Shown in pieces: positions 1 through 64,000 of a stretch of DNA of 64,000 bases. A program made the position numbers and the translations under genes. The DNA comes from Bacteroidota bacterium (GTDB lineage Bacteria; Bacteroidota; Ignavibacteria; UBA10030; UBA6906): contig JAHBUR010000020.1 of NCBI GenBank assembly GCA_019637975.1, positions 1 through 64,000 on the forward strand. The letters are read 5' to 3'. The notes below the pieces were generated by a model that worked only from the letters and a program-made list of their open reading frames with translations, ran no database searches and was not told where the DNA came from. The first letter of the stretch is position 1. Each line of letters starts with the position of its first letter.

Positions 1-527
1 GAGAGCAGAGAGGCCGTCTTATCGCCGATGATTTTCATATACGTCGACTCATCCATGTCGAGCTTGCGGCTTTTCAGGATTTGGTGGATTTCCCCCTCAC
101 TCATCCGCTTCACTGCCGTAGATGTAATCTTCAGGAATTCCACATCATCGTTGTCGAGCGAAAGCAGCAATCCCTTTGAGAGCAGATAATCTCCCATTAA
201 AACGGCAATCTTATTCTTCCACACCGCATTGATGGAAGCGAGGCCGCGTCGTGTATCGGCATCATCAACAACATCATCGTGTACGAGCGTTGCCGTGTGA
301 AGAATTTCGACAAGCGTCGCGCCGCGATAGGTTTTGGTATTGACTCCGCCGCACAGTTCCGCACTGAGCAGAACAAGTATGGGCCTGACACGCTTTCCTT
401 TTTGTTTGATGATATATTTCGTGATGAAATCCATCAACACGATTTTGGATCTGATGGATTCGGCGAACACATCTTCAAACTGATCAAGATGGTGCTGTAT
501 GGGAGAGGATATCTGTTTAAGATCCAA
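1..527 (-). CDS. Polyprenyl diphosphate synthase (IspB/HepT type), 3' end outside window
   Basis: Condenses isopentenyl diphosphate onto an allylic diphosphate to make the side chain of menaquinone or the undecaprenyl-type carrier. The reading frame contains KGKRVRPILVLL (substrate-binding KxxRP region) and the first aspartate-rich motif LVHDDVVDDADTRRG, both diagnostic of trans-polyprenyl synthetases. About 175 residues are present; the second DDxxD motif and the C-terminus lie beyond the window start. An in-frame stop sits two codons further upstream and no ATG occurs before the conserved part, so I choose the TTG at 525-527 (protein begins MDLKQISSPIQ). No clear Shine-Dalgarno is visible. 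It lies 46 bp downstream of tatC on the same strand, the end of a long co-directional run. Family assignment is firm; the chain length of the product cannot be told. Confidence 0.85.
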   Translation of the reverse strand, partial: MDLKQISSPIQHHLDQFEDVFAESIRSKIVLMDFITKYIIKQKGKRVRPILVLLSAELCGGVNTKTYRGATLVEILHTATLVHDDVVDDADTRRGLASINAVWKNKIAVLMGDYLLSKGLLLSLDNDDVEFLKITSTAVKRMSEGEIHQILKSRKLDMDESTYMKIIGDKTASLL

Positions 528-573
528 GAATGAGATGTACTTTCAAGGGATGTGAATGATTGATTAGCCGGCG

Positions 574-1386
574 TTACTCTCCGGTTGCTGCACGTTTTCG
601 CTTGCCGCGCCATGCAAGCGCCGAGATGCCGATGCTGAGTTCGTACAACACAATAAGCGGAACAGCGAGTAGAATTTGACTTACAGGATCGGTTCCCGGC
701 GTGAGTACTGCGGCAAGCACAAACACTCCGACGATCGCATGTCGCCGGTAGTGCCGCATGAATGCCGGTGTGAGAATGCCCAATTGCGAAAGAAACCACG
801 ACACCATCGGCAGTTCAAACACAACTCCCGCCGCCAGCATAATACTGATGACGAAGTTCATGTACTCGTTGATGGCAATGTTGTTTTCGATCTCTGCCGA
901 GCCGAAGCCTGCAAAGAACGACATCGCCGAAGGCATCATGATAAAATAGGCAAACGCAATTCCCGCAAGAAAACAGAACGATGAAAAGAATACAATGGAC
1001 TTGATGTACCGCCGTTCTTTCGGCATCAGTCCCGGAGCAATGAAGGCCCATATCTGATACAAAATGTTCGGAATGCTGAGAATGACACCGCCCGCAATTG
1101 CCACTTGCATGTACAGGAACAACTGTCCGAACGGCTTCAGGTTCTGAAGATGTATCGGCTGCTGTCCTTCGGCGAGGTTGGCGTTCAGGTTCTTCACCGG
1201 CTGCAACAGGACTTTGTCCATGATGAAGTCTATGAAAATCCAGACAACGATTGTTGCAATCACCACTCCTGCCAACGCCCAGATCACACGCCAGCGCAAT
1301 TCCTCGAGGTGGTCGAGGAATGTCATTTCTTTCTCTTCTCCTGCTTCGTTTTCTTGTGCAGGATTGTCGTACGCCGCTTCGTTCAC
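574..1386 (-). CDS. tatC: Twin-arginine translocase subunit TatC
   Basis: Inner-membrane receptor of the Tat pathway, which recognises twin-arginine signal peptides and exports folded proteins. The 270-residue protein starts with a ~20-residue acidic cytoplasmic tail, then the signature FLDHLEELRWRV, and has six hydrophobic segments. The conserved glutamate-containing loop (FELPMVSWFLSQLGI) and the late LTPGTDPVSQ motif are present. Length fits the family (240-280). It sits 6 bp after the PorV-like barrel gene and before the polyprenyl synthase. No tatA/B gene is seen in the window. Confidence 0.95.
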   Translation of the reverse strand: MNEAAYDNPAQENEAGEEKEMTFLDHLEELRWRVIWALAGVVIATIVVWIFIDFIMDKVLLQPVKNLNANLAEGQQPIHLQNLKPFGQLFLYMQVAIAGGVILSIPNILYQIWAFIAPGLMPKERRYIKSIVFFSSFCFLAGIAFAYFIMMPSAMSFFAGFGSAEIENNIAINEYMNFVISIMLAAGVVFELPMVSWFLSQLGILTPAFMRHYRRHAIVGVFVLAAVLTPGTDPVSQILLAVPLIVLYELSIGISALAWRGKRKRAATGE

Positions 1387-1392
1387 GCGTGC

Positions 1393-2547
1393 TTAAAAGA
1401 GTTCATACTCGTATTGAATGCCGAGGGAGAATGCTGCAAGGGACTTCTTCTTCTGTGAAAAGAACGGAATGTCGTTGACCGGAATAGATGTGTAATCCGC
1501 ATCAATCACGATCGGGATGCCGGCGCCAAGTTTCTTCAACGGTGCATGGAGGCCGAAGCCATACCTTGCTGCGGCTGCTCCCTCGTTTCCGTAAATGGAA
1601 GTGTATGGGTTAATCGTTCCACCAATTCGAACCGAAGCGATCTCGAACACCGTTACTCCGATGCCGAAGCCCCAATAGTCCTTGCGGGCATACCTGCTGT
1701 TGGCGGCATTTTTGTATTCCCCGGCGACATGCACACTAATGGGGTCAAGCGCTTCAAACGAATCGCCGTGCATCGAATAGCAATATGAGAATCCCAAGCG
1801 CAAGTAATGTGGCATTGTTATAGTGCTACGCGATGTTGCTTGCGTTGCGAGTATGGTTGTTTGCCGCTCTTGTTTGAGTGCCGATCCGATATTTTGAACG
1901 CTCAAGCCCAGATTCAATTGATGGAGAAAGCTGCTGTTCTCGTCGTTGAATGGGATGACATAGAGAATGCCGAAGTCGAACAAAACCGGCAACTGTGTTG
2001 TCTTGGCAAAAGCATTTGCGGAACCGGCACTTGGTCCTTGAACCTTTGCAATGGAGTTGAATGTTTTGACTGAAAGTCCGAAGCTCAGGTGATCATCATA
2101 TTGCTTTGCCAGCCCTACGCCGATGGTGTGATCATACATTGATATTGTGGTACCGTCACCTTCAGGGTTCTGGTTTGTCGTGACCATCAGTTCTCCCATC
2201 GAAAATCGATTATACAACAAGCCGATGTTCACGAAGCTGGTAGGAATTGTTGCGGCAAAGGAATAGTACTTCATATCCATACCACTCAACCAATCCATCG
2301 CCCTGCGGGAATATGTGAAGGACACATGGGGCAGTCCGGCAAGCCCCGCTGGATTGTAAAACATTGCAGCATTGTTATTGGGTAGCGAGACAAATGATTC
2401 CCCCATGGCAATGCCGTGCGGGTCGGTTGGGACGTCAATGGAACGGCCTTTTTCCAGAATAATGTTGTTTTCAAGCTGCTGGGCGGAACTTTGACTGAAC
2501 AGAGTAACGAGAAGCAGCGTCAGCGGAAACACAAATTTGCTGTTCAT
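1393..2547 (-). CDS. PorV/PorQ-like (UPF0164) outer-membrane beta-barrel protein
   Basis: 384 residues with an N-terminal signal peptide (hydrophobic stretch ending SQSSAQ). The mature N-terminus has the family hallmark in which a GxAMGESFVSL segment is followed by NNAAMFYNPAGLAGL; the same pattern occurs in PorV. The rest is alternating, aromatic-rich beta-strand sequence with a terminal tyrosine/phenylalanine, as expected of a FadL-like barrel. A GGAG lies 7 nt before the ATG. It is located between glyA and tatC, away from porU/porV, so it may be a paralogue acting in T9SS cargo release or an unrelated transport barrel. Specific function unknown. Confidence 0.7.
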   Translation of the reverse strand: MNSKFVFPLTLLLVTLFSQSSAQQLENNIILEKGRSIDVPTDPHGIAMGESFVSLPNNNAAMFYNPAGLAGLPHVSFTYSRRAMDWLSGMDMKYYSFAATIPTSFVNIGLLYNRFSMGELMVTTNQNPEGDGTTISMYDHTIGVGLAKQYDDHLSFGLSVKTFNSIAKVQGPSAGSANAFAKTTQLPVLFDFGILYVIPFNDENSSFLHQLNLGLSVQNIGSALKQERQTTILATQATSRSTITMPHYLRLGFSYCYSMHGDSFEALDPISVHVAGEYKNAANSRYARKDYWGFGIGVTVFEIASVRIGGTINPYTSIYGNEGAAAARYGFGLHAPLKKLGAGIPIVIDADYTSIPVNDIPFFSQKKKSLAAFSLGIQYEYELF

Positions 2548-2571
2548 GATATTTCTCCAAGAGCAGATTCT

Positions 2572-3870
2572 TCATTTTGTGAGATCAGGGTACAACGGAA
2601 ACTTCACGCACAATTCTTCCACCTTCTTCGCAACGGATTTGTACACATCCGGCTTGCCGATGTTGATGATGACTTCGTTAATGAGATCGCCGATGTATTC
2701 CATTTCGGCCTCTTTCATGCCGCGTGTCGTCAATGCCGGCGTGCCGATGCGGATGCCGCTGGTAATGAGCGGACTCTTGTCGTCGAAGGGGACGGCGTTT
2801 TTGTTGACGGTAATGCCCGCCTCGTCGAGTGCCTCCTGCGCATCTTTGCCCGTCACGCCCTTGCTCCGCAAATCAACCAACATCAAATGATTGTCCGTTC
2901 CGGCAGAGATGATGTAGAAGCCTAACTTCACGAGCTTTGCTGCAAGAGTCTGGGCATTCTTGATGATTTGCTGTGCATAGACCTTGAATTCAGGCTGCAG
3001 CGCTTCCTTGAAAGTAACCGCCTTTCCGGCAATCACATGCATCAGCGGCCCGCCTTGAATGCCGGGGATAACCATGGAATCGAGCAACTCACTCATCTTC
3101 TTCGTGCGTCCTGATTTTGGCGCCACAAGTCCGAACGGATTATCGAAATCCTTCCCCAACAAAATCAAACCGCCGCGTGGGCCACGGAGTGTTTTGTGTG
3201 TGGTAGATGTGACGACGTGGCAATGGGGAACCGGATCGTTCAACAAATCGGCGGCAATCAAACCTGCCGGGTGTGCGATATCTGCAAACAGAAATGCGCC
3301 GACCTTATCCGCAATCTCTCTGAAAATCTTATAATCGATGTTGCGTGAATAGGCGCTCGCACCGACGGTAATCATCTTCGGCTTCTCGCGCTTTGCAACA
3401 TCTTCCACTTCGTTGTAGTCGATGTAGCCTGTATCTTTGTTGACGCCATATGCAACGAAGTTGTACATCTGCCCGGAGAAATTCACCGGTGAGCCGTGTG
3501 TCAAATGTCCGCCGTGGGAGAGATTCATTCCCATTAGCTTGTCGCCCGGCTTGACGAATGTGAAATACACCGCCATGTTTGCCTGCGAGCCTGAATGCGG
3601 CTGAACGTTTGCATACTCGGCGCCGAACAGTTGCTTTACACGGTTGCGTGCCAAATCTTCCACGACATCAACAAACTCGCATCCGCCGTAGTAGCGCTTT
3701 CCGGGATAGCCTTCGGCGTACTTGTTGGTGAGCGGGGTTCCTACCGCCTCCAGCACGGCACGGCTGACGAAATTTTCGGAGGCGATAAGTTCGAGTTTGG
3801 TGTTTTGGCGGTGGATTTCGTTACTGACTGCGGAAAAAACTTCGGGGTCGTACTTCTGTAGGTTGTTCAT
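2572..3870 (-). CDS. glyA: Serine hydroxymethyltransferase
   Basis: PLP enzyme interconverting serine and glycine with tetrahydrofolate; main source of one-carbon units. The 432-residue protein has the PLP-lysine motif [13 protein letters not shown] with Lys226, the substrate motif near residues 49-61 ([15 protein letters not shown]), and the cofactor motif [10 protein letters not shown] near 93-102. Length and N-terminus (Met-Asn-Asn-Leu, GAGG about 6 nt upstream) are normal. Its neighbours are outer-membrane proteins with no metabolic link, although serine synthesis genes lie further along in this window. Confidence 0.97.
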
Positions 3871-3896
3871 GGTGTCCTCAGCGATTGAAATAGAAA

Positions 3897-3925
3897 GGCT
3901 GCGATCTCAGGGAGAAATCGCAGCC
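3897..3925 (-). terminator. Hairpin after the 3933 outer-membrane gene
   Basis: Perfect 9-bp stem GGCTGCGAT / ATCGCAGCC with an 11-nt loop, placed between the stop of the outer-membrane gene (3933) and the start of glyA (3870). There is no long T run on the minus strand, so it may be an attenuator or processing site rather than a strong terminator. Confidence 0.5.
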
Positions 3926-3932
3926 GGCAAAG

Positions 3933-5195
3933 CTACTCTTCTTCGTAGCGGACAAACCACGGTTCGACGATCGTCAGAGAGAACGATACGCGAATGATGT
4001 TGTCCTTTACGAGATTTGTCGAAATGAGATTCGGTTGCACAACCGTCGACTTCGACCCGCGTTGGGCATACTCGATTCCAACATTCATACGCGTTTCGCC
4101 GGCGACAGGCATTGTAAATCCGCCCGTGAAAGCCCACTCATTGATCGGCTCGCCGTAGATTTGAAAATATGTTTGATTGTAGGAAAACCCGAGGCGATAC
4201 GTGAGTTTGTCGAACCATCCGCTTGCATCTTTTATCGGCAGTTTCTCTGCGCCAATACCGAAGCGGTTGTTGTTGCGGATGTTGAGAAGCGGCTGTCCGT
4301 CATAACGGGCATTCTTCCAAGCCTGCGTGAAATAGTCGGCGGCGACGATCCACCGGTCGGAGAACTGGTACGCAATGCCGACTCCGATTGCCACGGGGAT
4401 GCTCAACCGTTTCTCGGCGGTGGCAAACGTATCCGATTCGCTGGTGAAGATAATTCTGTTGCTGATGTCCAGCTTCAAGTTCGATTCTGTTGTCACGGCA
4501 AATCCGAGCGAAAGGGGTCGCAGGGCTTCGCCAAGTACGCCCAAGCCGTTGTACATGCCGCCAATCGTGAAACTCAATCCGCGTTTCTCCTCGTCGGAGT
4601 TGAGCGTACCACCGGACGTTCCCGAGGTAAGGGGGATGAATGTCCGCTCCACAGCGGTTTGCCCGAAAAAGTAATTCACTCCGAGTCCCAGAGAAATATC
4701 CTGATGCGGCGCGTACGATAACCCGACAATCGCTTTCGTCAGGCTGCCGCTGCCGATTTCGTTAATCCGGTAGTCAATATTCGCCTGCGAATTCCGGAAC
4801 GATGTGTTATACCCGACGTAGCTGAATGGAGAAAAGCCGCCGACCAGAACAATTCCGTTTGCAGGAGAAATCGGAAACGCCAGCATCGCTCCGCTGAATA
4901 ATCCTTTTGCCTGATACAAGGACTTGTTAGACTCTGCTGTGTTAATCCCTTCATAGACGCCGCCCGCTTCGATACGAACCCTGCTGATGCGGGCCCACGA
5001 CGCCGGCGATAGTGTGTTGATGGTATTCCCTGAAGGCAATCCGAAGGAAGTATAGCCCATGCCTGTACTGCGAACTCCCGGATTATACCGGACATCGCCG
5101 ATGCCGAACATCGTGTATGCCGAACCGCCGTTTCCCGCGAACACGCTTGTCGCGCAAAACAGCGCTGCACAAACACCCGCAAATACCTTTCTCAC
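3933..5195 (-). CDS. Outer-membrane beta-barrel protein (OmpP1/FadL-like), function unknown
   Basis: 420 residues with a clear signal peptide ending in SVFA. The mature part begins GNGGSAYTMFGIGDVRYNPG, then RSTGMGYTSFGLPSGNTINTLSPASWARI, resembling the NPAS/NPAG N-terminal hatch of FadL-like barrels. The body is amphipathic beta-strand sequence with many aromatic residues. It follows the DNRLRE lipoprotein by 8 bp on the same strand, so the two are probably co-transcribed and may form a surface pair. No substrate can be named. Confidence 0.6.
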   Translation of the reverse strand: MRKVFAGVCAALFCATSVFAGNGGSAYTMFGIGDVRYNPGVRSTGMGYTSFGLPSGNTINTLSPASWARISRVRIEAGGVYEGINTAESNKSLYQAKGLFSGAMLAFPISPANGIVLVGGFSPFSYVGYNTSFRNSQANIDYRINEIGSGSLTKAIVGLSYAPHQDISLGLGVNYFFGQTAVERTFIPLTSGTSGGTLNSDEEKRGLSFTIGGMYNGLGVLGEALRPLSLGFAVTTESNLKLDISNRIIFTSESDTFATAEKRLSIPVAIGVGIAYQFSDRWIVAADYFTQAWKNARYDGQPLLNIRNNNRFGIGAEKLPIKDASGWFDKLTYRLGFSYNQTYFQIYGEPINEWAFTGGFTMPVAGETRMNVGIEYAQRGSKSTVVQPNLISTNLVKDNIIRVSFSLTIVEPWFVRYEEE

Positions 5196-5203
5196 ATTTC
5201 CTC

Positions 5204-6409
5204 CTAATTCTGAAACACTGAATACTTGATCAGGATACGCGGGCGCAATGCCTGATCGGTCACATTGCTGCTGTAGAATCCGAACAGATCGAGCGTACCG
5301 AATTCATTCACTGAAGGTTGTCGAAGGAGCAACCCGTAGTTGGTTCCCCCTTCCCAAATCTGTACCTGACGCCGCACGTCGAATGTGAACGTGTTGGCCG
5401 TTCCCGATTTGAGCGCGCCGGGTGAGGAGAAGGCTTCGAAATTGGTGGAATCATCGGTGAGGAGGGCATGAACAACCGGCGCCGGATCGGAAGTGAACTT
5501 GCTGACATTTGTTATCAAAGGATTCCGCTGCAACTGCAACTCCGCCGAGTTGATAATTGCGCCCCTCGGAATTTCCGACACGTCGAACCGCAACCTGCTT
5601 CGATAGGCAATCCCCGCCTGCGTAACCAGATGTTGCGGATCGAGAGGGAAGGGATCGATATCCGCCACATACGTATCCTGACCGATCTGGCTTTCAAATC
5701 GCAACCGGGTTGTGTCCGATACGGGAACATTTGCCCCGCGGGCAACCACTTCCAGCTTCGGCTGAAAATCGGAAGAGTCAAATCCGAATGCGTGAAATCC
5801 TCTGATAAGCGATGTGTTGGATGTCGGAACGAGGATGATGCCGTTGTTGGTTGTTGTGTTCGACCGGAACCAACTTGCGACCATTGCAGTATCAATATCA
5901 ACCGCAATGTACTGCGTGTCCGGGCCAACCGTTCCTGAGTACGACCCCTTGATCGCTGCATCGTAGAAGTTTGTGGAGTCTGCTGTTGGCCACGTAAGTG
6001 TGGCCTCTGACCACGACGTGTTCACCCTGTGAACATTGAAGGCGAGCAATCCCGCAGAGTCTCCGCGCCAACTGACGAGCCGTAATGTTATTTTTGCGGA
6101 GAGAATATCGAGCGTGTCGATCGGCGAACCGAGCGTGAATCGCATAGCGGCATACGCCTTGTAGTTCCCGCTCTTGCCGACAAGATTCTGACGGAGCACG
6201 GTGAACAGACCATCGGGCGGAATGCGCTGCAAAAACGATGTATCACTTGTCGCATACAACACCGTGTCGCGGATGATGACATCCCGTGTCAGAAGCCCCG
6301 ACCCGGGTGTGTCGGGATTTGTTATTGACTCGCTGCACGATGTGAGCGCGAGTGCTGTCAACAGGCAGCATACCATCAACCGGCCCCGCTGTTTCAACCC
6401 ATCACTCAT
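5204..6409 (-). CDS. DNRLRE-domain lipoprotein
   Basis: 401 residues. The N-terminus carries a lipoprotein signal peptide with lipobox LALTSC, so Cys near residue 25 is probably lipidated. After that there are two copies of a DNRLRE-like beta-sandwich, recognised by the pattern of a conserved strand (YAAMRFTLG; YRSRLRFDVSEIPRGAIINSA) followed by an 'N..W.E..LTW' type segment in the first copy. DNRLRE domains are carbohydrate-associated or adhesive modules in surface proteins. The start codon overlaps the end of gmhB by 8 bp, and the outer-membrane protein at 3933 follows. A cell-surface role is inferred from the domain and signal only. Confidence 0.65.
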   Translation of the reverse strand: MSDGLKQRGRLMVCCLLTALALTSCSESITNPDTPGSGLLTRDVIIRDTVLYATSDTSFLQRIPPDGLFTVLRQNLVGKSGNYKAYAAMRFTLGSPIDTLDILSAKITLRLVSWRGDSAGLLAFNVHRVNTSWSEATLTWPTADSTNFYDAAIKGSYSGTVGPDTQYIAVDIDTAMVASWFRSNTTTNNGIILVPTSNTSLIRGFHAFGFDSSDFQPKLEVVARGANVPVSDTTRLRFESQIGQDTYVADIDPFPLDPQHLVTQAGIAYRSRLRFDVSEIPRGAIINSAELQLQRNPLITNVSKFTSDPAPVVHALLTDDSTNFEAFSSPGALKSGTANTFTFDVRRQVQIWEGGTNYGLLLRQPSVNEFGTLDLFGFYSSNVTDQALRPRILIKYSVFQN

Positions 6410-6992
6410 TATGATCTCTCACTCCTTTACGTTTGTCCAGTATAAATTCTGTTGCTTCAACAATCGACTCTGCTACGTGCTCTATCGGGATGTTCTGCTC
6501 ACGGCAGGTGAGCAACGATTGCTTTCCGTATCCTGTTTGCACGAGAATCGTTGTCGCTCCCACGGCAATGCCGGCTTGTATATCCACAACACTGTCCCCC
6601 ACTACGAAAGAACGCTTCAAATCGAGATTGAATTCCTTTGATGCTCTGATTAACATGCCGGGCTTCGGCTTCCGGCAATCGCAATCCACATTGTAGGGAG
6701 CAATACCTGCGGTCGGATGGTGAGGGCAGTAGTAAATGCCGTCGAGCGTTGCTCCCTCGTGTGCCAACTCGGCTCTTAGCTTTGCATGAATCGGCACAAT
6801 GTCCGCCTCAGTCAGAAATCCCCGCGCAACTCCGGATTGATTCGAGATAACGCATGTTACGAGCCCCGCATTGTTCAGCCGCCGCACCGAAGCCGCTGCA
6901 CCCTCGATCAGCCGCAACTCGTCCGGTGTGCGAAGATAGTCGACCTCGATGTTGAGTGTTCCATCGCGGTCGAGAAAGACGCCTGCCGCCAT
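6402..6992 (-). CDS. gmhB: D-glycero-beta-D-manno-heptose 1,7-bisphosphate 7-phosphatase
   Basis: HAD-IIIA phosphatase removing the C7 phosphate in ADP-heptose synthesis for the LPS inner core. The nucleophile motif FLDRDGT gives Asp8 and Asp10; motif II is ISNQSG; the GmhB zinc loop is CPHH....CDCRKPKPG; motif IV is VVGDSVVDIQAG. The 196-residue length is right. It abuts glgA (1-bp gap) and overlaps the lipoprotein gene. An alternative within the same family would be a histidinol-phosphatase-like HAD-IIIA enzyme, but the zinc loop and lack of his genes favour GmhB. Confidence 0.88.
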   Translation of the reverse strand: MAAGVFLDRDGTLNIEVDYLRTPDELRLIEGAAASVRRLNNAGLVTCVISNQSGVARGFLTEADIVPIHAKLRAELAHEGATLDGIYYCPHHPTAGIAPYNVDCDCRKPKPGMLIRASKEFNLDLKRSFVVGDSVVDIQAGIAVGATTILVQTGYGKQSLLTCREQNIPIEHVAESIVEATEFILDKRKGVRDHNE

Positions 6993-6993
6993 G

Positions 6994-8469
6994 CTAGTGC
7001 AGCAGTTTCTTGTACAGGTTAATGTACTTCTTTGCCGACGCCTCCCACGAAAAATCCTTGGTCATCGCGTTCTTCTGAATCTTCCTCCACAGCGTCTGAT
7101 TGGCGAACTGTTGAACAGCAAGCTGAATAACGGACAGCAATGCCTTGCTATCGTACTCTGTGAACTTGAATCCCGTTCCGGTTCCTTTCGCCGGATCAAC
7201 CTGTTCAACCGTTTCATCAAGGCCGCCGGTGGCGCGTACAATCGGGATTGTGCCGTACTTCATGCTGTAGAGTTGGTTCAGCCCGCACGGTTCATAGCGT
7301 GAGGGCATCAGAAACATATCGCTTCCCGCCTCGATCCAATGCGCCAACTCCTGATCGAAGCGGAGGCAAATGCCGAATTTCTCCGGATACTTCTTCGCTG
7401 CTCTTTCGAAGAGGGTGTGATATTTTTTTTCGCCTACTCCCAACAATACGACCTGCGCGTTGAGCTTTGCCAGCTTGTCGATGATCTCGCCGATCAAATC
7501 AAAACCCTTCTGGTCGGCGAGCCGTGAAATAATGCCGATGACCGGCGTTGATTCTTTGAACGGCATCTTCATCCGGGCAAGGAGGGCCTTCTTGTTTTCC
7601 ACCTTCAGCTCGATCTTCTTGATGCTGTATTGCTGGGGAATCAGTTCATCCGTCTCGGGGTTCCATTTCTCGACATCCATTCCGTTCGTTATGCCGACGA
7701 GATGGCGCTTTCGCTTCTGGAGGACAGATTGAAGTCCGCAGCCGTATTCCTCTGTCGTGCGGATTTCTTCAGCATACTTTGTGCTGACGGCGGTAATAAC
7801 GTCGGCGTGCAACAATCCTGCCTTGAGAAAATTAGTTCTCCCGTTGTGGAGAACGTCTTCTTCGAGTTCCGGCGGAAGAAGTGTCTTTGCGAATGAGGTT
7901 TTCGGGAAGTCGCCCTGGTACGCGAGATTATGAATGGTGAGAACGCTCTTGGTGTTTTTATAGAACTTATCGTCTTTATAAAGCGTTTTCAGATATGCGG
8001 GGATGAGAGCCGTGTGCCAGTCGTTGCAGTGAATAATATCCGGCTGCCATCCCATCTTCTTCAGCATTTCCAGAACGCCGCGGCAGAAGAAAATGAAGCG
8101 AATGTCGTTGTCAGGAAACGCTTTCTTGGAATCGGGATGAACGTACAACCCCGGCCGCCCGAACAGGTCGGGATTGTCGAGCAGATAAACCTGTACTTTG
8201 GTGAACGTTCCCAGAATGAAGGATGATTTCACATTTGCCTGGAGAACCTTGTCGCCAACGGGAATATCTATTCCTTGTAACCGGATCATGTCGTGCAATT
8301 TGGACGGAGAGTTCTTGATGCTTCCATATCGGGGAAGCATGATCCGAACTTCGAGGCCAAGATTGTAGATGGTGTGAGGTAAGGCGCCTGAAACGTCGGC
8401 GAGACCTCCGGTTTTTGCAAATGGCTCAACTTCGCTGGAAATGAACAACACCTGAATTGGTTTCGCCAT
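6994..8469 (-). CDS. glgA: Glycogen (starch) synthase, ADP-glucose type
   Basis: GT5 enzyme elongating alpha-1,4-glucan from ADP-glucose. From the start I prefer (ATG at 8467-8469, protein MAKPIQVLFISSEVEPF) it has 491 residues, the family norm. The KTGGL nucleotide-binding motif is at residues 19-23 and the C-terminal acceptor/nucleotide region is MPSRYEPCGLNQLYSMKYGTIP. The open frame extends 50 codons further upstream, but that part is arginine- and serine-rich and not conserved-looking, so I exclude it. First gene of the minus-strand run; faces porU across a 410-bp intergenic region. No other glycogen genes are nearby. Confidence 0.93.
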   Translation of the reverse strand: MAKPIQVLFISSEVEPFAKTGGLADVSGALPHTIYNLGLEVRIMLPRYGSIKNSPSKLHDMIRLQGIDIPVGDKVLQANVKSSFILGTFTKVQVYLLDNPDLFGRPGLYVHPDSKKAFPDNDIRFIFFCRGVLEMLKKMGWQPDIIHCNDWHTALIPAYLKTLYKDDKFYKNTKSVLTIHNLAYQGDFPKTSFAKTLLPPELEEDVLHNGRTNFLKAGLLHADVITAVSTKYAEEIRTTEEYGCGLQSVLQKRKRHLVGITNGMDVEKWNPETDELIPQQYSIKKIELKVENKKALLARMKMPFKESTPVIGIISRLADQKGFDLIGEIIDKLAKLNAQVVLLGVGEKKYHTLFERAAKKYPEKFGICLRFDQELAHWIEAGSDMFLMPSRYEPCGLNQLYSMKYGTIPIVRATGGLDETVEQVDPAKGTGTGFKFTEYDSKALLSVIQLAVQQFANQTLWRKIQKNAMTKDFSWEASAKKYINLYKKLLH

Positions 8470-8879
8470 GCGGGCCCGGGTTGTGGAACGTAATTGATTG
8501 TGTGATGAAAACAACACAAATCTAATCAAACGGCGGCTGAGAATCAATGAACGCACGAACAGCATGAACCAGACCCGATTACTCGCTCCCGGGCTCGAAA
8601 CCGAAAATTCTCTTGACATTCAAGTCCACTCTGTCTATATTTTTTCAAATAATTGACGCATGTTCGACTGGAGTGCAGCCTATAGAGTTGTTCGGTAAAG
8701 GTTTCGGCAAGAGATGCAGTTAGGGCGTTACTCTTGCAAGAGGTTGGAGATTGACGGGGGGAACCTTTAATGAACACAAGAACCATGGCGGTAGCTCCAT
8801 TTTTTGTTTGCCGCCGGGTGTTGCAGATTCCGTGTAACGTTCGGCTTTTTGTTTTTGTCAGATTTCGGAAGAGGACAGT
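8470..8879. promoter_or_regulatory. 410-bp divergent intergenic region glgA / porU with structured leader
   Basis: Left part (8470-8612): no clear minus-strand promoter for glgA could be picked. Right part: a near-consensus promoter at 8613-8641, followed by a leader of about 230 nt before porU. The leader contains the perfect palindrome CTCTTGCAAGAG (8731-8742) and two complementary octamers, TAAAGGTT (8697-8704) and AACCTTTA (8762-8769). The second octamer ends at the base before the start codon of a small ORF. I do not recognise it as a known riboswitch class. Confidence 0.6.
8613..8641 (+). promoter_or_regulatory. Promoter of porU-porV
   Basis: TTGACA (8613-8618), 17-bp spacer, TATATT (8636-8641). 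Predicted start of transcription near 8648, giving a leader of about 230 nt to porU. Confidence 0.7.
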
Positions 8880-8883
8880 ATGA
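8770..8883 (+). CDS. Possible 37-residue leader peptide upstream of porU
   Basis: Short ORF beginning ATG after a purine-rich GGGGGGA about 7-8 nt upstream, and ending in a TGA that overlaps the porU ATG (ATGA at 8880-8883). The product would be basic and hydrophobic (MNTRTMAVAPFFVCRRVLQI..., C-terminus RFRKRTV). The 4-bp overlap suggests translational coupling: translation of the small ORF would deliver ribosomes to porU, which has no good SD of its own. It may equally be untranslated leader. No homologue is recognised. Confidence 0.35.
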   Translation: MNTRTMAVAPFFVCRRVLQIPCNVRLFVFVRFRKRTV

Positions 8884-11800
8884 TACTACGACTCGGAGTT
8901 TTTCTGGCGGCAGCGGTTTTCTTCGTGTCCGGGGGCGGAGCGGGAACGAATGAATCGAACGACGTGCGTATTGTGTTTTCGTCAGAACAATCCATTCAAC
9001 TGGAGTATACCCCAAAACATTTTGCGCCAAACATCGTTAGGGAGAATGCGCGCGAATTTGTTGACTACTCCTTCGAAAACGCCATCCCCCTTGCAGGTAT
9101 CAGGGAAGCGGGTGTGCCGGATTTGAAGTTCCGGTTGTTGCCGCTCGGTTTTCAATCGACCGGAAACAACTTCGTTCAGGTCGTTGCGGTCGAGTATGAG
9201 GATATTTCCAACGTGCTGCTGAAGCCCGTTCCGGCGCTCCATGTGGTGGATGACATGCTGACCGTCAAGGAATATCCAATCGACGCTGTACGATACGGTA
9301 GCAACGAATTTCTTCCCGCCGCCGTTGCGGAACTCTCGCCGGTTGAGCAGACCCGCAGTATGTACATTGGAGGAGTAAAGCTATTTCCCCTTCAATATAA
9401 TCCGGTGACAAGAACCCTCAGGCGTTACAGTCGTATTGTTGTGGAGGTTGTCTACGGCACGGCATCAGGGCAACGGATCCGGAATGATGATGACATGCTG
9501 TTTAACGGACTTCTCATTAATAGAGAAACAGCACGGGCCTGGAAATTCGGCGAGCAGCGGGCACTGAACCGCACAACGGGCGCGCCGAGTGTGCTTGCAA
9601 GCGGAACGTGGTATCGTCTCACGGTTGCAGACGAAGGGATGTACATTCTCGATGCGAACTGGTTTACGGCCAGCGGCATCAACCTCTCAGGAGTCGACCC
9701 GCGCACAATGAAGATTTACGGCAACGGCGGCGAACAGCTTCCCGAGGGTCTTGTGGTTCCCCGGCCTGTTGATTTGGTCGAGAACGCCATCTTCGTGCAG
9801 GGTGAGGATGACGGCCAATTCAATCAGGGCGATCATCTGGTTTTCTACGGCAGGGGTGTGCAGGGGATCAAGTATGATGCAACCCGGAAAACCCTCCGGC
9901 ACTACATCCACAATTACAGCAGAGTCAATTACTACTGGCTGACATTCGGCGGGCAGCCCGGAAAAAGGATGCAACTTCAGGCTTCCGTTACGGATCCGGC
10001 AACCGTCATGCCCAACATGTTCATGGATGCCGTATGGGTGGAACCCGACACCGTGAACCTGCTCAAGTCCGGGAAGAGTTGGCTCAGCTTTCCCATCAAT
10101 CCCGGCGGAACGCAGTTGCGCATGTTTCCTCTCGCCGGTCTCGTCATCAGCGAGCCGAGAACATACCGCTTCACGCTCGTTGCAGGATCAAGCACGGGTT
10201 CAACGTTCAATGTGAGGGAAAGCGGAAACCTGATAGGCGCCTACAACATTTTCGGTGTTGGCGGAGAGACGATTGCACGCGATGCGTCGTTTGAACTCGC
10301 AGGCGATTTTCCGATTCAGAATAATACCAGCCAGCTCGGCTTCGAATTCAGATCCAACGATCCCGGCGCAAGCGGATGGTTGGATTGGGTCGAGATCGTG
10401 TACCGGCGACTGTTTGAGCCGGTGAACAACTACTTGCGCTTCCGTTCCCCCGATACAACCGGGATTGTAGAATACCAGCTTGGTCAGTTCACAGGCACGA
10501 CGTCTGTATTTGATGTCACCGACTACGCAAATGTGAAACGAATCGGGGCGAGTGCCGGAGTGTTTCGTGCCCAACAATCAGCAGGAGGTGTTTCGGAATA
10601 CATTGCGCTGGGAACCAACGCGTACAAAGTTCCCTCTGCGGTTGTTTCCATTCCGAACCAGAATCTCCGCGGCAATGCGCAACAGTATGATTTCATCATT
10701 ATCACATCACAGGAGTTTGCCTCCGCTGCCAACAGGCTGAAGGCGCATCGTGAGAATCCGGCGTACGGTGGATTATCCACTATTGTCGTGGATGTGAATC
10801 AGATCTACAACGAATTCAATGCAGGCGTTCCCGACGTGACGGCGATCCGCGACTTTCTCAAGTACGCGTATGAAGAGTGGCCGGCGAATGCTCCGAAATT
10901 TGTGTGCTTCTTAGGCCAGGGTTCATACGATTACAAGAGCGTTCTTGGCACAAGAACAAACTACGTTCCGACCTGGCAACGGACGGAGAATCCATATGAC
11001 GATGTGTATAGTTCTTCGTCCGACGACTTCTTTGTCCGGAATCTGAACAGCAGGCCTTTCATGGTTACCGGAAGACTGAACGCCCGCAACGTACAGCAGG
11101 CGGATCAGTTGGTGAACCGGGTGATTGCGTACGATACACAATCGGCGAGGGACAGTTGGAAGTTCCGCGCCTTGTTTGTGGGAGATGATGGATGGGTCGG
11201 AGGGGCAAACTCAGAGGGCGATATTCATACGCGAGGGGCCGAAAGCATTGCCAACCTTACGCCGTTGATTTTCGAAAAGAAGAAAGTCTATCTTGAAGAA
11301 TATCCCACCGTCGTTTCGGCGTTGAGCCGTCGCAAGCCGGGTGCGTACCAGGATATCCTCGATGAAATCAACCGCGGCGTTCTGATTGTGAATTTTGTCG
11401 GTCACGGCAACCCGACGGTCTGGACGCACGAGTCTGTCTTCAGCACACAAACGTCGATTCCGCAACTATTTAATGCGAACAAGCTCTCGTACTTCTTCGG
11501 GGCAACCTGCAACTTCTCACAATTCGACGATCCAAGCCGGGAAACCGGCAGCGAACTTCTCATGAACAGGCTGGAGGGAGGCGCAATTGGAGTTGTGTCG
11601 GCATCCCGTAAAGTTTTCTCAAGCTCGAACGAAGCGTTGAACCGGGGAATCTTCGTCAACATGTTCCGGCAGGACATTCACGGTCGTGTGCTTGTCGATC
11701 GTGTAGCAACTGCGTTGTTTTTGTACAAAGCCGCGGGCGGGAGCTTTGACCTTCTTAATGATGAAAAATATCTCGTGTTGGGAGATCCGACACAACACCT

Positions 11801-12917
11801 GCAATTTCCCCGCGGATATGTCGCCATTGATACGATTAATTCCGAACCTGTTGATTTCGTCAACGGCATGCCGCGTACCTCGCCTATTCAATTGAAGTCG
11901 CTTGCCCGCATCAATGTCAAAGGGTCGATTCGGAACGAAGCGAACATTCTCGATTCACTGCGGCAAGGCCAGCTTACTTTGATTGTGAACGATGCTATGC
12001 GCTCGATTCTCATTCCTGCATACGGGTGGGGATACTCGACTGTAGGAAGCTTGATCTATCGGGGCCAGAATTCCGTTTCAAACGGAAGGTTCTCAGCCAC
12101 ATTCATTGTTCCAAAAGACATTGCATACGCCGATTCCACGACACGAGGGAGGCTTGTCGGGTATTTCCTGGGCTCTGACGCGAGTTCCGATGGAGTCGGA
12201 TATACCTCCAACGTTGCGATCAGCGGAACCGACACAACTGCTCAACGCGATACCATCGGACCGACGATGCGGATCATGCTCGGCCACTCCTATGAGAGCA
12301 GCCTTTCATTCCGCGATGGCGATGTGGTGAATGAGAATCCGATTCTCTTTGTTGATTTGGAGGACTCAAGCGGTGTCAACACATCAACATCGGGGCTGGG
12401 GCATAGAATCGAGGCGTGGTTCAACGGAAGCGCACAAAGCAGGGATATGACGGAGTTCTACACGAGCAAGCTCGACAATTTCCAGGCCGGAACCGTGCGC
12501 TACCCCGTACGTGATTTGCAGCGGGGACAGAATTCTGTCAGGGTACGCGCATGGGATACGTACAATAATGCCCGGACGGGCGAGGCGTATTTCCAGGTTC
12601 TCTCGAACGAGCAATTACAGGTTGTCGATGTATTCAACTATCCCAATCCTTTAACAACCGGGACAGCATTCACATTCCGCCACAACCAACAGACGCCCGT
12701 CAATGCGACAATCAAGATCTACACTATTGCAGGACGGCTCATTCAAACGCTGGAGAGATTCGGTGCAGCCGACTCCTACGTGGCAATTCCATGGGACGGG
12801 CGGGATCGTGATGGTGATGTTCTGGCAAATGGTGTATATTTGTACAAAGTCCTTGTCCGTACAATCGACGGCAGGTACAGCAGCGAAACATTGGGCAAGC
12901 TCGCAATCGCAAAATAG
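8880..12917 (+). CDS. porU: Type IX secretion system sortase PorU
   Basis: Gingipain-family (C25) cysteine peptidase that cleaves the C-terminal sorting domain of T9SS cargo at the cell surface and attaches the cargo to A-type LPS. The 1345-residue protein has a signal peptide, a long beta-rich N-terminal region, and a C25 domain with the catalytic pair visible as FVGHGN (His842) and FFGATCNFS (Cys877). The C-terminus is itself a T9SS/FlgD-like Ig sorting module (FNYPNPL...IKIYTIAGRLI...NGVYLYKV). Length fits PorU (1100-1400). porV follows at 47 bp, as in many T9SS loci. The start overlaps a small upstream ORF by four bases. Confidence 0.93.
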   Translation: MILRLGVFLAAAVFFVSGGGAGTNESNDVRIVFSSEQSIQLEYTPKHFAPNIVRENAREFVDYSFENAIPLAGIREAGVPDLKFRLLPLGFQSTGNNFVQVVAVEYEDISNVLLKPVPALHVVDDMLTVKEYPIDAVRYGSNEFLPAAVAELSPVEQTRSMYIGGVKLFPLQYNPVTRTLRRYSRIVVEVVYGTASGQRIRNDDDMLFNGLLINRETARAWKFGEQRALNRTTGAPSVLASGTWYRLTVADEGMYILDANWFTASGINLSGVDPRTMKIYGNGGEQLPEGLVVPRPVDLVENAIFVQGEDDGQFNQGDHLVFYGRGVQGIKYDATRKTLRHYIHNYSRVNYYWLTFGGQPGKRMQLQASVTDPATVMPNMFMDAVWVEPDTVNLLKSGKSWLSFPINPGGTQLRMFPLAGLVISEPRTYRFTLVAGSSTGSTFNVRESGNLIGAYNIFGVGGETIARDASFELAGDFPIQNNTSQLGFEFRSNDPGASGWLDWVEIVYRRLFEPVNNYLRFRSPDTTGIVEYQLGQFTGTTSVFDVTDYANVKRIGASAGVFRAQQSAGGVSEYIALGTNAYKVPSAVVSIPNQNLRGNAQQYDFIIITSQEFASAANRLKAHRENPAYGGLSTIVVDVNQIYNEFNAGVPDVTAIRDFLKYAYEEWPANAPKFVCFLGQGSYDYKSVLGTRTNYVPTWQRTENPYDDVYSSSSDDFFVRNLNSRPFMVTGRLNARNVQQADQLVNRVIAYDTQSARDSWKFRALFVGDDGWVGGANSEGDIHTRGAESIANLTPLIFEKKKVYLEEYPTVVSALSRRKPGAYQDILDEINRGVLIVNFVGHGNPTVWTHESVFSTQTSIPQLFNANKLSYFFGATCNFSQFDDPSRETGSELLMNRLEGGAIGVVSASRKVFSSSNEALNRGIFVNMFRQDIHGRVLVDRVATALFLYKAAGGSFDLLNDEKYLVLGDPTQHLQFPRGYVAIDTINSEPVDFVNGMPRTSPIQLKSLARINVKGSIRNEANILDSLRQGQLTLIVNDAMRSILIPAYGWGYSTVGSLIYRGQNSVSNGRFSATFIVPKDIAYADSTTRGRLVGYFLGSDASSDGVGYTSNVAISGTDTTAQRDTIGPTMRIMLGHSYESSLSFRDGDVVNENPILFVDLEDSSGVNTSTSGLGHRIEAWFNGSAQSRDMTEFYTSKLDNFQAGTVRYPVRDLQRGQNSVRVRAWDTYNNARTGEAYFQVLSNEQLQVVDVFNYPNPLTTGTAFTFRHNQQTPVNATIKIYTIAGRLIQTLERFGAADSYVAIPWDGRDRDGDVLANGVYLYKVLVRTIDGRYSSETLGKLAIAK

Positions 12918-12963
12918 GAATTGAAACGACGAAAGAACTATTTATCAGGAGGAGAGATAACTC

Positions 12964-14115
12964 ATGAAGGCAATATTCAAAGCATCGTTTGTGTGCGCGT
13001 TGACATTTGTGCTTGGCATGCCTGTGCCGCAAGCGGCACAAGCACAGGGAGAATCGGCGGTGCCCTTTTTGCTGATTGCGCCAAACTCACGAGCCGCCGG
13101 AATCGGTGAAACAGGTACAGGCTCGGTTGACGATGCCTCGGCGGTGTTCTGGAATCCCGGGGCGTTGGCATTCATGGACGGGCAGGAAGTAACGCTCACG
13201 CATGCAAACTGGCTGCCGCAGTTCGGACTTTCCGATCTCTTTTATGAATATCTGAACTACCGCAATCGCATTGATGACATCGGCGGCACCATCGGTGTCA
13301 GCATTACGTATCTGAATCTCGGCGAATTCATCCGCACGAATTCCGCCGGACTTGAGGAGGGAAAATTCAAAGCATACGAATTTGCAGTAACCGCCGGTTA
13401 TTCAACAAAGATCTTCGACGATCTCGGACTCGGTTTCAACGCGCGGTTTATCCGAAGTTCTCTCTCTCCGCTCGGAACAGCGGAAGAGCAAGGGTCAGGA
13501 ATTGCCAACACCGTCAGCTTCGACATAGCCATGATGTGGCGGCCGTTTGATTTGGGTGTGGATTGGCTCGATAACATGCTCAGCATGGGCTTCAATCTCT
13601 CCAATCTCGGACCCAAAGTGACATATGTCGATGCTGCCCAGGCCGATCCGCTTCCGACGAATCTCCGTGTCGGGTTGGGCTACAAGGTGTTTGAAGATGA
13701 ATACAACAGCCTGACCTACTCGGTGGATGCAAGCCGGTTGCTCGTACGTCGCAGGCCGGAAATCAAAGACAGTCTGGGAAATATCATCCAGGCCGCCTCC
13801 GTCGATCCGCTCCCGAAGTCACTCTTCACGGCGTGGGGTGACGGCAGCGGGTTGAAGAAGATCAATCTCAGCATGGGAGCCGAGTACTGGTACGGTTCTC
13901 CGCGACTGATTGCAATTCGTGTCGGCCACTTTTTTGAGGATCCGAGTTTCGGGAACAGGAACTTCTGGACGTTCGGCGCGGGCTTGCGCTACGATATTTT
14001 CGGTTTCGACTTCAGCTACATTTCCGCCGCAGAAGGGCATCCGCTTTCGGACACCATCCGTTTTTCACTGCTGATTGGCTGGGGCGCTTCAACGGCAGTG
14101 AACGTTCCACAATGA
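12964..14115 (+). CDS. porV: Type IX secretion system outer-membrane protein PorV (LptO)
   Basis: 14-strand FadL-like barrel that collects folded cargo from the SprA translocon and delivers it to the PorU attachment complex. 383 residues: signal peptide (to about AQAQG), then the hallmark VPFLLIAPNSRAAGIGETGTGSVDDASAVFWNPGALAFM split over residues ~31-69, and strand-rich sequence to the end. A good SD (AGGAGGAG) lies about 8 nt before the ATG. Co-directional with porU, same operon. Confidence 0.93.
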   Translation: MKAIFKASFVCALTFVLGMPVPQAAQAQGESAVPFLLIAPNSRAAGIGETGTGSVDDASAVFWNPGALAFMDGQEVTLTHANWLPQFGLSDLFYEYLNYRNRIDDIGGTIGVSITYLNLGEFIRTNSAGLEEGKFKAYEFAVTAGYSTKIFDDLGLGFNARFIRSSLSPLGTAEEQGSGIANTVSFDIAMMWRPFDLGVDWLDNMLSMGFNLSNLGPKVTYVDAAQADPLPTNLRVGLGYKVFEDEYNSLTYSVDASRLLVRRRPEIKDSLGNIIQAASVDPLPKSLFTAWGDGSGLKKINLSMGAEYWYGSPRLIAIRVGHFFEDPSFGNRNFWTFGAGLRYDIFGFDFSYISAAEGHPLSDTIRFSLLIGWGASTAVNVPQ

Positions 14116-14126
14116 GTTCATATTCT

Positions 14127-14157
14127 GCATGTCGCAGACTGCAAGTCTGCGGCATGC
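14127..14157 (+). repeat. Long inverted repeat between porV and the M6-like gene
   Basis: GCATGTCGCAGACT (14127-14140), loop GCA, AGTCTGCGGCATGC (14144-14157): a 14-bp stem with a single G.U wobble. No T tract follows. It looks like a REP-type intergenic palindrome and could separate expression of porV from the downstream cargo gene. Confidence 0.6.
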
Positions 14158-14195
14158 TTGATGCAGCCTCCTCCTTATGTAGAATTTAAATCGCA

Positions 14196-17100
14196 ATGAC
14201 GTTGACGAAATATCTTCTCCCGCTTCTGCTTGTTTCGGGTTCCCTGTTTGCACAACAACTGAGTCATCCCGTGATGGTTTCGCGGGATGATGCGTTTTCA
14301 TCACCTCGTCCGTATATCGTGCAACCCGAAACAGTGAATGTACTGGCCGTAATGGTTCAATTCCAGATCGATAACGACGCCGGCACCAGCGGCAACGGGC
14401 AGTTCGATCTTTCCACTCCCGCAAACCCGGGATTGGATGCTCCGCCGCGCAATCATCAGTATTTTCTTGACCATCTTACATTTCTTACCAACTACTATCG
14501 CAAGGCGTCAAAAGGCAAAGTGATTATACAGGCAACACTTGTCGATTCCGTGTTCACCCTCGGCAGCCAGATGGCGCGATACAGTCCGCCCAAAAGCGGA
14601 CCCAACACGGCGGTCGGCGACCTTGCCCGCGATTCATGGCAGAAAGTTGACTCATCCGGCTTGGTTCCGGATTTCTCTGTGTACGATTGCTTTGTGGTGT
14701 TTCATGCGGGAGTGGGGAGGGATGTTGATGTTGCCGGAACGATCGGCTACGACCCGACGCCGCGCGATATTCCGTCTCTCTATCTTGGGTTGAATGCATT
14801 CAAGGAATTTTATGGCGGAACGTACGAGGGCATTCCGGTTCGCAACGGATTCCGAATTACGAACTCCATCATCATGCCCGAAACGGAAACGCGTGAACTT
14901 CCGGCAACGCCGACCAACTTCACTCTGACTCTCGGAATCAACGGCTTGCTGTGTGCATCGGTGGGCAATTTTCTCGGCCTGCCGGATTTGTTCGATACGA
15001 ACACAGGACGTTCGGGCATCGGGAGATTCGGTTTGATGGACGGGCAGGCGATTTTCAGTTTTCGTGGCGCCTTCCCGCCCGAACCTTCCGCGTGGGAGAA
15101 ATATTGGCTCGGCTGGATTCAACCCGTCACACTCGGCGCGGGCGAGCATGCAGTGAGTCTGCCGGCCGTCTCGACTGCCGATACGGTATACCGTATTCCT
15201 ATCAGCGCTTCAGAATATTTTCTGGTGGAGAATAGAAACCGCGACGCCGGCCGTAACGGCCAGCGTATCACAACACGGTACGGCGGAACAATCCGCCAGT
15301 TGAGTTTTGCCCGCGATACGGCTGGGTTCGAAGCGTTCGACATTTCGGGTATCAGCGGCAACATTATTGATGTTGAGGATTTGGATTGGAGCCTGCCCGG
15401 TGGCGTGAACCGTGCCGGCACATTCTATGACGGCGGCGTTCTGATCTGGCATATTGACGAGACCGTGATTGCGCAGGGACTTGCAACAAACGGCGTCAAC
15501 GCAAATCCGAGACGCCGCGGCGTGAATCTTATGGAGGCCGACGGCTCGCAAGATATAGGGCAGCAGTACGGGCAGCTTGAACCCGGAAGCGGAAGTGAAG
15601 AAGGCACAGCACTCGACTTCTGGTACCTCGGCAACGAATCGCCGGTGAACAAGAACGAATTCTCCGCCAAAACCTATCCTAACTCCAACAGCAACAGCGG
15701 AGCCAATAGTCACATCACGATTAAAGACTTCAGCGCCCGCGGTCCGCAGATGACGGCGCGGGTGATTGTGGGGGGTGATCAGATCATGCCGTTACCGGGA
15801 TTTCCGAAAGCAACAGGTGAACGATTGTCGCTGAATTCGCTGACCATTGGCAACATAGTTGGCGGAAACTCACCTCAGCTCGTCGTGAGTACTGACGGCG
15901 TTGAAATTCCGCCGCTTGGTGGCGGGAGCTACTTCCTTGTTCCACAGAAGATATATGCTTGGCAAACGAACGGCAAAGGTGTCGTTCCAACCTCGCACTC
16001 CGGCCTGTTGGTATCCGACTCGGGCTTGTTAGCCCCGGCGTCACTAAGAGACATGAATGGAGATGGCTATGCTGACATTGTATTGAGAACCGGAAATCGA
16101 ACTCGAACTCGTTCGGAGATTTCAGTATACTCAGCACCAACACTTGCTGGCGACAGCTTGGCGACGAAATCAGTTCTGAGCAATCCGTTTTTCCACTTCA
16201 CTCGGGCGTTAGCAATCTCCGACTCTGTAATTGTTTCGGCCGGAGAAGTCACCTATTTCTTTCGTCATGATGGCAGCCTGATTGATAGCCTGCCTACAGC
16301 AGGAGCAACTGGGGTGGCAGTATTTACTAATCCGGATGCTTTTATTGTCACTTCGATCCATCAGACTATTCGCAAAGTAACGCTACGTCTGGGGGCAAAC
16401 GCAGCGATTGCTGAGACTCTCTCTGCGAGTTTCTATGATAAGATTATTGTCGACCGAGCTGTTGTGGGAATTGTGGGGAGGGATCAGAAAAAGAAGATCG
16501 CCTTTACTACGACAGATGGTCTCTACCTTCTTGATGAGAATCTGAACGTAGCTCCTGGATTTCCAGTGAACATAGGTGTTGCAGGCACGGCCGTGATTCA
16601 GTCCCCAGTTGTTGCAGATATTGATGGGGACGGTATTCGTGATATAGTTGCCTTCTCATTCAATAGAATACATGCGATCAACTACGCAGGGGCTTCTCTC
16701 GACAACTTCCCGAAGCTCATTCCCTCGTCTGCTCATATTCGGTCGGTGCCGGTAGTGGCTGATGTGGATGGCGACGGGCTTGTTGATGTTGTTGCCGTAA
16801 CGGGCGACGGGCTTGTTGTTGCATACAACAAGAATGGCGACATGGCCAGGGGATTTCCCCTTCTCGCCGGGAATGCTCAATACCCGGATTTCGGACAACA
16901 GTCCGTTGCTGCGTTTGCTTCAGGTGATACTATGATGCTTGCGGTCGCTTCATCTGAAGATGGTACGGTGTCGGCATGGCGAACGGGGTTTGCTCGGGGT
17001 GCGCCGATTATTCCGTGGGGTCAGTTTCAACGCGATGCCCAACACAGCGGTCTCGCCATCGAGCCGCTGACGGGGACGCCGCTCAGTTCTTCTTTCTTCC

Positions 17101-17375
17101 CTAAAGAACGTGCGTACAACTGGCCGAATCCTGTTTACGATGGCAGAACATTCATCCGCTATTTCGTGAGCGAGAATGCCACCGTGAAGATCAGGATTTT
17201 TGATCTGGCGGGAGATTTGGTGACGGAGTTCAACGGACCGGGCATTGCCGGAGTTGATAATGAAGTGGAATGGAATGTGCGAGATGTACAAAGCGGCGTG
17301 TATCTTGCACGCATCGAAGCAAGCGGTTCGGGAAAAAGCGAAACCGCTATCGTGAAGGTTGCCGTTGTGAAATAG
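14196..17375 (+). CDS. T9SS cargo with degenerate M6 metallopeptidase domain, FG-GAP repeats and sorting domain
   Basis: 1059 residues. Signal peptide (to LFAQQ), then an M6-type peptidase domain (about residues 40-300) recognised by the YYRKASKGKVIIQ stretch and by GLPDLFDTNTGRSGIGRFGLMD. The zinc motif that should read HExxH immediately before GLPDL is ASVGN here (residues 254-258), so both histidines and the catalytic glutamate are missing and the domain is very likely inactive. Two FG-GAP/VCBS-like repeats follow (ADIDGDGIRDIV; ADVDGDGLVDVV, about residues 810-890). The C-terminal ~90 residues (YNWPNPV...VKIRIFDLAGDLV...SGVYLARI) form a T9SS type A sorting domain. Secretion by the adjacent porU/porV system is inferred; function unknown. 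Confidence 0.8.
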   Translation: MTLTKYLLPLLLVSGSLFAQQLSHPVMVSRDDAFSSPRPYIVQPETVNVLAVMVQFQIDNDAGTSGNGQFDLSTPANPGLDAPPRNHQYFLDHLTFLTNYYRKASKGKVIIQATLVDSVFTLGSQMARYSPPKSGPNTAVGDLARDSWQKVDSSGLVPDFSVYDCFVVFHAGVGRDVDVAGTIGYDPTPRDIPSLYLGLNAFKEFYGGTYEGIPVRNGFRITNSIIMPETETRELPATPTNFTLTLGINGLLCASVGNFLGLPDLFDTNTGRSGIGRFGLMDGQAIFSFRGAFPPEPSAWEKYWLGWIQPVTLGAGEHAVSLPAVSTADTVYRIPISASEYFLVENRNRDAGRNGQRITTRYGGTIRQLSFARDTAGFEAFDISGISGNIIDVEDLDWSLPGGVNRAGTFYDGGVLIWHIDETVIAQGLATNGVNANPRRRGVNLMEADGSQDIGQQYGQLEPGSGSEEGTALDFWYLGNESPVNKNEFSAKTYPNSNSNSGANSHITIKDFSARGPQMTARVIVGGDQIMPLPGFPKATGERLSLNSLTIGNIVGGNSPQLVVSTDGVEIPPLGGGSYFLVPQKIYAWQTNGKGVVPTSHSGLLVSDSGLLAPASLRDMNGDGYADIVLRTGNRTRTRSEISVYSAPTLAGDSLATKSVLSNPFFHFTRALAISDSVIVSAGEVTYFFRHDGSLIDSLPTAGATGVAVFTNPDAFIVTSIHQTIRKVTLRLGANAAIAETLSASFYDKIIVDRAVVGIVGRDQKKKIAFTTTDGLYLLDENLNVAPGFPVNIGVAGTAVIQSPVVADIDGDGIRDIVAFSFNRIHAINYAGASLDNFPKLIPSSAHIRSVPVVADVDGDGLVDVVAVTGDGLVVAYNKNGDMARGFPLLAGNAQYPDFGQQSVAAFASGDTMMLAVASSEDGTVSAWRTGFARGAPIIPWGQFQRDAQHSGLAIEPLTGTPLSSSFFPKERAYNWPNPVYDGRTFIRYFVSENATVKIRIFDLAGDLVTEFNGPGIAGVDNEVEWNVRDVQSGVYLARIEASGSGKSETAIVKVAVVK

Positions 17376-17391
17376 AGATCATGGAGGTGTT

Positions 17392-17781
17392 ATGGCTAAG
17401 ACATCGATAAAAGCCCATTTTGACGGCAAGCAGATTGTGTTGGATGAGGCCGCTCACTTGGAGCCCGGTGAAAAAGTCATTGTTAGACGAATCTCGGCAG
17501 AATCGGGAAACACGTACTCGGTCAAGGAAACAAACCCCGCGTACGACTCCGCCAAGAGTTCACCCCCAGTAACGAAAGAGATCATCAAGGCGGAAATAGA
17601 TATGATCCCTGATGAGGGTTTGCCTGAACTCCTCGACCTTATCAAGCGGATGGCTGCACAGGAAAGAGGACGGCAAGCGGATAGTCTTCTCCTAAGTCTT
17701 CAACAGATTGAGATAGAAGGTCCAAAGGATTTTTCAACCAACCTTGACGCATATCTCAATGGAGAAAAGGAACTTCCGTGA
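17392..17781 (+). CDS. Small antitoxin-like protein of unknown function
   Basis: 129 residues, no signal peptide. The N-terminus (KAHFDGKQIVLDE...LEPGEKVIVRRI) resembles the short beta-strand module found at the start of DUF104/AF2212-type antitoxin-like proteins, and the end (NLDAYLNGEKELP) is like that of small antitoxins. No PIN- or RelE-type toxin gene adjoins it: the next gene is a 1069-residue surface protein. It may be an orphan antitoxin or something unrelated. An AUGGAGG-type SD lies 5 nt before the ATG. Confidence 0.55.
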   Translation: MAKTSIKAHFDGKQIVLDEAAHLEPGEKVIVRRISAESGNTYSVKETNPAYDSAKSSPPVTKEIIKAEIDMIPDEGLPELLDLIKRMAAQERGRQADSLLLSLQQIEIEGPKDFSTNLDAYLNGEKELP

Positions 17782-17830
17782 AGCAGGTTTTTCTTGTTTG
17801 CAATACTAATGAAACTGTAAACAATACCGA

Positions 17831-20800
17831 ATGAACATTCGTAATCTGTACATTCTGATGCTTTTTCTGCCTTGTCTTCAAGGCGCTGCCCAAGACGTCT
17901 ACCATCCCGAACTTGAGTGGAAGACCATCGAAACCGAGCATTTCCTGGTTCACTTTCATGAAGGGGCTGAACGGACGGGACAGGTCGTTGCCAAGATCGC
18001 CGAGGATATTTACGGCCCGGTAACCTCCCTTTACAATCACAAACCCGACCAGAAAGTCAGCTTCATCATCAAGGACTATGACGATTACTCCAACGGAGCG
18101 GCGTATTTCTACGACAATAAGATCGAAATCTGGGCGCCGAGCATGGACTTCGATTTCCGCGGCACGCACAACTGGCTGCGTAATGTCATCACGCATGAGT
18201 TCACGCACATCGTCCAGATTCAAACAACAATGAAGTTCGGCAGACGTATGCCGGGATTCTATCTGCAATGGCTCGGCTACGAATCAGAACGCCGCCCCGA
18301 TGTGTTGTACGGTTTCCCGAATGTGATTGCCTCGTACCCGATTTCCGGATTTCTTGTGCCCGCATGGTTTGCCGAGGGCGTTGCGCAGTACAACCGCCCG
18401 CAACTCCGCTATGATTTCTGGGACACGCATCGTGACATGATTCTGCGCTCGTATGTTCTGCGGGATAGCATTCTCACGTGGGCGCAAATGGGCGTGTTCG
18501 GAAAAACGAGCCTCGGCAACGAATCGTCCTACAACTCCGGATTTGCCTTCGTACACTACATTGCCCAGCGGTACGGCATTGACAAACTGAACGAAATCTC
18601 GCGCAATCTCGCATCGTTCTCTGCCACGACAATCGATGGCGCCATCGAGAAAGCGTTGGGCAAGAACGGTGAGACCGTGTACAACGAATGGCGTGACGAA
18701 CTCAAGCGTGACTATGCCCGTCGCGTCGCTGCAATCAAAGATAATGTGCAGGAGGGGGTGCCGTTTCTTTTTGTTGACGATGAGAAGAAATTCAAACAAC
18801 TGCCTGAACCGATTGACGGCAAGCCTGTGTTTGCATTGACGCAAGGAGTCAGAGAAGCTCATCGTGACAAATGCGGATTGTTTGTTGATATGGGATTTGC
18901 CAACCGCTATCCCTCGTTTTCTCCCGATGGAAAGAGGATTGCGTTTGTCAGCACAATGGGCGCGCCGTACCTCGGACAGTCGCAGTTGATTATCGCGGAA
19001 ATCGGGGGGAAGTACAAAGCCGTTGTGCAGGGCGTCGGGTCGGAAGTCAGTTGGTCGCCCGACGGCACCAAGCTGTACTATTCACGCATCACCAACCGCA
19101 ATCCGAATTTCTCCATGCAATCGGACTTGTATGAGTACGATTTGACGAAAGAGGATGAGAAGAGACTAACGTACGGCAGACGTGCGATGAGCCCGAACGT
19201 GTCGCCGGATGGCCGGTCGCTGGTGTTCGTGGTTGGCGCCGACGGGACTTCGAATCTTGCATCAATGAACGTTGACACATCGGGCTTCAAATTACTTACC
19301 TCATTCAAACAGGGCGAGCAAGTCTACGCTCCAAAATGGAGTCCGAACGGGGATAGAATTGTGTTTGACTACTCGATTCGTGACGGACGCGATCTTGGAT
19401 GGATTCGCCCCGATGGTAGCGATATAGAATTCCTGGTGACGGGCGACTTCGATTCACGCGGAGCAGTTTTTACGCCCGACGGTTCGGAGATTCTGTATTC
19501 GTCGGATGAGACCGGAATCTTCAACATATACTCGTACAATCCATCGTCAGGCACCTCTCAACAAATTACCAATGTACTCGGCGGGGCGTTCATGCCCACA
19601 GTCAACCGCGAAGGCTTGATCGTGTACTCGAACTACACGGCCGAAGGATACAAACTCTATGCGTTGAGCAATCCTGCGCCGCTTTCCGCGCACGCATCGT
19701 ATCTTGGCTTGAGCAGCGAAGACACGGCTCTTCCGCAGCCCGTGTTAACCCGCATGGCGGGCGTTCCTTCGGATACGTTTGATTGGCAGGGCCTCCGTTC
19801 GTATGACGACACAGTGTTTCCTGAATCCGAGGCAAGGTCGTACAAGAATGTGTTTACGAATCTCGCATTCGTGCCGTTCGTGCGTTTCGATAACTACAAC
19901 ACGAAGAACAAAGCCATTGAATCCATCAAGGCGGGCGTGTATATGTTCTCCAACGAGGTTCTCGATAAGCTGAGCATGTTCGGAGGGGCCGCCTTCAATT
20001 CAAAGCTTGAGCGGGATTTATTTGTGATCTTCGAGTACCGGGGCAGACTGCCGCTGTTCTACCAACTTGGATTGGAACCCGTTGCATCGCTGGAGATGTA
20101 TAATGTGACTCGCAAAACGGACAATGTCTTGACGTTGCCCGACCGTCCGCCTGTTCCGATTGATGTGACATACAATCTCACCGAGTTTGATGTTGTGCTG
20201 ACACAGCCGTCGCATCTCGGGTCGTTTGAGTTTCGGTATGCGCACAGCCGCTACACATCCACCATCGAAACGTTCACCACCCGTGCCGATGATACGAGTC
20301 CGACACTGCTCATTCCGGGTTCAAGCGATTTGTATTTGATTGCGAATGACTTGACGCTAAAGTGGAATCTGAATATTCTTGCCCGCTCTAACACGATGGA
20401 TATCAATCCGGTTGGGCGGAAGATTCAACTGTCGGTAAACCGTTCTCTTAACAAATTCAACGGCGACGGCGAGTACGATATCGGGCCGACGGGTTTGGTG
20501 CCGAAATATAAGAAAGTGAACTTCACACGCGTTGAGTTGAATTGGCGGGAACATATTCCATTCTTCTTCAAGAATCATACACTCACGGTCAAAGCCCGCG
20601 GGGGTACGATTCTGGAAAATACGGTTGATGACTTCTTCGATTTCTACATCGGTGGGTTGATTGGAATGAAGGGATACCCGTTCTACTCCATCGGCGGCAA
20701 CGAAATGACGGTTGTCGGACTTGAGTATCGTTTTCCTCTCGTTTCAAATATTGATGTACGGTTCCTGCAATTCTACTTCGACAAATTCTACCTATCATTC

Positions 20801-21040
20801 TATGCGGATTTGGGCAACGCGTGGAGCAGCGCGAAACCGAAACTGAAAGAATTCAAGAGTGACGCGGGCATCGAGTTGCGCCTCGAATCATTCTCGTGGT
20901 ATGCATACCCGACTCGCATTTTCTTCAATGCGTCGTACGGGTTTAGCGAGTTTGAGAAAGATGTACGCGGTACTCCCGTCAGATACGGGAAAGAGTGGCG
21001 CTTCTATTTCGGCGTGTTGTTTGGATTTGATTTCGATTGA
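17831..21040 (+). CDS. Surface metalloprotease-like / TolB-propeller / Omp85-like barrel fusion
   Basis: 1069 residues. Signal peptide (to GAAQ). Residues ~20-300 form a gluzincin peptidase-MA-like domain with ITHEFTHIVQ (HEFTH at 122-126) and WFAEGVAQY, whose Glu182 is the probable third zinc ligand. Residues ~340-610 hold at least five PD40/WD40-like TolB propeller repeats (FSPDGKRIAFVS, WSPDGTKLYYS, VSPDGRSLVFV, WSPNGDRIVFD, FTPDGSEILYS). The last ~330 residues are beta-rich and contain GMKGYPFYS near the end, the counterpart of the Omp85 'RGY/F' motif, and GLEYRFPL, suggesting an outer-membrane barrel. No sorting domain. I infer a barrel-anchored protease-like protein; substrate unknown. 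Confidence 0.7.
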   Translation: MNIRNLYILMLFLPCLQGAAQDVYHPELEWKTIETEHFLVHFHEGAERTGQVVAKIAEDIYGPVTSLYNHKPDQKVSFIIKDYDDYSNGAAYFYDNKIEIWAPSMDFDFRGTHNWLRNVITHEFTHIVQIQTTMKFGRRMPGFYLQWLGYESERRPDVLYGFPNVIASYPISGFLVPAWFAEGVAQYNRPQLRYDFWDTHRDMILRSYVLRDSILTWAQMGVFGKTSLGNESSYNSGFAFVHYIAQRYGIDKLNEISRNLASFSATTIDGAIEKALGKNGETVYNEWRDELKRDYARRVAAIKDNVQEGVPFLFVDDEKKFKQLPEPIDGKPVFALTQGVREAHRDKCGLFVDMGFANRYPSFSPDGKRIAFVSTMGAPYLGQSQLIIAEIGGKYKAVVQGVGSEVSWSPDGTKLYYSRITNRNPNFSMQSDLYEYDLTKEDEKRLTYGRRAMSPNVSPDGRSLVFVVGADGTSNLASMNVDTSGFKLLTSFKQGEQVYAPKWSPNGDRIVFDYSIRDGRDLGWIRPDGSDIEFLVTGDFDSRGAVFTPDGSEILYSSDETGIFNIYSYNPSSGTSQQITNVLGGAFMPTVNREGLIVYSNYTAEGYKLYALSNPAPLSAHASYLGLSSEDTALPQPVLTRMAGVPSDTFDWQGLRSYDDTVFPESEARSYKNVFTNLAFVPFVRFDNYNTKNKAIESIKAGVYMFSNEVLDKLSMFGGAAFNSKLERDLFVIFEYRGRLPLFYQLGLEPVASLEMYNVTRKTDNVLTLPDRPPVPIDVTYNLTEFDVVLTQPSHLGSFEFRYAHSRYTSTIETFTTRADDTSPTLLIPGSSDLYLIANDLTLKWNLNILARSNTMDINPVGRKIQLSVNRSLNKFNGDGEYDIGPTGLVPKYKKVNFTRVELNWREHIPFFFKNHTLTVKARGGTILENTVDDFFDFYIGGLIGMKGYPFYSIGGNEMTVVGLEYRFPLVSNIDVRFLQFYFDKFYLSFYADLGNAWSSAKPKLKEFKSDAGIELRLESFSWYAYPTRIFFNASYGFSEFEKDVRGTPVRYGKEWRFYFGVLFGFDFD

Positions 21041-21059
21041 GATTATGGAAGGATATGCG

Positions 21060-22001
21060 ATGAGGCTTCTGAGGGTTGTCATTCTTTCAGTTCTGTTCGC
21101 GCAGAGTTCGTTTGGCGGAGATGGAGAACGGTCAGTTGTTCTTCAGCTTGCGACGCATCAACAAGCATTTACCGGAAACGTTCAGATTGATTTCTTTAAT
21201 CCGCCGCAAGGGTTCTCTGAAGCGATGCAGATGCAATCTGATGCACCGCCGGTCGAAGTGTCGCGCAAATCGCCGTGGCTGGCTGCCGGACTTTCCGCGC
21301 TGTTGCCGGGAGCCGGCGAGTTCTATGCCGAAAGCTATTGGAAAGCTGCCGCGTTTCTCGCGATTGATATTGCTGCTTGGGGGCTTGCCTACCATTTCGA
21401 CAAGAAGGGGGACCGGCAGACCGACTTTTTCCAGGATTACGCAAATCAGAACTGGGATCCTGAGAAGTACGCCCAGTTTTCGTTCGACCACTATCTGACA
21501 ACGCAGCAGCAAGATGACTTCCGGAACCGGTTGTTCAAGCCGGGCGCAACTCCTCGCGAGAGAGTGAATTGGAATGTGCTGAACGAAATGGAACGCGTTA
21601 TTGCGGCTACAGCAGAAGGCCGCTTCTATTCTCACACGCTGCCTCCCTTCGGCGATCAGCAGTACTACGAACTGATTGGAAAGTACCAGCAGTTTTATCA
21701 AGGTTGGAACGACGCCGATCCTTCGCTCACAACCTACGCACTTATCGAAGCAAAAATCAAGACCGACCACACGAACTTCAAGTACTATTCTCTTGAACGC
21801 GGCAAGGCGAACGATTTCTACACGACAGCAACAACGTACGTGACCATTGCGATTGTCAATCATGTGCTCAGTGCCGTTGACGCAGCCTGGACAGCCGCCA
21901 GCTACAACCGTAACCTTCATGCATCTGTTCGCATGCAACATGTTCCGACATACCGGGGGTACGCGTTGATACCTGTTGCGCGGGTTGAGTATTCCTTCTG
22001 A
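21060..22001 (+). CDS. DUF5683-domain protein
   Basis: From ATG at 21060 (GGAAGG 7 nt upstream) about 313 residues. Signal peptide MRLLRVVILSVLFAQSSFG, then the DUF5683 hallmark KSPWLAAGLSALLPGAGEFYAESYWKAAAF around residues 73-103, with a membrane segment, and a helical, aromatic-rich remainder. The open frame can be extended upstream into the previous gene, but that part is a shadow of it. DUF5683 proteins are predicted envelope proteins of unknown function. Convergent with lptG across a hairpin. Confidence 0.7.
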   Translation: MRLLRVVILSVLFAQSSFGGDGERSVVLQLATHQQAFTGNVQIDFFNPPQGFSEAMQMQSDAPPVEVSRKSPWLAAGLSALLPGAGEFYAESYWKAAAFLAIDIAAWGLAYHFDKKGDRQTDFFQDYANQNWDPEKYAQFSFDHYLTTQQQDDFRNRLFKPGATPRERVNWNVLNEMERVIAATAEGRFYSHTLPPFGDQQYYELIGKYQQFYQGWNDADPSLTTYALIEAKIKTDHTNFKYYSLERGKANDFYTTATTYVTIAIVNHVLSAVDAAWTAASYNRNLHASVRMQHVPTYRGYALIPVARVEYSF

Positions 22002-22024
22002 GGCTACCTGCAGGAAAGGACAAC

Positions 22025-22044
22025 AAGGCGCAGAAATGCGCCTT
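22025..22044 (+). terminator. Terminator between convergent DUF5683 gene and lptG
   Basis: AAGGCGCA GAAA TGCGCCTT, an 8-bp perfect stem with tetraloop, followed by TGCTATTTTT on the plus strand. It can terminate the DUF5683 transcript. The hairpin also lies just past the lptG stop codon. Confidence 0.75.
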
Positions 22045-22046
22045 TG

Positions 22047-23132
22047 CTATTTTTGCACGCGGATGATGATGAACGCAGCGCCGACTAAAAAAAGAAGGTT
22101 TGCCATCCAAGCGGTAAGCAACGGATTGACATCGCCGTTGTAACCGAACACCTGGCTTACTTTCATGAAGATAAGATAGATGAAACAAATCAGCAGGCTG
22201 ATGCCGAGTTGCACGCCAATTCCTCCACGCCGTTTCACCGACGCAAACGGAACCCCGAACAATACCACAATCACCGACGCAAACGGAAACGAAATTTTGC
22301 TGTGATAATCCACCAACCAGCGCGAAACATCCTGCCCTGCACGGCGTTGATTGTCGATAAACTTCTCGAGAGCCCGATACTCCATTTCATCGGGTTGTTC
22401 CTGTTTCTTGCGCAAATCTTCGGGGTCGAAATGGATCTTCTCCAGAAAGTGAATCTCGAATGCTTCGTAATGCTCCTTGTCGTCGGCGAACCAGCGCCTG
22501 ACGCCTGACCGCATCATCCACCGGTGGCCGGTGGAGTCCCATTCCATCGTCTGAGCATCGATGCGTCCAACCAGCATTGTGCGATTGGTGTCGTTGAAAT
22601 CCTGAATACTCACGCGGCTTGCGGTCGAGCGGTATTCATCATAGTATCCTATGGAGAGAATGCGGGTCGGCGAGTCCTGAATGTAGATATTTGCCCCCGA
22701 TCCGCTGACGGTGTTCTTCAGCAAATACACTCGCTCGAGCGTGAACTTGTGCTTGTTTGCTTTTGGAACGATCCAGCCGTTGAAGTACACGGACGCGATG
22801 CTGATGATGAATGCGACAACAAGATAGGGGATGACGATTCTGTATAAACTCATGCCACCTGCTTTCATTGCCGTCAGTTCGTTCTGTGTTGACATTCGGG
22901 CGGTGACAAAGAGGCTCGCCAGCAACAAGGCAACCGGCATGATCAGTTTGATGATCTCCGGCATGAAATACAGGTAGTACGTGAGGATGATTTGGACTGA
23001 TGCGTTTCTGTCGATAAAATCATCCAGGTTTTCCATCGCATCAATAACGATGAAGACAACGAGAACGCCCAACAGCGAAAAGAGTGTAGTCGTGAGGAAT
23101 TGCCTGATGATATAGCGATCGATCAACTTCAT
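22047..23132 (-). CDS. lptG: LptF/LptG family LPS export permease (second of pair)
   Basis: Inner-membrane permease of the LptB2FG transporter, which pulls LPS from the inner membrane for delivery to the cell surface. 361 residues from MKLIDRYIIRQFLTTTLFS; the family signature ELTAMKAGGMSLYRIVIPYL is present, with six membrane segments (two clusters of three) around a periplasmic beta-jellyroll region. The start overlaps the end of the first permease by 4 bp (ATGA), showing translational coupling. The frame is open a further 110 codons upstream, but that is only the shadow of the first gene. Assignment to F or G is by order and size, not certain. Confidence 0.88.
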   Translation of the reverse strand: MKLIDRYIIRQFLTTTLFSLLGVLVVFIVIDAMENLDDFIDRNASVQIILTYYLYFMPEIIKLIMPVALLLASLFVTARMSTQNELTAMKAGGMSLYRIVIPYLVVAFIISIASVYFNGWIVPKANKHKFTLERVYLLKNTVSGSGANIYIQDSPTRILSIGYYDEYRSTASRVSIQDFNDTNRTMLVGRIDAQTMEWDSTGHRWMMRSGVRRWFADDKEHYEAFEIHFLEKIHFDPEDLRKKQEQPDEMEYRALEKFIDNQRRAGQDVSRWLVDYHSKISFPFASVIVVLFGVPFASVKRRGGIGVQLGISLLICFIYLIFMKVSQVFGYNGDVNPLLTAWMANLLFLVGAAFIIIRVQK

Positions 23133-24595
23133 TCGGCAAACCGGGCATTGTACGATGCATCCTCCGGCATGTCCTTGCGCCAACGCTTCGGAATGAGTCT
23201 TCGCATAAAGCCCCAGTCGATAACCACGGCTTCTTTGCCGATACGCAGAGTCAGGTACACGCCGATGATGCCGAGTAGAATGTTGGCCGCCCACATGCCC
23301 CAGAATGGCGAGAGGAGATTGCGGTCGGCGAGTTTTTCTCCTCCAATCAGAAAAGCCCAGTACATCAGGAAAAATCCGAAGCTCAGGGTTGCGGCAATAC
23401 CGAATCCTCCGCGCCGCGACATGATGCCCAGCGGTACACCCACCAGTACGAACACAATGCACGCAATCGGAATCGAGTACTTCTTGTGAATCTCCACTTT
23501 GTACTGGTCGATTCTTCTGTTTTCCATGTCGATACGCAGCAGCTCATTCTGCACAGTCGAGCTTGTGACACGAACGCGAGTCTCGGCTGATTCGGTTCCT
23601 CTGATGGTAGTCTGAAGAAGCTGTGCGGGCATGTTGAATGTGCCGAACGTGATTTGCCCCTCGGCAGGGGGTGCCGGTTTTTGGGGAACGAGGCCGGTGA
23701 GGAGGCGTTCCATATCCTGTGTCACAAGGTGCTGGAGGCCGGAGTCGAGCTTTTGTCTGGATTGTTGCAGGCTGTCAACAATACCCAGCATGACGTGTGC
23801 ACTCAGCTCACGGTCGCCGCGCATCACCGTGCCTTCCTCGGTTCGCTCGAAATCGAATCCCTGTACATCTGTTACAATGCGGTGGTTCTCGAACCGGATG
23901 CGTTTGTACTCGACCATGTTCGCAAGGTTGAGTTCGTGGATCTCGCCCCTGTGCAAATCCATAATGAGCTTGCGGGTATCCTGGGAAAAGGAGATTGTTC
24001 CCCGTTCGGCAGTGATAACGACGTTGGAATTCGGATTCGTATAGTCGTACAGTGTGATCCCTTCAAGGTCGTTGCTCTTCTCGAACGTCTTCTTCACAAG
24101 CATGCTGTATCCCTGAATCTCCTGGGAGAACAGGCCTGCAACCATGCTGAACGTTGGTCGCTTGCGGCGGATATCCATCGTCAGCGTCTTGGCGCGGTGG
24201 TTTGCTTCCGGCAGAACGTCATTATTGAACACCACGAGCAATGTCGCCAGAATTCCCGCAGTCACAACTACAGGCGCCATCATCCGGTAAATGCTCACGC
24301 CGCTTGCTTTCATCGCAGTGATTTCGTTTCGTGATGAAAGATCGCCGAATGCCATGAGTACGGCAACCAATACGGACATTGGCACGGCAAGGACAAGCAT
24401 CCAAGCAAGATTCAGTGTGATGAGTTCAAAGATCGTCCATGCGCTCAATCCCTTTCCCACAAGCTGATCGATAAACTTCATTACAAATTGAAGGAGAAAC
24501 AGGAACATCAGCGTGCAAAGCGAGAAGAGAAACGGTCCGATGTGGGCGCGCAGGAGGTAGAATGAAAGATGTCGCGGAAAGACGTGAAGCTTCAT
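23129..24595 (-). CDS. lptF: LptF/LptG family LPS export permease (first of pair, extended)
   Basis: Partner permease of the LptB2FG LPS exporter. 488 residues, about 120 more than usual. The signature NEITAMKASGVSIYRMMAPVV and a C-terminal three-helix block (VGVPLGIMSRRGG...) are intact. The extra length lies in the periplasmic jellyroll region (about 270-370), with a proline-containing linker (VPQKPAPPAEGQ) and predicted helices. LPS is the anchor of T9SS cargo, which may explain the location between T9SS genes. Its start overlaps the stop of a small upstream ORF by 4 bp. Confidence 0.88.
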   Translation of the reverse strand: MKLHVFPRHLSFYLLRAHIGPFLFSLCTLMFLFLLQFVMKFIDQLVGKGLSAWTIFELITLNLAWMLVLAVPMSVLVAVLMAFGDLSSRNEITAMKASGVSIYRMMAPVVVTAGILATLLVVFNNDVLPEANHRAKTLTMDIRRKRPTFSMVAGLFSQEIQGYSMLVKKTFEKSNDLEGITLYDYTNPNSNVVITAERGTISFSQDTRKLIMDLHRGEIHELNLANMVEYKRIRFENHRIVTDVQGFDFERTEEGTVMRGDRELSAHVMLGIVDSLQQSRQKLDSGLQHLVTQDMERLLTGLVPQKPAPPAEGQITFGTFNMPAQLLQTTIRGTESAETRVRVTSSTVQNELLRIDMENRRIDQYKVEIHKKYSIPIACIVFVLVGVPLGIMSRRGGFGIAATLSFGFFLMYWAFLIGGEKLADRNLLSPFWGMWAANILLGIIGVYLTLRIGKEAVVIDWGFMRRLIPKRWRKDMPEDASYNARFAE

Positions 24596-24924
24596 GCATC
24601 AATATACTTGAGTAAGGAGTTTTTTCCAAGGAACAACCGGGGAAGGAAGGCTTGAAAGATATGCTCTGCCAAATCCCCGAACTTGTTCCCCCGCAGGAAG
24701 TTGTGGAGCATTTTATACACAACAAATGGCTTGATATTTAGACGACAATTCTCTACGTTAATGCAGCCGAGCCCGGTTTTTCGGTCCCACATCCAAGGAG
24801 GATTGACCATATCGATTGCTTTTGCTAATGCATGGAAACGCCCGTCTTCGGAGTGTTGCAGGTAGAGGACCGAAGCGTGGTTCATCCACAGATGCAGAGG
24901 TCGGACACCATCACCACTCCGCAC
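24592..24924 (-). CDS. Hypothetical protein coupled to lptF
   Basis: 110 residues from a GTG at 24922-24924, ending in TGA that overlaps the lptF ATG (ATGA). The second half (NVENCRLNIKPFVVYKMLHNFL...FLPRLFLGKNSLLKYI) looks like real protein with aromatic-basic helices, whereas no ATG or clear signal marks the start. The frame remains open upstream into the sprA start region without any methionine. It may be a genuine small gene or the 3' remnant of a longer gene whose 5' part was replaced by sprA. I do not recognise a family. Confidence 0.4.
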   Translation of the reverse strand: MRSGDGVRPLHLWMNHASVLYLQHSEDGRFHALAKAIDMVNPPWMWDRKTGLGCINVENCRLNIKPFVVYKMLHNFLRGNKFGDLAEHIFQAFLPRLFLGKNSLLKYIDA

Positions 24925-24956
24925 AAACTTAGTCCACCGCTCAGGGCATATACATT

Positions 24957-27900
24957 TTGAGAATCGACGTGGTTTTTCTTTTCCGGAGTCTCCTTCGTGT
25001 TTTGCACGCGCATCCCGTCAGGGTTGTTGCGCTTTTCTTCTCGATTGTCTTTGCGGGGCTGGTGTTCCTTTCTCCCGATTCAACTTCGGGATTCTATCGT
25101 CCTGCCTCGCACTATGAGTCTCTGTTTCCTCCGCCGGATTCCATTCCCGGAGGTGTAGTGACAAAAACTCAACCCGGCGACCCGCAATTTCCTACTTCAA
25201 TCCGATCAAGAACCGGAGGGAGAAGTATCGGCGGAGCAAGCGGACAGTTCTCCAGCCCGACCTCACGCACAAGTGAAACCCCGGCATTCGAGGATACCAC
25301 CTGGGTTGTGTACCTGGATTCCACCGCACGGCTTGAGCATTGGAAGTACAAGCGCTACGATCCGCCGCAGGTGCAGCTTTTTCCGGACCGGGTGTATCCG
25401 TTGTTTACCAGCCCAACACAAACACCGGTACGCCATCAGGTTACTGCGGATTCAGCAGTATCGAGACTGTTTTTCAGCACGAAGATTGGTAATGAGGATG
25501 TGAAGATTCCCGTCAGTCTCACGCTCAAGGAATATATTGCCGAGCGGCAGAAATATGAACGCCGGAAGTTGTTCGCCGACGAGGCACGAAAGCCGAAAAC
25601 TCTCGCGTTGAAGAAAGACATCGGCGACGTCTTTTCCAGCTTCACCAAGATTCAAATTCCGGTTCCGGCGAACCCGATCATGAGCATCTTCGGCAAGCCC
25701 GAAATCAATCTGCAAATCAGCGGCGCCGTTGATATTCGGGCAGGTTTCCGTTCCACGAAGAACGATCAGCAGACAATCAACGTTTTCGATCAAACACGGA
25801 ACGAGCCGGATTTCAATCAGGAAGTGCAAGTGGCAGTCAACGGCACGATCGGAGACAAGCTGAATATCCTTGCCGACTGGAACACGCAGCGTACATTCGA
25901 GTTCGAGAATCAACTCAAAATCAAATATACAGGCTACGAAGACGAGATTGTGCAGAGCATTGAGGCCGGGAACGTTTCGCTTCAAACCCCCTCGGCGTTG
26001 ATCGGTCAAAGCGCCGCGCTGTTCGGCATCAAAGCCAAATTGCAGACGGGCCCGCTGACCCTGACCACAATTGCGTCGCAAAAGAAAGGGCAAATCAAAG
26101 AGGTTGAAGCCAAAGGTGGCGCTCAAGAGAATCCGTTTTCGATTGATGCATACGACTATGCCACGAATTACTATTTTGTTGATACATCGTACCGTCCTCT
26201 TTTTGAGCCTTACTACCTGAATGATCCTGCGACCGTAAATTCCGGTAGCCAGATTCTCGAAGAGGAAGTGTGGGTGTTCTTCTCAGGCAACGATCAAACG
26301 CAAATTCTGAACTCGCGGCAGGCGTCCGTTCATATTGTGCTGGATCCGAGACCTGCCGGCGGTTACGGAGACTCGCTGCGGCTTGCTAACGATCCACCAG
26401 GAAGGGTGGAGAACCTTCGAATGCGTCGACTTCTTGCCAGTGAATATGAACTCATGGGGGATGGCTATATCGGTGTTATTGCCCTGAATGCCGTCAGCGA
26501 CCAGCAAACCGTCGGTATTGCCTATCGCACGGCCGACGGCAGGCAGTACGGCGATTTGTCTCGCGATATCCCCGCGCAGGATACCTCGCGCACATTCGTT
26601 CTGAAGATGGTTAAACCAAAGAATCTGAATTCCGTCGGCCCGCGATACGATATTGCCTGGAGGCAGATGTTGAAGAACATCTACTCGCTCAGGCTGAGGA
26701 ACATCCGCAAGGCCGGGTTTGAGTTGGATGTGTACCGGCGACAAGACGGTCAAGACCCGGTGAATATCATACAGAACGAGCGGCTTCTGCGTGTGTTGGG
26801 TGTTGACAGATTTAACGCTGATGATTCACCCGCACCAAACGGCGATAATGTGTTCGATTTTCGTCCCAACAGAACCGTAAAGGAATCGCGCGCCGAAATT
26901 ATCTTCCCGTACCTCGAGCCCTTCGGCAGCGGGCTTGTCCAGTATTTTCTGTCGCTCAATCCTCCTGTTGCCATTGATCCGGAGGTGTATGGTTTTCGCG
27001 AAATTTACGACACAACAAAAACTGTTGCGCAGCAGAGCATCCGGAACAAGTACCTCATCCAGGGTAAAGCGACGGGTGAAACGAGTTCGAAATATAACTT
27101 GGGCTTCAACGTTGTGGAAGGAAGTGTTCGAGTCTACCTGCGTGACCGGCTTTTGACGCCCAACGTCGATTATTCGGTTGACTATATTCTCGGCGAGGTT
27201 GTTATTCGCAATCCCGAAGCGCTGGTACCGGGCGCACAGTTGCAAATCAAGTACGAGCAGAACGATTTGTTCCAGCTTGCTTCGAAAACGTTGTTTGGGG
27301 CGAGGGGCGACTTGTTTGTTTCGCAAAGCACGAATTTCGGGTTCACTGTTCTCAGTCTGAACCAACAATCCTTGAGCGACAAAGTACGGTTGGGGGAAGA
27401 GCCGAACAAGAACACCATTGTCGGGTTTGACGGGCAAACAACCATCAAACTTCCGTTTCTTACCAGTGCCATTGATGCGTTGCCGGGAATTCAAACCCGG
27501 GAACTTTCCGATTTCAAACTCGCGGCAGAGGCCGCCTATGTCTCTCCTGACCCGAACACAAGAAAGAGCACAATTTCCGGCGATGGTGGTTCGGGTATCG
27601 CGTACATCGACGACTTTGAAGGCTCACGTCGTACGATTCCGCTCGGAACCAACTATGCCCAGTGGTTTCAGGCGAGCCCGCCGGTTGATACCTCGTTAGG
27701 GGTGAATGATACTTCCAGGATGAATTATAAGGCAAAGACAATCTGGTACAACGTGTACAATCTGGTCCAACTGACCGACGTATATCCGGACAAACTTGCT
27801 GGAAGCGCGGCAAGCAACCGGCTGACCGTGATGGATGTGAAATACCACCCGACCCAGCGGGGCATGTACAACTACAATCGTGGTTCAATAGCCGATTCAT

Positions 27901-30143
27901 TGCAGCTCAGAAACTGGGGCGGCATCATGAGGCCGATTTCCATCGCAGGTACGAACCTGATCACGGAGAACATCAATTTCATTGAAATCTGGATGATGGT
28001 GGGGGCAAATGGAGCGAGGCCTGGGATGGATCCAGGAAAAATGTACGTTGATCTTGGCTCAATTAGCGAAGATGCTATCCCGAACAGAATTTTGAATACA
28101 GAAGACAAAGTGTCACCACCCGGAACTAATAGGGAAGGGACGATAAACTACACTCTCCAACCGTGGGAAGATGTCGGCCTTGACATGCTTACGAATGCCG
28201 AAGAACTCGCCCTCTACGGCGACCTGAACGGAAATGGGGACCCGAGCGGCGACGATTACGCGTACACACCCAACTCCTTTGACTACAGTCGTGTCAACGG
28301 GACGGAAAACAACCGGACAAGCCAAAATGGATTGTATCCCGATACCGAAGATCTGAATTCAGACGGTACGTTAAACGAAGCCAATTCGTATTTTCGCTAT
28401 GAAATCTCACTGGATACTGTGCGAGCACGAAACCCCAACATTGTTGGAGGGGGTATTGGAACGAGTGTCTACTACCAATTTAGAATTCCGATTCGTGAAT
28501 ACAATTCTGTAGTTGGATCACCGACATTTGAGAATGTTGAGTCTATCCGCCTTTCATTTCAGAATGAAGCAGATTCCGTTTTTCTACGCATTGCCGATTT
28601 CTCCCTTGTCGGAAACCAATGGCAGGAATTGGACAAAGAGGATCCGACGTTCGCGGTGAGCATAGTAGGTATCGAAGAAAACTCGAACATTTATGCATCG
28701 CCGCCGGGCGTTATCCGGGAACGGGACAAGACGCGTCCCGAGGAACAAATCTACGCTAACGAGCAATCCCTCGCCCTCATTCTGAGAGGGGTTCCCGACG
28801 GACAAGCGCGGCAAGCCGTAAAGTATTACACGACCCGTCCGCTGGATTTGTTCAACTACCGGACGATGAAGATGTACGTTCACGGCGATGAGCAATTCCA
28901 CTACGTTGATGTGAACAATTATGATGCGGAATTCTTCTTCCGCTTCGGTGCCGATTCGCTGAACTACTACGAGTACCGGTCGCCGATTCATCCAGCGTCG
29001 CCGCTTCTGCCCGGCGACCCGGTCGAGGTGAAATCCGAGAAACTGTGGAATGCGCTCAACAATGTTGAGATTCGGTTTCAGGATCTTACCGCAATCAAGC
29101 AGGGAAGGGATTCACTCACGCAATTTGTAGAACGTGTCGTACCCGGAGGCCCTCCCGGTGCCGTGTACCGCGTACTGGGAAATCCGTCTCTCACACAAGT
29201 CCGTTACATGTCGGTCGGTGTTGCGAACCCGATGGGCAAAGGCACAGTTGATTCGTTATTCGGACAGGTGTGGGTGAACGAGCTGCGTCTTATTGACGTG
29301 GATGATTCGCCCGGCTGGGCATACAGGTTTGATGCAAGCGTGAAGCTTGCCGACCTCGGAATGGTGTCGTTCAACTACTCGAAGGTGGATCCCAATTTTC
29401 ACTCCATTGAACAGCGGTTCGGATCTCGGCAAACGGGCACGAATTGGGGCATAGCGGCAAACGTTGACTTCGGCAAGTTTTTCCCGTCGAATTGGGCCGG
29501 GACAACTCTTCCCATTTCCTACTCACATACTGAGGGCCTCATCAGGCCGAAGTACCTGCCAAGTTCGGATGTGTTGGTGAGTGAAGCTGCCCGGCTTGAA
29601 AAGGAGCGCCTCATTGCGAAGGGATATTCAGAGGAATATGCGAGTGCGGCCGCGGCGCAACTTGTGCTTGACGCGGAGACGTACCGTACATCCGATTCAT
29701 GGGCGGCGCCCAATTTCAGGATTGCACTTCCTTCTGACGAATGGTGGATTCGTGATACGTGGAACAAGCTGACTTTCGGATTCAACTACACGAAATCGAG
29801 AGAGAGAAATCCGACTACAGCGTACAGATTATCGTGGCAATGGAGTGCCCGGATTCAATACCAGCTTGCGTTCAGTCCCGATTACTTCATTCAGCCCTTC
29901 AAGAGTATTTTTGCGGGTCTCTGGTTTCTGGATGACTACAAGGATATGAAGATCTGGTTTGCGCCGCAAAGCTTCAGTTGGTCGTTGAGCGCAAACCGCT
30001 CTCGCGACAGGTCGCTACAGCGAACGGTGGGATCGCAGGAACAGATCAATCGCAATTTCAATACAACTCGATCATTGGGATTTGCCTGGAAGTTGACGGA
30101 AGGGGGTTTGCTGAACCTTTCCGGTGACTACAGGTTTTTTTGA
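24957..30143 (+). CDS. sprA: T9SS outer-membrane translocon SprA (Sov), N-terminal part up to frameshift
   Basis: SprA is the giant ~36-strand barrel through which T9SS cargo crosses the outer membrane. This frame encodes 1728 residues starting at a TTG (no ATG is available; in-frame TAG nine codons upstream). A hydrophobic N-terminal segment (VVALFFSIVFAGLVFL) acts as signal. SprA-typical motifs are visible: PVNPIMSIFGKPEINLQISG-like region near residue 235 (here PANPIMSIFGKP), ADWNTQRTFEFENQLKIKY, YEDEIVQSIEAGNVSL, YIDDFEGSRRTIPLG. The frame ends at TGA (30141-30143) right after a run of seven T; the rest of the protein continues in another frame. Promoter must lie inside the divergent small ORF. 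Confidence 0.9.
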   Translation: MRIDVVFLFRSLLRVLHAHPVRVVALFFSIVFAGLVFLSPDSTSGFYRPASHYESLFPPPDSIPGGVVTKTQPGDPQFPTSIRSRTGGRSIGGASGQFSSPTSRTSETPAFEDTTWVVYLDSTARLEHWKYKRYDPPQVQLFPDRVYPLFTSPTQTPVRHQVTADSAVSRLFFSTKIGNEDVKIPVSLTLKEYIAERQKYERRKLFADEARKPKTLALKKDIGDVFSSFTKIQIPVPANPIMSIFGKPEINLQISGAVDIRAGFRSTKNDQQTINVFDQTRNEPDFNQEVQVAVNGTIGDKLNILADWNTQRTFEFENQLKIKYTGYEDEIVQSIEAGNVSLQTPSALIGQSAALFGIKAKLQTGPLTLTTIASQKKGQIKEVEAKGGAQENPFSIDAYDYATNYYFVDTSYRPLFEPYYLNDPATVNSGSQILEEEVWVFFSGNDQTQILNSRQASVHIVLDPRPAGGYGDSLRLANDPPGRVENLRMRRLLASEYELMGDGYIGVIALNAVSDQQTVGIAYRTADGRQYGDLSRDIPAQDTSRTFVLKMVKPKNLNSVGPRYDIAWRQMLKNIYSLRLRNIRKAGFELDVYRRQDGQDPVNIIQNERLLRVLGVDRFNADDSPAPNGDNVFDFRPNRTVKESRAEIIFPYLEPFGSGLVQYFLSLNPPVAIDPEVYGFREIYDTTKTVAQQSIRNKYLIQGKATGETSSKYNLGFNVVEGSVRVYLRDRLLTPNVDYSVDYILGEVVIRNPEALVPGAQLQIKYEQNDLFQLASKTLFGARGDLFVSQSTNFGFTVLSLNQQSLSDKVRLGEEPNKNTIVGFDGQTTIKLPFLTSAIDALPGIQTRELSDFKLAAEAAYVSPDPNTRKSTISGDGGSGIAYIDDFEGSRRTIPLGTNYAQWFQASPPVDTSLGVNDTSRMNYKAKTIWYNVYNLVQLTDVYPDKLAGSAASNRLTVMDVKYHPTQRGMYNYNRGSIADSLQLRNWGGIMRPISIAGTNLITENINFIEIWMMVGANGARPGMDPGKMYVDLGSISEDAIPNRILNTEDKVSPPGTNREGTINYTLQPWEDVGLDMLTNAEELALYGDLNGNGDPSGDDYAYTPNSFDYSRVNGTENNRTSQNGLYPDTEDLNSDGTLNEANSYFRYEISLDTVRARNPNIVGGGIGTSVYYQFRIPIREYNSVVGSPTFENVESIRLSFQNEADSVFLRIADFSLVGNQWQELDKEDPTFAVSIVGIEENSNIYASPPGVIRERDKTRPEEQIYANEQSLALILRGVPDGQARQAVKYYTTRPLDLFNYRTMKMYVHGDEQFHYVDVNNYDAEFFFRFGADSLNYYEYRSPIHPASPLLPGDPVEVKSEKLWNALNNVEIRFQDLTAIKQGRDSLTQFVERVVPGGPPGAVYRVLGNPSLTQVRYMSVGVANPMGKGTVDSLFGQVWVNELRLIDVDDSPGWAYRFDASVKLADLGMVSFNYSKVDPNFHSIEQRFGSRQTGTNWGIAANVDFGKFFPSNWAGTTLPISYSHTEGLIRPKYLPSSDVLVSEAARLEKERLIAKGYSEEYASAAAAQLVLDAETYRTSDSWAAPNFRIALPSDEWWIRDTWNKLTFGFNYTKSRERNPTTAYRLSWQWSARIQYQLAFSPDYFIQPFKSIFAGLWFLDDYKDMKIWFAPQSFSWSLSANRSRDRSLQRTVGSQEQINRNFNTTRSLGFAWKLTEGGLLNLSGDYRFF

Positions 30144-31980
30144 ATGTCGAGGCAAGCTTGTTGAATCTCGAAACCCGCTCACGAATCAACAGCGCAGATT
30201 CTCCAAGATTCTTGACGATATCTTCTTCAACAATTCGTTCATCAACTTCGGCCAGGATACACGCTATTCACAACGGAACAACTTCAGCACCCGGCCGAAT
30301 ATCCCGAACATCTTCAATATCAAAAAGTATTTGGATTTATCGTTCGGGTACAGCGTAGATTACAATTGGCAGAATACACTGATTCGCGGCGATCTTGGAA
30401 AATCGGCCGGTTGGGGGAACAACATTACCTTCTCACTCAACTTCAGGTTGAAGCAATTGTTCGACCCGCTCTTTGAATCCTCTGCCCAGTCATCAAGTGT
30501 CGGAGGCCCGATGAACAAAGGTGGCCGAAGGTCGGTTCAGGTGGAGGACGATGGCGGGGCCGGCGATACAACTGTCGTTGCCGCAAGCGATTCGACGGCT
30601 CCCGGAGGAGGCGGGCTTGACAAAGTGTTAGGTCAGTTGAAGGAAGTCGCCAGGCTGTTGATCAAAGTTCCGCTGCTCGATTACGAGACGGTGAGCATTA
30701 CTTTTACGCAAACGAACAATGCTGCGAACAACGGCGTCATCGGCAGGCCGGGTTTTGTGAACTTCTGGGGAAGGGTTCCCTTCTTCCAGGAGTCCGATCC
30801 CCGGTACGGTCCCTCGCGCCTTTATCAACTCGGCTTGATTTCCGATCCGCACGGCAGGCTTACGAATTTCGGCACGCGCCCGAAATTTCCGTTCTTCGGC
30901 TGGGATGTTGAACCCGGCCCCCGGGCTGCGAGCGGAACTTTGCAAAACACGTTCAGGCAAACCAACCGCCTGTCGTTTAAGACCTCGCGGGGTTTGTGGG
31001 AAGGGGCACGACTCGATCTCAACTGGAACGTCGGCTGGTCGTACAGCAGCTCGGAGAATTTTACAACCGATTCACTCGGACGAATCATTTACAACGATCC
31101 TGCCCGCCCCTTTACAGCCAGCTCTTCGGGAAGTGTTGACAGGTCGTTCTTCACGTTGCCGGATTTTCTGTTCTTTGGCACGTTCAAGAGTAATCTGAAG
31201 GAAGTGGCGACCCGGTATGGCAATCTCTCCGAATCGCAAAGGAATGAGGAGGCGCTTGCAAAAGCATTCGAAGAGGGATTTGAAGCGCTTCCCTTCTTCA
31301 GAAAAATCTTCGGACCGTTCACTCCGCGTGTAAATTGGAGTTTGCGGTGGGATGGGCTTGAGCGCATTCCGATGTTCGAGAGTTTCGTCAGCAGGCTCTC
31401 GTTCGATCATTCCTACGCGTCGAATTACACACGATCGTTTGCCAACAGGCCCGGCGGCGGCGGTGAGCGGACGGAAGGCCAGCGGGTGACATACGGATTC
31501 GCGCCGCTGGTTGGGTTGAATTTTACGTTCAAGGACTTGCTGAAAGGGGCGATGGGTGCCAACATCAGGTACAACACAAACACAACGTACGACCTTGCCG
31601 TGTCGTCGCGGAATATTGTCGAGACGCTTTCACAGGAAATATCCTTCACGGCATCCTATTCACGGCGTGGGTTTGAGATTCCGTTCTTCGGACTTTCGTT
31701 GAACAACGATCTCGAAATCAATGCATCATACTCGCTGACGAGAAATTCCCGCAAGCAGTTTGAAGTAGCGCGACTGACGATCGGCAATGTGGATGGCGTT
31801 CCGCTCGAGGGTTCGACACGCACGATTCTTGAGCCGCGCATCAAATACGTGTTGAGTCAGCGCGTCAATGCATCGGTGTATTATCGTCTTACAAAGATCA
31901 CCCCCGATGCACAAGGTTCGGCGATTCCCGGCAGCACAACAAACGAAGCGGGACTTGATATTCATATCTCGATTCAGTGA
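30124..31980 (+). CDS. sprA: SprA C-terminal part (shifted frame)
   Basis: Continuation of SprA: DIFFNNSFINFGQDTRYSQ, KYLDLSFGYSVDYNWQN, LGKSAGWGNNITFSLNFRLKQ, and the very end EGSTRTILEPRIKYVLSQRVNASVYYRLTK...TNEAGLDIHISIQ are typical of the SprA C-terminus. The first ~20 codons of this frame (from the GTG at 30124) overlap the upstream frame and are probably not translated as such. Together the two parts give about 2340 residues, the size of intact SprA. Real discontinuity or sequence error: see findings. Confidence 0.85.
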   Translation: MTTGFFECRGKLVESRNPLTNQQRRFSKILDDIFFNNSFINFGQDTRYSQRNNFSTRPNIPNIFNIKKYLDLSFGYSVDYNWQNTLIRGDLGKSAGWGNNITFSLNFRLKQLFDPLFESSAQSSSVGGPMNKGGRRSVQVEDDGGAGDTTVVAASDSTAPGGGGLDKVLGQLKEVARLLIKVPLLDYETVSITFTQTNNAANNGVIGRPGFVNFWGRVPFFQESDPRYGPSRLYQLGLISDPHGRLTNFGTRPKFPFFGWDVEPGPRAASGTLQNTFRQTNRLSFKTSRGLWEGARLDLNWNVGWSYSSSENFTTDSLGRIIYNDPARPFTASSSGSVDRSFFTLPDFLFFGTFKSNLKEVATRYGNLSESQRNEEALAKAFEEGFEALPFFRKIFGPFTPRVNWSLRWDGLERIPMFESFVSRLSFDHSYASNYTRSFANRPGGGGERTEGQRVTYGFAPLVGLNFTFKDLLKGAMGANIRYNTNTTYDLAVSSRNIVETLSQEISFTASYSRRGFEIPFFGLSLNNDLEINASYSLTRNSRKQFEVARLTIGNVDGVPLEGSTRTILEPRIKYVLSQRVNASVYYRLTKITPDAQGSAIPGSTTNEAGLDIHISIQ

Positions 31981-32005
31981 GTGAGGTGAGGAGATTTTCG
32001 TCTGT

Positions 32006-32034
32006 TTGAATCTGGCTGTTGATTTGGTTATCAT
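32006..32034 (+). promoter_or_regulatory. Promoter of porX
   Basis: TTGAAT (32006-32011), 17-bp spacer, TATCAT (32029-32034), predicted start near 32041, 20 nt before the porX ATG. Located just after the sprA stop, so porX and the following tsaE-tsaB can be expressed independently of sprA. Confidence 0.5.
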
Positions 32035-32060
32035 TTTCTTGAATCCGGAACACGAAAGTT

Positions 32061-33629
32061 ATGGAAGAGTATAAAGGAAGAATTCTGTGGGTTGACGACG
32101 AGATTGATTTACTGCGTTCCCACATCCGCCTCCTGTCGGAAAAAGGCTATACAGTTGACACGGCGACAAACGGAGAAGATGCGGTGAGCATGGTGAAGGA
32201 TCGGAATTTCGATCTTGTCTTTCTCGATGAAATGATGGCGGGGATGGGCGGATTGCGCACACTCGGCGAAATCAAAGACATTCGCCCCAATCTTCCCGTC
32301 GTGATGGTGACGAAGAACGAAGAAGAAACGCTGATGGAGGAGGCGATCGGCGTCAAGATCAGCGACTATCTGACCAAGCCTGTCAATCCCAGCCAGATTT
32401 TGATGGCGTGCAAGAAGTTCTTGGAGGGAAAGAAGATTACCGGGGCGACGGTTTCGCGGGACTATGTCAGGGATTTCAACGAAATCACGATGGCGTTGAT
32501 GGGCCCGCTTGATCACGCGGATTGGGTGGATATGTATGCGCGTCTTGTCAATCGCTCAATGGAATTGGACGCTCATCCCGAACTCGGATTGCAACAGACA
32601 CTTAATGATCAGTTTCGGGAATGCAACCTTGCCTTCGGCAAGTACGTTGAAAATAATTACCGGGATTGGGTGGAGCAGGCGAAAAACCGGCCCGTCTTGT
32701 CGCACGAGGTGGTTGATCGGTTTCTGATTCCCGAATTGCGTGAGAACAGGTCGGTGTTCTTTTTCGTGATTGATTGTCTGCGCCTCGATCAATGGCTGAT
32801 GATGGAAAGTCTGCTGCACGAGTATTTCAACATCTCCAAAGAATACTACTACAGCATTCTTCCAACGGCAACACCGTATTCGCGCAATGCTATCTTCAGC
32901 GGCTCCTTTCCGAGCGATGTTGAGTTGCGATATCCCGAGTTGTGGGAGAAAAATGAAGACGACGAGAACAGTCGCAATCGGTATGAACGGCAATTTCTCG
33001 ACGGCCTTCTTGAACGCAGGAAAGTCCAACTCAAACCGGAGGCAAAGTACGTCAAGATTCTTGACGCGGAATTCGGGCGAAGCATTGAAAACACGATCAA
33101 CTCCTATACGAACGCACGGTTGACGTCCATTGTCGTGAATTTTGTCGATATGCTCGCACACGGCCGTTCGGATTCGCATCTTCTGAAGGAAATTGCGCCG
33201 GATGAGTCGGCATACAGGCTTCTTACGAAGTCCTGGTTCATTCACTCGTCCTTGTTCGGCATGTTGAAGATCCTCTCGAAAAATAAGAATGTGCGGATTG
33301 TTTTGACAACGGATCACGGAAGTATCCGCAGCTTGCGGGGATCGAAAGTACTTGGCGATCGTGAGGCTTCAACCAATCTCCGCTACAAGTACGGGCGCAA
33401 TTTGAAAGCGGACGACAAAGCGGCCGTTTTCATCAAGAATCCGTTGGAGTACAAACTGCCGAAACGCGGCGTGGCAACAAACTACATTATCGCGAAAGAA
33501 GACTACTACTTCGTCTATCCGACGGACTACCACAAATACCTCAACCAGTATCGTGACAGCTTCCAGCACGGCGGCATTTCCATGGAGGAGATGATTCTGC
33601 CTGTTATCAAGCTTGAGCCGAGGGGATGA
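32061..33629 (+). CDS. porX: T9SS regulator PorX (response regulator with PglZ domain)
   Basis: 522 residues. Residues 1-125 are a CheY-like receiver with the acidic pair in WVDDE (Asp12, Asp13), phosphoacceptor Asp56 in FLDEMM, conserved Thr (MVTKNEE) and Lys (LTKP). The remainder is a PglZ domain (alkaline-phosphatase fold) with FFFVIDCLRLDQW, a probable catalytic Thr in LPTATPYSRNAIFSG, and metal ligands in TTDHGS. PorX links the PorY histidine kinase to T9SS gene expression and gliding/secretion, and hydrolyses (oligo)nucleotide signals. Found directly after sprA; its stop overlaps the tsaE start (ATGA). porY is not in the window. Confidence 0.92.
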   Translation: MEEYKGRILWVDDEIDLLRSHIRLLSEKGYTVDTATNGEDAVSMVKDRNFDLVFLDEMMAGMGGLRTLGEIKDIRPNLPVVMVTKNEEETLMEEAIGVKISDYLTKPVNPSQILMACKKFLEGKKITGATVSRDYVRDFNEITMALMGPLDHADWVDMYARLVNRSMELDAHPELGLQQTLNDQFRECNLAFGKYVENNYRDWVEQAKNRPVLSHEVVDRFLIPELRENRSVFFFVIDCLRLDQWLMMESLLHEYFNISKEYYYSILPTATPYSRNAIFSGSFPSDVELRYPELWEKNEDDENSRNRYERQFLDGLLERRKVQLKPEAKYVKILDAEFGRSIENTINSYTNARLTSIVVNFVDMLAHGRSDSHLLKEIAPDESAYRLLTKSWFIHSSLFGMLKILSKNKNVRIVLTTDHGSIRSLRGSKVLGDREASTNLRYKYGRNLKADDKAAVFIKNPLEYKLPKRGVATNYIIAKEDYYFVYPTDYHKYLNQYRDSFQHGGISMEEMILPVIKLEPRG

Positions 33630-34057
33630 AAAAGTTCCTTTCAGGATCGGCGGATGAAACAGCAGCTCTCGGCAAGACGTTTGCTCAAGAGTTGAGGCCG
33701 GGCGATGTTGTCACGCTGTCCGGAAACCTCGGGAGCGGAAAAACCCGCTTTGTCGTCGGGATGTGTGAGGGATTGCATGCACACGGCCATGTTGCCAGTC
33801 CGACCTTCACGATCATCAACGAATACGAAGCCCCGTTCGGGAAAGTAATTCACATCGATCTCTACCGCATCAACAGGCGAACGGAAATACGGGAACTCGG
33901 CATTGAGGAGTACTTCACCGACAGATGCATTTGCATGATAGAATGGCCCGAGCTTGTTTCCGATCTGCTTCCTTCGAAACGTTTTGAGGTTGTGATCGAC
34001 TTCGGAACGGGGGAGAACGACAGAGTGATTTCGGTAAAGGAGAGTGTTCCCGCGTGA
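33626..34057 (+). CDS. tsaE: tRNA threonylcarbamoyladenosine biosynthesis ATPase TsaE
   Basis: P-loop ATPase that resets the TsaB-TsaD complex making t6A37 in ANN-decoding tRNAs. 143 residues; Walker A GNLGSGKT at 33-40, SPTFTIINEY switch region, HIDLYRI and the late IEWPEL motif are all present. Overlaps porX by 4 bp upstream and tsaB by 4 bp downstream (GTGA), so translation is coupled along the run. Confidence 0.95.
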   Translation: MKKFLSGSADETAALGKTFAQELRPGDVVTLSGNLGSGKTRFVVGMCEGLHAHGHVASPTFTIINEYEAPFGKVIHIDLYRINRRTEIRELGIEEYFTDRCICMIEWPELVSDLLPSKRFEVVIDFGTGENDRVISVKESVPA

Positions 34058-34737
34058 AGATTCTCGGTATCGAAACCGCGACGACTGTGTGTGGGGCGGC
34101 TCTTAGTGTCAACGGCACTGTGTCGGGAGAAGCTGAAATTCATGAGAAGAACGCCCATGCCGAGCGCATCATGGACCTCATCGACGCGGTTGTCAAACAA
34201 TCGGGAATGCACTTGTCAGGCCTCGATGCCATAGCAGTTTCTATCGGTCCCGGCTCGTTCACAGGATTGCGGATCGGCCTGAGCATCGCGAAGGGGCTCT
34301 GCTTTTCACTCGATAAACCCCTTGTTGCCGTTTCGACGCTTCATGCGTTGGCGTATCGGGCCGTGGCAGTGAATAGTGGAAGAACTCCGTATATTCTTGC
34401 AGCAATAGATGCACGAAGAGACGAAGTGTACTGCCAGTTGTTTCGCGTAAACGGAACAACTGTGCATCCTGAATGGAAAGAGCGGGACTCCACACTCGAT
34501 GCGTTGTTCAAGGGTGTCATGAATGAGAGTGTCACCCTAACAGGGGATGCGGCTGTAAAATTTGCCGCGCATCCCGACGGAGCGGCAGTTATGCACGTTT
34601 CCGCAGAGGATGCACACTGCAGCGCTGCAACCATCGCGTTGTTGGGAGAGCAATTGGCTCGGGAAGGCACATTTGCCGATATCAAAACCCTCGAGCCGAA
34701 ATATGTCAAGGAATTTTACACCAACGTTGCGAACTGA
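34054..34737 (+). CDS. tsaB: tRNA threonylcarbamoyladenosine biosynthesis protein TsaB
   Basis: ASKHA-fold partner of TsaD in t6A synthesis. 227 residues from a GTG that overlaps the tsaE stop. Conserved N-terminus ILGIETATTVCGAAL and the IGPGSFTGLRIGLSIAKGL motif are diagnostic. The usual tsaE-tsaB pairing supports the calls for both. Confidence 0.95.
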   Translation: MKILGIETATTVCGAALSVNGTVSGEAEIHEKNAHAERIMDLIDAVVKQSGMHLSGLDAIAVSIGPGSFTGLRIGLSIAKGLCFSLDKPLVAVSTLHALAYRAVAVNSGRTPYILAAIDARRDEVYCQLFRVNGTTVHPEWKERDSTLDALFKGVMNESVTLTGDAAVKFAAHPDGAAVMHVSAEDAHCSAATIALLGEQLAREGTFADIKTLEPKYVKEFYTNVAN

Positions 34738-34751
34738 GAAGGTTATCAGAA

Positions 34752-35591
34752 ATGGCCTGGTTTAAACGATCAAAAGAGAACATAGCGCCGGCAACGGCAA
34801 AGAAGGAAATGCCGGATGGCATGTGGACGAAATGTGACAAGTGTGATGAAATCATCCACAAGATGGAACTTGAGCAGCACATGTACACGTGCCCGAAATG
34901 CAACAGACATTTCCGGATCGGCAGCAAGGAGTACTTCAAGATTCTTTTTGATGATGGAACATTCAAAGAATACGACCACAAGATGCGGTCTGTCGATCCG
35001 CTGAAATTCAAGGATACGAAACGGTATCGTGAACGCATACCGGATGCAATAAAGAAAACAGGATTGTACGACGCAGTCCGTTGGGGAACCGGAAAAATGA
35101 ACGAACGCAGCGCCGTCGTTGCCTGCATGGATTTTGGATTCATCGGTGGAAGTATGGGTTCGGTTGTGGGCGAAAAAATCGGCCGGGCGATTGACCGCGG
35201 CTGGAAGACGAAAACGCCTGTCATTATTGTTTCCTCGAGCGGCGGCGCCCGCATGATGGAAGGCGCATACTCATTGATGCAAATGGCGAAAACCAGCGCA
35301 AAACTGGCGCGGCTTGGCGATGCGGGCATTCCCTTCATTTCCATTCTTACCGATCCGACAACCGGCGGCGTGACAGCGAGCTACTCCATGCTTGGCGACG
35401 TGAATCTCGCCGAACCCGGCGCATTGATCGGGTTTGCGGGGCCTCGCGTTATCAAGCAGACAATCGGGAAGGATTTGCCGCCGGGCTTCCAGCGATCGGA
35501 GTTTTTGCTCGAGCACGGGTTCGTCGATATGATTGTGCATCGGAAGGAAATGAAGGACACCGTATCAAAGTTACTCGCCTTGATGATGTAA
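34752..35591 (+). CDS. accD: Acetyl-CoA carboxylase carboxyltransferase subunit beta
   Basis: Transfers carboxyl from biotin carboxyl carrier protein to acetyl-CoA with AccA, giving malonyl-CoA. 279 residues; four-cysteine zinc ribbon (Cys28, Cys31, Cys47, Cys50: CDKC...CPKC), then the crotonase-fold domain with SSSGGARMMEGAYSLMQMAK and LTDPTTGGVTASYSMLGD. Length normal. Lies 14 bp after tsaB. Confidence 0.96.
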   Translation: MAWFKRSKENIAPATAKKEMPDGMWTKCDKCDEIIHKMELEQHMYTCPKCNRHFRIGSKEYFKILFDDGTFKEYDHKMRSVDPLKFKDTKRYRERIPDAIKKTGLYDAVRWGTGKMNERSAVVACMDFGFIGGSMGSVVGEKIGRAIDRGWKTKTPVIIVSSSGGARMMEGAYSLMQMAKTSAKLARLGDAGIPFISILTDPTTGGVTASYSMLGDVNLAEPGALIGFAGPRVIKQTIGKDLPPGFQRSEFLLEHGFVDMIVHRKEMKDTVSKLLALMM

Positions 35592-35655
35592 TGAACGCCT
35601 TACGTACCGACGAGAGTATGTCGGGTTGCTGCATCATGTTCTTTCGAAGAATGGT

Positions 35656-36561
35656 ATGACTATTCACTTGCTTGGTGTTCCCATGGATTTGGGTTCCGGT
35701 CGGCGCGGAGTCGATATGGGACCGTCAGCCATCCGAATTGCCGGGCTTAGCGACCGGTTGAAGGAACTCGGCCACAAGATAGTTGATGATGGGGATATCG
35801 ACATTAAGAATATGGAAGAACTCCGTGTCGGCGATGTTCGGGCACGCTATCTGAAGGAGATCTCCCGCGCCTCGACAATTCTTGCCCGCCATACGGAGGG
35901 CATCATGAACAACGGACGCTTTCCTTTGATTGCCGGTGGCGATCATTCTATTGCGATCGGGTCGATTTCCGGCATTGCTGCCTTTGCAAGAAAGAAGAGA
36001 AAGAAACTCGGTGTACTGTGGGTTGATGCGCATGGCGATATGAATACGCCGGGAACATCTCCTTCAGGCAATGTTCACGGTATGCCTTTGGCATGCCTTC
36101 TCGGGTACGGTCCCGGTGACTTGAAGAAAGTTGGTGGAGATTTCGACAAGATAAAACCTGATAACGTAGCCCTCGTTGGGGTTCGCAGTCTCGATGACGG
36201 TGAGCGCAAGTTCATCGAGCAAACAGGCGTTCACGTCTTCACGATGTCGGATATCGACAGGCAGGGAATTCATCGTGTTATGAAGAAGGCGATCTCGAAA
36301 GTGACGAACGGAACAAGCTATGTTCACGTCAGCTTCGATCTCGATGCCGTTGATCCGACGATAGCGCCTGGAGTCGGAACGCCTGTGAAGGGGGGACTCG
36401 ACTACCGCGAGGCTCATCTCATAATGGAATCATTGTACGAAGCGAAAGCAATGACATCATTGGAGATCGTGGAAGTCAATCCAATACTTGATGAACAAAA
36501 TACATCGGCTGAGTTTGCGGTTGAGATAGTTCAGTCGGCTTTCGGCAAGAGGATTTTGTAG
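35656..36561 (+). CDS. rocF: Arginase (ureohydrolase family)
   Basis: Mn-dependent hydrolase splitting L-arginine into ornithine and urea. 301 residues from ATG at 35656 (MTIHLLGVPMDLGSGRRGVDMGPSAIR); the open frame begins 10 codons earlier at a TTG, which I reject because the conserved N-terminus starts here. The three metal-binding motifs are visible: GGDHSIAIGSI, WVDAHGDMNTP, SFDLDAVDP, with the arginase-specific SGNVHGMPL loop. Closely related agmatinases lack that loop. Next gene panC follows at 8 bp. Confidence 0.9.
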   Translation: MTIHLLGVPMDLGSGRRGVDMGPSAIRIAGLSDRLKELGHKIVDDGDIDIKNMEELRVGDVRARYLKEISRASTILARHTEGIMNNGRFPLIAGGDHSIAIGSISGIAAFARKKRKKLGVLWVDAHGDMNTPGTSPSGNVHGMPLACLLGYGPGDLKKVGGDFDKIKPDNVALVGVRSLDDGERKFIEQTGVHVFTMSDIDRQGIHRVMKKAISKVTNGTSYVHVSFDLDAVDPTIAPGVGTPVKGGLDYREAHLIMESLYEAKAMTSLEIVEVNPILDEQNTSAEFAVEIVQSAFGKRIL

Positions 36562-36569
36562 AAGACCCC

Positions 36570-37418
36570 ATGGTAATCAGAGATATTCGGGAAATGAGGC
36601 AAACGGCCGAGCGCATGCGCCTCACCGGCAAGCGCATAAGCGTCGTGCCAACAATGGGCTATCTGCATGAAGGGCATCTATCGCTGATTCGCATAGCGAA
36701 AAAAAAATCCGACGTTACGATTACAACCCTGTTCGTGAATCCTGCGCAATTCGGCCAGAACGAAGATTTCTCCCGTTATCCGCGATCGTTTGAGCGGGAT
36801 CTTTCTCTTGCTCATGCCGCGGGCACGGATTATCTGTTTGCGCCGGAAACGTCTCAAATATATCCAACCGGATATTCAACGTACGTGAATGTTGAGGGAA
36901 TCACAGACGTACTGGAAGGGAAATCACGGCCGGGACATTTCCGCGGCGTTGCAACGGTTGTTACAAAACTCCTTAATCTCACCAAACCCCACATTGCAGT
37001 GTTTGGTCAGAAGGATGCACAACAAGTGGCGGTAATCCGGAGATTGGTAAGGGACTTGAACATTGATGTCGAAGTGCTGGTCGTGCCGATAGTACGTGAG
37101 CCCGATGGACTGGCGATGAGTTCCCGCAACACCTATCTCAATGCAGAACAGCGTCGTCAGGCAACAGTGTTATATCAAGCTCTTGTACTGGCTGAGCAAC
37201 GCATCAAGCAGGGCGTTCGTGAGTGTAGCAAGATTATCGATGAGATGCAGAGCCTCATTACGACCAACTCGTCGGGACAAATCGATTACATTTCGATTGC
37301 GGATAACAACTCACTCCAGGAGCTGGCAACGCTTCAACTCAGACAGTCGGTTCTGGTCTCGCTGGCAGTGAAGTTCGGAACAACCCGGCTGATTGACAAT
37401 ATCGTCCTTCTCGTTTGA
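36570..37418 (+). CDS. panC: Pantothenate synthetase
   Basis: Joins pantoate and beta-alanine with ATP in coenzyme A synthesis. 282 residues; HIGH-like motif HEGH at 33-36 in VPTMGYLHEGHLSLI, substrate motif FVNPAQFGQNEDFSRYPR, GKSRPGHFRGVATVVTKL, and the KMSKS-equivalent MSSRNTYL. Eight bases after the arginase gene; its end precedes the nucleotidyltransferase start by 7 bp. Confidence 0.96.
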   Translation: MVIRDIREMRQTAERMRLTGKRISVVPTMGYLHEGHLSLIRIAKKKSDVTITTLFVNPAQFGQNEDFSRYPRSFERDLSLAHAAGTDYLFAPETSQIYPTGYSTYVNVEGITDVLEGKSRPGHFRGVATVVTKLLNLTKPHIAVFGQKDAQQVAVIRRLVRDLNIDVEVLVVPIVREPDGLAMSSRNTYLNAEQRRQATVLYQALVLAEQRIKQGVRECSKIIDEMQSLITTNSSGQIDYISIADNNSLQELATLQLRQSVLVSLAVKFGTTRLIDNIVLLV

Positions 37419-37425
37419 AACAGGA

Positions 37426-38181
37426 ATGAAACGACCTCTTGCGGTAATTATCATGGCGGCGGGAAAAGGAACCCGCATGAACAATCCCGACATGGCAAAA
37501 GTCATGTTTCCGATTAATGGCAAGCCGATGGTCGAGCATGTTGTGGACCTTGCCCTCAAACTCGAAGCGCAGCCGGTGGTAGTGATTGTGGGATGGCAGA
37601 AAGACTCGGTCATCAAACATCTCAAGAAATTCACAAGCCGGAAAGTCGAATGTGTCGAACAAAATCCCCAACAGGGAACTGGTCACGCCGTCATGCAGGC
37701 GGAGTATTCCCTTCGCAATTTTGAGGGGGATGTACTTGTTCTTTCGGGCGACGTTCCGATGATGACATATGAAACCGCGACGTCTCTGATCGAACTCCAT
37801 TACTCGACAGGCGCCCGCGCAACCGTTCTCACTGCAGTACTTGATGACGCAACCGGATACGGACGAATTCTCCGCAACACGGATGGAAGCGTGTTCGGCA
37901 TAGTCGAGCACAAGGATGCAACACCCGAACAGCGTGAAATCAGAGAGATCAATTCCGGAATCTACGTCTTTGACGCAAAATTGTTGTTCGAAAGCCTGAA
38001 ACATATCACCCCGACAAACGCCCAGAAAGAATACTACTTGACGGATGTCTTCCACTACTTCTGGCTTCATCAATACAAAGTCAGCGCCAGCGTGGCAGGA
38101 AATCCATTGGAGACTCAAGGCATCAACACGGTTGCCCAACTCGAAGCGGCAAGGGAACTTATGCAGAGTTCCGGCAGTTGA
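37426..38181 (+). CDS. GlmU-like sugar-1-phosphate nucleotidyltransferase
   Basis: 251 residues from ATG at 37426 (MKRPLAVIIMAAGKGTRM). The GxGTRM nucleotide motif, the QGTGHAVMQAE segment, SGDVPMM and GYGRILRN..G are as in the N-terminal uridyltransferase domain of GlmU. The C-terminal left-handed beta-helix acetyltransferase domain is missing, so it makes a UDP-activated sugar (probably UDP-GlcNAc) from a 1-phosphate without acetylation. The frame is open 11 codons further upstream, overlapping panC; I choose the internal ATG that fits the family. Confidence 0.85.
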   Translation: MKRPLAVIIMAAGKGTRMNNPDMAKVMFPINGKPMVEHVVDLALKLEAQPVVVIVGWQKDSVIKHLKKFTSRKVECVEQNPQQGTGHAVMQAEYSLRNFEGDVLVLSGDVPMMTYETATSLIELHYSTGARATVLTAVLDDATGYGRILRNTDGSVFGIVEHKDATPEQREIREINSGIYVFDAKLLFESLKHITPTNAQKEYYLTDVFHYFWLHQYKVSASVAGNPLETQGINTVAQLEAARELMQSSGS

Positions 38182-38206
38182 CAATCATGAGTGTTTTTGG
38201 TATCAT
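38178..38206 (+). promoter_or_regulatory. Promoter of the 38251 gene
   Basis: TTGACA (38178-38183), 17-bp spacer, TATCAT (38201-38206). The -35 box overlaps the stop codon of the nucleotidyltransferase gene. Start predicted near 38213, about 38 nt before the ATG. Confidence 0.6.
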
Positions 38207-38250
38207 TTTCATAGAAATAGCGTGTGCTGAAAGGTCATAAGGAGAACATC

Positions 38251-38757
38251 ATGAAGAAACTGGCTTTGTTGTTTGCTCTGGTTGCCGTTGGATTCGGGAT
38301 TGCATCAGCGCAACTTAAGTCCCAGGTTGCGCAGGAGACGCAAGTCTCGATAACCCGGCTTGGTGGCGATTCATCGCCGTTGTCGTACTTGTTCGGCTGG
38401 TTCGACCCCGACAAGTTCACGATGCGCCACTCGTTCGATATGTCGTTCATGACAGCCGGCGGACATGGCCTTTCCCTCGGCACGTACACCAACACGATGA
38501 TGTACCAGTTCGACGACAACTTGAATGCCCGAGCCGATATTGCGTTCAGCTTCTCGCCGTACAGTTCGTTCTCGACTTTTGACAAGAAGGATCTTAGCCA
38601 GGTGTATTTGAAGAACGCCGAGGTAAACTACAAACCGTGGGACAATACAAAGATCTCACTTTCGTTCAGACAGATGCCGTACGGAACAGGCTATTACTAT
38701 TCGCCGTTTTACAGTCCATATTACTACAACCCATTTTACAGAGAAGCAGGATTCTGA
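38251..38757 (+). CDS. Exported hypothetical protein, tyrosine-rich C-terminus
   Basis: 168 residues from ATG at 38251, preceded by AAGGAG at proper distance. Signal peptide MKKLALLFALVAVGFGIASA; the mature part is beta-strand-like (HSFDMSFMTAGG, ARADIAFSFSP, SLSFRQMPYG) and ends in a Tyr/Pro/Phe-rich tail (YYYSPFYSPYYYNPF). Probably a periplasmic or outer-membrane protein; similar short proteins precede LytR_C genes in related genomes, but I cannot name a family. Confidence 0.65.
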   Translation: MKKLALLFALVAVGFGIASAQLKSQVAQETQVSITRLGGDSSPLSYLFGWFDPDKFTMRHSFDMSFMTAGGHGLSLGTYTNTMMYQFDDNLNARADIAFSFSPYSSFSTFDKKDLSQVYLKNAEVNYKPWDNTKISLSFRQMPYGTGYYYSPFYSPYYYNPFYREAGF

Positions 38758-38824
38758 TAAAGGGATTTTCACGCCGTTGTGAATTGCTGCAGTATTCAGC
38801 AGAGCCGGACTTCTCTTGCAGGCA

Positions 38825-39355
38825 ATGCAAGAAGGGGATCGGCTTTCGTATTTTCCTGCCTGCATCTTCATATCACCTAAGCGTACTTTGAATTTGCGAA
38901 CTTTCGTTTCCGACGCAAAAACAATTCGTAGAACAGCGGTTACCACTTTGATTGTACTGCTGATGATTGTGGTTGGCTTCCTCGGCTACTCATTTGTCTC
39001 ACGCAATTTCATCGAGCCTCCGGTTGATTCCACCAAAGGCGATGTCCAACCCGGACAAGTCATCCAGATTGATTTACTCAACGGTTGCGGCGAGCGAGGG
39101 GCAGCCTCCAAGTTTACCAACTACCTTCGCGCTCGCGGATATGATGTGGTGGAGATGAAGAACTACAAGACATTCGACGTAAAAGAGTCGCTTGTTATCG
39201 ACCGGAGCGGCAATGTAGAGATTGCGCGTAAGGTAGCGTACGCCCTCGGCGTCAGCGAGAAGAATATCATTCAACAAATCAACCATGACTATTTTGTCGA
39301 TGTTTCCGTTGTCGTCGGAAAGGACTTTGCACTCTTGAAACCTTATACCCGCTAA
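38825..39355 (+). CDS. LytR_C-domain membrane protein
   Basis: About 176 residues. One membrane segment (AVTTLIVLLMIVVGFLGYSFV) is followed by a short linker and a LytR/CpsA/Psr C-terminal domain (VIQIDLLNGCGERGAASKFTNYLRARGYDV...). In other proteins this domain sits on cell-wall ligases; here it is alone. The start is uncertain: ATG at 38825 (GCAGG 4 nt upstream), TTG at 38816 or TTG at 38888 are all possible. Co-directional with rsfS and argS. Confidence 0.7.
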   Translation: MQEGDRLSYFPACIFISPKRTLNLRTFVSDAKTIRRTAVTTLIVLLMIVVGFLGYSFVSRNFIEPPVDSTKGDVQPGQVIQIDLLNGCGERGAASKFTNYLRARGYDVVEMKNYKTFDVKESLVIDRSGNVEIARKVAYALGVSEKNIIQQINHDYFVDVSVVVGKDFALLKPYTR

Positions 39356-39375
39356 TCATTCCAGGAGGAGATGCG

Positions 39376-39831
39376 TTGAAATCATCTGCATTGGCAAATG
39401 CAATTGCGAAACTGGCACTCACAAAGAAGGCTCAAGAAGTTGTGATTATGGATCTGCGCCCGCTGACATCGATGACGGATTTCTTTGTTGTCTGTTCAGC
39501 CGATTCTGACATCCAGGTGAAAGCAATTGCTGATGCCGTACTTGGGGGGACCGAGGAGAAGGGGATCGGCCCCTGGCACAAAGAGACGAAAAGTCACAAT
39601 TGGATGCTGCTTGATTTCTCGGATGTTGTTCTTCACATCTTCCACAGGACGGCGCGGAGTTTCTACAACCTTGAGAAACTGTGGGGTGATGCGAAGATGA
39701 AGTACATTCGTGATGAAAAGCCGGCGGGCAAGCAGCCGAAACCGGTTTCACCAAAGAGTGCGAAGCCGAAGAAGAAATCGATTGTTCGAAGCACAAAAGG
39801 CAAGCCTGCCCGGAAGAAAACTGCTAAATGA
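39376..39831 (+). CDS. rsfS: Ribosome silencing factor RsfS
   Basis: Binds ribosomal protein L14 and blocks subunit joining under starvation. 151 residues from a TTG start that has a strong SD (AGGAGG, 39363-39368). The core (MDLRPLTSMTDFFVVCSADS...WMLLDFSDVVLHIFHRTARSFYNLEKLW) is the DUF143/RsfS domain. A lysine/proline-rich tail of ~35 residues follows (KPAGKQPKPVSPKSAKPKK), longer than usual and probably disordered. The stop overlaps argS by 4 bp. Confidence 0.93.
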   Translation: MKSSALANAIAKLALTKKAQEVVIMDLRPLTSMTDFFVVCSADSDIQVKAIADAVLGGTEEKGIGPWHKETKSHNWMLLDFSDVVLHIFHRTARSFYNLEKLWGDAKMKYIRDEKPAGKQPKPVSPKSAKPKKKSIVRSTKGKPARKKTAK

Positions 39832-41459
39832 AAAACTACCTGCACGGGAAAATCTCCTTATCACTCCAATCACTCGGAATTGACCCGGGCACACTCATTG
39901 GTTTCGAAAAACCCCGCCAGGCAGAACATGGCGATCTGACGACAAATATCGCGATGGTGTTGGCAAAGTCGCAAAAAAAGAACCCCCGCCAGCTTGCCTC
40001 GGATATTGTCAATTCGCTTCAGCTCGACTCATTACTTGTCAGCAAAGTCGAAATTGCAGGACCCGGTTTCATCAATTTTACCCTCACTCCGAAATTCTAC
40101 CGGCAGCAACTTGGCACATTACTTTCCGCCGAACGATCGTTCGGCCGCTCGAATGTCGGCAACGGGAAGAAGACGCAGGTCGAGTTCGTGAGCGCGAATC
40201 CGACCGGGCCGCTGACCGTCGGTCACGGGCGCGGTGCTGTGTACGGTGATACCGTTTCCAATCTGCTGGAATGGACGGGCCATGATGTAACGCGAGAGTA
40301 TTACTTCAACAACGCCGGCAGGCAGATGCGCGTGTTGGGCGATTCTGTTCGTCTCCGGTACTTGCAGTTGCTGGGCGAGAGAGTCGAGTTTCCGGAAGAC
40401 TACTACCAGGGCGAATACATCAAAGACATCGCATCACACCTCAAAGATGGGTTCGGGGATTCGCTGAGAAATGAACCGGCGGAAGGGAAGTTCAAAGCTC
40501 AGGCGGAAAAGGAAATCTTTGAGGATATCAAGAAGACGTTGAAGTCGCTCGGCATCATTCACAAGACCTTCTTCAATGAGAACTCTTTGTATGAAGATGG
40601 GAAGATCAAGGAGGTGTTGGAAGAGTTCAAGAAGCGGGACTTGTCATACGAAAGCGAAGGGGCCGTCTGGCTGAAAACCAGCGCGCTCGGCAGCGAGAAG
40701 GACAAGGTGATTGTGAAGAACACGGGCGAACCGACGTACCGCCTTCCTGATATTGCCTACCACGTTGACAAGTTTCGGCGTAGGTTTGAGTTGATTGTAG
40801 ATATTTTCGGCTCGGACCATATTGCTACTTATCCCGACGTACTTGCGGGCGTCAAGGCACTCGGCTACGACGACACGAAAGTGAGAGTGCTGATTCACCA
40901 GTTCGTCACCATCATGCAGGGAACGGAAGTGGTGAAGATGTCCACCCGCAAAGCAAACTACATTACTCTTGACGAGTTGATTGCCGAAGTCGGCCCCGAT
41001 GTTGTGCGCTACTTCTTCCTCATGCGAAGTATGACAGCGCATTTGAATTTTGACTTGAATCTCGCGAAACAGCAGTCGGATGAAAATCCGGTGTACTATC
41101 TGCAGTACGCCCACGCCCGCATTTGCAGCATCATGCGGAAGGCGGAAGAAGAAGGGAAGAAGGGAGCCACATCGCCGAATCTCGACTTGCTGAAAGAGCA
41201 GGAAGAGCTTGAACTCATCAAGATGTTGCTGGAATTTCCTGAGACGGTCGAGTACTGTGCAGAGACGTTTGAAATTCACCGGTTAGCCGAATACTTGCAG
41301 GACGTCGCAACAGCATTCCACAAATTCTACCACAATTGCCGCGTCGTCAGCGAAGATTCTGACTTGACGCATGCCCGGCTTGCACTCTGCGATGCGACGA
41401 AGGCCGTCCTTCGCAACGGATTTGCCGTACTCGGCATTTCGGCGCCGGAGAAGATGTAG
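39828..41459 (+). CDS. argS: Arginyl-tRNA synthetase
   Basis: Class I synthetase charging tRNA-Arg. 543 residues; additional N-terminal domain, then VSANPTGPLTVGHGRGAVYGD with the HIGH counterpart HGRG at 133-136, and the KMSK counterpart KMSTRKANYITL. DALR anticodon-binding C-terminal domain with the typical end. ATG overlaps the rsfS stop (ATGA). Confidence 0.97.
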   Translation: MKNYLHGKISLSLQSLGIDPGTLIGFEKPRQAEHGDLTTNIAMVLAKSQKKNPRQLASDIVNSLQLDSLLVSKVEIAGPGFINFTLTPKFYRQQLGTLLSAERSFGRSNVGNGKKTQVEFVSANPTGPLTVGHGRGAVYGDTVSNLLEWTGHDVTREYYFNNAGRQMRVLGDSVRLRYLQLLGERVEFPEDYYQGEYIKDIASHLKDGFGDSLRNEPAEGKFKAQAEKEIFEDIKKTLKSLGIIHKTFFNENSLYEDGKIKEVLEEFKKRDLSYESEGAVWLKTSALGSEKDKVIVKNTGEPTYRLPDIAYHVDKFRRRFELIVDIFGSDHIATYPDVLAGVKALGYDDTKVRVLIHQFVTIMQGTEVVKMSTRKANYITLDELIAEVGPDVVRYFFLMRSMTAHLNFDLNLAKQQSDENPVYYLQYAHARICSIMRKAEEEGKKGATSPNLDLLKEQEELELIKMLLEFPETVEYCAETFEIHRLAEYLQDVATAFHKFYHNCRVVSEDSDLTHARLALCDATKAVLRNGFAVLGISAPEKM

Positions 41460-41552
41460 CGCTTTTGTTGCAAACCTCACCTTTTGTATATTCTTCCAAT
41501 GAAAGTCACATCACAACGCGTTTCCGGACAGAAATTTTAGAGAGGTAGAAAA

Positions 41553-41771
41553 ATGAAATTCAACTATTATCCTGAAACTGACTCACTTTACATTGACCTT
41601 TCGGAGGAACAGAGTGTTGATTCGAAAGAAGTTGCTGAAGGGGTCGTCGTTGATTTTGATGAGAATGGGGCAATCGTCGGCATTGACATTGACCACGCAA
41701 GCAAAATTGTCAATCTGGAACGCATTGAATCTGCATCGTTGCCGATTAGCTCCTTCTCGATTGCCTCGTAG
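41553..41771 (+). CDS. DUF2283-domain small protein
   Basis: 72 residues, whole length being the DUF2283 domain (YYPETDSLYIDLSE...VVDFDENGAIVGIDIDHASK). SD GAGAGG 9 nt before the ATG. DUF2283 genes frequently accompany DUF4258/BrnT-like toxins, but no partner is adjacent here. A TATATT box at 41487-41492 lies upstream, without a convincing -35. Confidence 0.8.
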   Translation: MKFNYYPETDSLYIDLSEEQSVDSKEVAEGVVVDFDENGAIVGIDIDHASKIVNLERIESASLPISSFSIAS

Positions 41772-41808
41772 AGGGTCACATCACTCGCAGAGTTGTTCAA
41801 CTATTCAT

Positions 41809-42729
41809 CTACCCCGCCCTCCGGTACACCTTCTCGTCCGCAAACAATCCCGTATCCACGACACCGTTCACAGTCTGCAATAAATCGGGGAACGCCTGCG
41901 CGGCAGCCTGCGGAACAAGAACCGGCTTCCCATCCCGCAACGACGACATCAGTTGCAGCGCATTGGCAATCGCTTTGCCTTCGGTTGTGTTGTTGAAGAT
42001 GATATTAATGTTCTCGCATTTCTCTTCAAGCGCGGACAACCTTCGCTTCAGCTCACGCAGTTCCTTGGCGTTGTACAGATAGTCATACCGGGTATCCATG
42101 CCGTTCAGCAGCCATCCCTTCTCATTTCTTCCATGAAGACGAACATAAGCCGTCTTTCCAATCACTTCCGTCACAAAGGGCATCAATCTGTTGATGCGGG
42201 GAAGGTCGGCGTTGACGACTCCCAACCCGCTCTCACGAAGAAAACTCCTGAGGAAGTGGACATCATTCCATGACTCATTTCTGAACTCTACATACAGCGG
42301 AAATCCCCTGAACGTGCCGCTGAGCTTTTCGAGATGGTAGCGGTTTGCGCCCGTATTCGTGAATGAGTAGGGAAGCTGCACCAGCGCGGCCCCGAGACGG
42401 TCATTCTTCTGCAATTCCTGCAGAAGTCCGCGCACACGCGTTGCCCGTTCGGGCCTGATTTCTTTTCCGTGCACAAACGACTTGTGCAGCTTCACGTTAA
42501 ACCGGAAGCGCTTGTTCCCGGCCACTGCGGCAATCCACTGCAAGGCATCCGCCATTCCTAACGAATCATCCCAGAATGTCGCCCGTACTTCCACTGTATC
42601 AAAATACCGGGAGTAAACGCGGAGCTTGGCGTCCGACTCTTCCATCGGCACGCTGTACAGACATTGATTGAAGCACTCGTGTTCCCATCCCCCGATGCCG
42701 ATTGAGTACTGAACCTGTTTCCTGTTCAT
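41809..42729 (-). CDS. DUF72 family protein (first copy)
   Basis: 306 residues from ATG at 42727-42729 with a good SD (GGAGG, 4 nt). DUF72 TIM-barrel: start YSIGIGGWEHECF, middle FNVKLHKSFVHG and PLYVEFRNESW, late AYVRLHGRNEKGW...RYDYLY and IIFNNTTEGKAIANA. Family activity unknown (YecE-like). The frame is open 45 codons upstream into the operator region, which I reject. Faces the XRE/S24 repressor across 252 bp, so it could be a target of that repressor. Confidence 0.85.
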   Translation of the reverse strand: MNRKQVQYSIGIGGWEHECFNQCLYSVPMEESDAKLRVYSRYFDTVEVRATFWDDSLGMADALQWIAAVAGNKRFRFNVKLHKSFVHGKEIRPERATRVRGLLQELQKNDRLGAALVQLPYSFTNTGANRYHLEKLSGTFRGFPLYVEFRNESWNDVHFLRSFLRESGLGVVNADLPRINRLMPFVTEVIGKTAYVRLHGRNEKGWLLNGMDTRYDYLYNAKELRELKRRLSALEEKCENINIIFNNTTEGKAIANALQLMSSLRDGKPVLVPQAAAQAFPDLLQTVNGVVDTGLFADEKVYRRAG

Positions 42730-42751
42730 AACGCCTCCGCTAAAAAAGTTC

Positions 42752-42780
42752 TTGACACAACGCTTGTAATTCCGTATAAT
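42752..42780 (+). promoter_or_regulatory. Consensus promoter of the XRE/S24 repressor
   Basis: TTGACA (42752-42757), 17-bp spacer, TATAAT (42775-42780): full match to the sigma-70 consensus. It starts 23 bp upstream (on the other strand) of the DUF72 start codon, and repeat elements that look like operators follow directly. Confidence 0.8.
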
Positions 42781-42795
42781 TGCTGCAGCAAGATA

Positions 42796-42866
42796 CGACA
42801 TAATTGTCGTCTTGTCAAGTCCACAAGCGACATAATTGACAATTGACCATTGTCTGTTGACCATTG
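42796..42866 (+). promoter_or_regulatory. Operator-like repeats upstream of the XRE/S24 repressor
   Basis: CGACATAATTGTCG (42796-42809) is an inverted repeat with GACA/TGTC arms. CGACATAATTGAC (42828-42840) repeats its left part 32 bp later, i.e. three helical turns. Two TTGACCATTG decamers follow (42843-42852 and 42857-42866). All lie just downstream of the consensus promoter, the place expected for autorepression by a LexA-like protein. Confidence 0.55.
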
Positions 42867-42892
42867 ACCGTTATGAAACAGCATCCACGAAC

Positions 42893-42955
42893 GTACGCGC
42901 ACAGCAAGGAACGCCTTTGTGCTCCTTGTGTGCTTGTGACTTCGTGTTGAAATCT
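42893..42955 (-). repeat. Dispersed CACAAAG-type intergenic repeat, copy 1
   Basis: On the minus strand this reads as short CACAAGnAG units and would translate as FNTKSQAHKEHKG. This is the kind of low-complexity intergenic element found scattered in many environmental genomes. A related copy lies at 47405-47490. It is not coding. Confidence 0.4.
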
Positions 42956-42981
42956 CTCTTCATCAGTAACCAGAGGCGACT

Positions 42982-43632
42982 ATGAAATCCACCATTGGCG
43001 ACCGCATACGTGAGGCGAGGGAGAACAAGGAACTCGATCAGGCGACCCTCGCGCACAAGGCCAACATCGTGACACGCACGCTGCAACGTTGGGAGAAAGG
43101 CGAGCAAATCCCCGACGGCATTTCGATTACCAAAATCGCCAAAGCGACCGGCGCGCATCCCCATTGGCTTCTGACCGGCGAAGGGGAGATGTACGACGCG
43201 CCTGCCCGGCCATCGAATGTCTTTCAGCTTCCGAACACATTCCGGCGGAACGCAAAGTTGGTTGAGCTGCCTATCATGTCCGCCGTACCCGCCGGGAAAC
43301 TCGCTACCAATTTCCACCCCGATTATGTTGACGACTACATTGCCGTTGACGACGTACGCGACCCGCAGGCGTTTGCGCTCAAAGTCAAAGGCAACAGTAT
43401 GGCGCCCCGCATTGAAGATGGCGATACCGTTGTCGTCAGCCCGGCGCAAGAGGCACACAACGGCGATATCTGCGTCGTGCGAGTCAACGGCGAGGACACG
43501 TTGAAGAAGGTGAAGTTCGAAGGCAACTACATCCACCTCATACCTCTCAATCCGGATTTCGAGCCGGTAACGGTACGAAAGAAGGACGTGAACTTCTGCT
43601 GGAAGGTGGTGAAGATGGTGAAGGAGTTGTAG
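42982..43632 (+). CDS. LexA-like repressor: XRE helix-turn-helix plus S24 peptidase domain
   Basis: 216 residues. Residues ~1-70 are an XRE/Cro-type HTH (IREARENKELDQATLAHKANIVTRTLQRWEKG). Residues ~95-216 are an S24 self-cleavage domain: GNSMAP with Ser139 as nucleophile, TLKKV with Lys175 as general base, and an Ala-Gly bond in SAVPAGKLA that could be the cleavage site. Such proteins are inactivated by RecA-stimulated autocleavage, so a damage-responsive switch is likely. Its own consensus promoter and operator-like repeats lie upstream; the MntA/HepT pair follows with its own promoter. It may be of phage or integrative-element origin. Confidence 0.88.
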   Translation: MKSTIGDRIREARENKELDQATLAHKANIVTRTLQRWEKGEQIPDGISITKIAKATGAHPHWLLTGEGEMYDAPARPSNVFQLPNTFRRNAKLVELPIMSAVPAGKLATNFHPDYVDDYIAVDDVRDPQAFALKVKGNSMAPRIEDGDTVVVSPAQEAHNGDICVVRVNGEDTLKKVKFEGNYIHLIPLNPDFEPVTVRKKDVNFCWKVVKMVKEL

Positions 43633-43640
43633 GGGGAGAT

Positions 43641-43670
43641 TTGCAATCGCGGCTACTCCTTTTGTATATT
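43641..43670 (+). promoter_or_regulatory. Promoter of the mntA-hepT pair
   Basis: TTGCAA (43641-43646), 18-bp spacer, TATATT (43665-43670). The -10 box lies inside the first of three overlapping inverted repeats. Confidence 0.6.
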
Positions 43671-43706
43671 GGATACAAAAGTATCCATACGGATACAAAA
43701 GTATCC
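43660..43706 (+). promoter_or_regulatory. Palindromic operator array of mntA-hepT
   Basis: Two identical palindromes GGATACAAAAGTATCC at 43671-43686 and 43691-43706 have starts 20 bp apart (about two helical turns). A third inverted repeat TTTTGTAT-ATTGG-ATACAAAA (43660-43680) shares its right arm with the first and contains the -10 box. The N-terminal winged-helix of the downstream MntA protein is the natural candidate to bind here. Binding would block RNA polymerase. Confidence 0.75.
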
Positions 43707-43723
43707 AAATGAGGATTTCGCCG

Positions 43724-44341
43724 ATGGCCGTTCACAATGTGCTCGATTACGTATTTGCAGCATGGTCACATGTTGCTGTCCTTCGTGTTGTTCAAGATTC
43801 GGCGGTTGGGATGACAGGCCGTGAGATTGCCCGCCTTGCCCAAATGAGTCACCGCTCATGTTTGAAAGCCCTCACAACGTTGGAACAGCTTGCCATCATT
43901 CAGCGACAACGAGGTGGAAGGGACCATCGATTTCTATTAAACAGGGATCATGTTCTCGTGAAGCACGGGGTACTACCACTGCTCAAGTCGGAACGTAGTT
44001 TCTTGAATGAGCTGACACAGACACTTGTCAGAGGTTTGGGAACGCAGGCGCGTTCTGTTGTGCTGTATGGGAGCGCTGCCCGCAAAGAAGACCGGCTCGA
44101 TAGTGACTTGGATATTTGCGTTGTGGTGGCTACGGAACGCGATGTCGAACAAGTGCAATCTTCTCTCCAAGATCTTGCGTCACTTATACTGCGAAGGTTC
44201 GGTGCCCGCCTTGCGCCTCTGCTTATGACTTCTAAAGACTTTGTAACGAAAGTGAAGAATAACAAAGCGCCAGTGTCCAGTATTCTCAAGGAAGGAATCG
44301 TGTTGCACGGACGCTCACTGCGGGAGCTTGCACGTGGCTAG
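43724..44341 (+). CDS. mntA: MntA-type antitoxin: winged-helix plus minimal nucleotidyltransferase
   Basis: Antitoxin that adenylylates its HEPN RNase partner. About 205 residues from ATG at 43724, which has a GAGGA 8 nt upstream; the earlier in-frame ATG at 43709 has no SD and abuts the operator. Residues ~5-75 form a winged-helix DNA-binding domain (MTGREIARLAQMSHRSCLKALTTLEQL split over ~30-56), unusual for MntA and likely to autoregulate. The nucleotidyltransferase motif GS-x10-DxD is complete (GS at 116-117, Asp128, Asp130). The hepT gene overlaps its end. Confidence 0.85.
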   Translation: MAVHNVLDYVFAAWSHVAVLRVVQDSAVGMTGREIARLAQMSHRSCLKALTTLEQLAIIQRQRGGRDHRFLLNRDHVLVKHGVLPLLKSERSFLNELTQTLVRGLGTQARSVVLYGSAARKEDRLDSDLDICVVVATERDVEQVQSSLQDLASLILRRFGARLAPLLMTSKDFVTKVKNNKAPVSSILKEGIVLHGRSLRELARG

Positions 44342-44738
44342 GAGCAGGCGTGTCAGTGTATCGCGTGAACGCTCGTCAGACTACATGAACGTAGCGGAAA
44401 ACTTCTATCAGGGTGCCGGGCTTGCCCGTGAATTCGAATACTGGAACGCAGCCGGTGTACTCATAGTTCATGCTGCCATTGCACTCCCGGACGCTGTTGC
44501 GATCAGGTTCGGAGGCGTGAAAAGTCAAGGGGAAGACCATCACGATGCAGCGACTCTGCTGGATGAACTTGTTGCCGGGGATGACATGAAGAAGACTGCG
44601 TTGGGCCAATTGCGGCGCATCATCGATCACAAGACTTCGGTTTCTTACAGCGGGGAGGTGTATAATCGGAAAGACGTGGAACAACTCTGGAAGCAACTTG
44701 AGAGGTTCCGATTGTGGGCAAAGTCGATTCTCCAATAG
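44334..44738 (+). CDS. hepT: HepT-type HEPN RNase toxin
   Basis: 134 residues, all-helical HEPN domain; the RNase motif R-x4-H is present as R-RIID-H around residue 102. GTG at 44334 is chosen because GGGAG lies 7 nt before it; a TTG two codons upstream is too close to that SD. The gene overlaps mntA by 8 bp, the usual order (antitoxin first) for coupled translation. HEPN toxins cleave tRNA or mRNA and are silenced by adenylylation near the HEPN tyrosine; here a downstream tyrosine follows in SVSYSGE. Identification by motif and pairing. Confidence 0.8.
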   Translation: MARSRRVSVSRERSSDYMNVAENFYQGAGLAREFEYWNAAGVLIVHAAIALPDAVAIRFGGVKSQGEDHHDAATLLDELVAGDDMKKTALGQLRRIIDHKTSVSYSGEVYNRKDVEQLWKQLERFRLWAKSILQ

Positions 44739-44780
44739 ATGTGAAACAATATTCTGTGCATCTTCAATATACGAAGCGAG

Positions 44781-45203
44781 ATGACCATGAAAGCCACCGC
44801 CACCTACTCCGTCAAGAAATGGGAAGAGAGCACGCTGCAACAAATCCCTCCCGACATGAAAACAACCAGAGCCTCCGTCGAGTACGAACTCAAAGGCGAC
44901 CTCGAAGGCAAAGCAACCGTTGAGTACCTGATGTTCTACGTTCACGCCGACGAGAAAGATCAGCACAACTCCACCGCCGTGTACACCGGACTCATCCGCT
45001 TTGAGGGGAAGCTCAACGGCCGCGCCGGGAGTTTCGTGATGAAGGATGACGGCAAGTTTGCTGGCGGTGCCGCTGAGTCGTCATTGAAGATTCTCGATGG
45101 TTCGGGAACGGGGGAACTGAAAGGCATCAGCGGCACAGGCATGTATCGGGCGGATAGGGAAGGGGCGAGGATGGAGGTAGACGCCAATGCAAACAAGGGG
45201 TAG
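44781..45203 (+). CDS. DUF3224-domain protein
   Basis: 140 residues (138 if the second ATG at 44787 is used). Whole protein is the DUF3224 beta-barrel: ATATYSVKKWEE at the start, YLMFYVHADEKDQHNSTAVYTGLIRFEGKLNGRAGSF split in the centre, and GSGTGELKGISGTGMY at the end. The fold resembles allene oxide cyclase; function unknown. Same strand as hepT (42 bp gap); a TATA-like box is hard to separate from the hepT 3' end. Confidence 0.85.
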   Translation: MTMKATATYSVKKWEESTLQQIPPDMKTTRASVEYELKGDLEGKATVEYLMFYVHADEKDQHNSTAVYTGLIRFEGKLNGRAGSFVMKDDGKFAGGAAESSLKILDGSGTGELKGISGTGMYRADREGARMEVDANANKG

Positions 45204-45250
45204 CTTTCTGAAAAATCTGTTTCTGCTGAATCAGCCGAAAGGTGGTATTT

Positions 45251-46216
45251 GTGGGCTCACATGATGGTCGACCCTTTATTCCGGATACAACAGAATGGCA
45301 ACCGAGATATAGTGCTGCGGGCACTCTTAAATCGGGATTTGTGAAGAGATGCAAGGCATTAGAGCAGGGAATCTGTTTGAGAGTCGAATCCGAGAAGACT
45401 ATGAATATTGATGACTATGATTCACGCTTAGGAGTAGAAGACATACTCAGAGATGAACTTGGAAAGATCCTTCCCGCCCGATATAGCGTGAAGGCAGGAG
45501 TTGTTAACGACAGGAGCGGAAATACAGCAGGGGATATCGATATAGTTGTATTCAATGATATTTGGTTCCCATCACTAAAGGCTGGAGCGACTAGTCAGTC
45601 GCGACGAGTTCACTTGCCAATTGACGGCGTCTATGCCGTCTGTGAAGTCAAGCAAACAATAGACTTCAAGGTTCTTGACGAGGCTATGAAAAAACTTGTG
45701 ATGTGCCACCGACTCCAGCGGCCAATGACCCATGCTCAAAGGCTCGTTGAGAATCGTGAGGTCAGTCATTGTGTTCACGGCCTGTCGAATCCGCTATATT
45801 CAGCAATCATAGCAACGAATCTAAAGGCTGGTATAGATATCAATGAAATGGTTGACAGATTCTTTTTGATAAACAAAACGCTTAAACGTCTGGAGGTAGT
45901 TCGGGCATTTTGCGTATTAGGACATGGAACAGTGACTTGGGCATTTAAGGACGAGAAGAACGAAATCCGTCCAGCACTTTTTATGATGGAGGATCTTCTT
46001 CAGCCGATCTTTCCTGCCTTTCATAGAATTCCGCAAACTGAATCACCTTTGTACGCTCTGGTTTCAGATCTGATGCTGCATCTCTATCATTCGGTTTTGG
46101 CGCCGGAGGACATCGCACCGAGCTATGGTCCTGTGTCGCCGACTATCAGCGTTCCGATGTCGAATAAAACTATCTTGGCTCCTGACAATGAGATACCTTC
46201 CCGGATGGAGCAGTAG
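45251..46216 (+). CDS. DUF6602-like protein with PD-(D/E)xK nuclease-like core
   Basis: About 321 residues. Core pattern: GDIDIVVFND (Asp in beta-hairpin) followed by VYAVCEVKQTID, i.e. D...E-x-K as in PD-(D/E)xK restriction-type nucleases. This fits DUF6602, which occurs in defence islands and near mobile elements. The start is uncertain: GTG at 45251 has AAAGGTGG 5-8 nt upstream, GTG at 45242 overlaps that SD, ATG at 45402 would still include the core. AT-richer and with less biased codon use than the neighbours, suggesting recent transfer. Whether it cuts DNA is not known. Confidence 0.65.
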   Translation: MGSHDGRPFIPDTTEWQPRYSAAGTLKSGFVKRCKALEQGICLRVESEKTMNIDDYDSRLGVEDILRDELGKILPARYSVKAGVVNDRSGNTAGDIDIVVFNDIWFPSLKAGATSQSRRVHLPIDGVYAVCEVKQTIDFKVLDEAMKKLVMCHRLQRPMTHAQRLVENREVSHCVHGLSNPLYSAIIATNLKAGIDINEMVDRFFLINKTLKRLEVVRAFCVLGHGTVTWAFKDEKNEIRPALFMMEDLLQPIFPAFHRIPQTESPLYALVSDLMLHLYHSVLAPEDIAPSYGPVSPTISVPMSNKTILAPDNEIPSRMEQ

Positions 46217-46330
46217 TCCGGTGGGCGGAACAAGAAGATGAACGGAAGGATTCTCAACAGACAAACATACGATGAAATGCCCGAACGCTTCAGTCGGGAA
46301 GTGGCGCTGTAATCCGCAATCCCCAATCTC

Positions 46331-47341
46331 TCACAACTTCTCCACCGGATACTCATCCAACATATCCAATATCCCCTCAATCGTCTTCGGCGAATTTCCC
46401 TCCGCACGGTTGTTGATGTAGGCGTAGAGCGAGCGGCCCTCGGCAATACAACGGTGGACTGCCTCAACGATGCCTAATCTCAGCTCGGGGTTCTCTTCTT
46501 TGATTTCCGTGTAGGGCTGAAACAGCCGCACGGCATCTTCGTACTTTCTTCCTGCTTTGAGCAATGCTCGCGACACGCTGAACTTCGTTGTGAGAATGCC
46601 GCCAATCTTCAGTTGCTCGATAATCGGCGGCATGCGGGTCCAGTTGTTCAAGACATGGGCGACATCGTGCGCTTGCAACATCTTCAAATACTCTTCCGTC
46701 AAAAAATTCTCGTTGCGCAGCTCGATGGCGAAATCAAATCCCTTCGGCAGACGGTGAAGAAAATCGTCTATCATCTCTACAAATTTGTCATAGTTGATTC
46801 CCGAGTTCGGATGAAATGTCGAGAACTCGAAGATAATCACGCCCCGCTTTTTCTGCAGGTGTTCAAGCGGTTTGAGAAACTGCTGTTGAAACAACTCAAC
46901 ATTGAGGAAATCCGGATTCTCCGTTCCGGCCTTCGGGCCGAAGCGGGGAATATTCGGATAGCGTTTGATCGTGATGCGGTCGGTGACTTTGAGCGAGAGC
47001 TTGAATTCATCCGTCGTTTGGTCGTGGATGAATTTCATTTTGTCGGGATCGGGGAAGTCGTACAGAGCAAAGTCGGCGCAGACGGTCGGGAAGAGTTCTG
47101 AGTACTCGGCGAGGGCGTTGTCGTTGAACGTCTTTTTCGATTTGTACTCTTTGTTGTAGATGTGCCCGCGCCAGCCGGGATATTTCCACGACGACCCTCC
47201 GAAGTAAATGCCCTTGCTCGCCCATCGCTTGATGCGAGGTCTATTCTTCTCCACGTACTCGGATGTTGCCTTCACTTTCTTCGGCGGAGGGTTGTCTCCG
47301 AAGAGTGAAAGAGTGGTATCTTGTTTCTTTTTCTTACCCAT
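46331..47341 (-). CDS. DUF72 family protein (second, divergent copy)
   Basis: 336 residues from ATG at 47339-47341. N-terminal ~50 residues are lysine-rich (MGKKKKQDTTLSLFGDNPPPKK), then DUF72: GIYFGGSSWKYPGWRGHIY, DFALYDFPDP, FEFSTFHP, FAIELRNENFL, YAYINNRAEGNSPKTI. Low similarity to the first DUF72 protein and with the 'GSSWKYPGW' subgroup signature. Lies 157 bp downstream of DUF1015 on the same strand, behind a terminator hairpin. The frame is open 13 codons further upstream. Confidence 0.85.
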   Translation of the reverse strand: MGKKKKQDTTLSLFGDNPPPKKVKATSEYVEKNRPRIKRWASKGIYFGGSSWKYPGWRGHIYNKEYKSKKTFNDNALAEYSELFPTVCADFALYDFPDPDKMKFIHDQTTDEFKLSLKVTDRITIKRYPNIPRFGPKAGTENPDFLNVELFQQQFLKPLEHLQKKRGVIIFEFSTFHPNSGINYDKFVEMIDDFLHRLPKGFDFAIELRNENFLTEEYLKMLQAHDVAHVLNNWTRMPPIIEQLKIGGILTTKFSVSRALLKAGRKYEDAVRLFQPYTEIKEENPELRLGIVEAVHRCIAEGRSLYAYINNRAEGNSPKTIEGILDMLDEYPVEKL

Positions 47342-47363
47342 ACATACTCTGCCAAAATACAAA

Positions 47364-47385
47364 GCCCGTTGTCGAAGCAACGGGC
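47364..47385 (-). terminator. Terminator after DUF1015
   Basis: GCCCGTTG TCGAAG CAACGGGC: 8-bp perfect stem; on the minus strand it is followed by TTTGTATTTT. Located 115 bp past the DUF1015 stop and just before the DUF72 start. Confidence 0.65.
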
Positions 47386-47404
47386 AGAGAGTCGTGTGAA
47401 AATT

Positions 47405-47490
47405 CAGCCACTAAGACTCAAAGATCTCGAAGGTTTCACCAAGTCACTCTTCGTGAATCCTCTGTGACCTCTGTGACTTTGTGGCGTTCT
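47405..47490 (+). repeat. Dispersed CACAAAG-type intergenic repeat, copy 2
   Basis: GCCAC(TAAGACTCAAAG)...(ACTTTGTGGC) with internal TCTGTGACC/TCTGTGAC units; imperfect long palindrome. Related in style to the element at 42893-42955. Non-coding space between DUF1015 and its terminator. Confidence 0.4.
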
Positions 47491-47499
47491 TTCTTTGTC

Positions 47500-48741
47500 C
47501 TAGCTCAAAAAATGCACAACCACCCCATCCCGCAGCTTTGGCTCGAACCACGTGGATTTCGGCGGCATGATCTTCCCCGCGTCAGCAATTGTGAGCAACT
47601 CTTCAATTGATGTGGGGTAGAGGGCAAACGCAACGGCCATCTCGCCTGAATTCACCCGCCTCTCCAACTCTTTCGTGCCGCGGATCCCGCCGACGAAATC
47701 AATGCGCTTGTTCGTGCGCGGGTCGTCAATGCCGAGAATGGGGGCAAGAATGTTCTTCTGCAAAATCGAAACGTCGAGCTTTTCAACAGGGTCGGGATTG
47801 GTGAGATACGAAAGATCGGCTTTCAGCGTATACCAGTGGCCGTTCAGATACATGCCGTACTCGCCTTTGGCTTTCGGCTCTGCTTGTCCCGACTTCTGTA
47901 CCGTAAACTTGTGCTTCTTGATCTCATCCAGGAAGGCCTCTTCGTTCAGGCCGTTCAAATCCTTCACGACTCTGTTGTATTCCATGATCCGAAGCTGATT
48001 ATGCGGGAAGAGAACGGCAAGAAAGAAGTTGTATTCTTCATCTCCTTTGTGATTCGGATTGGCGTCAGCGATTTCCTTTCCGACTCGTGCCGCTGCCGCC
48101 GAGCGATGATGCCCGTCTGCAACGTACAGGTTGTTCACACGACCGAAATGCTCGACGAGATGGCGGATCGTCTTCTCGTCCGAAATCACCCACAACTGGT
48201 GACGGATGCCGTCGTCTGCGACGAAGTTGTACACTGGATCGGCAAGTCGTACGCGATCCACAATCTCATCGATGCGCGGCTCGGCGTGATAGGTCAGGAA
48301 TATCGGGCCGGTATGGGCGTTCGTTACTTTCACGTGCCGTGTCCGGTCGTCTTCCTTATCCTTACGCGTCAGCTCGTGCTTCTTGATCGTGTCGTTGAGA
48401 TATTCCTGCACCGAAGCGCAACCGATGATGCCGTATTGCGTATGCGTGCCCATCGTCTGCGCGTAGACATAGAAATAGGGATGCGGGTCTTCCTTCAGAA
48501 TTCCGTCACGAATCAGCTTCTGCAAATTCTCCTTCCCCTTTTCATACACAGCCGGGTCGTACAAATCCGTGCCGCGAGGCAGATCAATTTCCGGTTTGCC
48601 GACATGCAGAAACGAAAGAGGCTTGCCTTGCGCTTCGATGCGGGCCTCTTCGGAACTCAAAACATCATACGGATTTGCCGCAACCTGAGCGGCATATTGG
48701 GGGAGAGGACGAAATCCCTTAAACGGTCGAACTGTTGCCAT
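47500..48741 (-). CDS. DUF1015 family protein (possible serine kinase-like)
   Basis: 413 residues, entire length DUF1015: PFKGFRPLPQYAAQVAANPYDVLSSEEAR, DPHPYFYVYAQTMGTHTQYGIIGC split around residues 86-110, NAHTGPIFLTY, LYVADGHHRSAAAARV (a conserved DGHHR motif shared with ParB/Srx-like serine kinases). Genes of this family commonly lie next to serA and a class V aminotransferase, as they nearly do here, which suggests a role in serine metabolism (serine phosphorylation); this is inference. A hairpin repeat precedes it by 40 bp. Confidence 0.8.
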   Translation of the reverse strand: MATVRPFKGFRPLPQYAAQVAANPYDVLSSEEARIEAQGKPLSFLHVGKPEIDLPRGTDLYDPAVYEKGKENLQKLIRDGILKEDPHPYFYVYAQTMGTHTQYGIIGCASVQEYLNDTIKKHELTRKDKEDDRTRHVKVTNAHTGPIFLTYHAEPRIDEIVDRVRLADPVYNFVADDGIRHQLWVISDEKTIRHLVEHFGRVNNLYVADGHHRSAAAARVGKEIADANPNHKGDEEYNFFLAVLFPHNQLRIMEYNRVVKDLNGLNEEAFLDEIKKHKFTVQKSGQAEPKAKGEYGMYLNGHWYTLKADLSYLTNPDPVEKLDVSILQKNILAPILGIDDPRTNKRIDFVGGIRGTKELERRVNSGEMAVAFALYPTSIEELLTIADAGKIMPPKSTWFEPKLRDGVVVHFLS

Positions 48742-48781
48742 GGACTATCTCACAATTTTGTTGGGTGAAGAATGAAGAAAA

Positions 48782-48855
48782 AAGTGCACGGACGAGAAGA
48801 TCATTCTGGATTTCCGTGCACTTTGAGATTACGACTTTGCAGCGAGAGAAGCAAC
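48782..48855 (-). repeat. Intergenic hairpin repeat, copy A (direct repeat of 54503-54572)
   Basis: 11-bp perfect stem AAGTGCACGGA / TCCGTGCACTT with a 20-nt loop, continued by TTTGAGATTACGACTTTG and ending in GAGAAGCAAC. Nearly identical to copy B over about 70 bases in the same orientation. Positioned after the stop of the M6 cargo gene and before DUF1015. Could work as a terminator or as a recombination site. Confidence 0.85.
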
Positions 48856-48879
48856 CAGCCGCTCGGCAGGTGGTTGCAT

Positions 48880-51800
48880 TTACCTGAGAAGCACGAGCTT
48901 GTGCGTTTGCGTGAATGAGCCGGCTTGCCCGTCCCTTCGGGACGAGGTCTCGCCTACGGCGGAGATGCGATAGAAGTAGATGCCGCTGGCAAGCTGCCCT
49001 GCGTTGAGAGTTGCTTGGTGAGAACCAGCCTCCTTGACTTCATCCACCAGGCTCATCACTTCCCTTCCCAAGATGTCGAACAGTTTCAACGAGACATGAG
49101 CAGTAACGGGGAGCTCGTACTTGATTGTTGTTGTCGGGTTGAACGGGTTGGGGTAGTTTTGGTTTAATACAAACTCCTGAGGTAGTAGCGTCGTTCCTTG
49201 TGTAGTTGTTGTTACATTGCCGGCCTTCGCAAGGGAAGTCCGGTTTCTATTGCTTTGCGCAATCTGAAGTTGCCTCACAGCCAACTTGGTTTCCGGAGTG
49301 CGGCTGTGCCTTTGCATTAAGGTACCGAGAATCGAAGCTGCATCCGTTGTGCTCTGTTCAACATAAAGCTTGTCCAGAAATGTCTCATACAACGCAGTTC
49401 GCTCCAACGGGCTATTAGGATTCTCGAGTATGTTCTTGTTGAAGAAAGCGAGCGCGGCACTTCTTCTTCGTTCGTGCAAGTACATACTCGGCAAAACGGA
49501 CCGTATCTGATGATCGAGTTCACGATGTTGGGCCGCCAAACCAAGAAGATATGATGAAGTGTGAACGTCAGAAAGTTGTTGCCCTACTGCAAGCATCTGC
49601 CGAACTGCCCACCTGCGGAGCCAGCCCGGTTTAGTCCGCTGGCTAACAATCTCACGCAGAGTCTGCAGTGCCTCAGCATAGCGCTCTTCTGTTCTCATCT
49701 CTATTACGCGTACGAGGTCGTCTTCCCCCGGTGTTGTGCGCCCACCGCGAACTCCGCCCTTTTCTACATCTTCCATTGTGAGGCGCACCTTCGGATCAGC
49801 TTGCGTCAACGGTCTGTACGATTCGTTGGGATCACGATCAAGCCACGGAGAGGGATCGATCTTTGATTCTTCGTCTACCAAGAACTTCTCTGATGGGTCT
49901 TCGTCCTTACCCCACCAGTCGTTTGCTGCTAAGACTTCGCTTCCTCCTGATATGATTGCCTCCACATTGCCATTGACGAAACTGTTCTGCCCGCCATCGG
50001 GATTGTGTGTCGTGATTGACCCGAGAATGGCATCGGACTGATCGCAGGCGAACCCCACTTCGTTCTCTGTAAACACGTTATTTCCACCTCGAAAGACCCC
50101 TTGCAGTATCGGCGAACTGTTGCTGACGTTTACCATCGCATAGTGAAAGCCATGTATGCGGTTTTCAAGAAGCGCCGGGGATGCGTTGTTGCAGAGGATT
50201 CCGTACCGATCTTCGGTGCATTCTATGCAGCTGCCTTCGATTGCGTTACGCTCAAGTGAAATATTGGAGTAGTCGTTTATAATGATTCCAAATGATCGAA
50301 TATTGACGAGATGGTTGTCAGAGATGTTTATGTGAGGGGGAGCTACCGGACACTGCTGAGCGGATGGCGCAAACTCAATCCCGATCTCTGCATCATCAAT
50401 TACGGAGTTTGTGAGGGTGAGTCTCGTGTTTGTAGCGATGCGAACCGCAGTGCTTGCGTGCTCGATACGAGCATAGTCGAGAGTACTTACGCTTAACGGA
50501 CTGCAGTTAGTGGCCGCAATGCCGTTCCAACTTCCCGACGTTCCCGTTCGGGTAAAGAGCACAGGTTGATTTGAGGTTCCTTCTGCAAAAAGAGAGCCCC
50601 CGATTAGAACGCCGTGTCCATCAGCGAACTCCAGCGTGGTGCTTGGACTAAGGATTAGGGTTGAACTTGGAGAGACCTCCAAACCAGTGAGGAACCTGAA
50701 CGTATTGCCGGTCAACTTGAGTTCCGAGACGATGTTCAGTTGCCCGTATATATTCACATGACGATTATCCGCCTGAAGCGTCGCTATCGTTCCTTGTGCA
50801 CCAGGATAAAAGGTTGCGGTGGTTCCGGTCTGCAGAGTGAAGTCCGCCATAGCCACTTTGACCTTGCCAAAGATATGAAGGTTCGTGAACCAATTGCTGT
50901 CCAATCCTGAAATGTCGACTGGTGGTACAGTGCGCGCTGCACCCGACACATGTATGTCATTGTCACAGTCAATAAAGGAGCACAGCCGAACCTTGGCAAG
51001 GGGATTCCCGTCAAGGGATACCCCTATGGTGGCGTTTTTGATTTGGCAATAGCGCAAACGTGCGGTAGAGGTCAACTCGCGAAATGAATACCCACCATGA
51101 ACCCGTTGCGTACCGTAACCTGGACCGTCAAATAGGATTGGGAATTGTGCGGTCCCAACTGCTTCAAATGGGCCTCTCAGCGATCCTGCGGCGTCGACAA
51201 CGCTTCCTGGGAGAATCTGAACTTGAGCCGCGGTATTCTGTACATAGATCCTCCCCGAAATTGGAGCTTGAGGTAGATTGCTCATGCCAGAGTAGACTAC
51301 ATGATCGTACGTTGGTTGCGGTCCTCGTTGATAAGAAACAGAAAATGTCAGATTGTTGCCGCTGATAGAGAAACTCTGCAACGAAAGACCTGTGACCAAG
51401 TTTGCTGCTGAGTTTGAGTTGGGATCCGTCGACGCAGAATCTAAAACTTGACCAGCGGAATAGAAAAAGTGGGAAGGGCTGCCAGAATTGCCCGCAAAAT
51501 TCAGTTCTGGAAATGGGAAGAAGCCCGGTGCTTTAAGCGCAATGTTGTATCCGGCATTAAACCCCAATTGGAATGGGTAAAAGGAATAATGCCAGATCAA
51601 ACCTCCACCCCCAAACCCGCCTGACGGACTTACGCCTCCGGAGAATCGATTGAATCCTTCGCGGGTACGATACTCAATCATTAAGTACTCACCATGGCTC
51701 CAATTTGAATCGCGCCCTGCATCGCCATACACAGTTACAAGAGCTATAAGATAGCTTGGGGCGGTGGGCAATGTATGAATTGGTATCAGCCCAACTGTGC

Positions 51801-52800
51801 TATCGGTTCGCACTTTAGCAACTTTCGAATCGGGAATCCAGCCGGCGGCCCACTTTAACAACGGGTTGAAATGCGGCGGACAATACAGGTGTTGATTCCA
51901 AGTGTTCCGAAATGTGAAGTTCATCGGGTCATACGATCCATGGACCATGTGCTCGAATCTCAAGGTATGACCGAATTCATGTACTGGTATCCAGATGCCA
52001 TCGAACGTGCTAATACTTTCGTGGTTTCTATATCTCTTTTCCCTCACTCCAATAAACCGCCTCTCTTCCGCAACTCCTCCCACGCCACCACCTGCCGTAA
52101 CAACCAGGATTTTACCAGTATAAGACAGCCTGTTGAACTGTATAGCTCCATTCCGGTAAAGCGAGTCAAGCACTGGCAACACTGCAGTAGGCTCGCCGTT
52201 CGGGTGATAGTGACTCTTTGGGTGCGGCATCATTATCCAGCGCACGTATTTCTTTCCGTTGGCCGTATCAATAGCGTTCACGATTCCGGTGTTGTACTTT
52301 GTAGGCTCCACGCTTATGTTCCATGTTCGAAATGGATTGATCGTGAGATTGCCGTAGCTTACTTCGGCGTAGTATTCCTTCAGACTTCCGTACGCCAATA
52401 TGCCATGAGAGGTCGAATCTGGGTGTCGAGGTCCGTAATACTCGCCTTCGGAGAATATCCAATCCCAATAATCCTCGTAGGTGTATTTTCGAGCCTTTTT
52501 GCGAAGTGAGTCGGGAAAAACTTCATCACGAACCCAGCCCATCCCTCCAACAGCATCAATGTTCTCGACAGAATCAAGATGTGAATCGAGAATGGGAACG
52601 AGACTTCCCGGTTGCATTCTTCCATCGGGGAAATCGACAAAGACGAGAACGAGATCTTGGGTAGAATTGATTAGCTGTTGAATCTCTGCCAGTGGATTTC
52701 CAGAGGTCGCATCAACTGTACCGCAACGCCCTTCTTCTTCCTGAGCAAAACCTCTAGCAATGTGAAACAAGGCAACAAGAATACAGATTGTTGATTTCAT
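48880..52800 (-). CDS. Secreted M6-type metallopeptidase with beta-helix and T9SS sorting domain
   Basis: 1306 residues from ATG at 52798-52800 (GAGG 7-8 nt upstream; the frame is open 4 codons more). Signal peptide to GFAQ. Residues ~30-470 are an M6-like peptidase with intact zinc motif HEFGH (274-278). Residues ~520-1030 are right-handed parallel beta-helix/NosD-like (many N/G turns, e.g. NNASPALLENRIHGF, VSNSSPILQG). Residues ~1060-1210 are helical, TPR-like. The last ~95 residues are a T9SS type A domain (NQNYPNPFNPTTTIKYELP...SLKLFDILGREV...SGIYFYRI). Cargo of the T9SS in this window, by inference. Lower GC and weaker codon bias than serA. Confidence 0.85.
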   Translation of the reverse strand: MKSTICILVALFHIARGFAQEEEGRCGTVDATSGNPLAEIQQLINSTQDLVLVFVDFPDGRMQPGSLVPILDSHLDSVENIDAVGGMGWVRDEVFPDSLRKKARKYTYEDYWDWIFSEGEYYGPRHPDSTSHGILAYGSLKEYYAEVSYGNLTINPFRTWNISVEPTKYNTGIVNAIDTANGKKYVRWIMMPHPKSHYHPNGEPTAVLPVLDSLYRNGAIQFNRLSYTGKILVVTAGGGVGGVAEERRFIGVREKRYRNHESISTFDGIWIPVHEFGHTLRFEHMVHGSYDPMNFTFRNTWNQHLYCPPHFNPLLKWAAGWIPDSKVAKVRTDSTVGLIPIHTLPTAPSYLIALVTVYGDAGRDSNWSHGEYLMIEYRTREGFNRFSGGVSPSGGFGGGGLIWHYSFYPFQLGFNAGYNIALKAPGFFPFPELNFAGNSGSPSHFFYSAGQVLDSASTDPNSNSAANLVTGLSLQSFSISGNNLTFSVSYQRGPQPTYDHVVYSGMSNLPQAPISGRIYVQNTAAQVQILPGSVVDAAGSLRGPFEAVGTAQFPILFDGPGYGTQRVHGGYSFRELTSTARLRYCQIKNATIGVSLDGNPLAKVRLCSFIDCDNDIHVSGAARTVPPVDISGLDSNWFTNLHIFGKVKVAMADFTLQTGTTATFYPGAQGTIATLQADNRHVNIYGQLNIVSELKLTGNTFRFLTGLEVSPSSTLILSPSTTLEFADGHGVLIGGSLFAEGTSNQPVLFTRTGTSGSWNGIAATNCSPLSVSTLDYARIEHASTAVRIATNTRLTLTNSVIDDAEIGIEFAPSAQQCPVAPPHINISDNHLVNIRSFGIIINDYSNISLERNAIEGSCIECTEDRYGILCNNASPALLENRIHGFHYAMVNVSNSSPILQGVFRGGNNVFTENEVGFACDQSDAILGSITTHNPDGGQNSFVNGNVEAIISGGSEVLAANDWWGKDEDPSEKFLVDEESKIDPSPWLDRDPNESYRPLTQADPKVRLTMEDVEKGGVRGGRTTPGEDDLVRVIEMRTEERYAEALQTLREIVSQRTKPGWLRRWAVRQMLAVGQQLSDVHTSSYLLGLAAQHRELDHQIRSVLPSMYLHERRRSAALAFFNKNILENPNSPLERTALYETFLDKLYVEQSTTDAASILGTLMQRHSRTPETKLAVRQLQIAQSNRNRTSLAKAGNVTTTTQGTTLLPQEFVLNQNYPNPFNPTTTIKYELPVTAHVSLKLFDILGREVMSLVDEVKEAGSHQATLNAGQLASGIYFYRISAVGETSSRRDGQAGSFTQTHKLVLLR

Positions 52801-52851
52801 GCGTAACCTCATGCGGCTGTAATTCGGTTATATGGTGCACCAGGCGGTGAT

Positions 52852-54465
52852 TCACTTGATCAACATCATTGATTTTGAAGAAACTGTCTTGTAATTGAAC
52901 CTCAAACGACAAATGTATACCCCGCTGGACCACTTCGATACGTCAGTGAGTAGGTGGTATATCCCCGGCTCTTGATACTGATCAACCAACGTCACAATGT
53001 TCCTCCCAACAATGTCAAAAACCTCAAGTTGAACGTTACCGCTTTCGAACAATGAATAGCTGATCGTGGTCTTGTTGTTAAAAGGATTCGGAAAATTCTG
53101 GAACAGTCGTATTCTGTCCGCCAGGAATTGTTCAATCGCAACCTCAGTTATAATGCCAACAGATCCCTCGCGACCAGTATGCTGCGCGTATATGCCCCCT
53201 TGTGTTCTCCAAAAGGCAACAACCACTCCCCCATTCTTGTCTCCTTCAAATACATCGAAGTACGTATTGCCTGCATTTTGTATGTACAGAACCGGGTTAG
53301 CCCACCTTCGGTTACCCGTAAAATCATATCGCTGAGCTATACCAGCTTCATTTGCTAGAACCAATCCGCCGTTACCATCAGAAAAAGCATAGCCGCCAAC
53401 TTGAGAGGCAATCTCTGGGAACAAAATACGCGTATACTGTCCAAGATGGTCAAAGTGGTATATCGTATCCTGACATGCGTACAAGTAGTATACGCCGCCG
53501 TTTCCATCTGGGGTCAGCGCCCCACGTCGGAAAGGAATTACACCTTCGCATCCCGACCGAATGCTGAATTGAGCGTTCCACACAGTGTCACCCATACTAT
53601 TAAGTTTCAATATTCTCAATCCGGTTTCACCGCTCAGGACAAATACAGCGCTGTCTCTGTCGGAGACCATGAACGCGTAGCCTCCGATAGGCGTCTGAGT
53701 AGAAAGTAGTCCGCTATGCGTCAGAACGCGCGTACCCGCAGATGACGTGAAGAAAATACGTTCTTGTGTCCGTAGCAGGTTCTTATATTGCAGGGTATGC
53801 TGTGCGTAGCTTGAATCAAGGATTCGTTCCCAAACCATCGCGCCCAAGTTGGAAATATGCTGTATCCTTGTACGCTCTCTTCCCTGTGCACCTGGAAAAC
53901 CAAACTCGGACTCGCTCCACGCAATGACACATCCCCCTTGTCCGTCATTCACTATTCCACCTTTTTTAATCCCCGTCTCAGGTCCTTTCACCAACACACC
54001 ACCGTATGCCCATCGAACTACACCAAGCCTATCGACTCGCTGCACGTAAATGGCGTTATTTGCCCAGTCCGGTCCGTTGATGTGTGCGCCCCTGTGGTCG
54101 TACCAAAAAAGTATCACCCCCCCGTCCCCATCGCTTATCCAACCTCCCCAGTCTCCTATCAGCGGAGCTTCCGTGATGTAGCTGCTGTCGTGGTGCATCA
54201 CTTGCACGGGGGGCCATAGGTAATAGCCACGCTCATCAAGCTTGCGCGCGTAAATGTAGCTATCCAATGCGCCTAGCACAATTGAGCTACCGTTATCAAA
54301 TGTGACGATACCCGGATAGAATCCCGGACAAACATACAAGGCGCTCTCAGCGAGGGTACTGGTGCTCCACTGAGCGACGAGCGGCGACACCCAAAAAAGG
54401 GTAATGCCGAGAATGAACATTCTGAGGCGGTACTGTCTCATCGGCGAGGGAATGCGGCTTGTCAT
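52852..54465 (-). CDS. Secreted repeat protein with T9SS sorting domain
   Basis: 537 residues from ATG at 54463-54465 (GGAG 8-9 nt upstream). Signal segment MFILGITLFWVSPLVAQ. Body with recurrent 'DG(D/N/Q)GG.(V)(I/V)..W' strands (ISDGDGGVILFWYD, VNDGQGGCVIAW, TPDGNGGVYYLY, SDGNGGLVLAN, DKNGGVVVAFW), each about 60-80 residues apart, suggesting a beta-propeller. C-terminal T9SS type A domain (NFPNPFNNKTTISYSL...LEVFDIVGRNIV...SGVYICRL). Follows directly upstream of the M6 gene on the same strand (52-bp gap), making a two-gene cargo unit. Function unknown. Confidence 0.8.
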   Translation of the reverse strand: MTSRIPSPMRQYRLRMFILGITLFWVSPLVAQWSTSTLAESALYVCPGFYPGIVTFDNGSSIVLGALDSYIYARKLDERGYYLWPPVQVMHHDSSYITEAPLIGDWGGWISDGDGGVILFWYDHRGAHINGPDWANNAIYVQRVDRLGVVRWAYGGVLVKGPETGIKKGGIVNDGQGGCVIAWSESEFGFPGAQGRERTRIQHISNLGAMVWERILDSSYAQHTLQYKNLLRTQERIFFTSSAGTRVLTHSGLLSTQTPIGGYAFMVSDRDSAVFVLSGETGLRILKLNSMGDTVWNAQFSIRSGCEGVIPFRRGALTPDGNGGVYYLYACQDTIYHFDHLGQYTRILFPEIASQVGGYAFSDGNGGLVLANEAGIAQRYDFTGNRRWANPVLYIQNAGNTYFDVFEGDKNGGVVVAFWRTQGGIYAQHTGREGSVGIITEVAIEQFLADRIRLFQNFPNPFNNKTTISYSLFESGNVQLEVFDIVGRNIVTLVDQYQEPGIYHLLTDVSKWSSGVYICRLRFNYKTVSSKSMMLIK

Positions 54466-54502
54466 AAGATCATCTCCGCAAGTTTGGGCTGTAAAGCGAA
54501 GT

Positions 54503-54572
54503 AAGTGCACGGAAGAGAAGGCCTCGATTTCCGTGCACTTTGAGATTACGACTTTGGACTCAGAGAAGCAAC
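54503..54572 (-). repeat. Intergenic hairpin repeat, copy B (direct repeat of 48782-48855)
   Basis: AAGTGCACGGA / TCCGTGCACTT 11-bp stem, 16-nt loop, then TTTGAGATTACGACTTTG and GAGAAGCAAC, same orientation as copy A. It begins 4 bp after the serA stop codon (minus direction), where a terminator would be expected. Confidence 0.85.
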
Positions 54573-54576
54573 TACA

Positions 54577-55512
54577 CTACACGAGAACTTCTCCCTTCTT
54601 GTATTCGCCGAGCGCCGCGACAACTTTTTCTGCAATCTCCACGCCGACCCTGTCCTGTGCCTCCTTCGTCGAGCCGCCGATGTGAGGCGTAACGGAGACG
54701 CGGGGATGGTTGATGAGTTCGAATTCCTCCTGCGTCGGGGGCTCATGCTCGAACACGTCAAGCGCGGCATACAATACTTTGTGGCTGTTCAGTGCCTCGA
54801 GCAAATCACGCTCGTTCACCACTCCGCCGCGGGCGCAGTTGATGAGGATGACGCCGTTCTTCATCTTCTCAAAATCATTCTTTGCAATGAGCGGCCCGCC
54901 GGCTTTGTCAAACGGTACATGCAGTGTTACATAGTCGGAGATGCGGAGGAGTTCTTCCTTTGATACCATCTTCACGCCTTTGATGTCCGTGTCCTTGATG
55001 TACATGTCATAGGCCACGACGTTCATCATCAAGCCCATTGCGCGCTTGGCGACTTCCGTTCCGATGTTGCCGAAGCCGATGATGCCGAGCGTCTTGCCCG
55101 TCACTTCGATGCCCTTGCTGAATTCCTTCTTCGGCCATTCACGATGCCGCATCGCAATGTTGCTCATCGGCACGAACCGCCCGATTGCAAGCAGATGCGC
55201 AATCGTCAGCTCCGCCACCGAAATGGATGATGCCTTCGGCGTGTTGAGGACTTTGATCTGCTTCATCTTCGCATATTCAACATCAATATTGTCAACGCCC
55301 ACGCCCCCGCGGGCAATGACCTTCAGATTCGTGCCGGCGTCAATCACCGCCTTCGTTACCTTCGTTGCCGAGCGGACGATGATGGCGTCGTATTCGGGGA
55401 TTGTTGCTAACAATTCGTCCGGAGTGAGTGTTTTCTGCGTCAGCTCGAAACCCGCCTTCAACAGAATGTCGGCACCGGATTTTTCGATTCCGTCTGTGAT
55501 AAGGATTTTCAT
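54577..55512 (-). CDS. serA: D-3-phosphoglycerate dehydrogenase (short, no ACT domain)
   Basis: First step of serine synthesis: oxidises 3-phosphoglycerate with NAD. 311 residues from ATG at 55510-55512 (MKILITDGIEKSG; AAGGGA 6-7 nt upstream). Rossmann motif GKTLGIIGFGNIGTEVAKRA, catalytic residues in NCARGGVVNERDLLEAL (Arg), DVFEHEPP (Glu) and TPHIGG (His). The C-terminal ACT/ASB regulatory domains are absent, so no serine feedback by that route. Follows the aminotransferase gene by 42 bp. Confidence 0.92.
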   Translation of the reverse strand: MKILITDGIEKSGADILLKAGFELTQKTLTPDELLATIPEYDAIIVRSATKVTKAVIDAGTNLKVIARGGVGVDNIDVEYAKMKQIKVLNTPKASSISVAELTIAHLLAIGRFVPMSNIAMRHREWPKKEFSKGIEVTGKTLGIIGFGNIGTEVAKRAMGLMMNVVAYDMYIKDTDIKGVKMVSKEELLRISDYVTLHVPFDKAGGPLIAKNDFEKMKNGVILINCARGGVVNERDLLEALNSHKVLYAALDVFEHEPPTQEEFELINHPRVSVTPHIGGSTKEAQDRVGVEIAEKVVAALGEYKKGEVLV

Positions 55513-55554
55513 GGTCGTCCCTTTCATATTGTAGAGCGGAACTCCAGTTCCGCT

Positions 55555-56625
55555 TTAGAGTTTAAGAATGCTTTCGATAGCTGCTGTTACTTCCTTCACA
55601 TCATTCAACGTCAGTTCGCCCATATGCGCAATGCGGAATGTCTTCTCCTTCAAATCGCCGTAGCCGTTGGAGATTTGCAGCCCGACTTTTGCAAGCTCGC
55701 TGTTCAATCCCGCGACGTTGATGTTCCGCGTGTTGGTGATTGTTGTGAGAGTCTGCGACGCATACTTCTCGACCGGGAAGAGAGCGAAATGTTTCTTCGC
55801 CCAGGCGCGGGTGAACTCGGCCATTTCCTTGTGGCGGGCAAAGCGGTTGTCAAGGCCTTCGGCGAGAATCCGATCCAACTGGAAGTTCAGCGCAAACATA
55901 TGCGGCAGCGACGGGGTTGCATGATATTGGTGGTCCTTCGTCTCGATGTATTTGTAGATTTCGAGAAGATCGAGATACCAGCCGCGATGCTTCACTTGCT
56001 TGCCGTGTTCGAGCGCCTTGCGGGAGATCGAGCAGATTGCCATACCGGGTGGCAGCGCCAGCGCTTTTTGCGTGGAGGTGATGCAGACATCGATGCCTAA
56101 CCTGTCCACTTCCACCTTGGCGCCGCTCAATGCGCTGACGGAATCGACAAGCCACATCACGTCGGGGTATTTCTTGCGGACTTCGGCAATCTCCTCCAAC
56201 GGATTCATGATGCCGGTGCTTGTTTCGTTGTGCGTGATGGTGAAGACGTCGTACTTGCCGGTGGAGAGGTACTGGTCGACGATTTCCGGCGTCGTCGGCT
56301 CGCCCCATTTTGCTTCATGTTTGTCAGCGGGGATGTTGTTCACTTCCGCCATCTTAAACCAACGGTTGCCGAACGCCCCGACGGAGAACACAACGGCGCG
56401 CTTCGCCGTCAGCGAGCGAATGGAGCCTTCCATCAATCCCGAACCGGAGCTTGTCGAGAGGAGGATGGGATTTTCCGTGTACATCACTTTCCGCAACTTC
56501 TCCGAAATCTCCTTCTGCATCTTCGATGCATCCTTGCTGCGATGCCCGATCATCGGAGTTGCGAGTTTGGCCAACACCTCGGGCGCAACTTCGGTGGGGC
56601 CGGGGATGAAGAGTTTCTTGTGCAT
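55555..56625 (-). CDS. Class V aminotransferase (alanine-glyoxylate / phosphoserine type)
   Basis: 356 residues from ATG at 56623-56625 (MHKKLFIPGPTEV; GAGG 5 nt upstream). PLP enzyme with IPGPTEVAPEVL, GSGLMEGSIRSL, LVDSVSALSG and the PLP-lysine motif TSTQKALALPPGMA. In serA-linked operons this family acts as phosphoserine aminotransferase instead of a true SerC; inferred for this gene from its position just before serA. Specificity for alanine, serine or phosphoserine cannot be read from the sequence. First gene of the minus-strand run. Confidence 0.88.
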   Translation of the reverse strand: MHKKLFIPGPTEVAPEVLAKLATPMIGHRSKDASKMQKEISEKLRKVMYTENPILLSTSSGSGLMEGSIRSLTAKRAVVFSVGAFGNRWFKMAEVNNIPADKHEAKWGEPTTPEIVDQYLSTGKYDVFTITHNETSTGIMNPLEEIAEVRKKYPDVMWLVDSVSALSGAKVEVDRLGIDVCITSTQKALALPPGMAICSISRKALEHGKQVKHRGWYLDLLEIYKYIETKDHQYHATPSLPHMFALNFQLDRILAEGLDNRFARHKEMAEFTRAWAKKHFALFPVEKYASQTLTTITNTRNINVAGLNSELAKVGLQISNGYGDLKEKTFRIAHMGELTLNDVKEVTAAIESILKL

Positions 56626-56990
56626 GATTGCCTCGGTAGTTATCGTGTAGGTGAACGCGTAGTAATACTCTTCTAAAGAAGGCAACCGTTGTGCCACGCC
56701 GGACTGTGAGAACTGTTTGAATTTCACGTCTAAACGTTGGATTGATGTTGCGCTTTCCTACAAATCGGAGGAGAGAGACACGGGTTTTTCAAAAGTGGGA
56801 ATGAGGAAGTGATGAATGTTTCAACAGACGCTTGGAGCGAAAACAGCCTGCATTTCGTGTAAGGAATTTCGAAGGCAGAGTCAGGGAATCCCTGATTGAC
56901 AAGGGCCGAACGGAGAAGTATATTGAGGCAACCCTGAAGATAGGCTTTCCATTCTTCGCATTTCAGGCAATCCTGTACCTTGAAGATAAA
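56626..56990. other. 365-bp divergent intergenic region
   Basis: Between the aminotransferase (minus) and the 56991 lipoprotein (plus). It holds one clear plus-strand promoter (56896-56924). No minus-strand promoter could be chosen. The plus frame of the lipoprotein is open through much of it, but without a plausible signal. Confidence 0.5.
56896..56924 (+). promoter_or_regulatory. Promoter of the 56991 lipoprotein
   Basis: TTGACA (56896-56901), 17-bp spacer, TATATT (56919-56924); start predicted near 56931, 60 nt before the ATG. Confidence 0.65.
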
Positions 56991-58067
56991 ATGAAAAGAA
57001 CCACACTGCTGCTGCTCGTTCTTGCTGTTGGTTTCAACTGCAAGAAAGAACCCCCCGTTGTGCCCCCCAACGGCGGACCGGATACGACCTCGCACCAGTT
57101 CTCGTTTGTTCTCGACACACTCGGCGACGGGAATTCGAGTGTGCTGAACGACGTGTTCATCATTTCGGAGAGCAACGTCTGGGCAGTCGGTGAAGTATAT
57201 CTACGAGACTCGACGGGACAGATCGATCCGACGCGCTACAATCTAGCACAATGGGATGGTGCAGCATGGAGATTTCTCCGGGTTCTTTTTCCTGTTTGCA
57301 ATAGCAGTGGACAAGAGATTGGGACATTTCCGTTTGCTGCGACCAGCATCTTCGCCTTTGCGGCGAATGATGTTTGGATCGCGTCGCTCGGCACAGTAGT
57401 TCGTTGGAATGGTCAGGTGTTTCAGAGAATATGTTTGCCACCGGGTTCGGCACAGGGAAGTTTCAAGAAAATATGGGGCCACGCCGGAAAGCTGTACTTG
57501 GTAGGAACGAACGGGAACATCACGTACTTCTCTGGAACCAATTGGCAGCGCCTTGAAAGCGGCACGACGGTAGATATCCAGGACATTTACGGTGCGGTGG
57601 ATGGGCGGACGGGGGAGACCGAGATTCTGGCGGTGGCGTCACTACAGAACTATGGGCGTGGGCTTGAAATCCTAACGTTCAATGGTTCCGCGGTCACTCG
57701 ACTAGATACTACAGGTTTACGCCTTGCACAAAGCAGCCTCTGGTTCGCACCTGGTGGGAAGCATTATGTCGCCGGTGATGGTCTGTTCTGGAAGGAGGAC
57801 CTTGGTACAGGTCGCTGGTCGCTTGATACGACGCAGCCAAATATCTTCAAGCGAAGGATTCGTGGCAATGCGGCCAATGATGTTTTTGTGGTGGGGGATT
57901 TTGGCCTTGTGTCGCACTACAACGGCGCGACCTGGCGTCAGTATGGAGGCCGAGAGATTCCACATTTTTTTGGTTCGTTGGTATCGGTCGCAGTTTTCGG
58001 AGACCGGATGATAGCAGTCGGGGAGATTTCTAACAAGGCAATTGTCCTTCGAGGACAAAGACCCTAA
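56991..58067 (+). CDS. Lipoprotein with beta-propeller-like repeats
   Basis: 358 residues from ATG at 56991 (MKRTTLLLLVLAVGFNC); lipobox VGFNC gives a lipidated Cys17. Repeated 'NDVW/FVxGxxGxVxxxNGxxW' strands (ESNVWAVGEVY, ANDVWIASLGTVVRWNG, ANDVFVVGDFGLVSHYNG) point to a propeller of WG/Kelch-like kind. Upstream in-frame codons are ignored because the promoter and lipoprotein signal fit this start. No sorting domain. Function unknown; probably surface or periplasmic. Confidence 0.65.
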   Translation: MKRTTLLLLVLAVGFNCKKEPPVVPPNGGPDTTSHQFSFVLDTLGDGNSSVLNDVFIISESNVWAVGEVYLRDSTGQIDPTRYNLAQWDGAAWRFLRVLFPVCNSSGQEIGTFPFAATSIFAFAANDVWIASLGTVVRWNGQVFQRICLPPGSAQGSFKKIWGHAGKLYLVGTNGNITYFSGTNWQRLESGTTVDIQDIYGAVDGRTGETEILAVASLQNYGRGLEILTFNGSAVTRLDTTGLRLAQSSLWFAPGGKHYVAGDGLFWKEDLGTGRWSLDTTQPNIFKRRIRGNAANDVFVVGDFGLVSHYNGATWRQYGGREIPHFFGSLVSVAVFGDRMIAVGEISNKAIVLRGQRP

Positions 58068-58104
58068 CATGATGTGCATGTTCAATCATAAGCAAGGAGG
58101 AGTT

Positions 58105-58824
58105 ATGAAGTGTCTCATTGCATTCTTAGTAACAGTATTGCTTGCATATAGCTCAAGCGCGCAAGTTCGAATCTCTGAAACCAGTGCGCCAAAAGCCGAG
58201 CCACATGTGGCTGTCAATCCAACAAACCCAAACCACATAGTCGTTGTGGCCATAACAAAAATCAATTTTGCCCGCATAGGTGCTTACCGTACAACGAATG
58301 GAGGCGTCAATTGGATCGGGAGCGACGATATTGTCCAGCAGGTGAATGTTGATGCGGGAGACCCCGTCGTTGCATTCGATGGGGCAGGGAATGTTTATGT
58401 GCTCTATCAGGTGCGAACACAGGGGAAACTGTACCTTCTTGAGTCAATGGATGGTGGGGTAACATGGGAACCGGCGATGACGGTTTTTACCGGTGATCCT
58501 GACAGACCGTGGATGGCGATAGATGAATCGCCCAATGCTGCGGGATTCTATGATATCTTTGTTGCAGTGACGAGTTTTGAGGGCTCTCAAGTTTCGGACA
58601 TTGTCCTCACTAGGTCCACCGACGGTGGGGCCAGTTTTTTCGCCGCCACCTTGTCGGCTGTTGGAAATAACCAGGGTAGTTATGTTGCGATCGGGCCAGA
58701 CAATGATGTCTTTGTCGCTTGGGCAGAACTCAGTTCGGTGAACGCTGTAACTCAGATCAAGGTTCGGCGATCTACAGATCGAGGGGTCACATTCAGCGGG
58801 GCCCTGATTTTGTGTACCTCTTGA
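58105..58824 (+). CDS. Short exported Asp-box (BNR/sialidase-like) protein, probably truncated
   Basis: 239 residues from ATG at 58105 with a strong SD (AAGGAGGAG). Signal peptide ending in SSSAQ. Four Asp-box motifs (TTNGGVNW, SMDGGVTW, STDGGASF, STDRGVTF) mark blades of a sialidase-fold propeller. A full fold needs 6-7 blades and cargo versions end in a T9SS domain; this one stops at TGA right after the fourth box. That stop overlaps the -35 box of the btuB promoter. Probably a 3'-truncated gene. No catalytic sialidase residues (FRIP) seen. Confidence 0.6.
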   Translation: MKCLIAFLVTVLLAYSSSAQVRISETSAPKAEPHVAVNPTNPNHIVVVAITKINFARIGAYRTTNGGVNWIGSDDIVQQVNVDAGDPVVAFDGAGNVYVLYQVRTQGKLYLLESMDGGVTWEPAMTVFTGDPDRPWMAIDESPNAAGFYDIFVAVTSFEGSQVSDIVLTRSTDGGASFFAATLSAVGNNQGSYVAIGPDNDVFVAWAELSSVNAVTQIKVRRSTDRGVTFSGALILCTS

Positions 58825-58849
58825 CTTCCGCGCCTCAACGCGCTATATT
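58821..58849 (+). promoter_or_regulatory. Promoter of the cobalamin-controlled btuB operon
   Basis: TTGACT (58821-58826), 17-bp spacer, TATATT (58844-58849); start predicted near 58856, about 27 nt before the riboswitch. Confidence 0.7.
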
Positions 58850-58882
58850 GTCTCCCACAAGTTCGCTCTTTCTCAAAACAGA

Positions 58883-59081
58883 TTTTGGTGTCCCGACATA
58901 AAGGTCGGGATGAAAAGGGAATTCCGTACATCCGCTTCGGCGGACTTAAGCGGAAGCTGCCCCGCAACTGTAATCCCGATTCTGCCTCGCGCAGAATCAG
59001 TATTCTCTCATGAACGTCACTTTCCACAAAGCACGGTGGATGGGAAGACGGGAGAATCGGGAAAGCCAGGAAACCTGCCAA
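58883..59081 (+). promoter_or_regulatory. Cobalamin riboswitch
   Basis: The aptamer is recognised by TTTGGTG at the start, a TCCCGAC/GTCGGGA stem, AAAAGGGAATTCCG, then GAAGCTGCCCCGCAACTGTAAT (B12-box region; positions about 58955-58976) and the 3' box GCCAGGAAACCTGCC (59065-59079). Spacing and order match the class. B12 binding should reduce expression of the downstream btuB and BtuG-like genes. Confidence 0.93.
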
Positions 59082-59098
59082 AATCTTCAGTCCTACAC

Positions 59099-59181
59099 AA
59101 TCTTCGCGGGAAGATTCGGGAACGGCACAACATGAAAGTGTGTGTTCACCCTGTCTTTCTCAGCGAAGGACAGGGTTTTTT
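59099..59181 (+). terminator. Expression platform with rho-independent terminator for btuB
   Basis: Small hairpin AATCTTC-GCGG-GAAGATT (59099-59116), then the terminator ACCCTGTC (59148-59155) / GACAGGGT (59169-59176) followed by six T. The stem CGGCACAAC ... GTTGTGCCG encloses the terminator and includes the btuB start region. The GGACAGGG of the terminator also serves as the likely SD for the GTG at 59185, so the same bases can block transcription or start translation. Confidence 0.75.
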
Positions 59182-59184
59182 GTT

Positions 59185-61215
59185 GTGCCGAAATCACTAT
59201 TCATAACTTTCCTTGTTTGCGCCCTTCTCGTTCCGGTCTCCCGAACGAACGCCTCTCCATTTGACTTGCCGGATGATTCAAAGGCATCTGCCGACTCAAC
59301 TATCAAATCGTACACATTCGGCGAAATCGTTGTTACTGCCACTCGTTCGCCGCTTAGCAGGGTGGACTCGCCGTCGCGGGTTCAGCTTATCGCAGCGGAG
59401 GAAATCCAATCTTCCCTCGAAAAAAATCTCGGCGAACTTCTCGTCGGCAAAGCGGGCTTACTCGTCAGGCAGTACGGATCCGGCGCAAGCTTGCAGACGG
59501 TTTCGTTCAGGGGAATGAGTGCCGAACACAGCGTCGTCCTGCTCGACGGCATGCCCATCGGCAATGTGCAAACCGGCCTCACGGATCTCTCGGTTATTCC
59601 TCTCGACAATGTGGAGAGTATCGAGCTTGTCAGGGGAGGAAGTTCGGCGCAATACGGAAGCGATGCAATGGGCGGGGCGATCAACATTCTTACCACACCT
59701 GATGTGAGATCGGGCTTTGTGCGGTTCGACGTGGCAACACGCTCAGCAGGCTCGCAGCGTGCCGGCGTTTCGGGCCAGGTCCGTTTGTCTGACGAATGGG
59801 GGATTCGGGCAGGCAGCAGCGTTGAGTACGGCCGCGGCGATTATGATTTTGCGATCGTAGATGGTGGAAGAAGAGTCAATGCTACTAGAAGCGGCTCTGA
59901 CTTCCGCTCGCGGCAGCTTTTTGTAGTGGGGGATTGGAGAACTGAAGCGGAAACCGAGGCATCGGTGATGTTGTCGTCGTATGATGCTGAGCGGGGGACT
60001 CCCGGCCCGGTTCTTACCATTCAGAATCAGGGAACTGCCCGCCAAACGGACGAGCATATTCAGGCAAGCGGAGTGTTCCGAAGTCGATTAAGTGACCAAC
60101 TCCGGTTCTCGGCAGGAGTCAACGTCCAGAATGCCTTCGAGCATTACATCGACCGGTACGGGATATTCAAAGCGGATAACCATTACCGGAACATTCTGAC
60201 AACGGCTCAGGCCAACCTGCATTACTCGCTGTTGCCGAATCTTGTATTGCATCCGGGTGTTGAGTTCGGCCATGCGACAGCGTCGGGTAATGCGTTGGCA
60301 CAGGATCAGAAGCGGACGCACAGCGCTGTGTACAGCGGGGTCGAATTCCATTCCAATATTTCTCCTTTCCGCCTTTCTCTTTATCCCTCAATCCGCTACG
60401 ATAAATATTCGACCGTGGGGACTGCAGTAAGTCCGAAGATGGGAATGAATTTCCGGTACGCGGAGGAAAGCCATTCACAAGCCGGTTTTGGTGCAGCAAT
60501 TCACGCGACAGCGGGCAGGAATTTCCGTGCCCCGACATTCAACGAGTTGTACTATGCAGGTTCGGGAGGAAGGGGGAATCTCGATTTGAATCCGGAGAAA
60601 TCCATGAGCGTCGATGCCGGTCTGACCCTGCAGTTCGCATTGTTCGGACACCACGAAATTGACGTGACGTACTATTCAATCACTACCGAGGATCGCATCC
60701 AGTGGCTTCCGACTTCCGTCGCTACGATATGGTCGCCGGTGAATATTGGGAGGACGAAATCGTACGGGGTAGAAGTGGAGTATCGGTGGTCGCCGCTTCC
60801 CGGGTATCTTTGGTTGGAAGGCAACTACGCAACAATTGACGCGCAGAAGAAATTCAAATCTTCGCCCAACGATCCGGCATTCGACAAACAGTTGATCTAC
60901 GTCCCGCTTGAAACAGGAAGTGCCGGGGTTCACGCCGCCATTCGCACTCAGCATGGTATTGTGCCGAGGGTGTTCTTGAGAGTTGAGGCAAACTACGTCG
61001 GCATCCGGTACATCTCTGAAGACAATACTCAGGGACTTCCATCCTATCTCACAATGAACGGAAGTTGCAGGCTGGAACTGAACCTCTTCGGGCTGACGGC
61101 GTTCGTGAAGTACGAAATGCTGAACATGCTGAACGAGTCGTATGAGATTCTACCCCGATATCCGATGTCCCTGAGAAATCATTCTTTGACATTATCTATT
61201 CAGACAGACTTATAG
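59185..61215 (+). CDS. btuB: TonB-dependent cobalamin receptor BtuB
   Basis: 22-strand outer-membrane barrel importing cobalamin with energy from TonB. About 676 residues from the GTG at 59185 (MPKSLFITFLVCALLVPVS, signal peptide). TonB box FGEIVVTATR near residues 45-54, plug domain with LLVRQYGSGASLQTVSFRGMS and LDGMPIGNVQTGLTDLSVIPL, VELVRGGSSAQYGSDAMGGAINI-type plug end, and a barrel with TonB-dep_Rec features to the terminal Leu. The riboswitch upstream and the BtuG-like gene downstream make the substrate assignment strong. The frame also extends 15 codons upstream over the terminator; rejected. Confidence 0.9.
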   Translation: MPKSLFITFLVCALLVPVSRTNASPFDLPDDSKASADSTIKSYTFGEIVVTATRSPLSRVDSPSRVQLIAAEEIQSSLEKNLGELLVGKAGLLVRQYGSGASLQTVSFRGMSAEHSVVLLDGMPIGNVQTGLTDLSVIPLDNVESIELVRGGSSAQYGSDAMGGAINILTTPDVRSGFVRFDVATRSAGSQRAGVSGQVRLSDEWGIRAGSSVEYGRGDYDFAIVDGGRRVNATRSGSDFRSRQLFVVGDWRTEAETEASVMLSSYDAERGTPGPVLTIQNQGTARQTDEHIQASGVFRSRLSDQLRFSAGVNVQNAFEHYIDRYGIFKADNHYRNILTTAQANLHYSLLPNLVLHPGVEFGHATASGNALAQDQKRTHSAVYSGVEFHSNISPFRLSLYPSIRYDKYSTVGTAVSPKMGMNFRYAEESHSQAGFGAAIHATAGRNFRAPTFNELYYAGSGGRGNLDLNPEKSMSVDAGLTLQFALFGHHEIDVTYYSITTEDRIQWLPTSVATIWSPVNIGRTKSYGVEVEYRWSPLPGYLWLEGNYATIDAQKKFKSSPNDPAFDKQLIYVPLETGSAGVHAAIRTQHGIVPRVFLRVEANYVGIRYISEDNTQGLPSYLTMNGSCRLELNLFGLTAFVKYEMLNMLNESYEILPRYPMSLRNHSLTLSIQTDL

Positions 61216-61227
61216 GAGGCCGTTGCC

Positions 61228-62259
61228 GTGATCAAGAACTTCTGTTGTGCCGCACTTCTTGCAGTGACCCTTCTTCCGGGTTGCCGTAACAACAACGTCA
61301 ACAATCCGGTCGTCCCTCCGCCGCCACAAAGCGACAGGGGGGTGTTCATCATCAACGAGGGGGCATGGCCGAATCCGGGATCGGTGAGTTTCTACAACAT
61401 CTCGAAGGACTCTGTGTTTGCTTCCGTGATTGGTCCCTCGGCGGGCTGGATTACGCCGAACGACGGACGGGTGGTTGGTGGGAAATTGTATGTTGTCGTG
61501 AATGGCGGAGACAAGATTTACATACGCAACGCGGAAACGTTTCAGGCGCTCGACTCGATTGCGTTGCCCTCCGGCAGCGGGCCGGGCTATCTCGCTGTTG
61601 TTGACAGCACCAGAGCTTACGTGGCAAACTACAACGGCACCGTCTCACTCGTCAATCTTGCGACCAGAACTGTAGTCCGGACTGGCAGCCCTATCGTGAC
61701 TTTTCCCGGAGGTATTGCTGTTAATGGCGACCGGGTGTTTATTTCCGACTACGGCTTCTTTCCCGGTTTCAGCAACATCGTCAAAGTGTTGGACGGCAAT
61801 TCCCTCGCCGTTGTGGATTCAGTTAGGGTGGGATTGGCTGCAGGTTCGATGGTGAGTTCCGGAAACAGGGTGTATGTGGTTTGCGCGAACAGTTTTCCAG
61901 CCAAAGGGAAAGTGTTTGCTCTGAATGCATCCAACGCCTCGGTGGTTGATTCGATAACGGTTGGCGACGGGCCTTCCGATATTGCGGTCAGAAATCAGAC
62001 GCTGTATGTTCTTCATTATGATCACGTTATGAGACTTGGCACGAATCCGCTTTCGGTCGGTGATTCACTCTTCATCCGGATCTCGAATGCCATCTATTTC
62101 TACTCAATGCAGGCGGATGATGTGACAGGGGATGTGTATGTTTCGCAGGTTGTCAGCGGTGGGGGAGCGGGAGAGGTTCTGGCATATACGTCGGCAGGTG
62201 TGTTGAAGCGTCCGCCGTTTAATGTCGGAATCTTCCCCGGCTCGATTGTTTTCAAGTAG
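61228..62259 (+). CDS. BtuG-like surface lipoprotein (DUF5074/YncE-type propeller)
   Basis: 343 residues from GTG at 61228 with SD AGGAGG 8-9 nt upstream. Lipobox LLPGC (Cys19). Seven-bladed propeller signature: repeats such as GVFIINEGAWPNPGSVSFYN, YVANYNGTVSLVNLATRTV, VFISDYGF...VKVLDGNSLAVVDSV, VYVVCANSF...FALNASNASVVDSI. In Bacteroides, BtuG of the same type captures B12 with very high affinity at the surface and hands it to BtuB. Here it is 12 bp downstream of btuB under the same riboswitch, so the same job is inferred. Confidence 0.75.
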   Translation: MIKNFCCAALLAVTLLPGCRNNNVNNPVVPPPPQSDRGVFIINEGAWPNPGSVSFYNISKDSVFASVIGPSAGWITPNDGRVVGGKLYVVVNGGDKIYIRNAETFQALDSIALPSGSGPGYLAVVDSTRAYVANYNGTVSLVNLATRTVVRTGSPIVTFPGGIAVNGDRVFISDYGFFPGFSNIVKVLDGNSLAVVDSVRVGLAAGSMVSSGNRVYVVCANSFPAKGKVFALNASNASVVDSITVGDGPSDIAVRNQTLYVLHYDHVMRLGTNPLSVGDSLFIRISNAIYFYSMQADDVTGDVYVSQVVSGGGAGEVLAYTSAGVLKRPPFNVGIFPGSIVFK

Positions 62260-62299
62260 TAGCCCGTTTTTCCCGCCGGTTAAGTTCCAAATAGTCACC

Positions 62300-62342
62300 A
62301 AAAAGTGACGATGCAGATCACATGCTGTTATCGTCACTTTTT
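62300..62342 (+). terminator. Terminator of the btuB operon
   Basis: AAAAAGTGACGAT (62300-62312) / ATCGTCACTTTTT (62330-62342): 13-bp perfect stem, 17-nt loop, ending in a T run and followed by CTATTTTG. Located 40 bp after the BtuG-like stop codon; symmetrical enough to work on both strands. Confidence 0.85.
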
Positions 62343-62367
62343 CTATTTTGAGCCTGATTTTTCGCAG

Positions 62368-62396
62368 TTGTATACCGATCTCTACTTTCCTATATT
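62368..62396 (+). promoter_or_regulatory. Promoter of carA
   Basis: TTGTAT (62368-62373), 17-bp spacer, TATATT (62391-62396). Predicted start near 62403, only about 2 nt before the carA ATG (62405), and there is no SD, so the mRNA may be leaderless. Confidence 0.5.
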
Positions 62397-62404
62397 GAGC
62401 CACA

Positions 62405-63553
62405 ATGAAAGCAAAACTCGCACTCGAAAACGGCACAATTCTGTCCGGCGAAGCATTCGGAGCCGAAGGGGAAACCACAGGGGAAGTTGTTTTTAACACA
62501 AGCCTTTCCGGCTACCAGGAGATCTTCTCCGATCCTTCGTATTCAGGCCAGATTGTCACGATGACCTATCCACTCATCGGTAACTACGGCATCAATGCGG
62601 ATGATGTGGAATCTCCTGTGCCCCAGGTTGCCGGCGTTATTGTGAAGGAATACTTCGACTATCACAGCAATTTCCGCGCGTCGGAAAGTCTCGGTTCGTG
62701 GCTGAAACGGCACAATGTTGTGGCCGTTCAGGGACTTGATACCCGAATGATCACAAGAATGATACGAACGTTCGGCGCCATGCGCGGCATTCTCTCGACC
62801 GCGGACATGGATGATCAGCGGTTGATGATGAAGGTGAAGGGCGCGCCGGAAATGACGGGCCTCGATTTGACGAGGGTCGTTTCCTGCAAGGAACCGTACA
62901 AGTGGGATGAAATGGATAAAACTCCCTTCATTCTCAAACCAATCACCAACGGCTCGACCAACGGGAAGCGCTTCAAGGTTGTTGCGTACGATTGCGGCAT
63001 CAAGCAGAATATCATGCGCCGCTTGACGAGCTACGGCTGTGATGTGACAGTTGTTCCGGCTCTTCATCCTGCCGAAGAGGTTCTTGCCATGAATCCCGAC
63101 GGCATTTTTGTGTCGAACGGGCCGGGAGATCCTGCTGCCGTCAAGAAAGCAATTCAGAATCTCAAAACACTAATCGGCAAGAAACCGATTTTCGGTATTT
63201 GTCTCGGACATCAGTTGCTTGCGCTTGCGTTCAATGCAAAGACGTTCAAACTGAAGTTCGGACATCGTGGTGGAAACCATCCTGTCAAAAATCTTCTCAC
63301 GCAAAGAATAGAAATCACATCGCAGAATCACGGATTTGCCGTCGATCCAGCAACACTCGACCCGAACATACTTGACGTTACGCACGTGAACCTGAATGAC
63401 GGAACCAACGAAGGGTTTCGTCACAAGAAGATTCCTGTGTTCTCGGTACAATATCACCCGGAAGCCTCGCCCGGTCCGCACGACAGCGACTACCTCTTTG
63501 CCGATTTCGTGGAGATGATGAAGACGGGCGAGCCGGTGGCTGCTCGCTTGTAG
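62405..63553 (+). CDS. carA: Carbamoyl-phosphate synthase small subunit (glutaminase)
   Basis: Releases ammonia from glutamine for CarB, giving carbamoyl phosphate for pyrimidines and arginine. 382 residues; N-terminal CPSase_sm_chain domain ([19 protein letters not shown]) and class I amidotransferase domain with VSNGPGDP, nucleophile Cys266 in [13 protein letters not shown], and the His/Glu pair in [18 protein letters not shown]. The carB gene is not in the window. First gene after the btuB terminator. Confidence 0.96.
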
Positions 63554-63600
63554 CGCAATCCGGTTGGAATACTGCTTTCGGTACTACACACACATTCTGA

Positions 63601-64000
63601 ATGGTATCAATTGAAATAGTTGGGGGGGATACTATCCCGACAGTTGTTCGCGGGTCCGGAACGGTCTCGCTGGACATTGTCACAGACTCCCGCGGTTTTG
63701 ATGCGCTTGAAAACGAATGGAACACGCTTCTCGAACGCTGTGAAGCATCCGTGTATCAAACGTTCGAATGGCAGCGGACGTGGTGGAACCATTTCGGGGA
63801 AGTGAATTCCGACGCGACGCTTCACCTGATTGTTGTCCGTCGTGACGGCGAGGTAGGCGGCATCGCCCCATTCTTTGTCGAACGCGTACGCACACTGGGC
63901 ATCGTGGGCCACCGGCGTTTGTCGTTCCTTGCTCAGGGGCCATCGGACTATCTCAATGTTCTTTTTCCCAGAGGGGAAGAAGCGGAATGTGCGGAACGAG
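63601..64000 (+). CDS. GNAT-type (CelD/BioF2-like) acetyltransferase, 3' end outside window
   Basis: Open from ATG at 63601 to the window end, 133 codons, no stop. The stretch VTDSRGFDALENEWNTLLERC, YQTFEWQRTWWNHFG and LIVVRRDGEVGGIAPFF is typical of the N-terminal half of CelD/BcsL (BioF2-like) GNAT proteins, which act in cell-surface polysaccharide or peptidoglycan-related acylation. The start is inferred; no strong SD. 47 bp after carA on the same strand. Confidence 0.7.
   Translation, partial: MVSIEIVGGDTIPTVVRGSGTVSLDIVTDSRGFDALENEWNTLLERCEASVYQTFEWQRTWWNHFGEVNSDATLHLIVVRRDGEVGGIAPFFVERVRTLGIVGHRRLSFLAQGPSDYLNVLFPRGEEAECAER

Follow-up and report, generated by a model that had tools for sequence, protein, structure and literature searches.

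The locus between serA and a DUF1015 gene raises the question of how two genes for secreted proteins came to lie there, with one copy of the same hairpin-bearing repeat on either side. In the window (the whole stretch of DNA analysed, 64,000 nucleotides), the two genes and both repeats can be delimited precisely, and the same place can be read in related genomes. Our analyses suggest that a two-gene insertion probably duplicated the promoter-leader element of DUF1015, and that the cargo pair and DUF1015 now own one copy each. As a well-bounded insertion with an empty site, it would illustrate how a lineage can add new secreted proteins to its T9SS repertoire, with a promoter ready and without mobile-element genes.

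Two cargo genes and their empty site

The inserted segment (48856-54502, minus strand) is 5,647 bp long, has a GC content of 0.500 and carries neither terminal inverted repeats nor a recombinase gene. The first gene of the pair, cargo gene 2 (52852-54465, minus strand), encodes a protein of 537 aa with a signal peptide recognized by eye and a C-terminal T9SS type A sorting domain, and a GGAG-type ribosome-binding site lies 9-10 nt ahead of its ATG. Cargo gene 1 (48880-52812, minus strand) encodes 1,310 aa with a signal peptide (again by eye), a beta-helix and a T9SS sorting domain; its N-terminal part is weakly similar to M6 metalloproteases and contains an HEFGH motif. Both proteins match Por_Secre_tail (PF18962, E about 1e-9) and TIGR04183 at the C terminus. 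Because the gap from cargo gene 2 to cargo gene 1 is 39 bp, the two genes are probably co-transcribed. On the left, the segment is followed by the DUF1015 gene (PF06245; 47500-48741, minus strand), and on the right it is preceded by serA (54577-55527, minus strand), a phosphoglycerate dehydrogenase-like 2-hydroxyacid dehydrogenase gene, together with its upstream partner, a class-V aminotransferase gene (55555-56727, minus strand). The architecture that had been read from the sequence in the original prediction, i.e., two hairpin copies in the same orientation bracketing two genes and no more, both with T9SS sorting domains, with DUF1015 to the left and serA to the right, was recovered in full.

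Calculation bore out the impression, gained by eye, that codon bias is weaker and GC lower in the cargo. The codon scores of the two genes fell into the lowest 7% and 6% among 317 sampled ORFs, and their GC contents were 0.50 and 0.49, compared with 0.53-0.54 for DUF1015 and serA. The difference was larger at third codon positions (GC3 of 0.52 for the cargo and 0.65-0.72 for DUF1015 and serA). T9SS genes as a class had codon scores just slightly under average. Furthermore, no close relative of cargo gene 2 was found in the family, the best match in the family-level search being a partial one of 36% in genome G019, and for cargo gene 1 neither the family nor the order yielded more than partial relatives (≤45% identity). 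Family-level matches to the insert genes were partial in general, with at most 44% identity where they covered short repeats and 36% where they were longer, and the two genes were not paired at any other locus seen. Cargo gene 1 itself resembles a domain mosaic, as its M6-like N-terminal half and its beta-helix C-terminal half have their relatives in separate proteins.

The site is empty in G002, the sister species and closest relative compared, whose DUF1015 protein is 95% identical to the one encoded here. There (L088:4495-4620), the aminotransferase gene, serA, one element and DUF1015 follow one another, and both flanks agree with those of the window. The 74 bp at which the left alignment of the window stops in G002 are also those at which the right alignment starts, so this 74-bp stretch is what was doubled. 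In G001, a more distant congener, serA and DUF1015 are adjacent, 208 bp apart, with no cargo between them. Elsewhere in the family, DUF1015 lies directly after serA or the aminotransferase gene in most genomes with a readable neighbour, and it has other neighbours in G011 and G018. No other family member carries the two cargo genes at this site. Since the pair is absent there from G002, from G001 and from the other members of the family, the simplest reading is that it was gained in this lineage, a preference over an older gain with loss in G002 that rests on parsimony and on the two other genomes of the genus compared. The locus shows the marks of a lineage-specific insertion (genomic islet), with an empty site in close relatives, insert genes that are absent or only distant elsewhere in those relatives and a composition that differs from that of the flanking core genes.

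These comparisons agree with the original prediction in that the gene pair was inserted into an old adjacency and the element was duplicated; a genome joining serA to DUF1015 through a single repeat copy exists in G002, and relatives do not always carry the cargo here. The prediction had also placed the insertion in a serine operon, and in this respect the insertion stands but the mention of an operon goes too far. The segment entered where the transcription unit of DUF1015 begins. In G001, serA is followed by a terminator-like hairpin of its own, with a T run, so there is no need for serA and DUF1015 to belong to one operon. Literature searches on DUF1015 in connection with serine, or on such a repeat bracket, returned nothing.

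The duplicated element as a predicted promoter and leader

The two copies are direct repeats of 70-74 bp that differ by 8 substitutions in 70 aligned sites and a 4-nt gap. The left copy (48782-48855, minus strand) reads into DUF1015 and consists of a -35 box (TTGCTT), 17 bp, a -10 box (TAATCT), a hairpin with an 11-bp stem and then TTTTTT, with the DUF1015 start codon 40 bp past the hairpin. The right copy (54503-54572, minus strand) lies after the stop codon of serA and before cargo gene 2 and has the same boxes and stem; its loop is 4 nt shorter and the T run behind the stem is lost (TTACTTCG). In each copy, the perfect stem AAGTGCACGGA/TCCGTGCACTT is followed by TTTGAGATTACGACTTTG and, further on, by AGAGAAGCAAC, which the original prediction had not mentioned. 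The copies are 90% identical over a 50-nt part, compared with 70% over 27 nt for the runner-up repeat family of the region; the self-match of the whole element has an E value of 2e-12, and the longest exact match between the copies is 31 bp. The stem has a predicted fold energy of -20 to -21 kcal/mol in both copies (z about -5.4 against shuffles), and an Rfam search with the element matched no family. None of the 8 substitutions falls inside the promoter boxes or the stem (Fisher p 0.003, with classes defined post hoc on data already seen). The T run is also present in G002; with it, the hairpin of G002 and that of the left copy could additionally terminate serA transcription or attenuate DUF1015.

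Read on the gene strand, the element has the form TTGCTT-N17-TAATCT, and its G001 counterpart reads TTGATT-N17-TAATCT. In 182 upstream regions of the genus, where 5.2 occurrences of the general pattern TTGNNN-N17-TANNNT were expected, 35 were counted; the pattern was enriched at a spacing of 17 only, and the commonest box bases were TTGATT and TATATT. TTGCTT-17-TAATCT would accordingly be classed, as a prediction from sequence, as a sigma-70-type promoter of this genus that is kept as far as G001. The partial homologue in G001, at the equivalent place, is a 34-bp block that spans exactly the TTG and TANNNT boxes; the rest of the intergenic region of G001 aligns poorly, and the leader hairpin is not kept there, being confined to this genome and G002. 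That the gene-strand boxes match the genus consensus, and that only the block with the boxes is kept as far as G001, strongly suggests that the repeat is the DUF1015 promoter with its leader hairpin and not mainly a member of a terminator family. The distance from hairpin to start codon is about 40 nt for both cargo gene 2 and DUF1015. The right copy would now drive the cargo pair, and the left copy would still drive DUF1015. As a by-product, the strict 17-bp-spaced promoter consensus may aid annotation in the genus.

The element is confined to this locus. It occurs twice in this genome (G000), both times here, and once in G002, and no further copies were found in this genome, in the family or in 98 genomes of the order with exact, mismatch, stem-only and covariance-model searches. 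It had no match in viral contigs or plasmids, it was not found beside any other T9SS gene, and no donor DNA bearing it was found. Further, none of the other T9SS genes was bracketed by repeats in 627 kb of G000 and G002 that hold 38 T9SS-like genes; the other bracket hits in these sequences were different repeats flanking non-T9SS ORFs. A dispersed terminator-like or REP-type element was rejected, as many copies after unrelated genes were not seen. The element shares with REP-like dispersed repeats that it is short, palindromic and intergenic, but it differs from them in having two copies only, both at this locus. The idea that cargo genes move between terminator-like repeats is therefore not upheld, the repeat being neither dispersed nor found beside T9SS genes elsewhere and belonging mainly to the DUF1015 promoter and leader.

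Origin of the insertion

In the origin that we propose, a 5.6-kb segment with two genes for T9SS-secreted proteins would have entered between serA and DUF1015, at the DUF1015 promoter and leader hairpin, and would have left one 70-74-bp copy of the element on either side. Our first choice for the mechanism, a tentative one, is that circular or duplicated DNA with a similar element recombined with the resident copy in a single crossover. In E. coli, circularised DNA is known to integrate by single crossover (PMC3240628). A staggered-break or template-switch event that merely duplicated the target is possible as well and nearly as likely. At spacer sites 13, 14 and 16, the one copy in G002 has the state of the right copy, and at loop sites 48 to 56 it has that of the left copy; the sites are few, and positions 12 and 63 break the pattern. 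This mosaic fits a crossover within the 31-bp identical core, either through insertion of element-bearing DNA or through a later deletion in G002, and it fits, less neatly, a plain duplication with mutation of both copies. On the other hand, an exact core of that length is short for ordinary homologous recombination, which speaks against a crossover.

The locus resembles genomic islets formed by single-crossover or homology-facilitated integration (PMC3240628) in its foreign-looking gene pair, the lack of a recombinase, the empty site and the target repeated directly at either end. It differs from them in its short duplicated stretch, which falls on a promoter and leader hairpin. Nothing here implies dedicated mobile-cassette machinery or reveals a new recombination system; the gain is of an everyday kind, recent-looking and neat in detail. 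A wider reading, which we regard as improbable, is promoter-targeted capture, in which T9SS cargo would recombine into a conserved promoter-leader and come under the host promoter, with one copy left for the host gene that it displaced. Were such capture to recur, a lineage could add expressed secreted proteins without an integrase.

The strongest competitor to a gain in this lineage is an insertion that predates the split from G002, with G002 having lost the pair via recombination between the direct copies, which would have restored a single element. We consider it rather unlikely. A copy that is right-like in the promoter spacer and left-like in the hairpin loop is what a deletion between repeats leaves, and G001 agrees with the left copy at two spacer sites, so that the right copy and G002 may share a derived state. 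Nevertheless, the same mosaic is also produced by insertion via crossover, and an older gain followed by loss takes two events instead of one, with the insert missing in G001 and in the other family members.

It is quite improbable that an unknown transposase or integrase acted in trans on a non-autonomous element and duplicated the target site, giving attL/attR-like flanks. One copy in the empty site, two copies with the insert and precise flanks are compatible with such an event, and integrative elements (attL/attR) likewise show one site when empty and two hybrid sites around the insert. Here, however, there is no integrase in the insert, no tRNA gene or known attachment gene and no mobile cargo; terminal inverted repeats and a recombinase are lacking, no copies occur in plasmids or viral contigs, and no second such insertion was seen in the 627 kb sampled. 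Target duplications made by transposases are far shorter than 70-74 bp. A transposon proper was rejected, as the insert consists of the two T9SS genes only and the inverted identity of its 60-nt ends, where terminal inverted repeats were sought, was 43% at best.

The original prediction had likened the segment to an integron cassette, which would require that each cargo unit has an attC-like hairpin, is recognised by an integrase and circulates. Hairpin-bearing direct copies do flank promoterless genes, a gene unit beside a hairpin-forming repeat in one orientation is what integron gene cassettes (attC) also present, and the genome encodes one integron-type integrase (TIGR02249, 467 bits; C38:31569-32510, L207) on a contig of 32.7 kb that ends 160 bp past the gene. 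Nevertheless, neither copy of the element has R' (RYYYAAC) or R'' (GTTRRRY) sites, and the genome has two copies and no array. A crude scan recognised no attC array on the integrase contig and no attC-like site beside the integrase or at 44000-60000 of the window. In insert-free genomes the element belongs to the 5' region of DUF1015, with a predicted native promoter function. An integron cassette, which appears very unlikely, was thus rejected for want of attC core sites and an array and for an element tied to one locus. An assembly artefact joining unrelated contigs through the repeat is hardly credible either: the genome is a draft of 68 contigs and the cargo genes are unique to it, but a 31-bp longest exact match is short relative to common assembler word lengths, the copies differ, both flanks match G002 unbroken, and codon use is low yet within range.

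Further variation around the locus

Several minor observations were made in and around the locus. At the 3' end of cargo gene 1 (48850-48885), a hairpin of the form GCAACCA...TGGTTGC is possible, with a 3' arm that overlaps the -35 box of the left copy; G002 is without this hairpin. In G002, contig C6 has a dispersed palindromic repeat (TTTTCACCGCCGAGG...CCGCGGTGAATTTTC) with at least three intergenic copies (35567-35665, 36447-36553 and 44658-44748), close to two genes that were named by eye as PIN-like and nucleotidyltransferase-like. In the window, a nucleotidyltransferase/HEPN-like gene pair (43709-44738, within 43641-44787), possibly a toxin-antitoxin pair, is missing from G002 at the equivalent place. 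The other side of the aminotransferase gene (56826-58818) is also variable, as G002 has a different gene set of 4.8 kb, including a T9SS gene, where about 2 kb are found here. Further along, a cobalamin riboswitch (RF00174, 89 bits; 58869-59096) lies upstream of a TonB-dependent receptor gene (59140-61215, named by eye).
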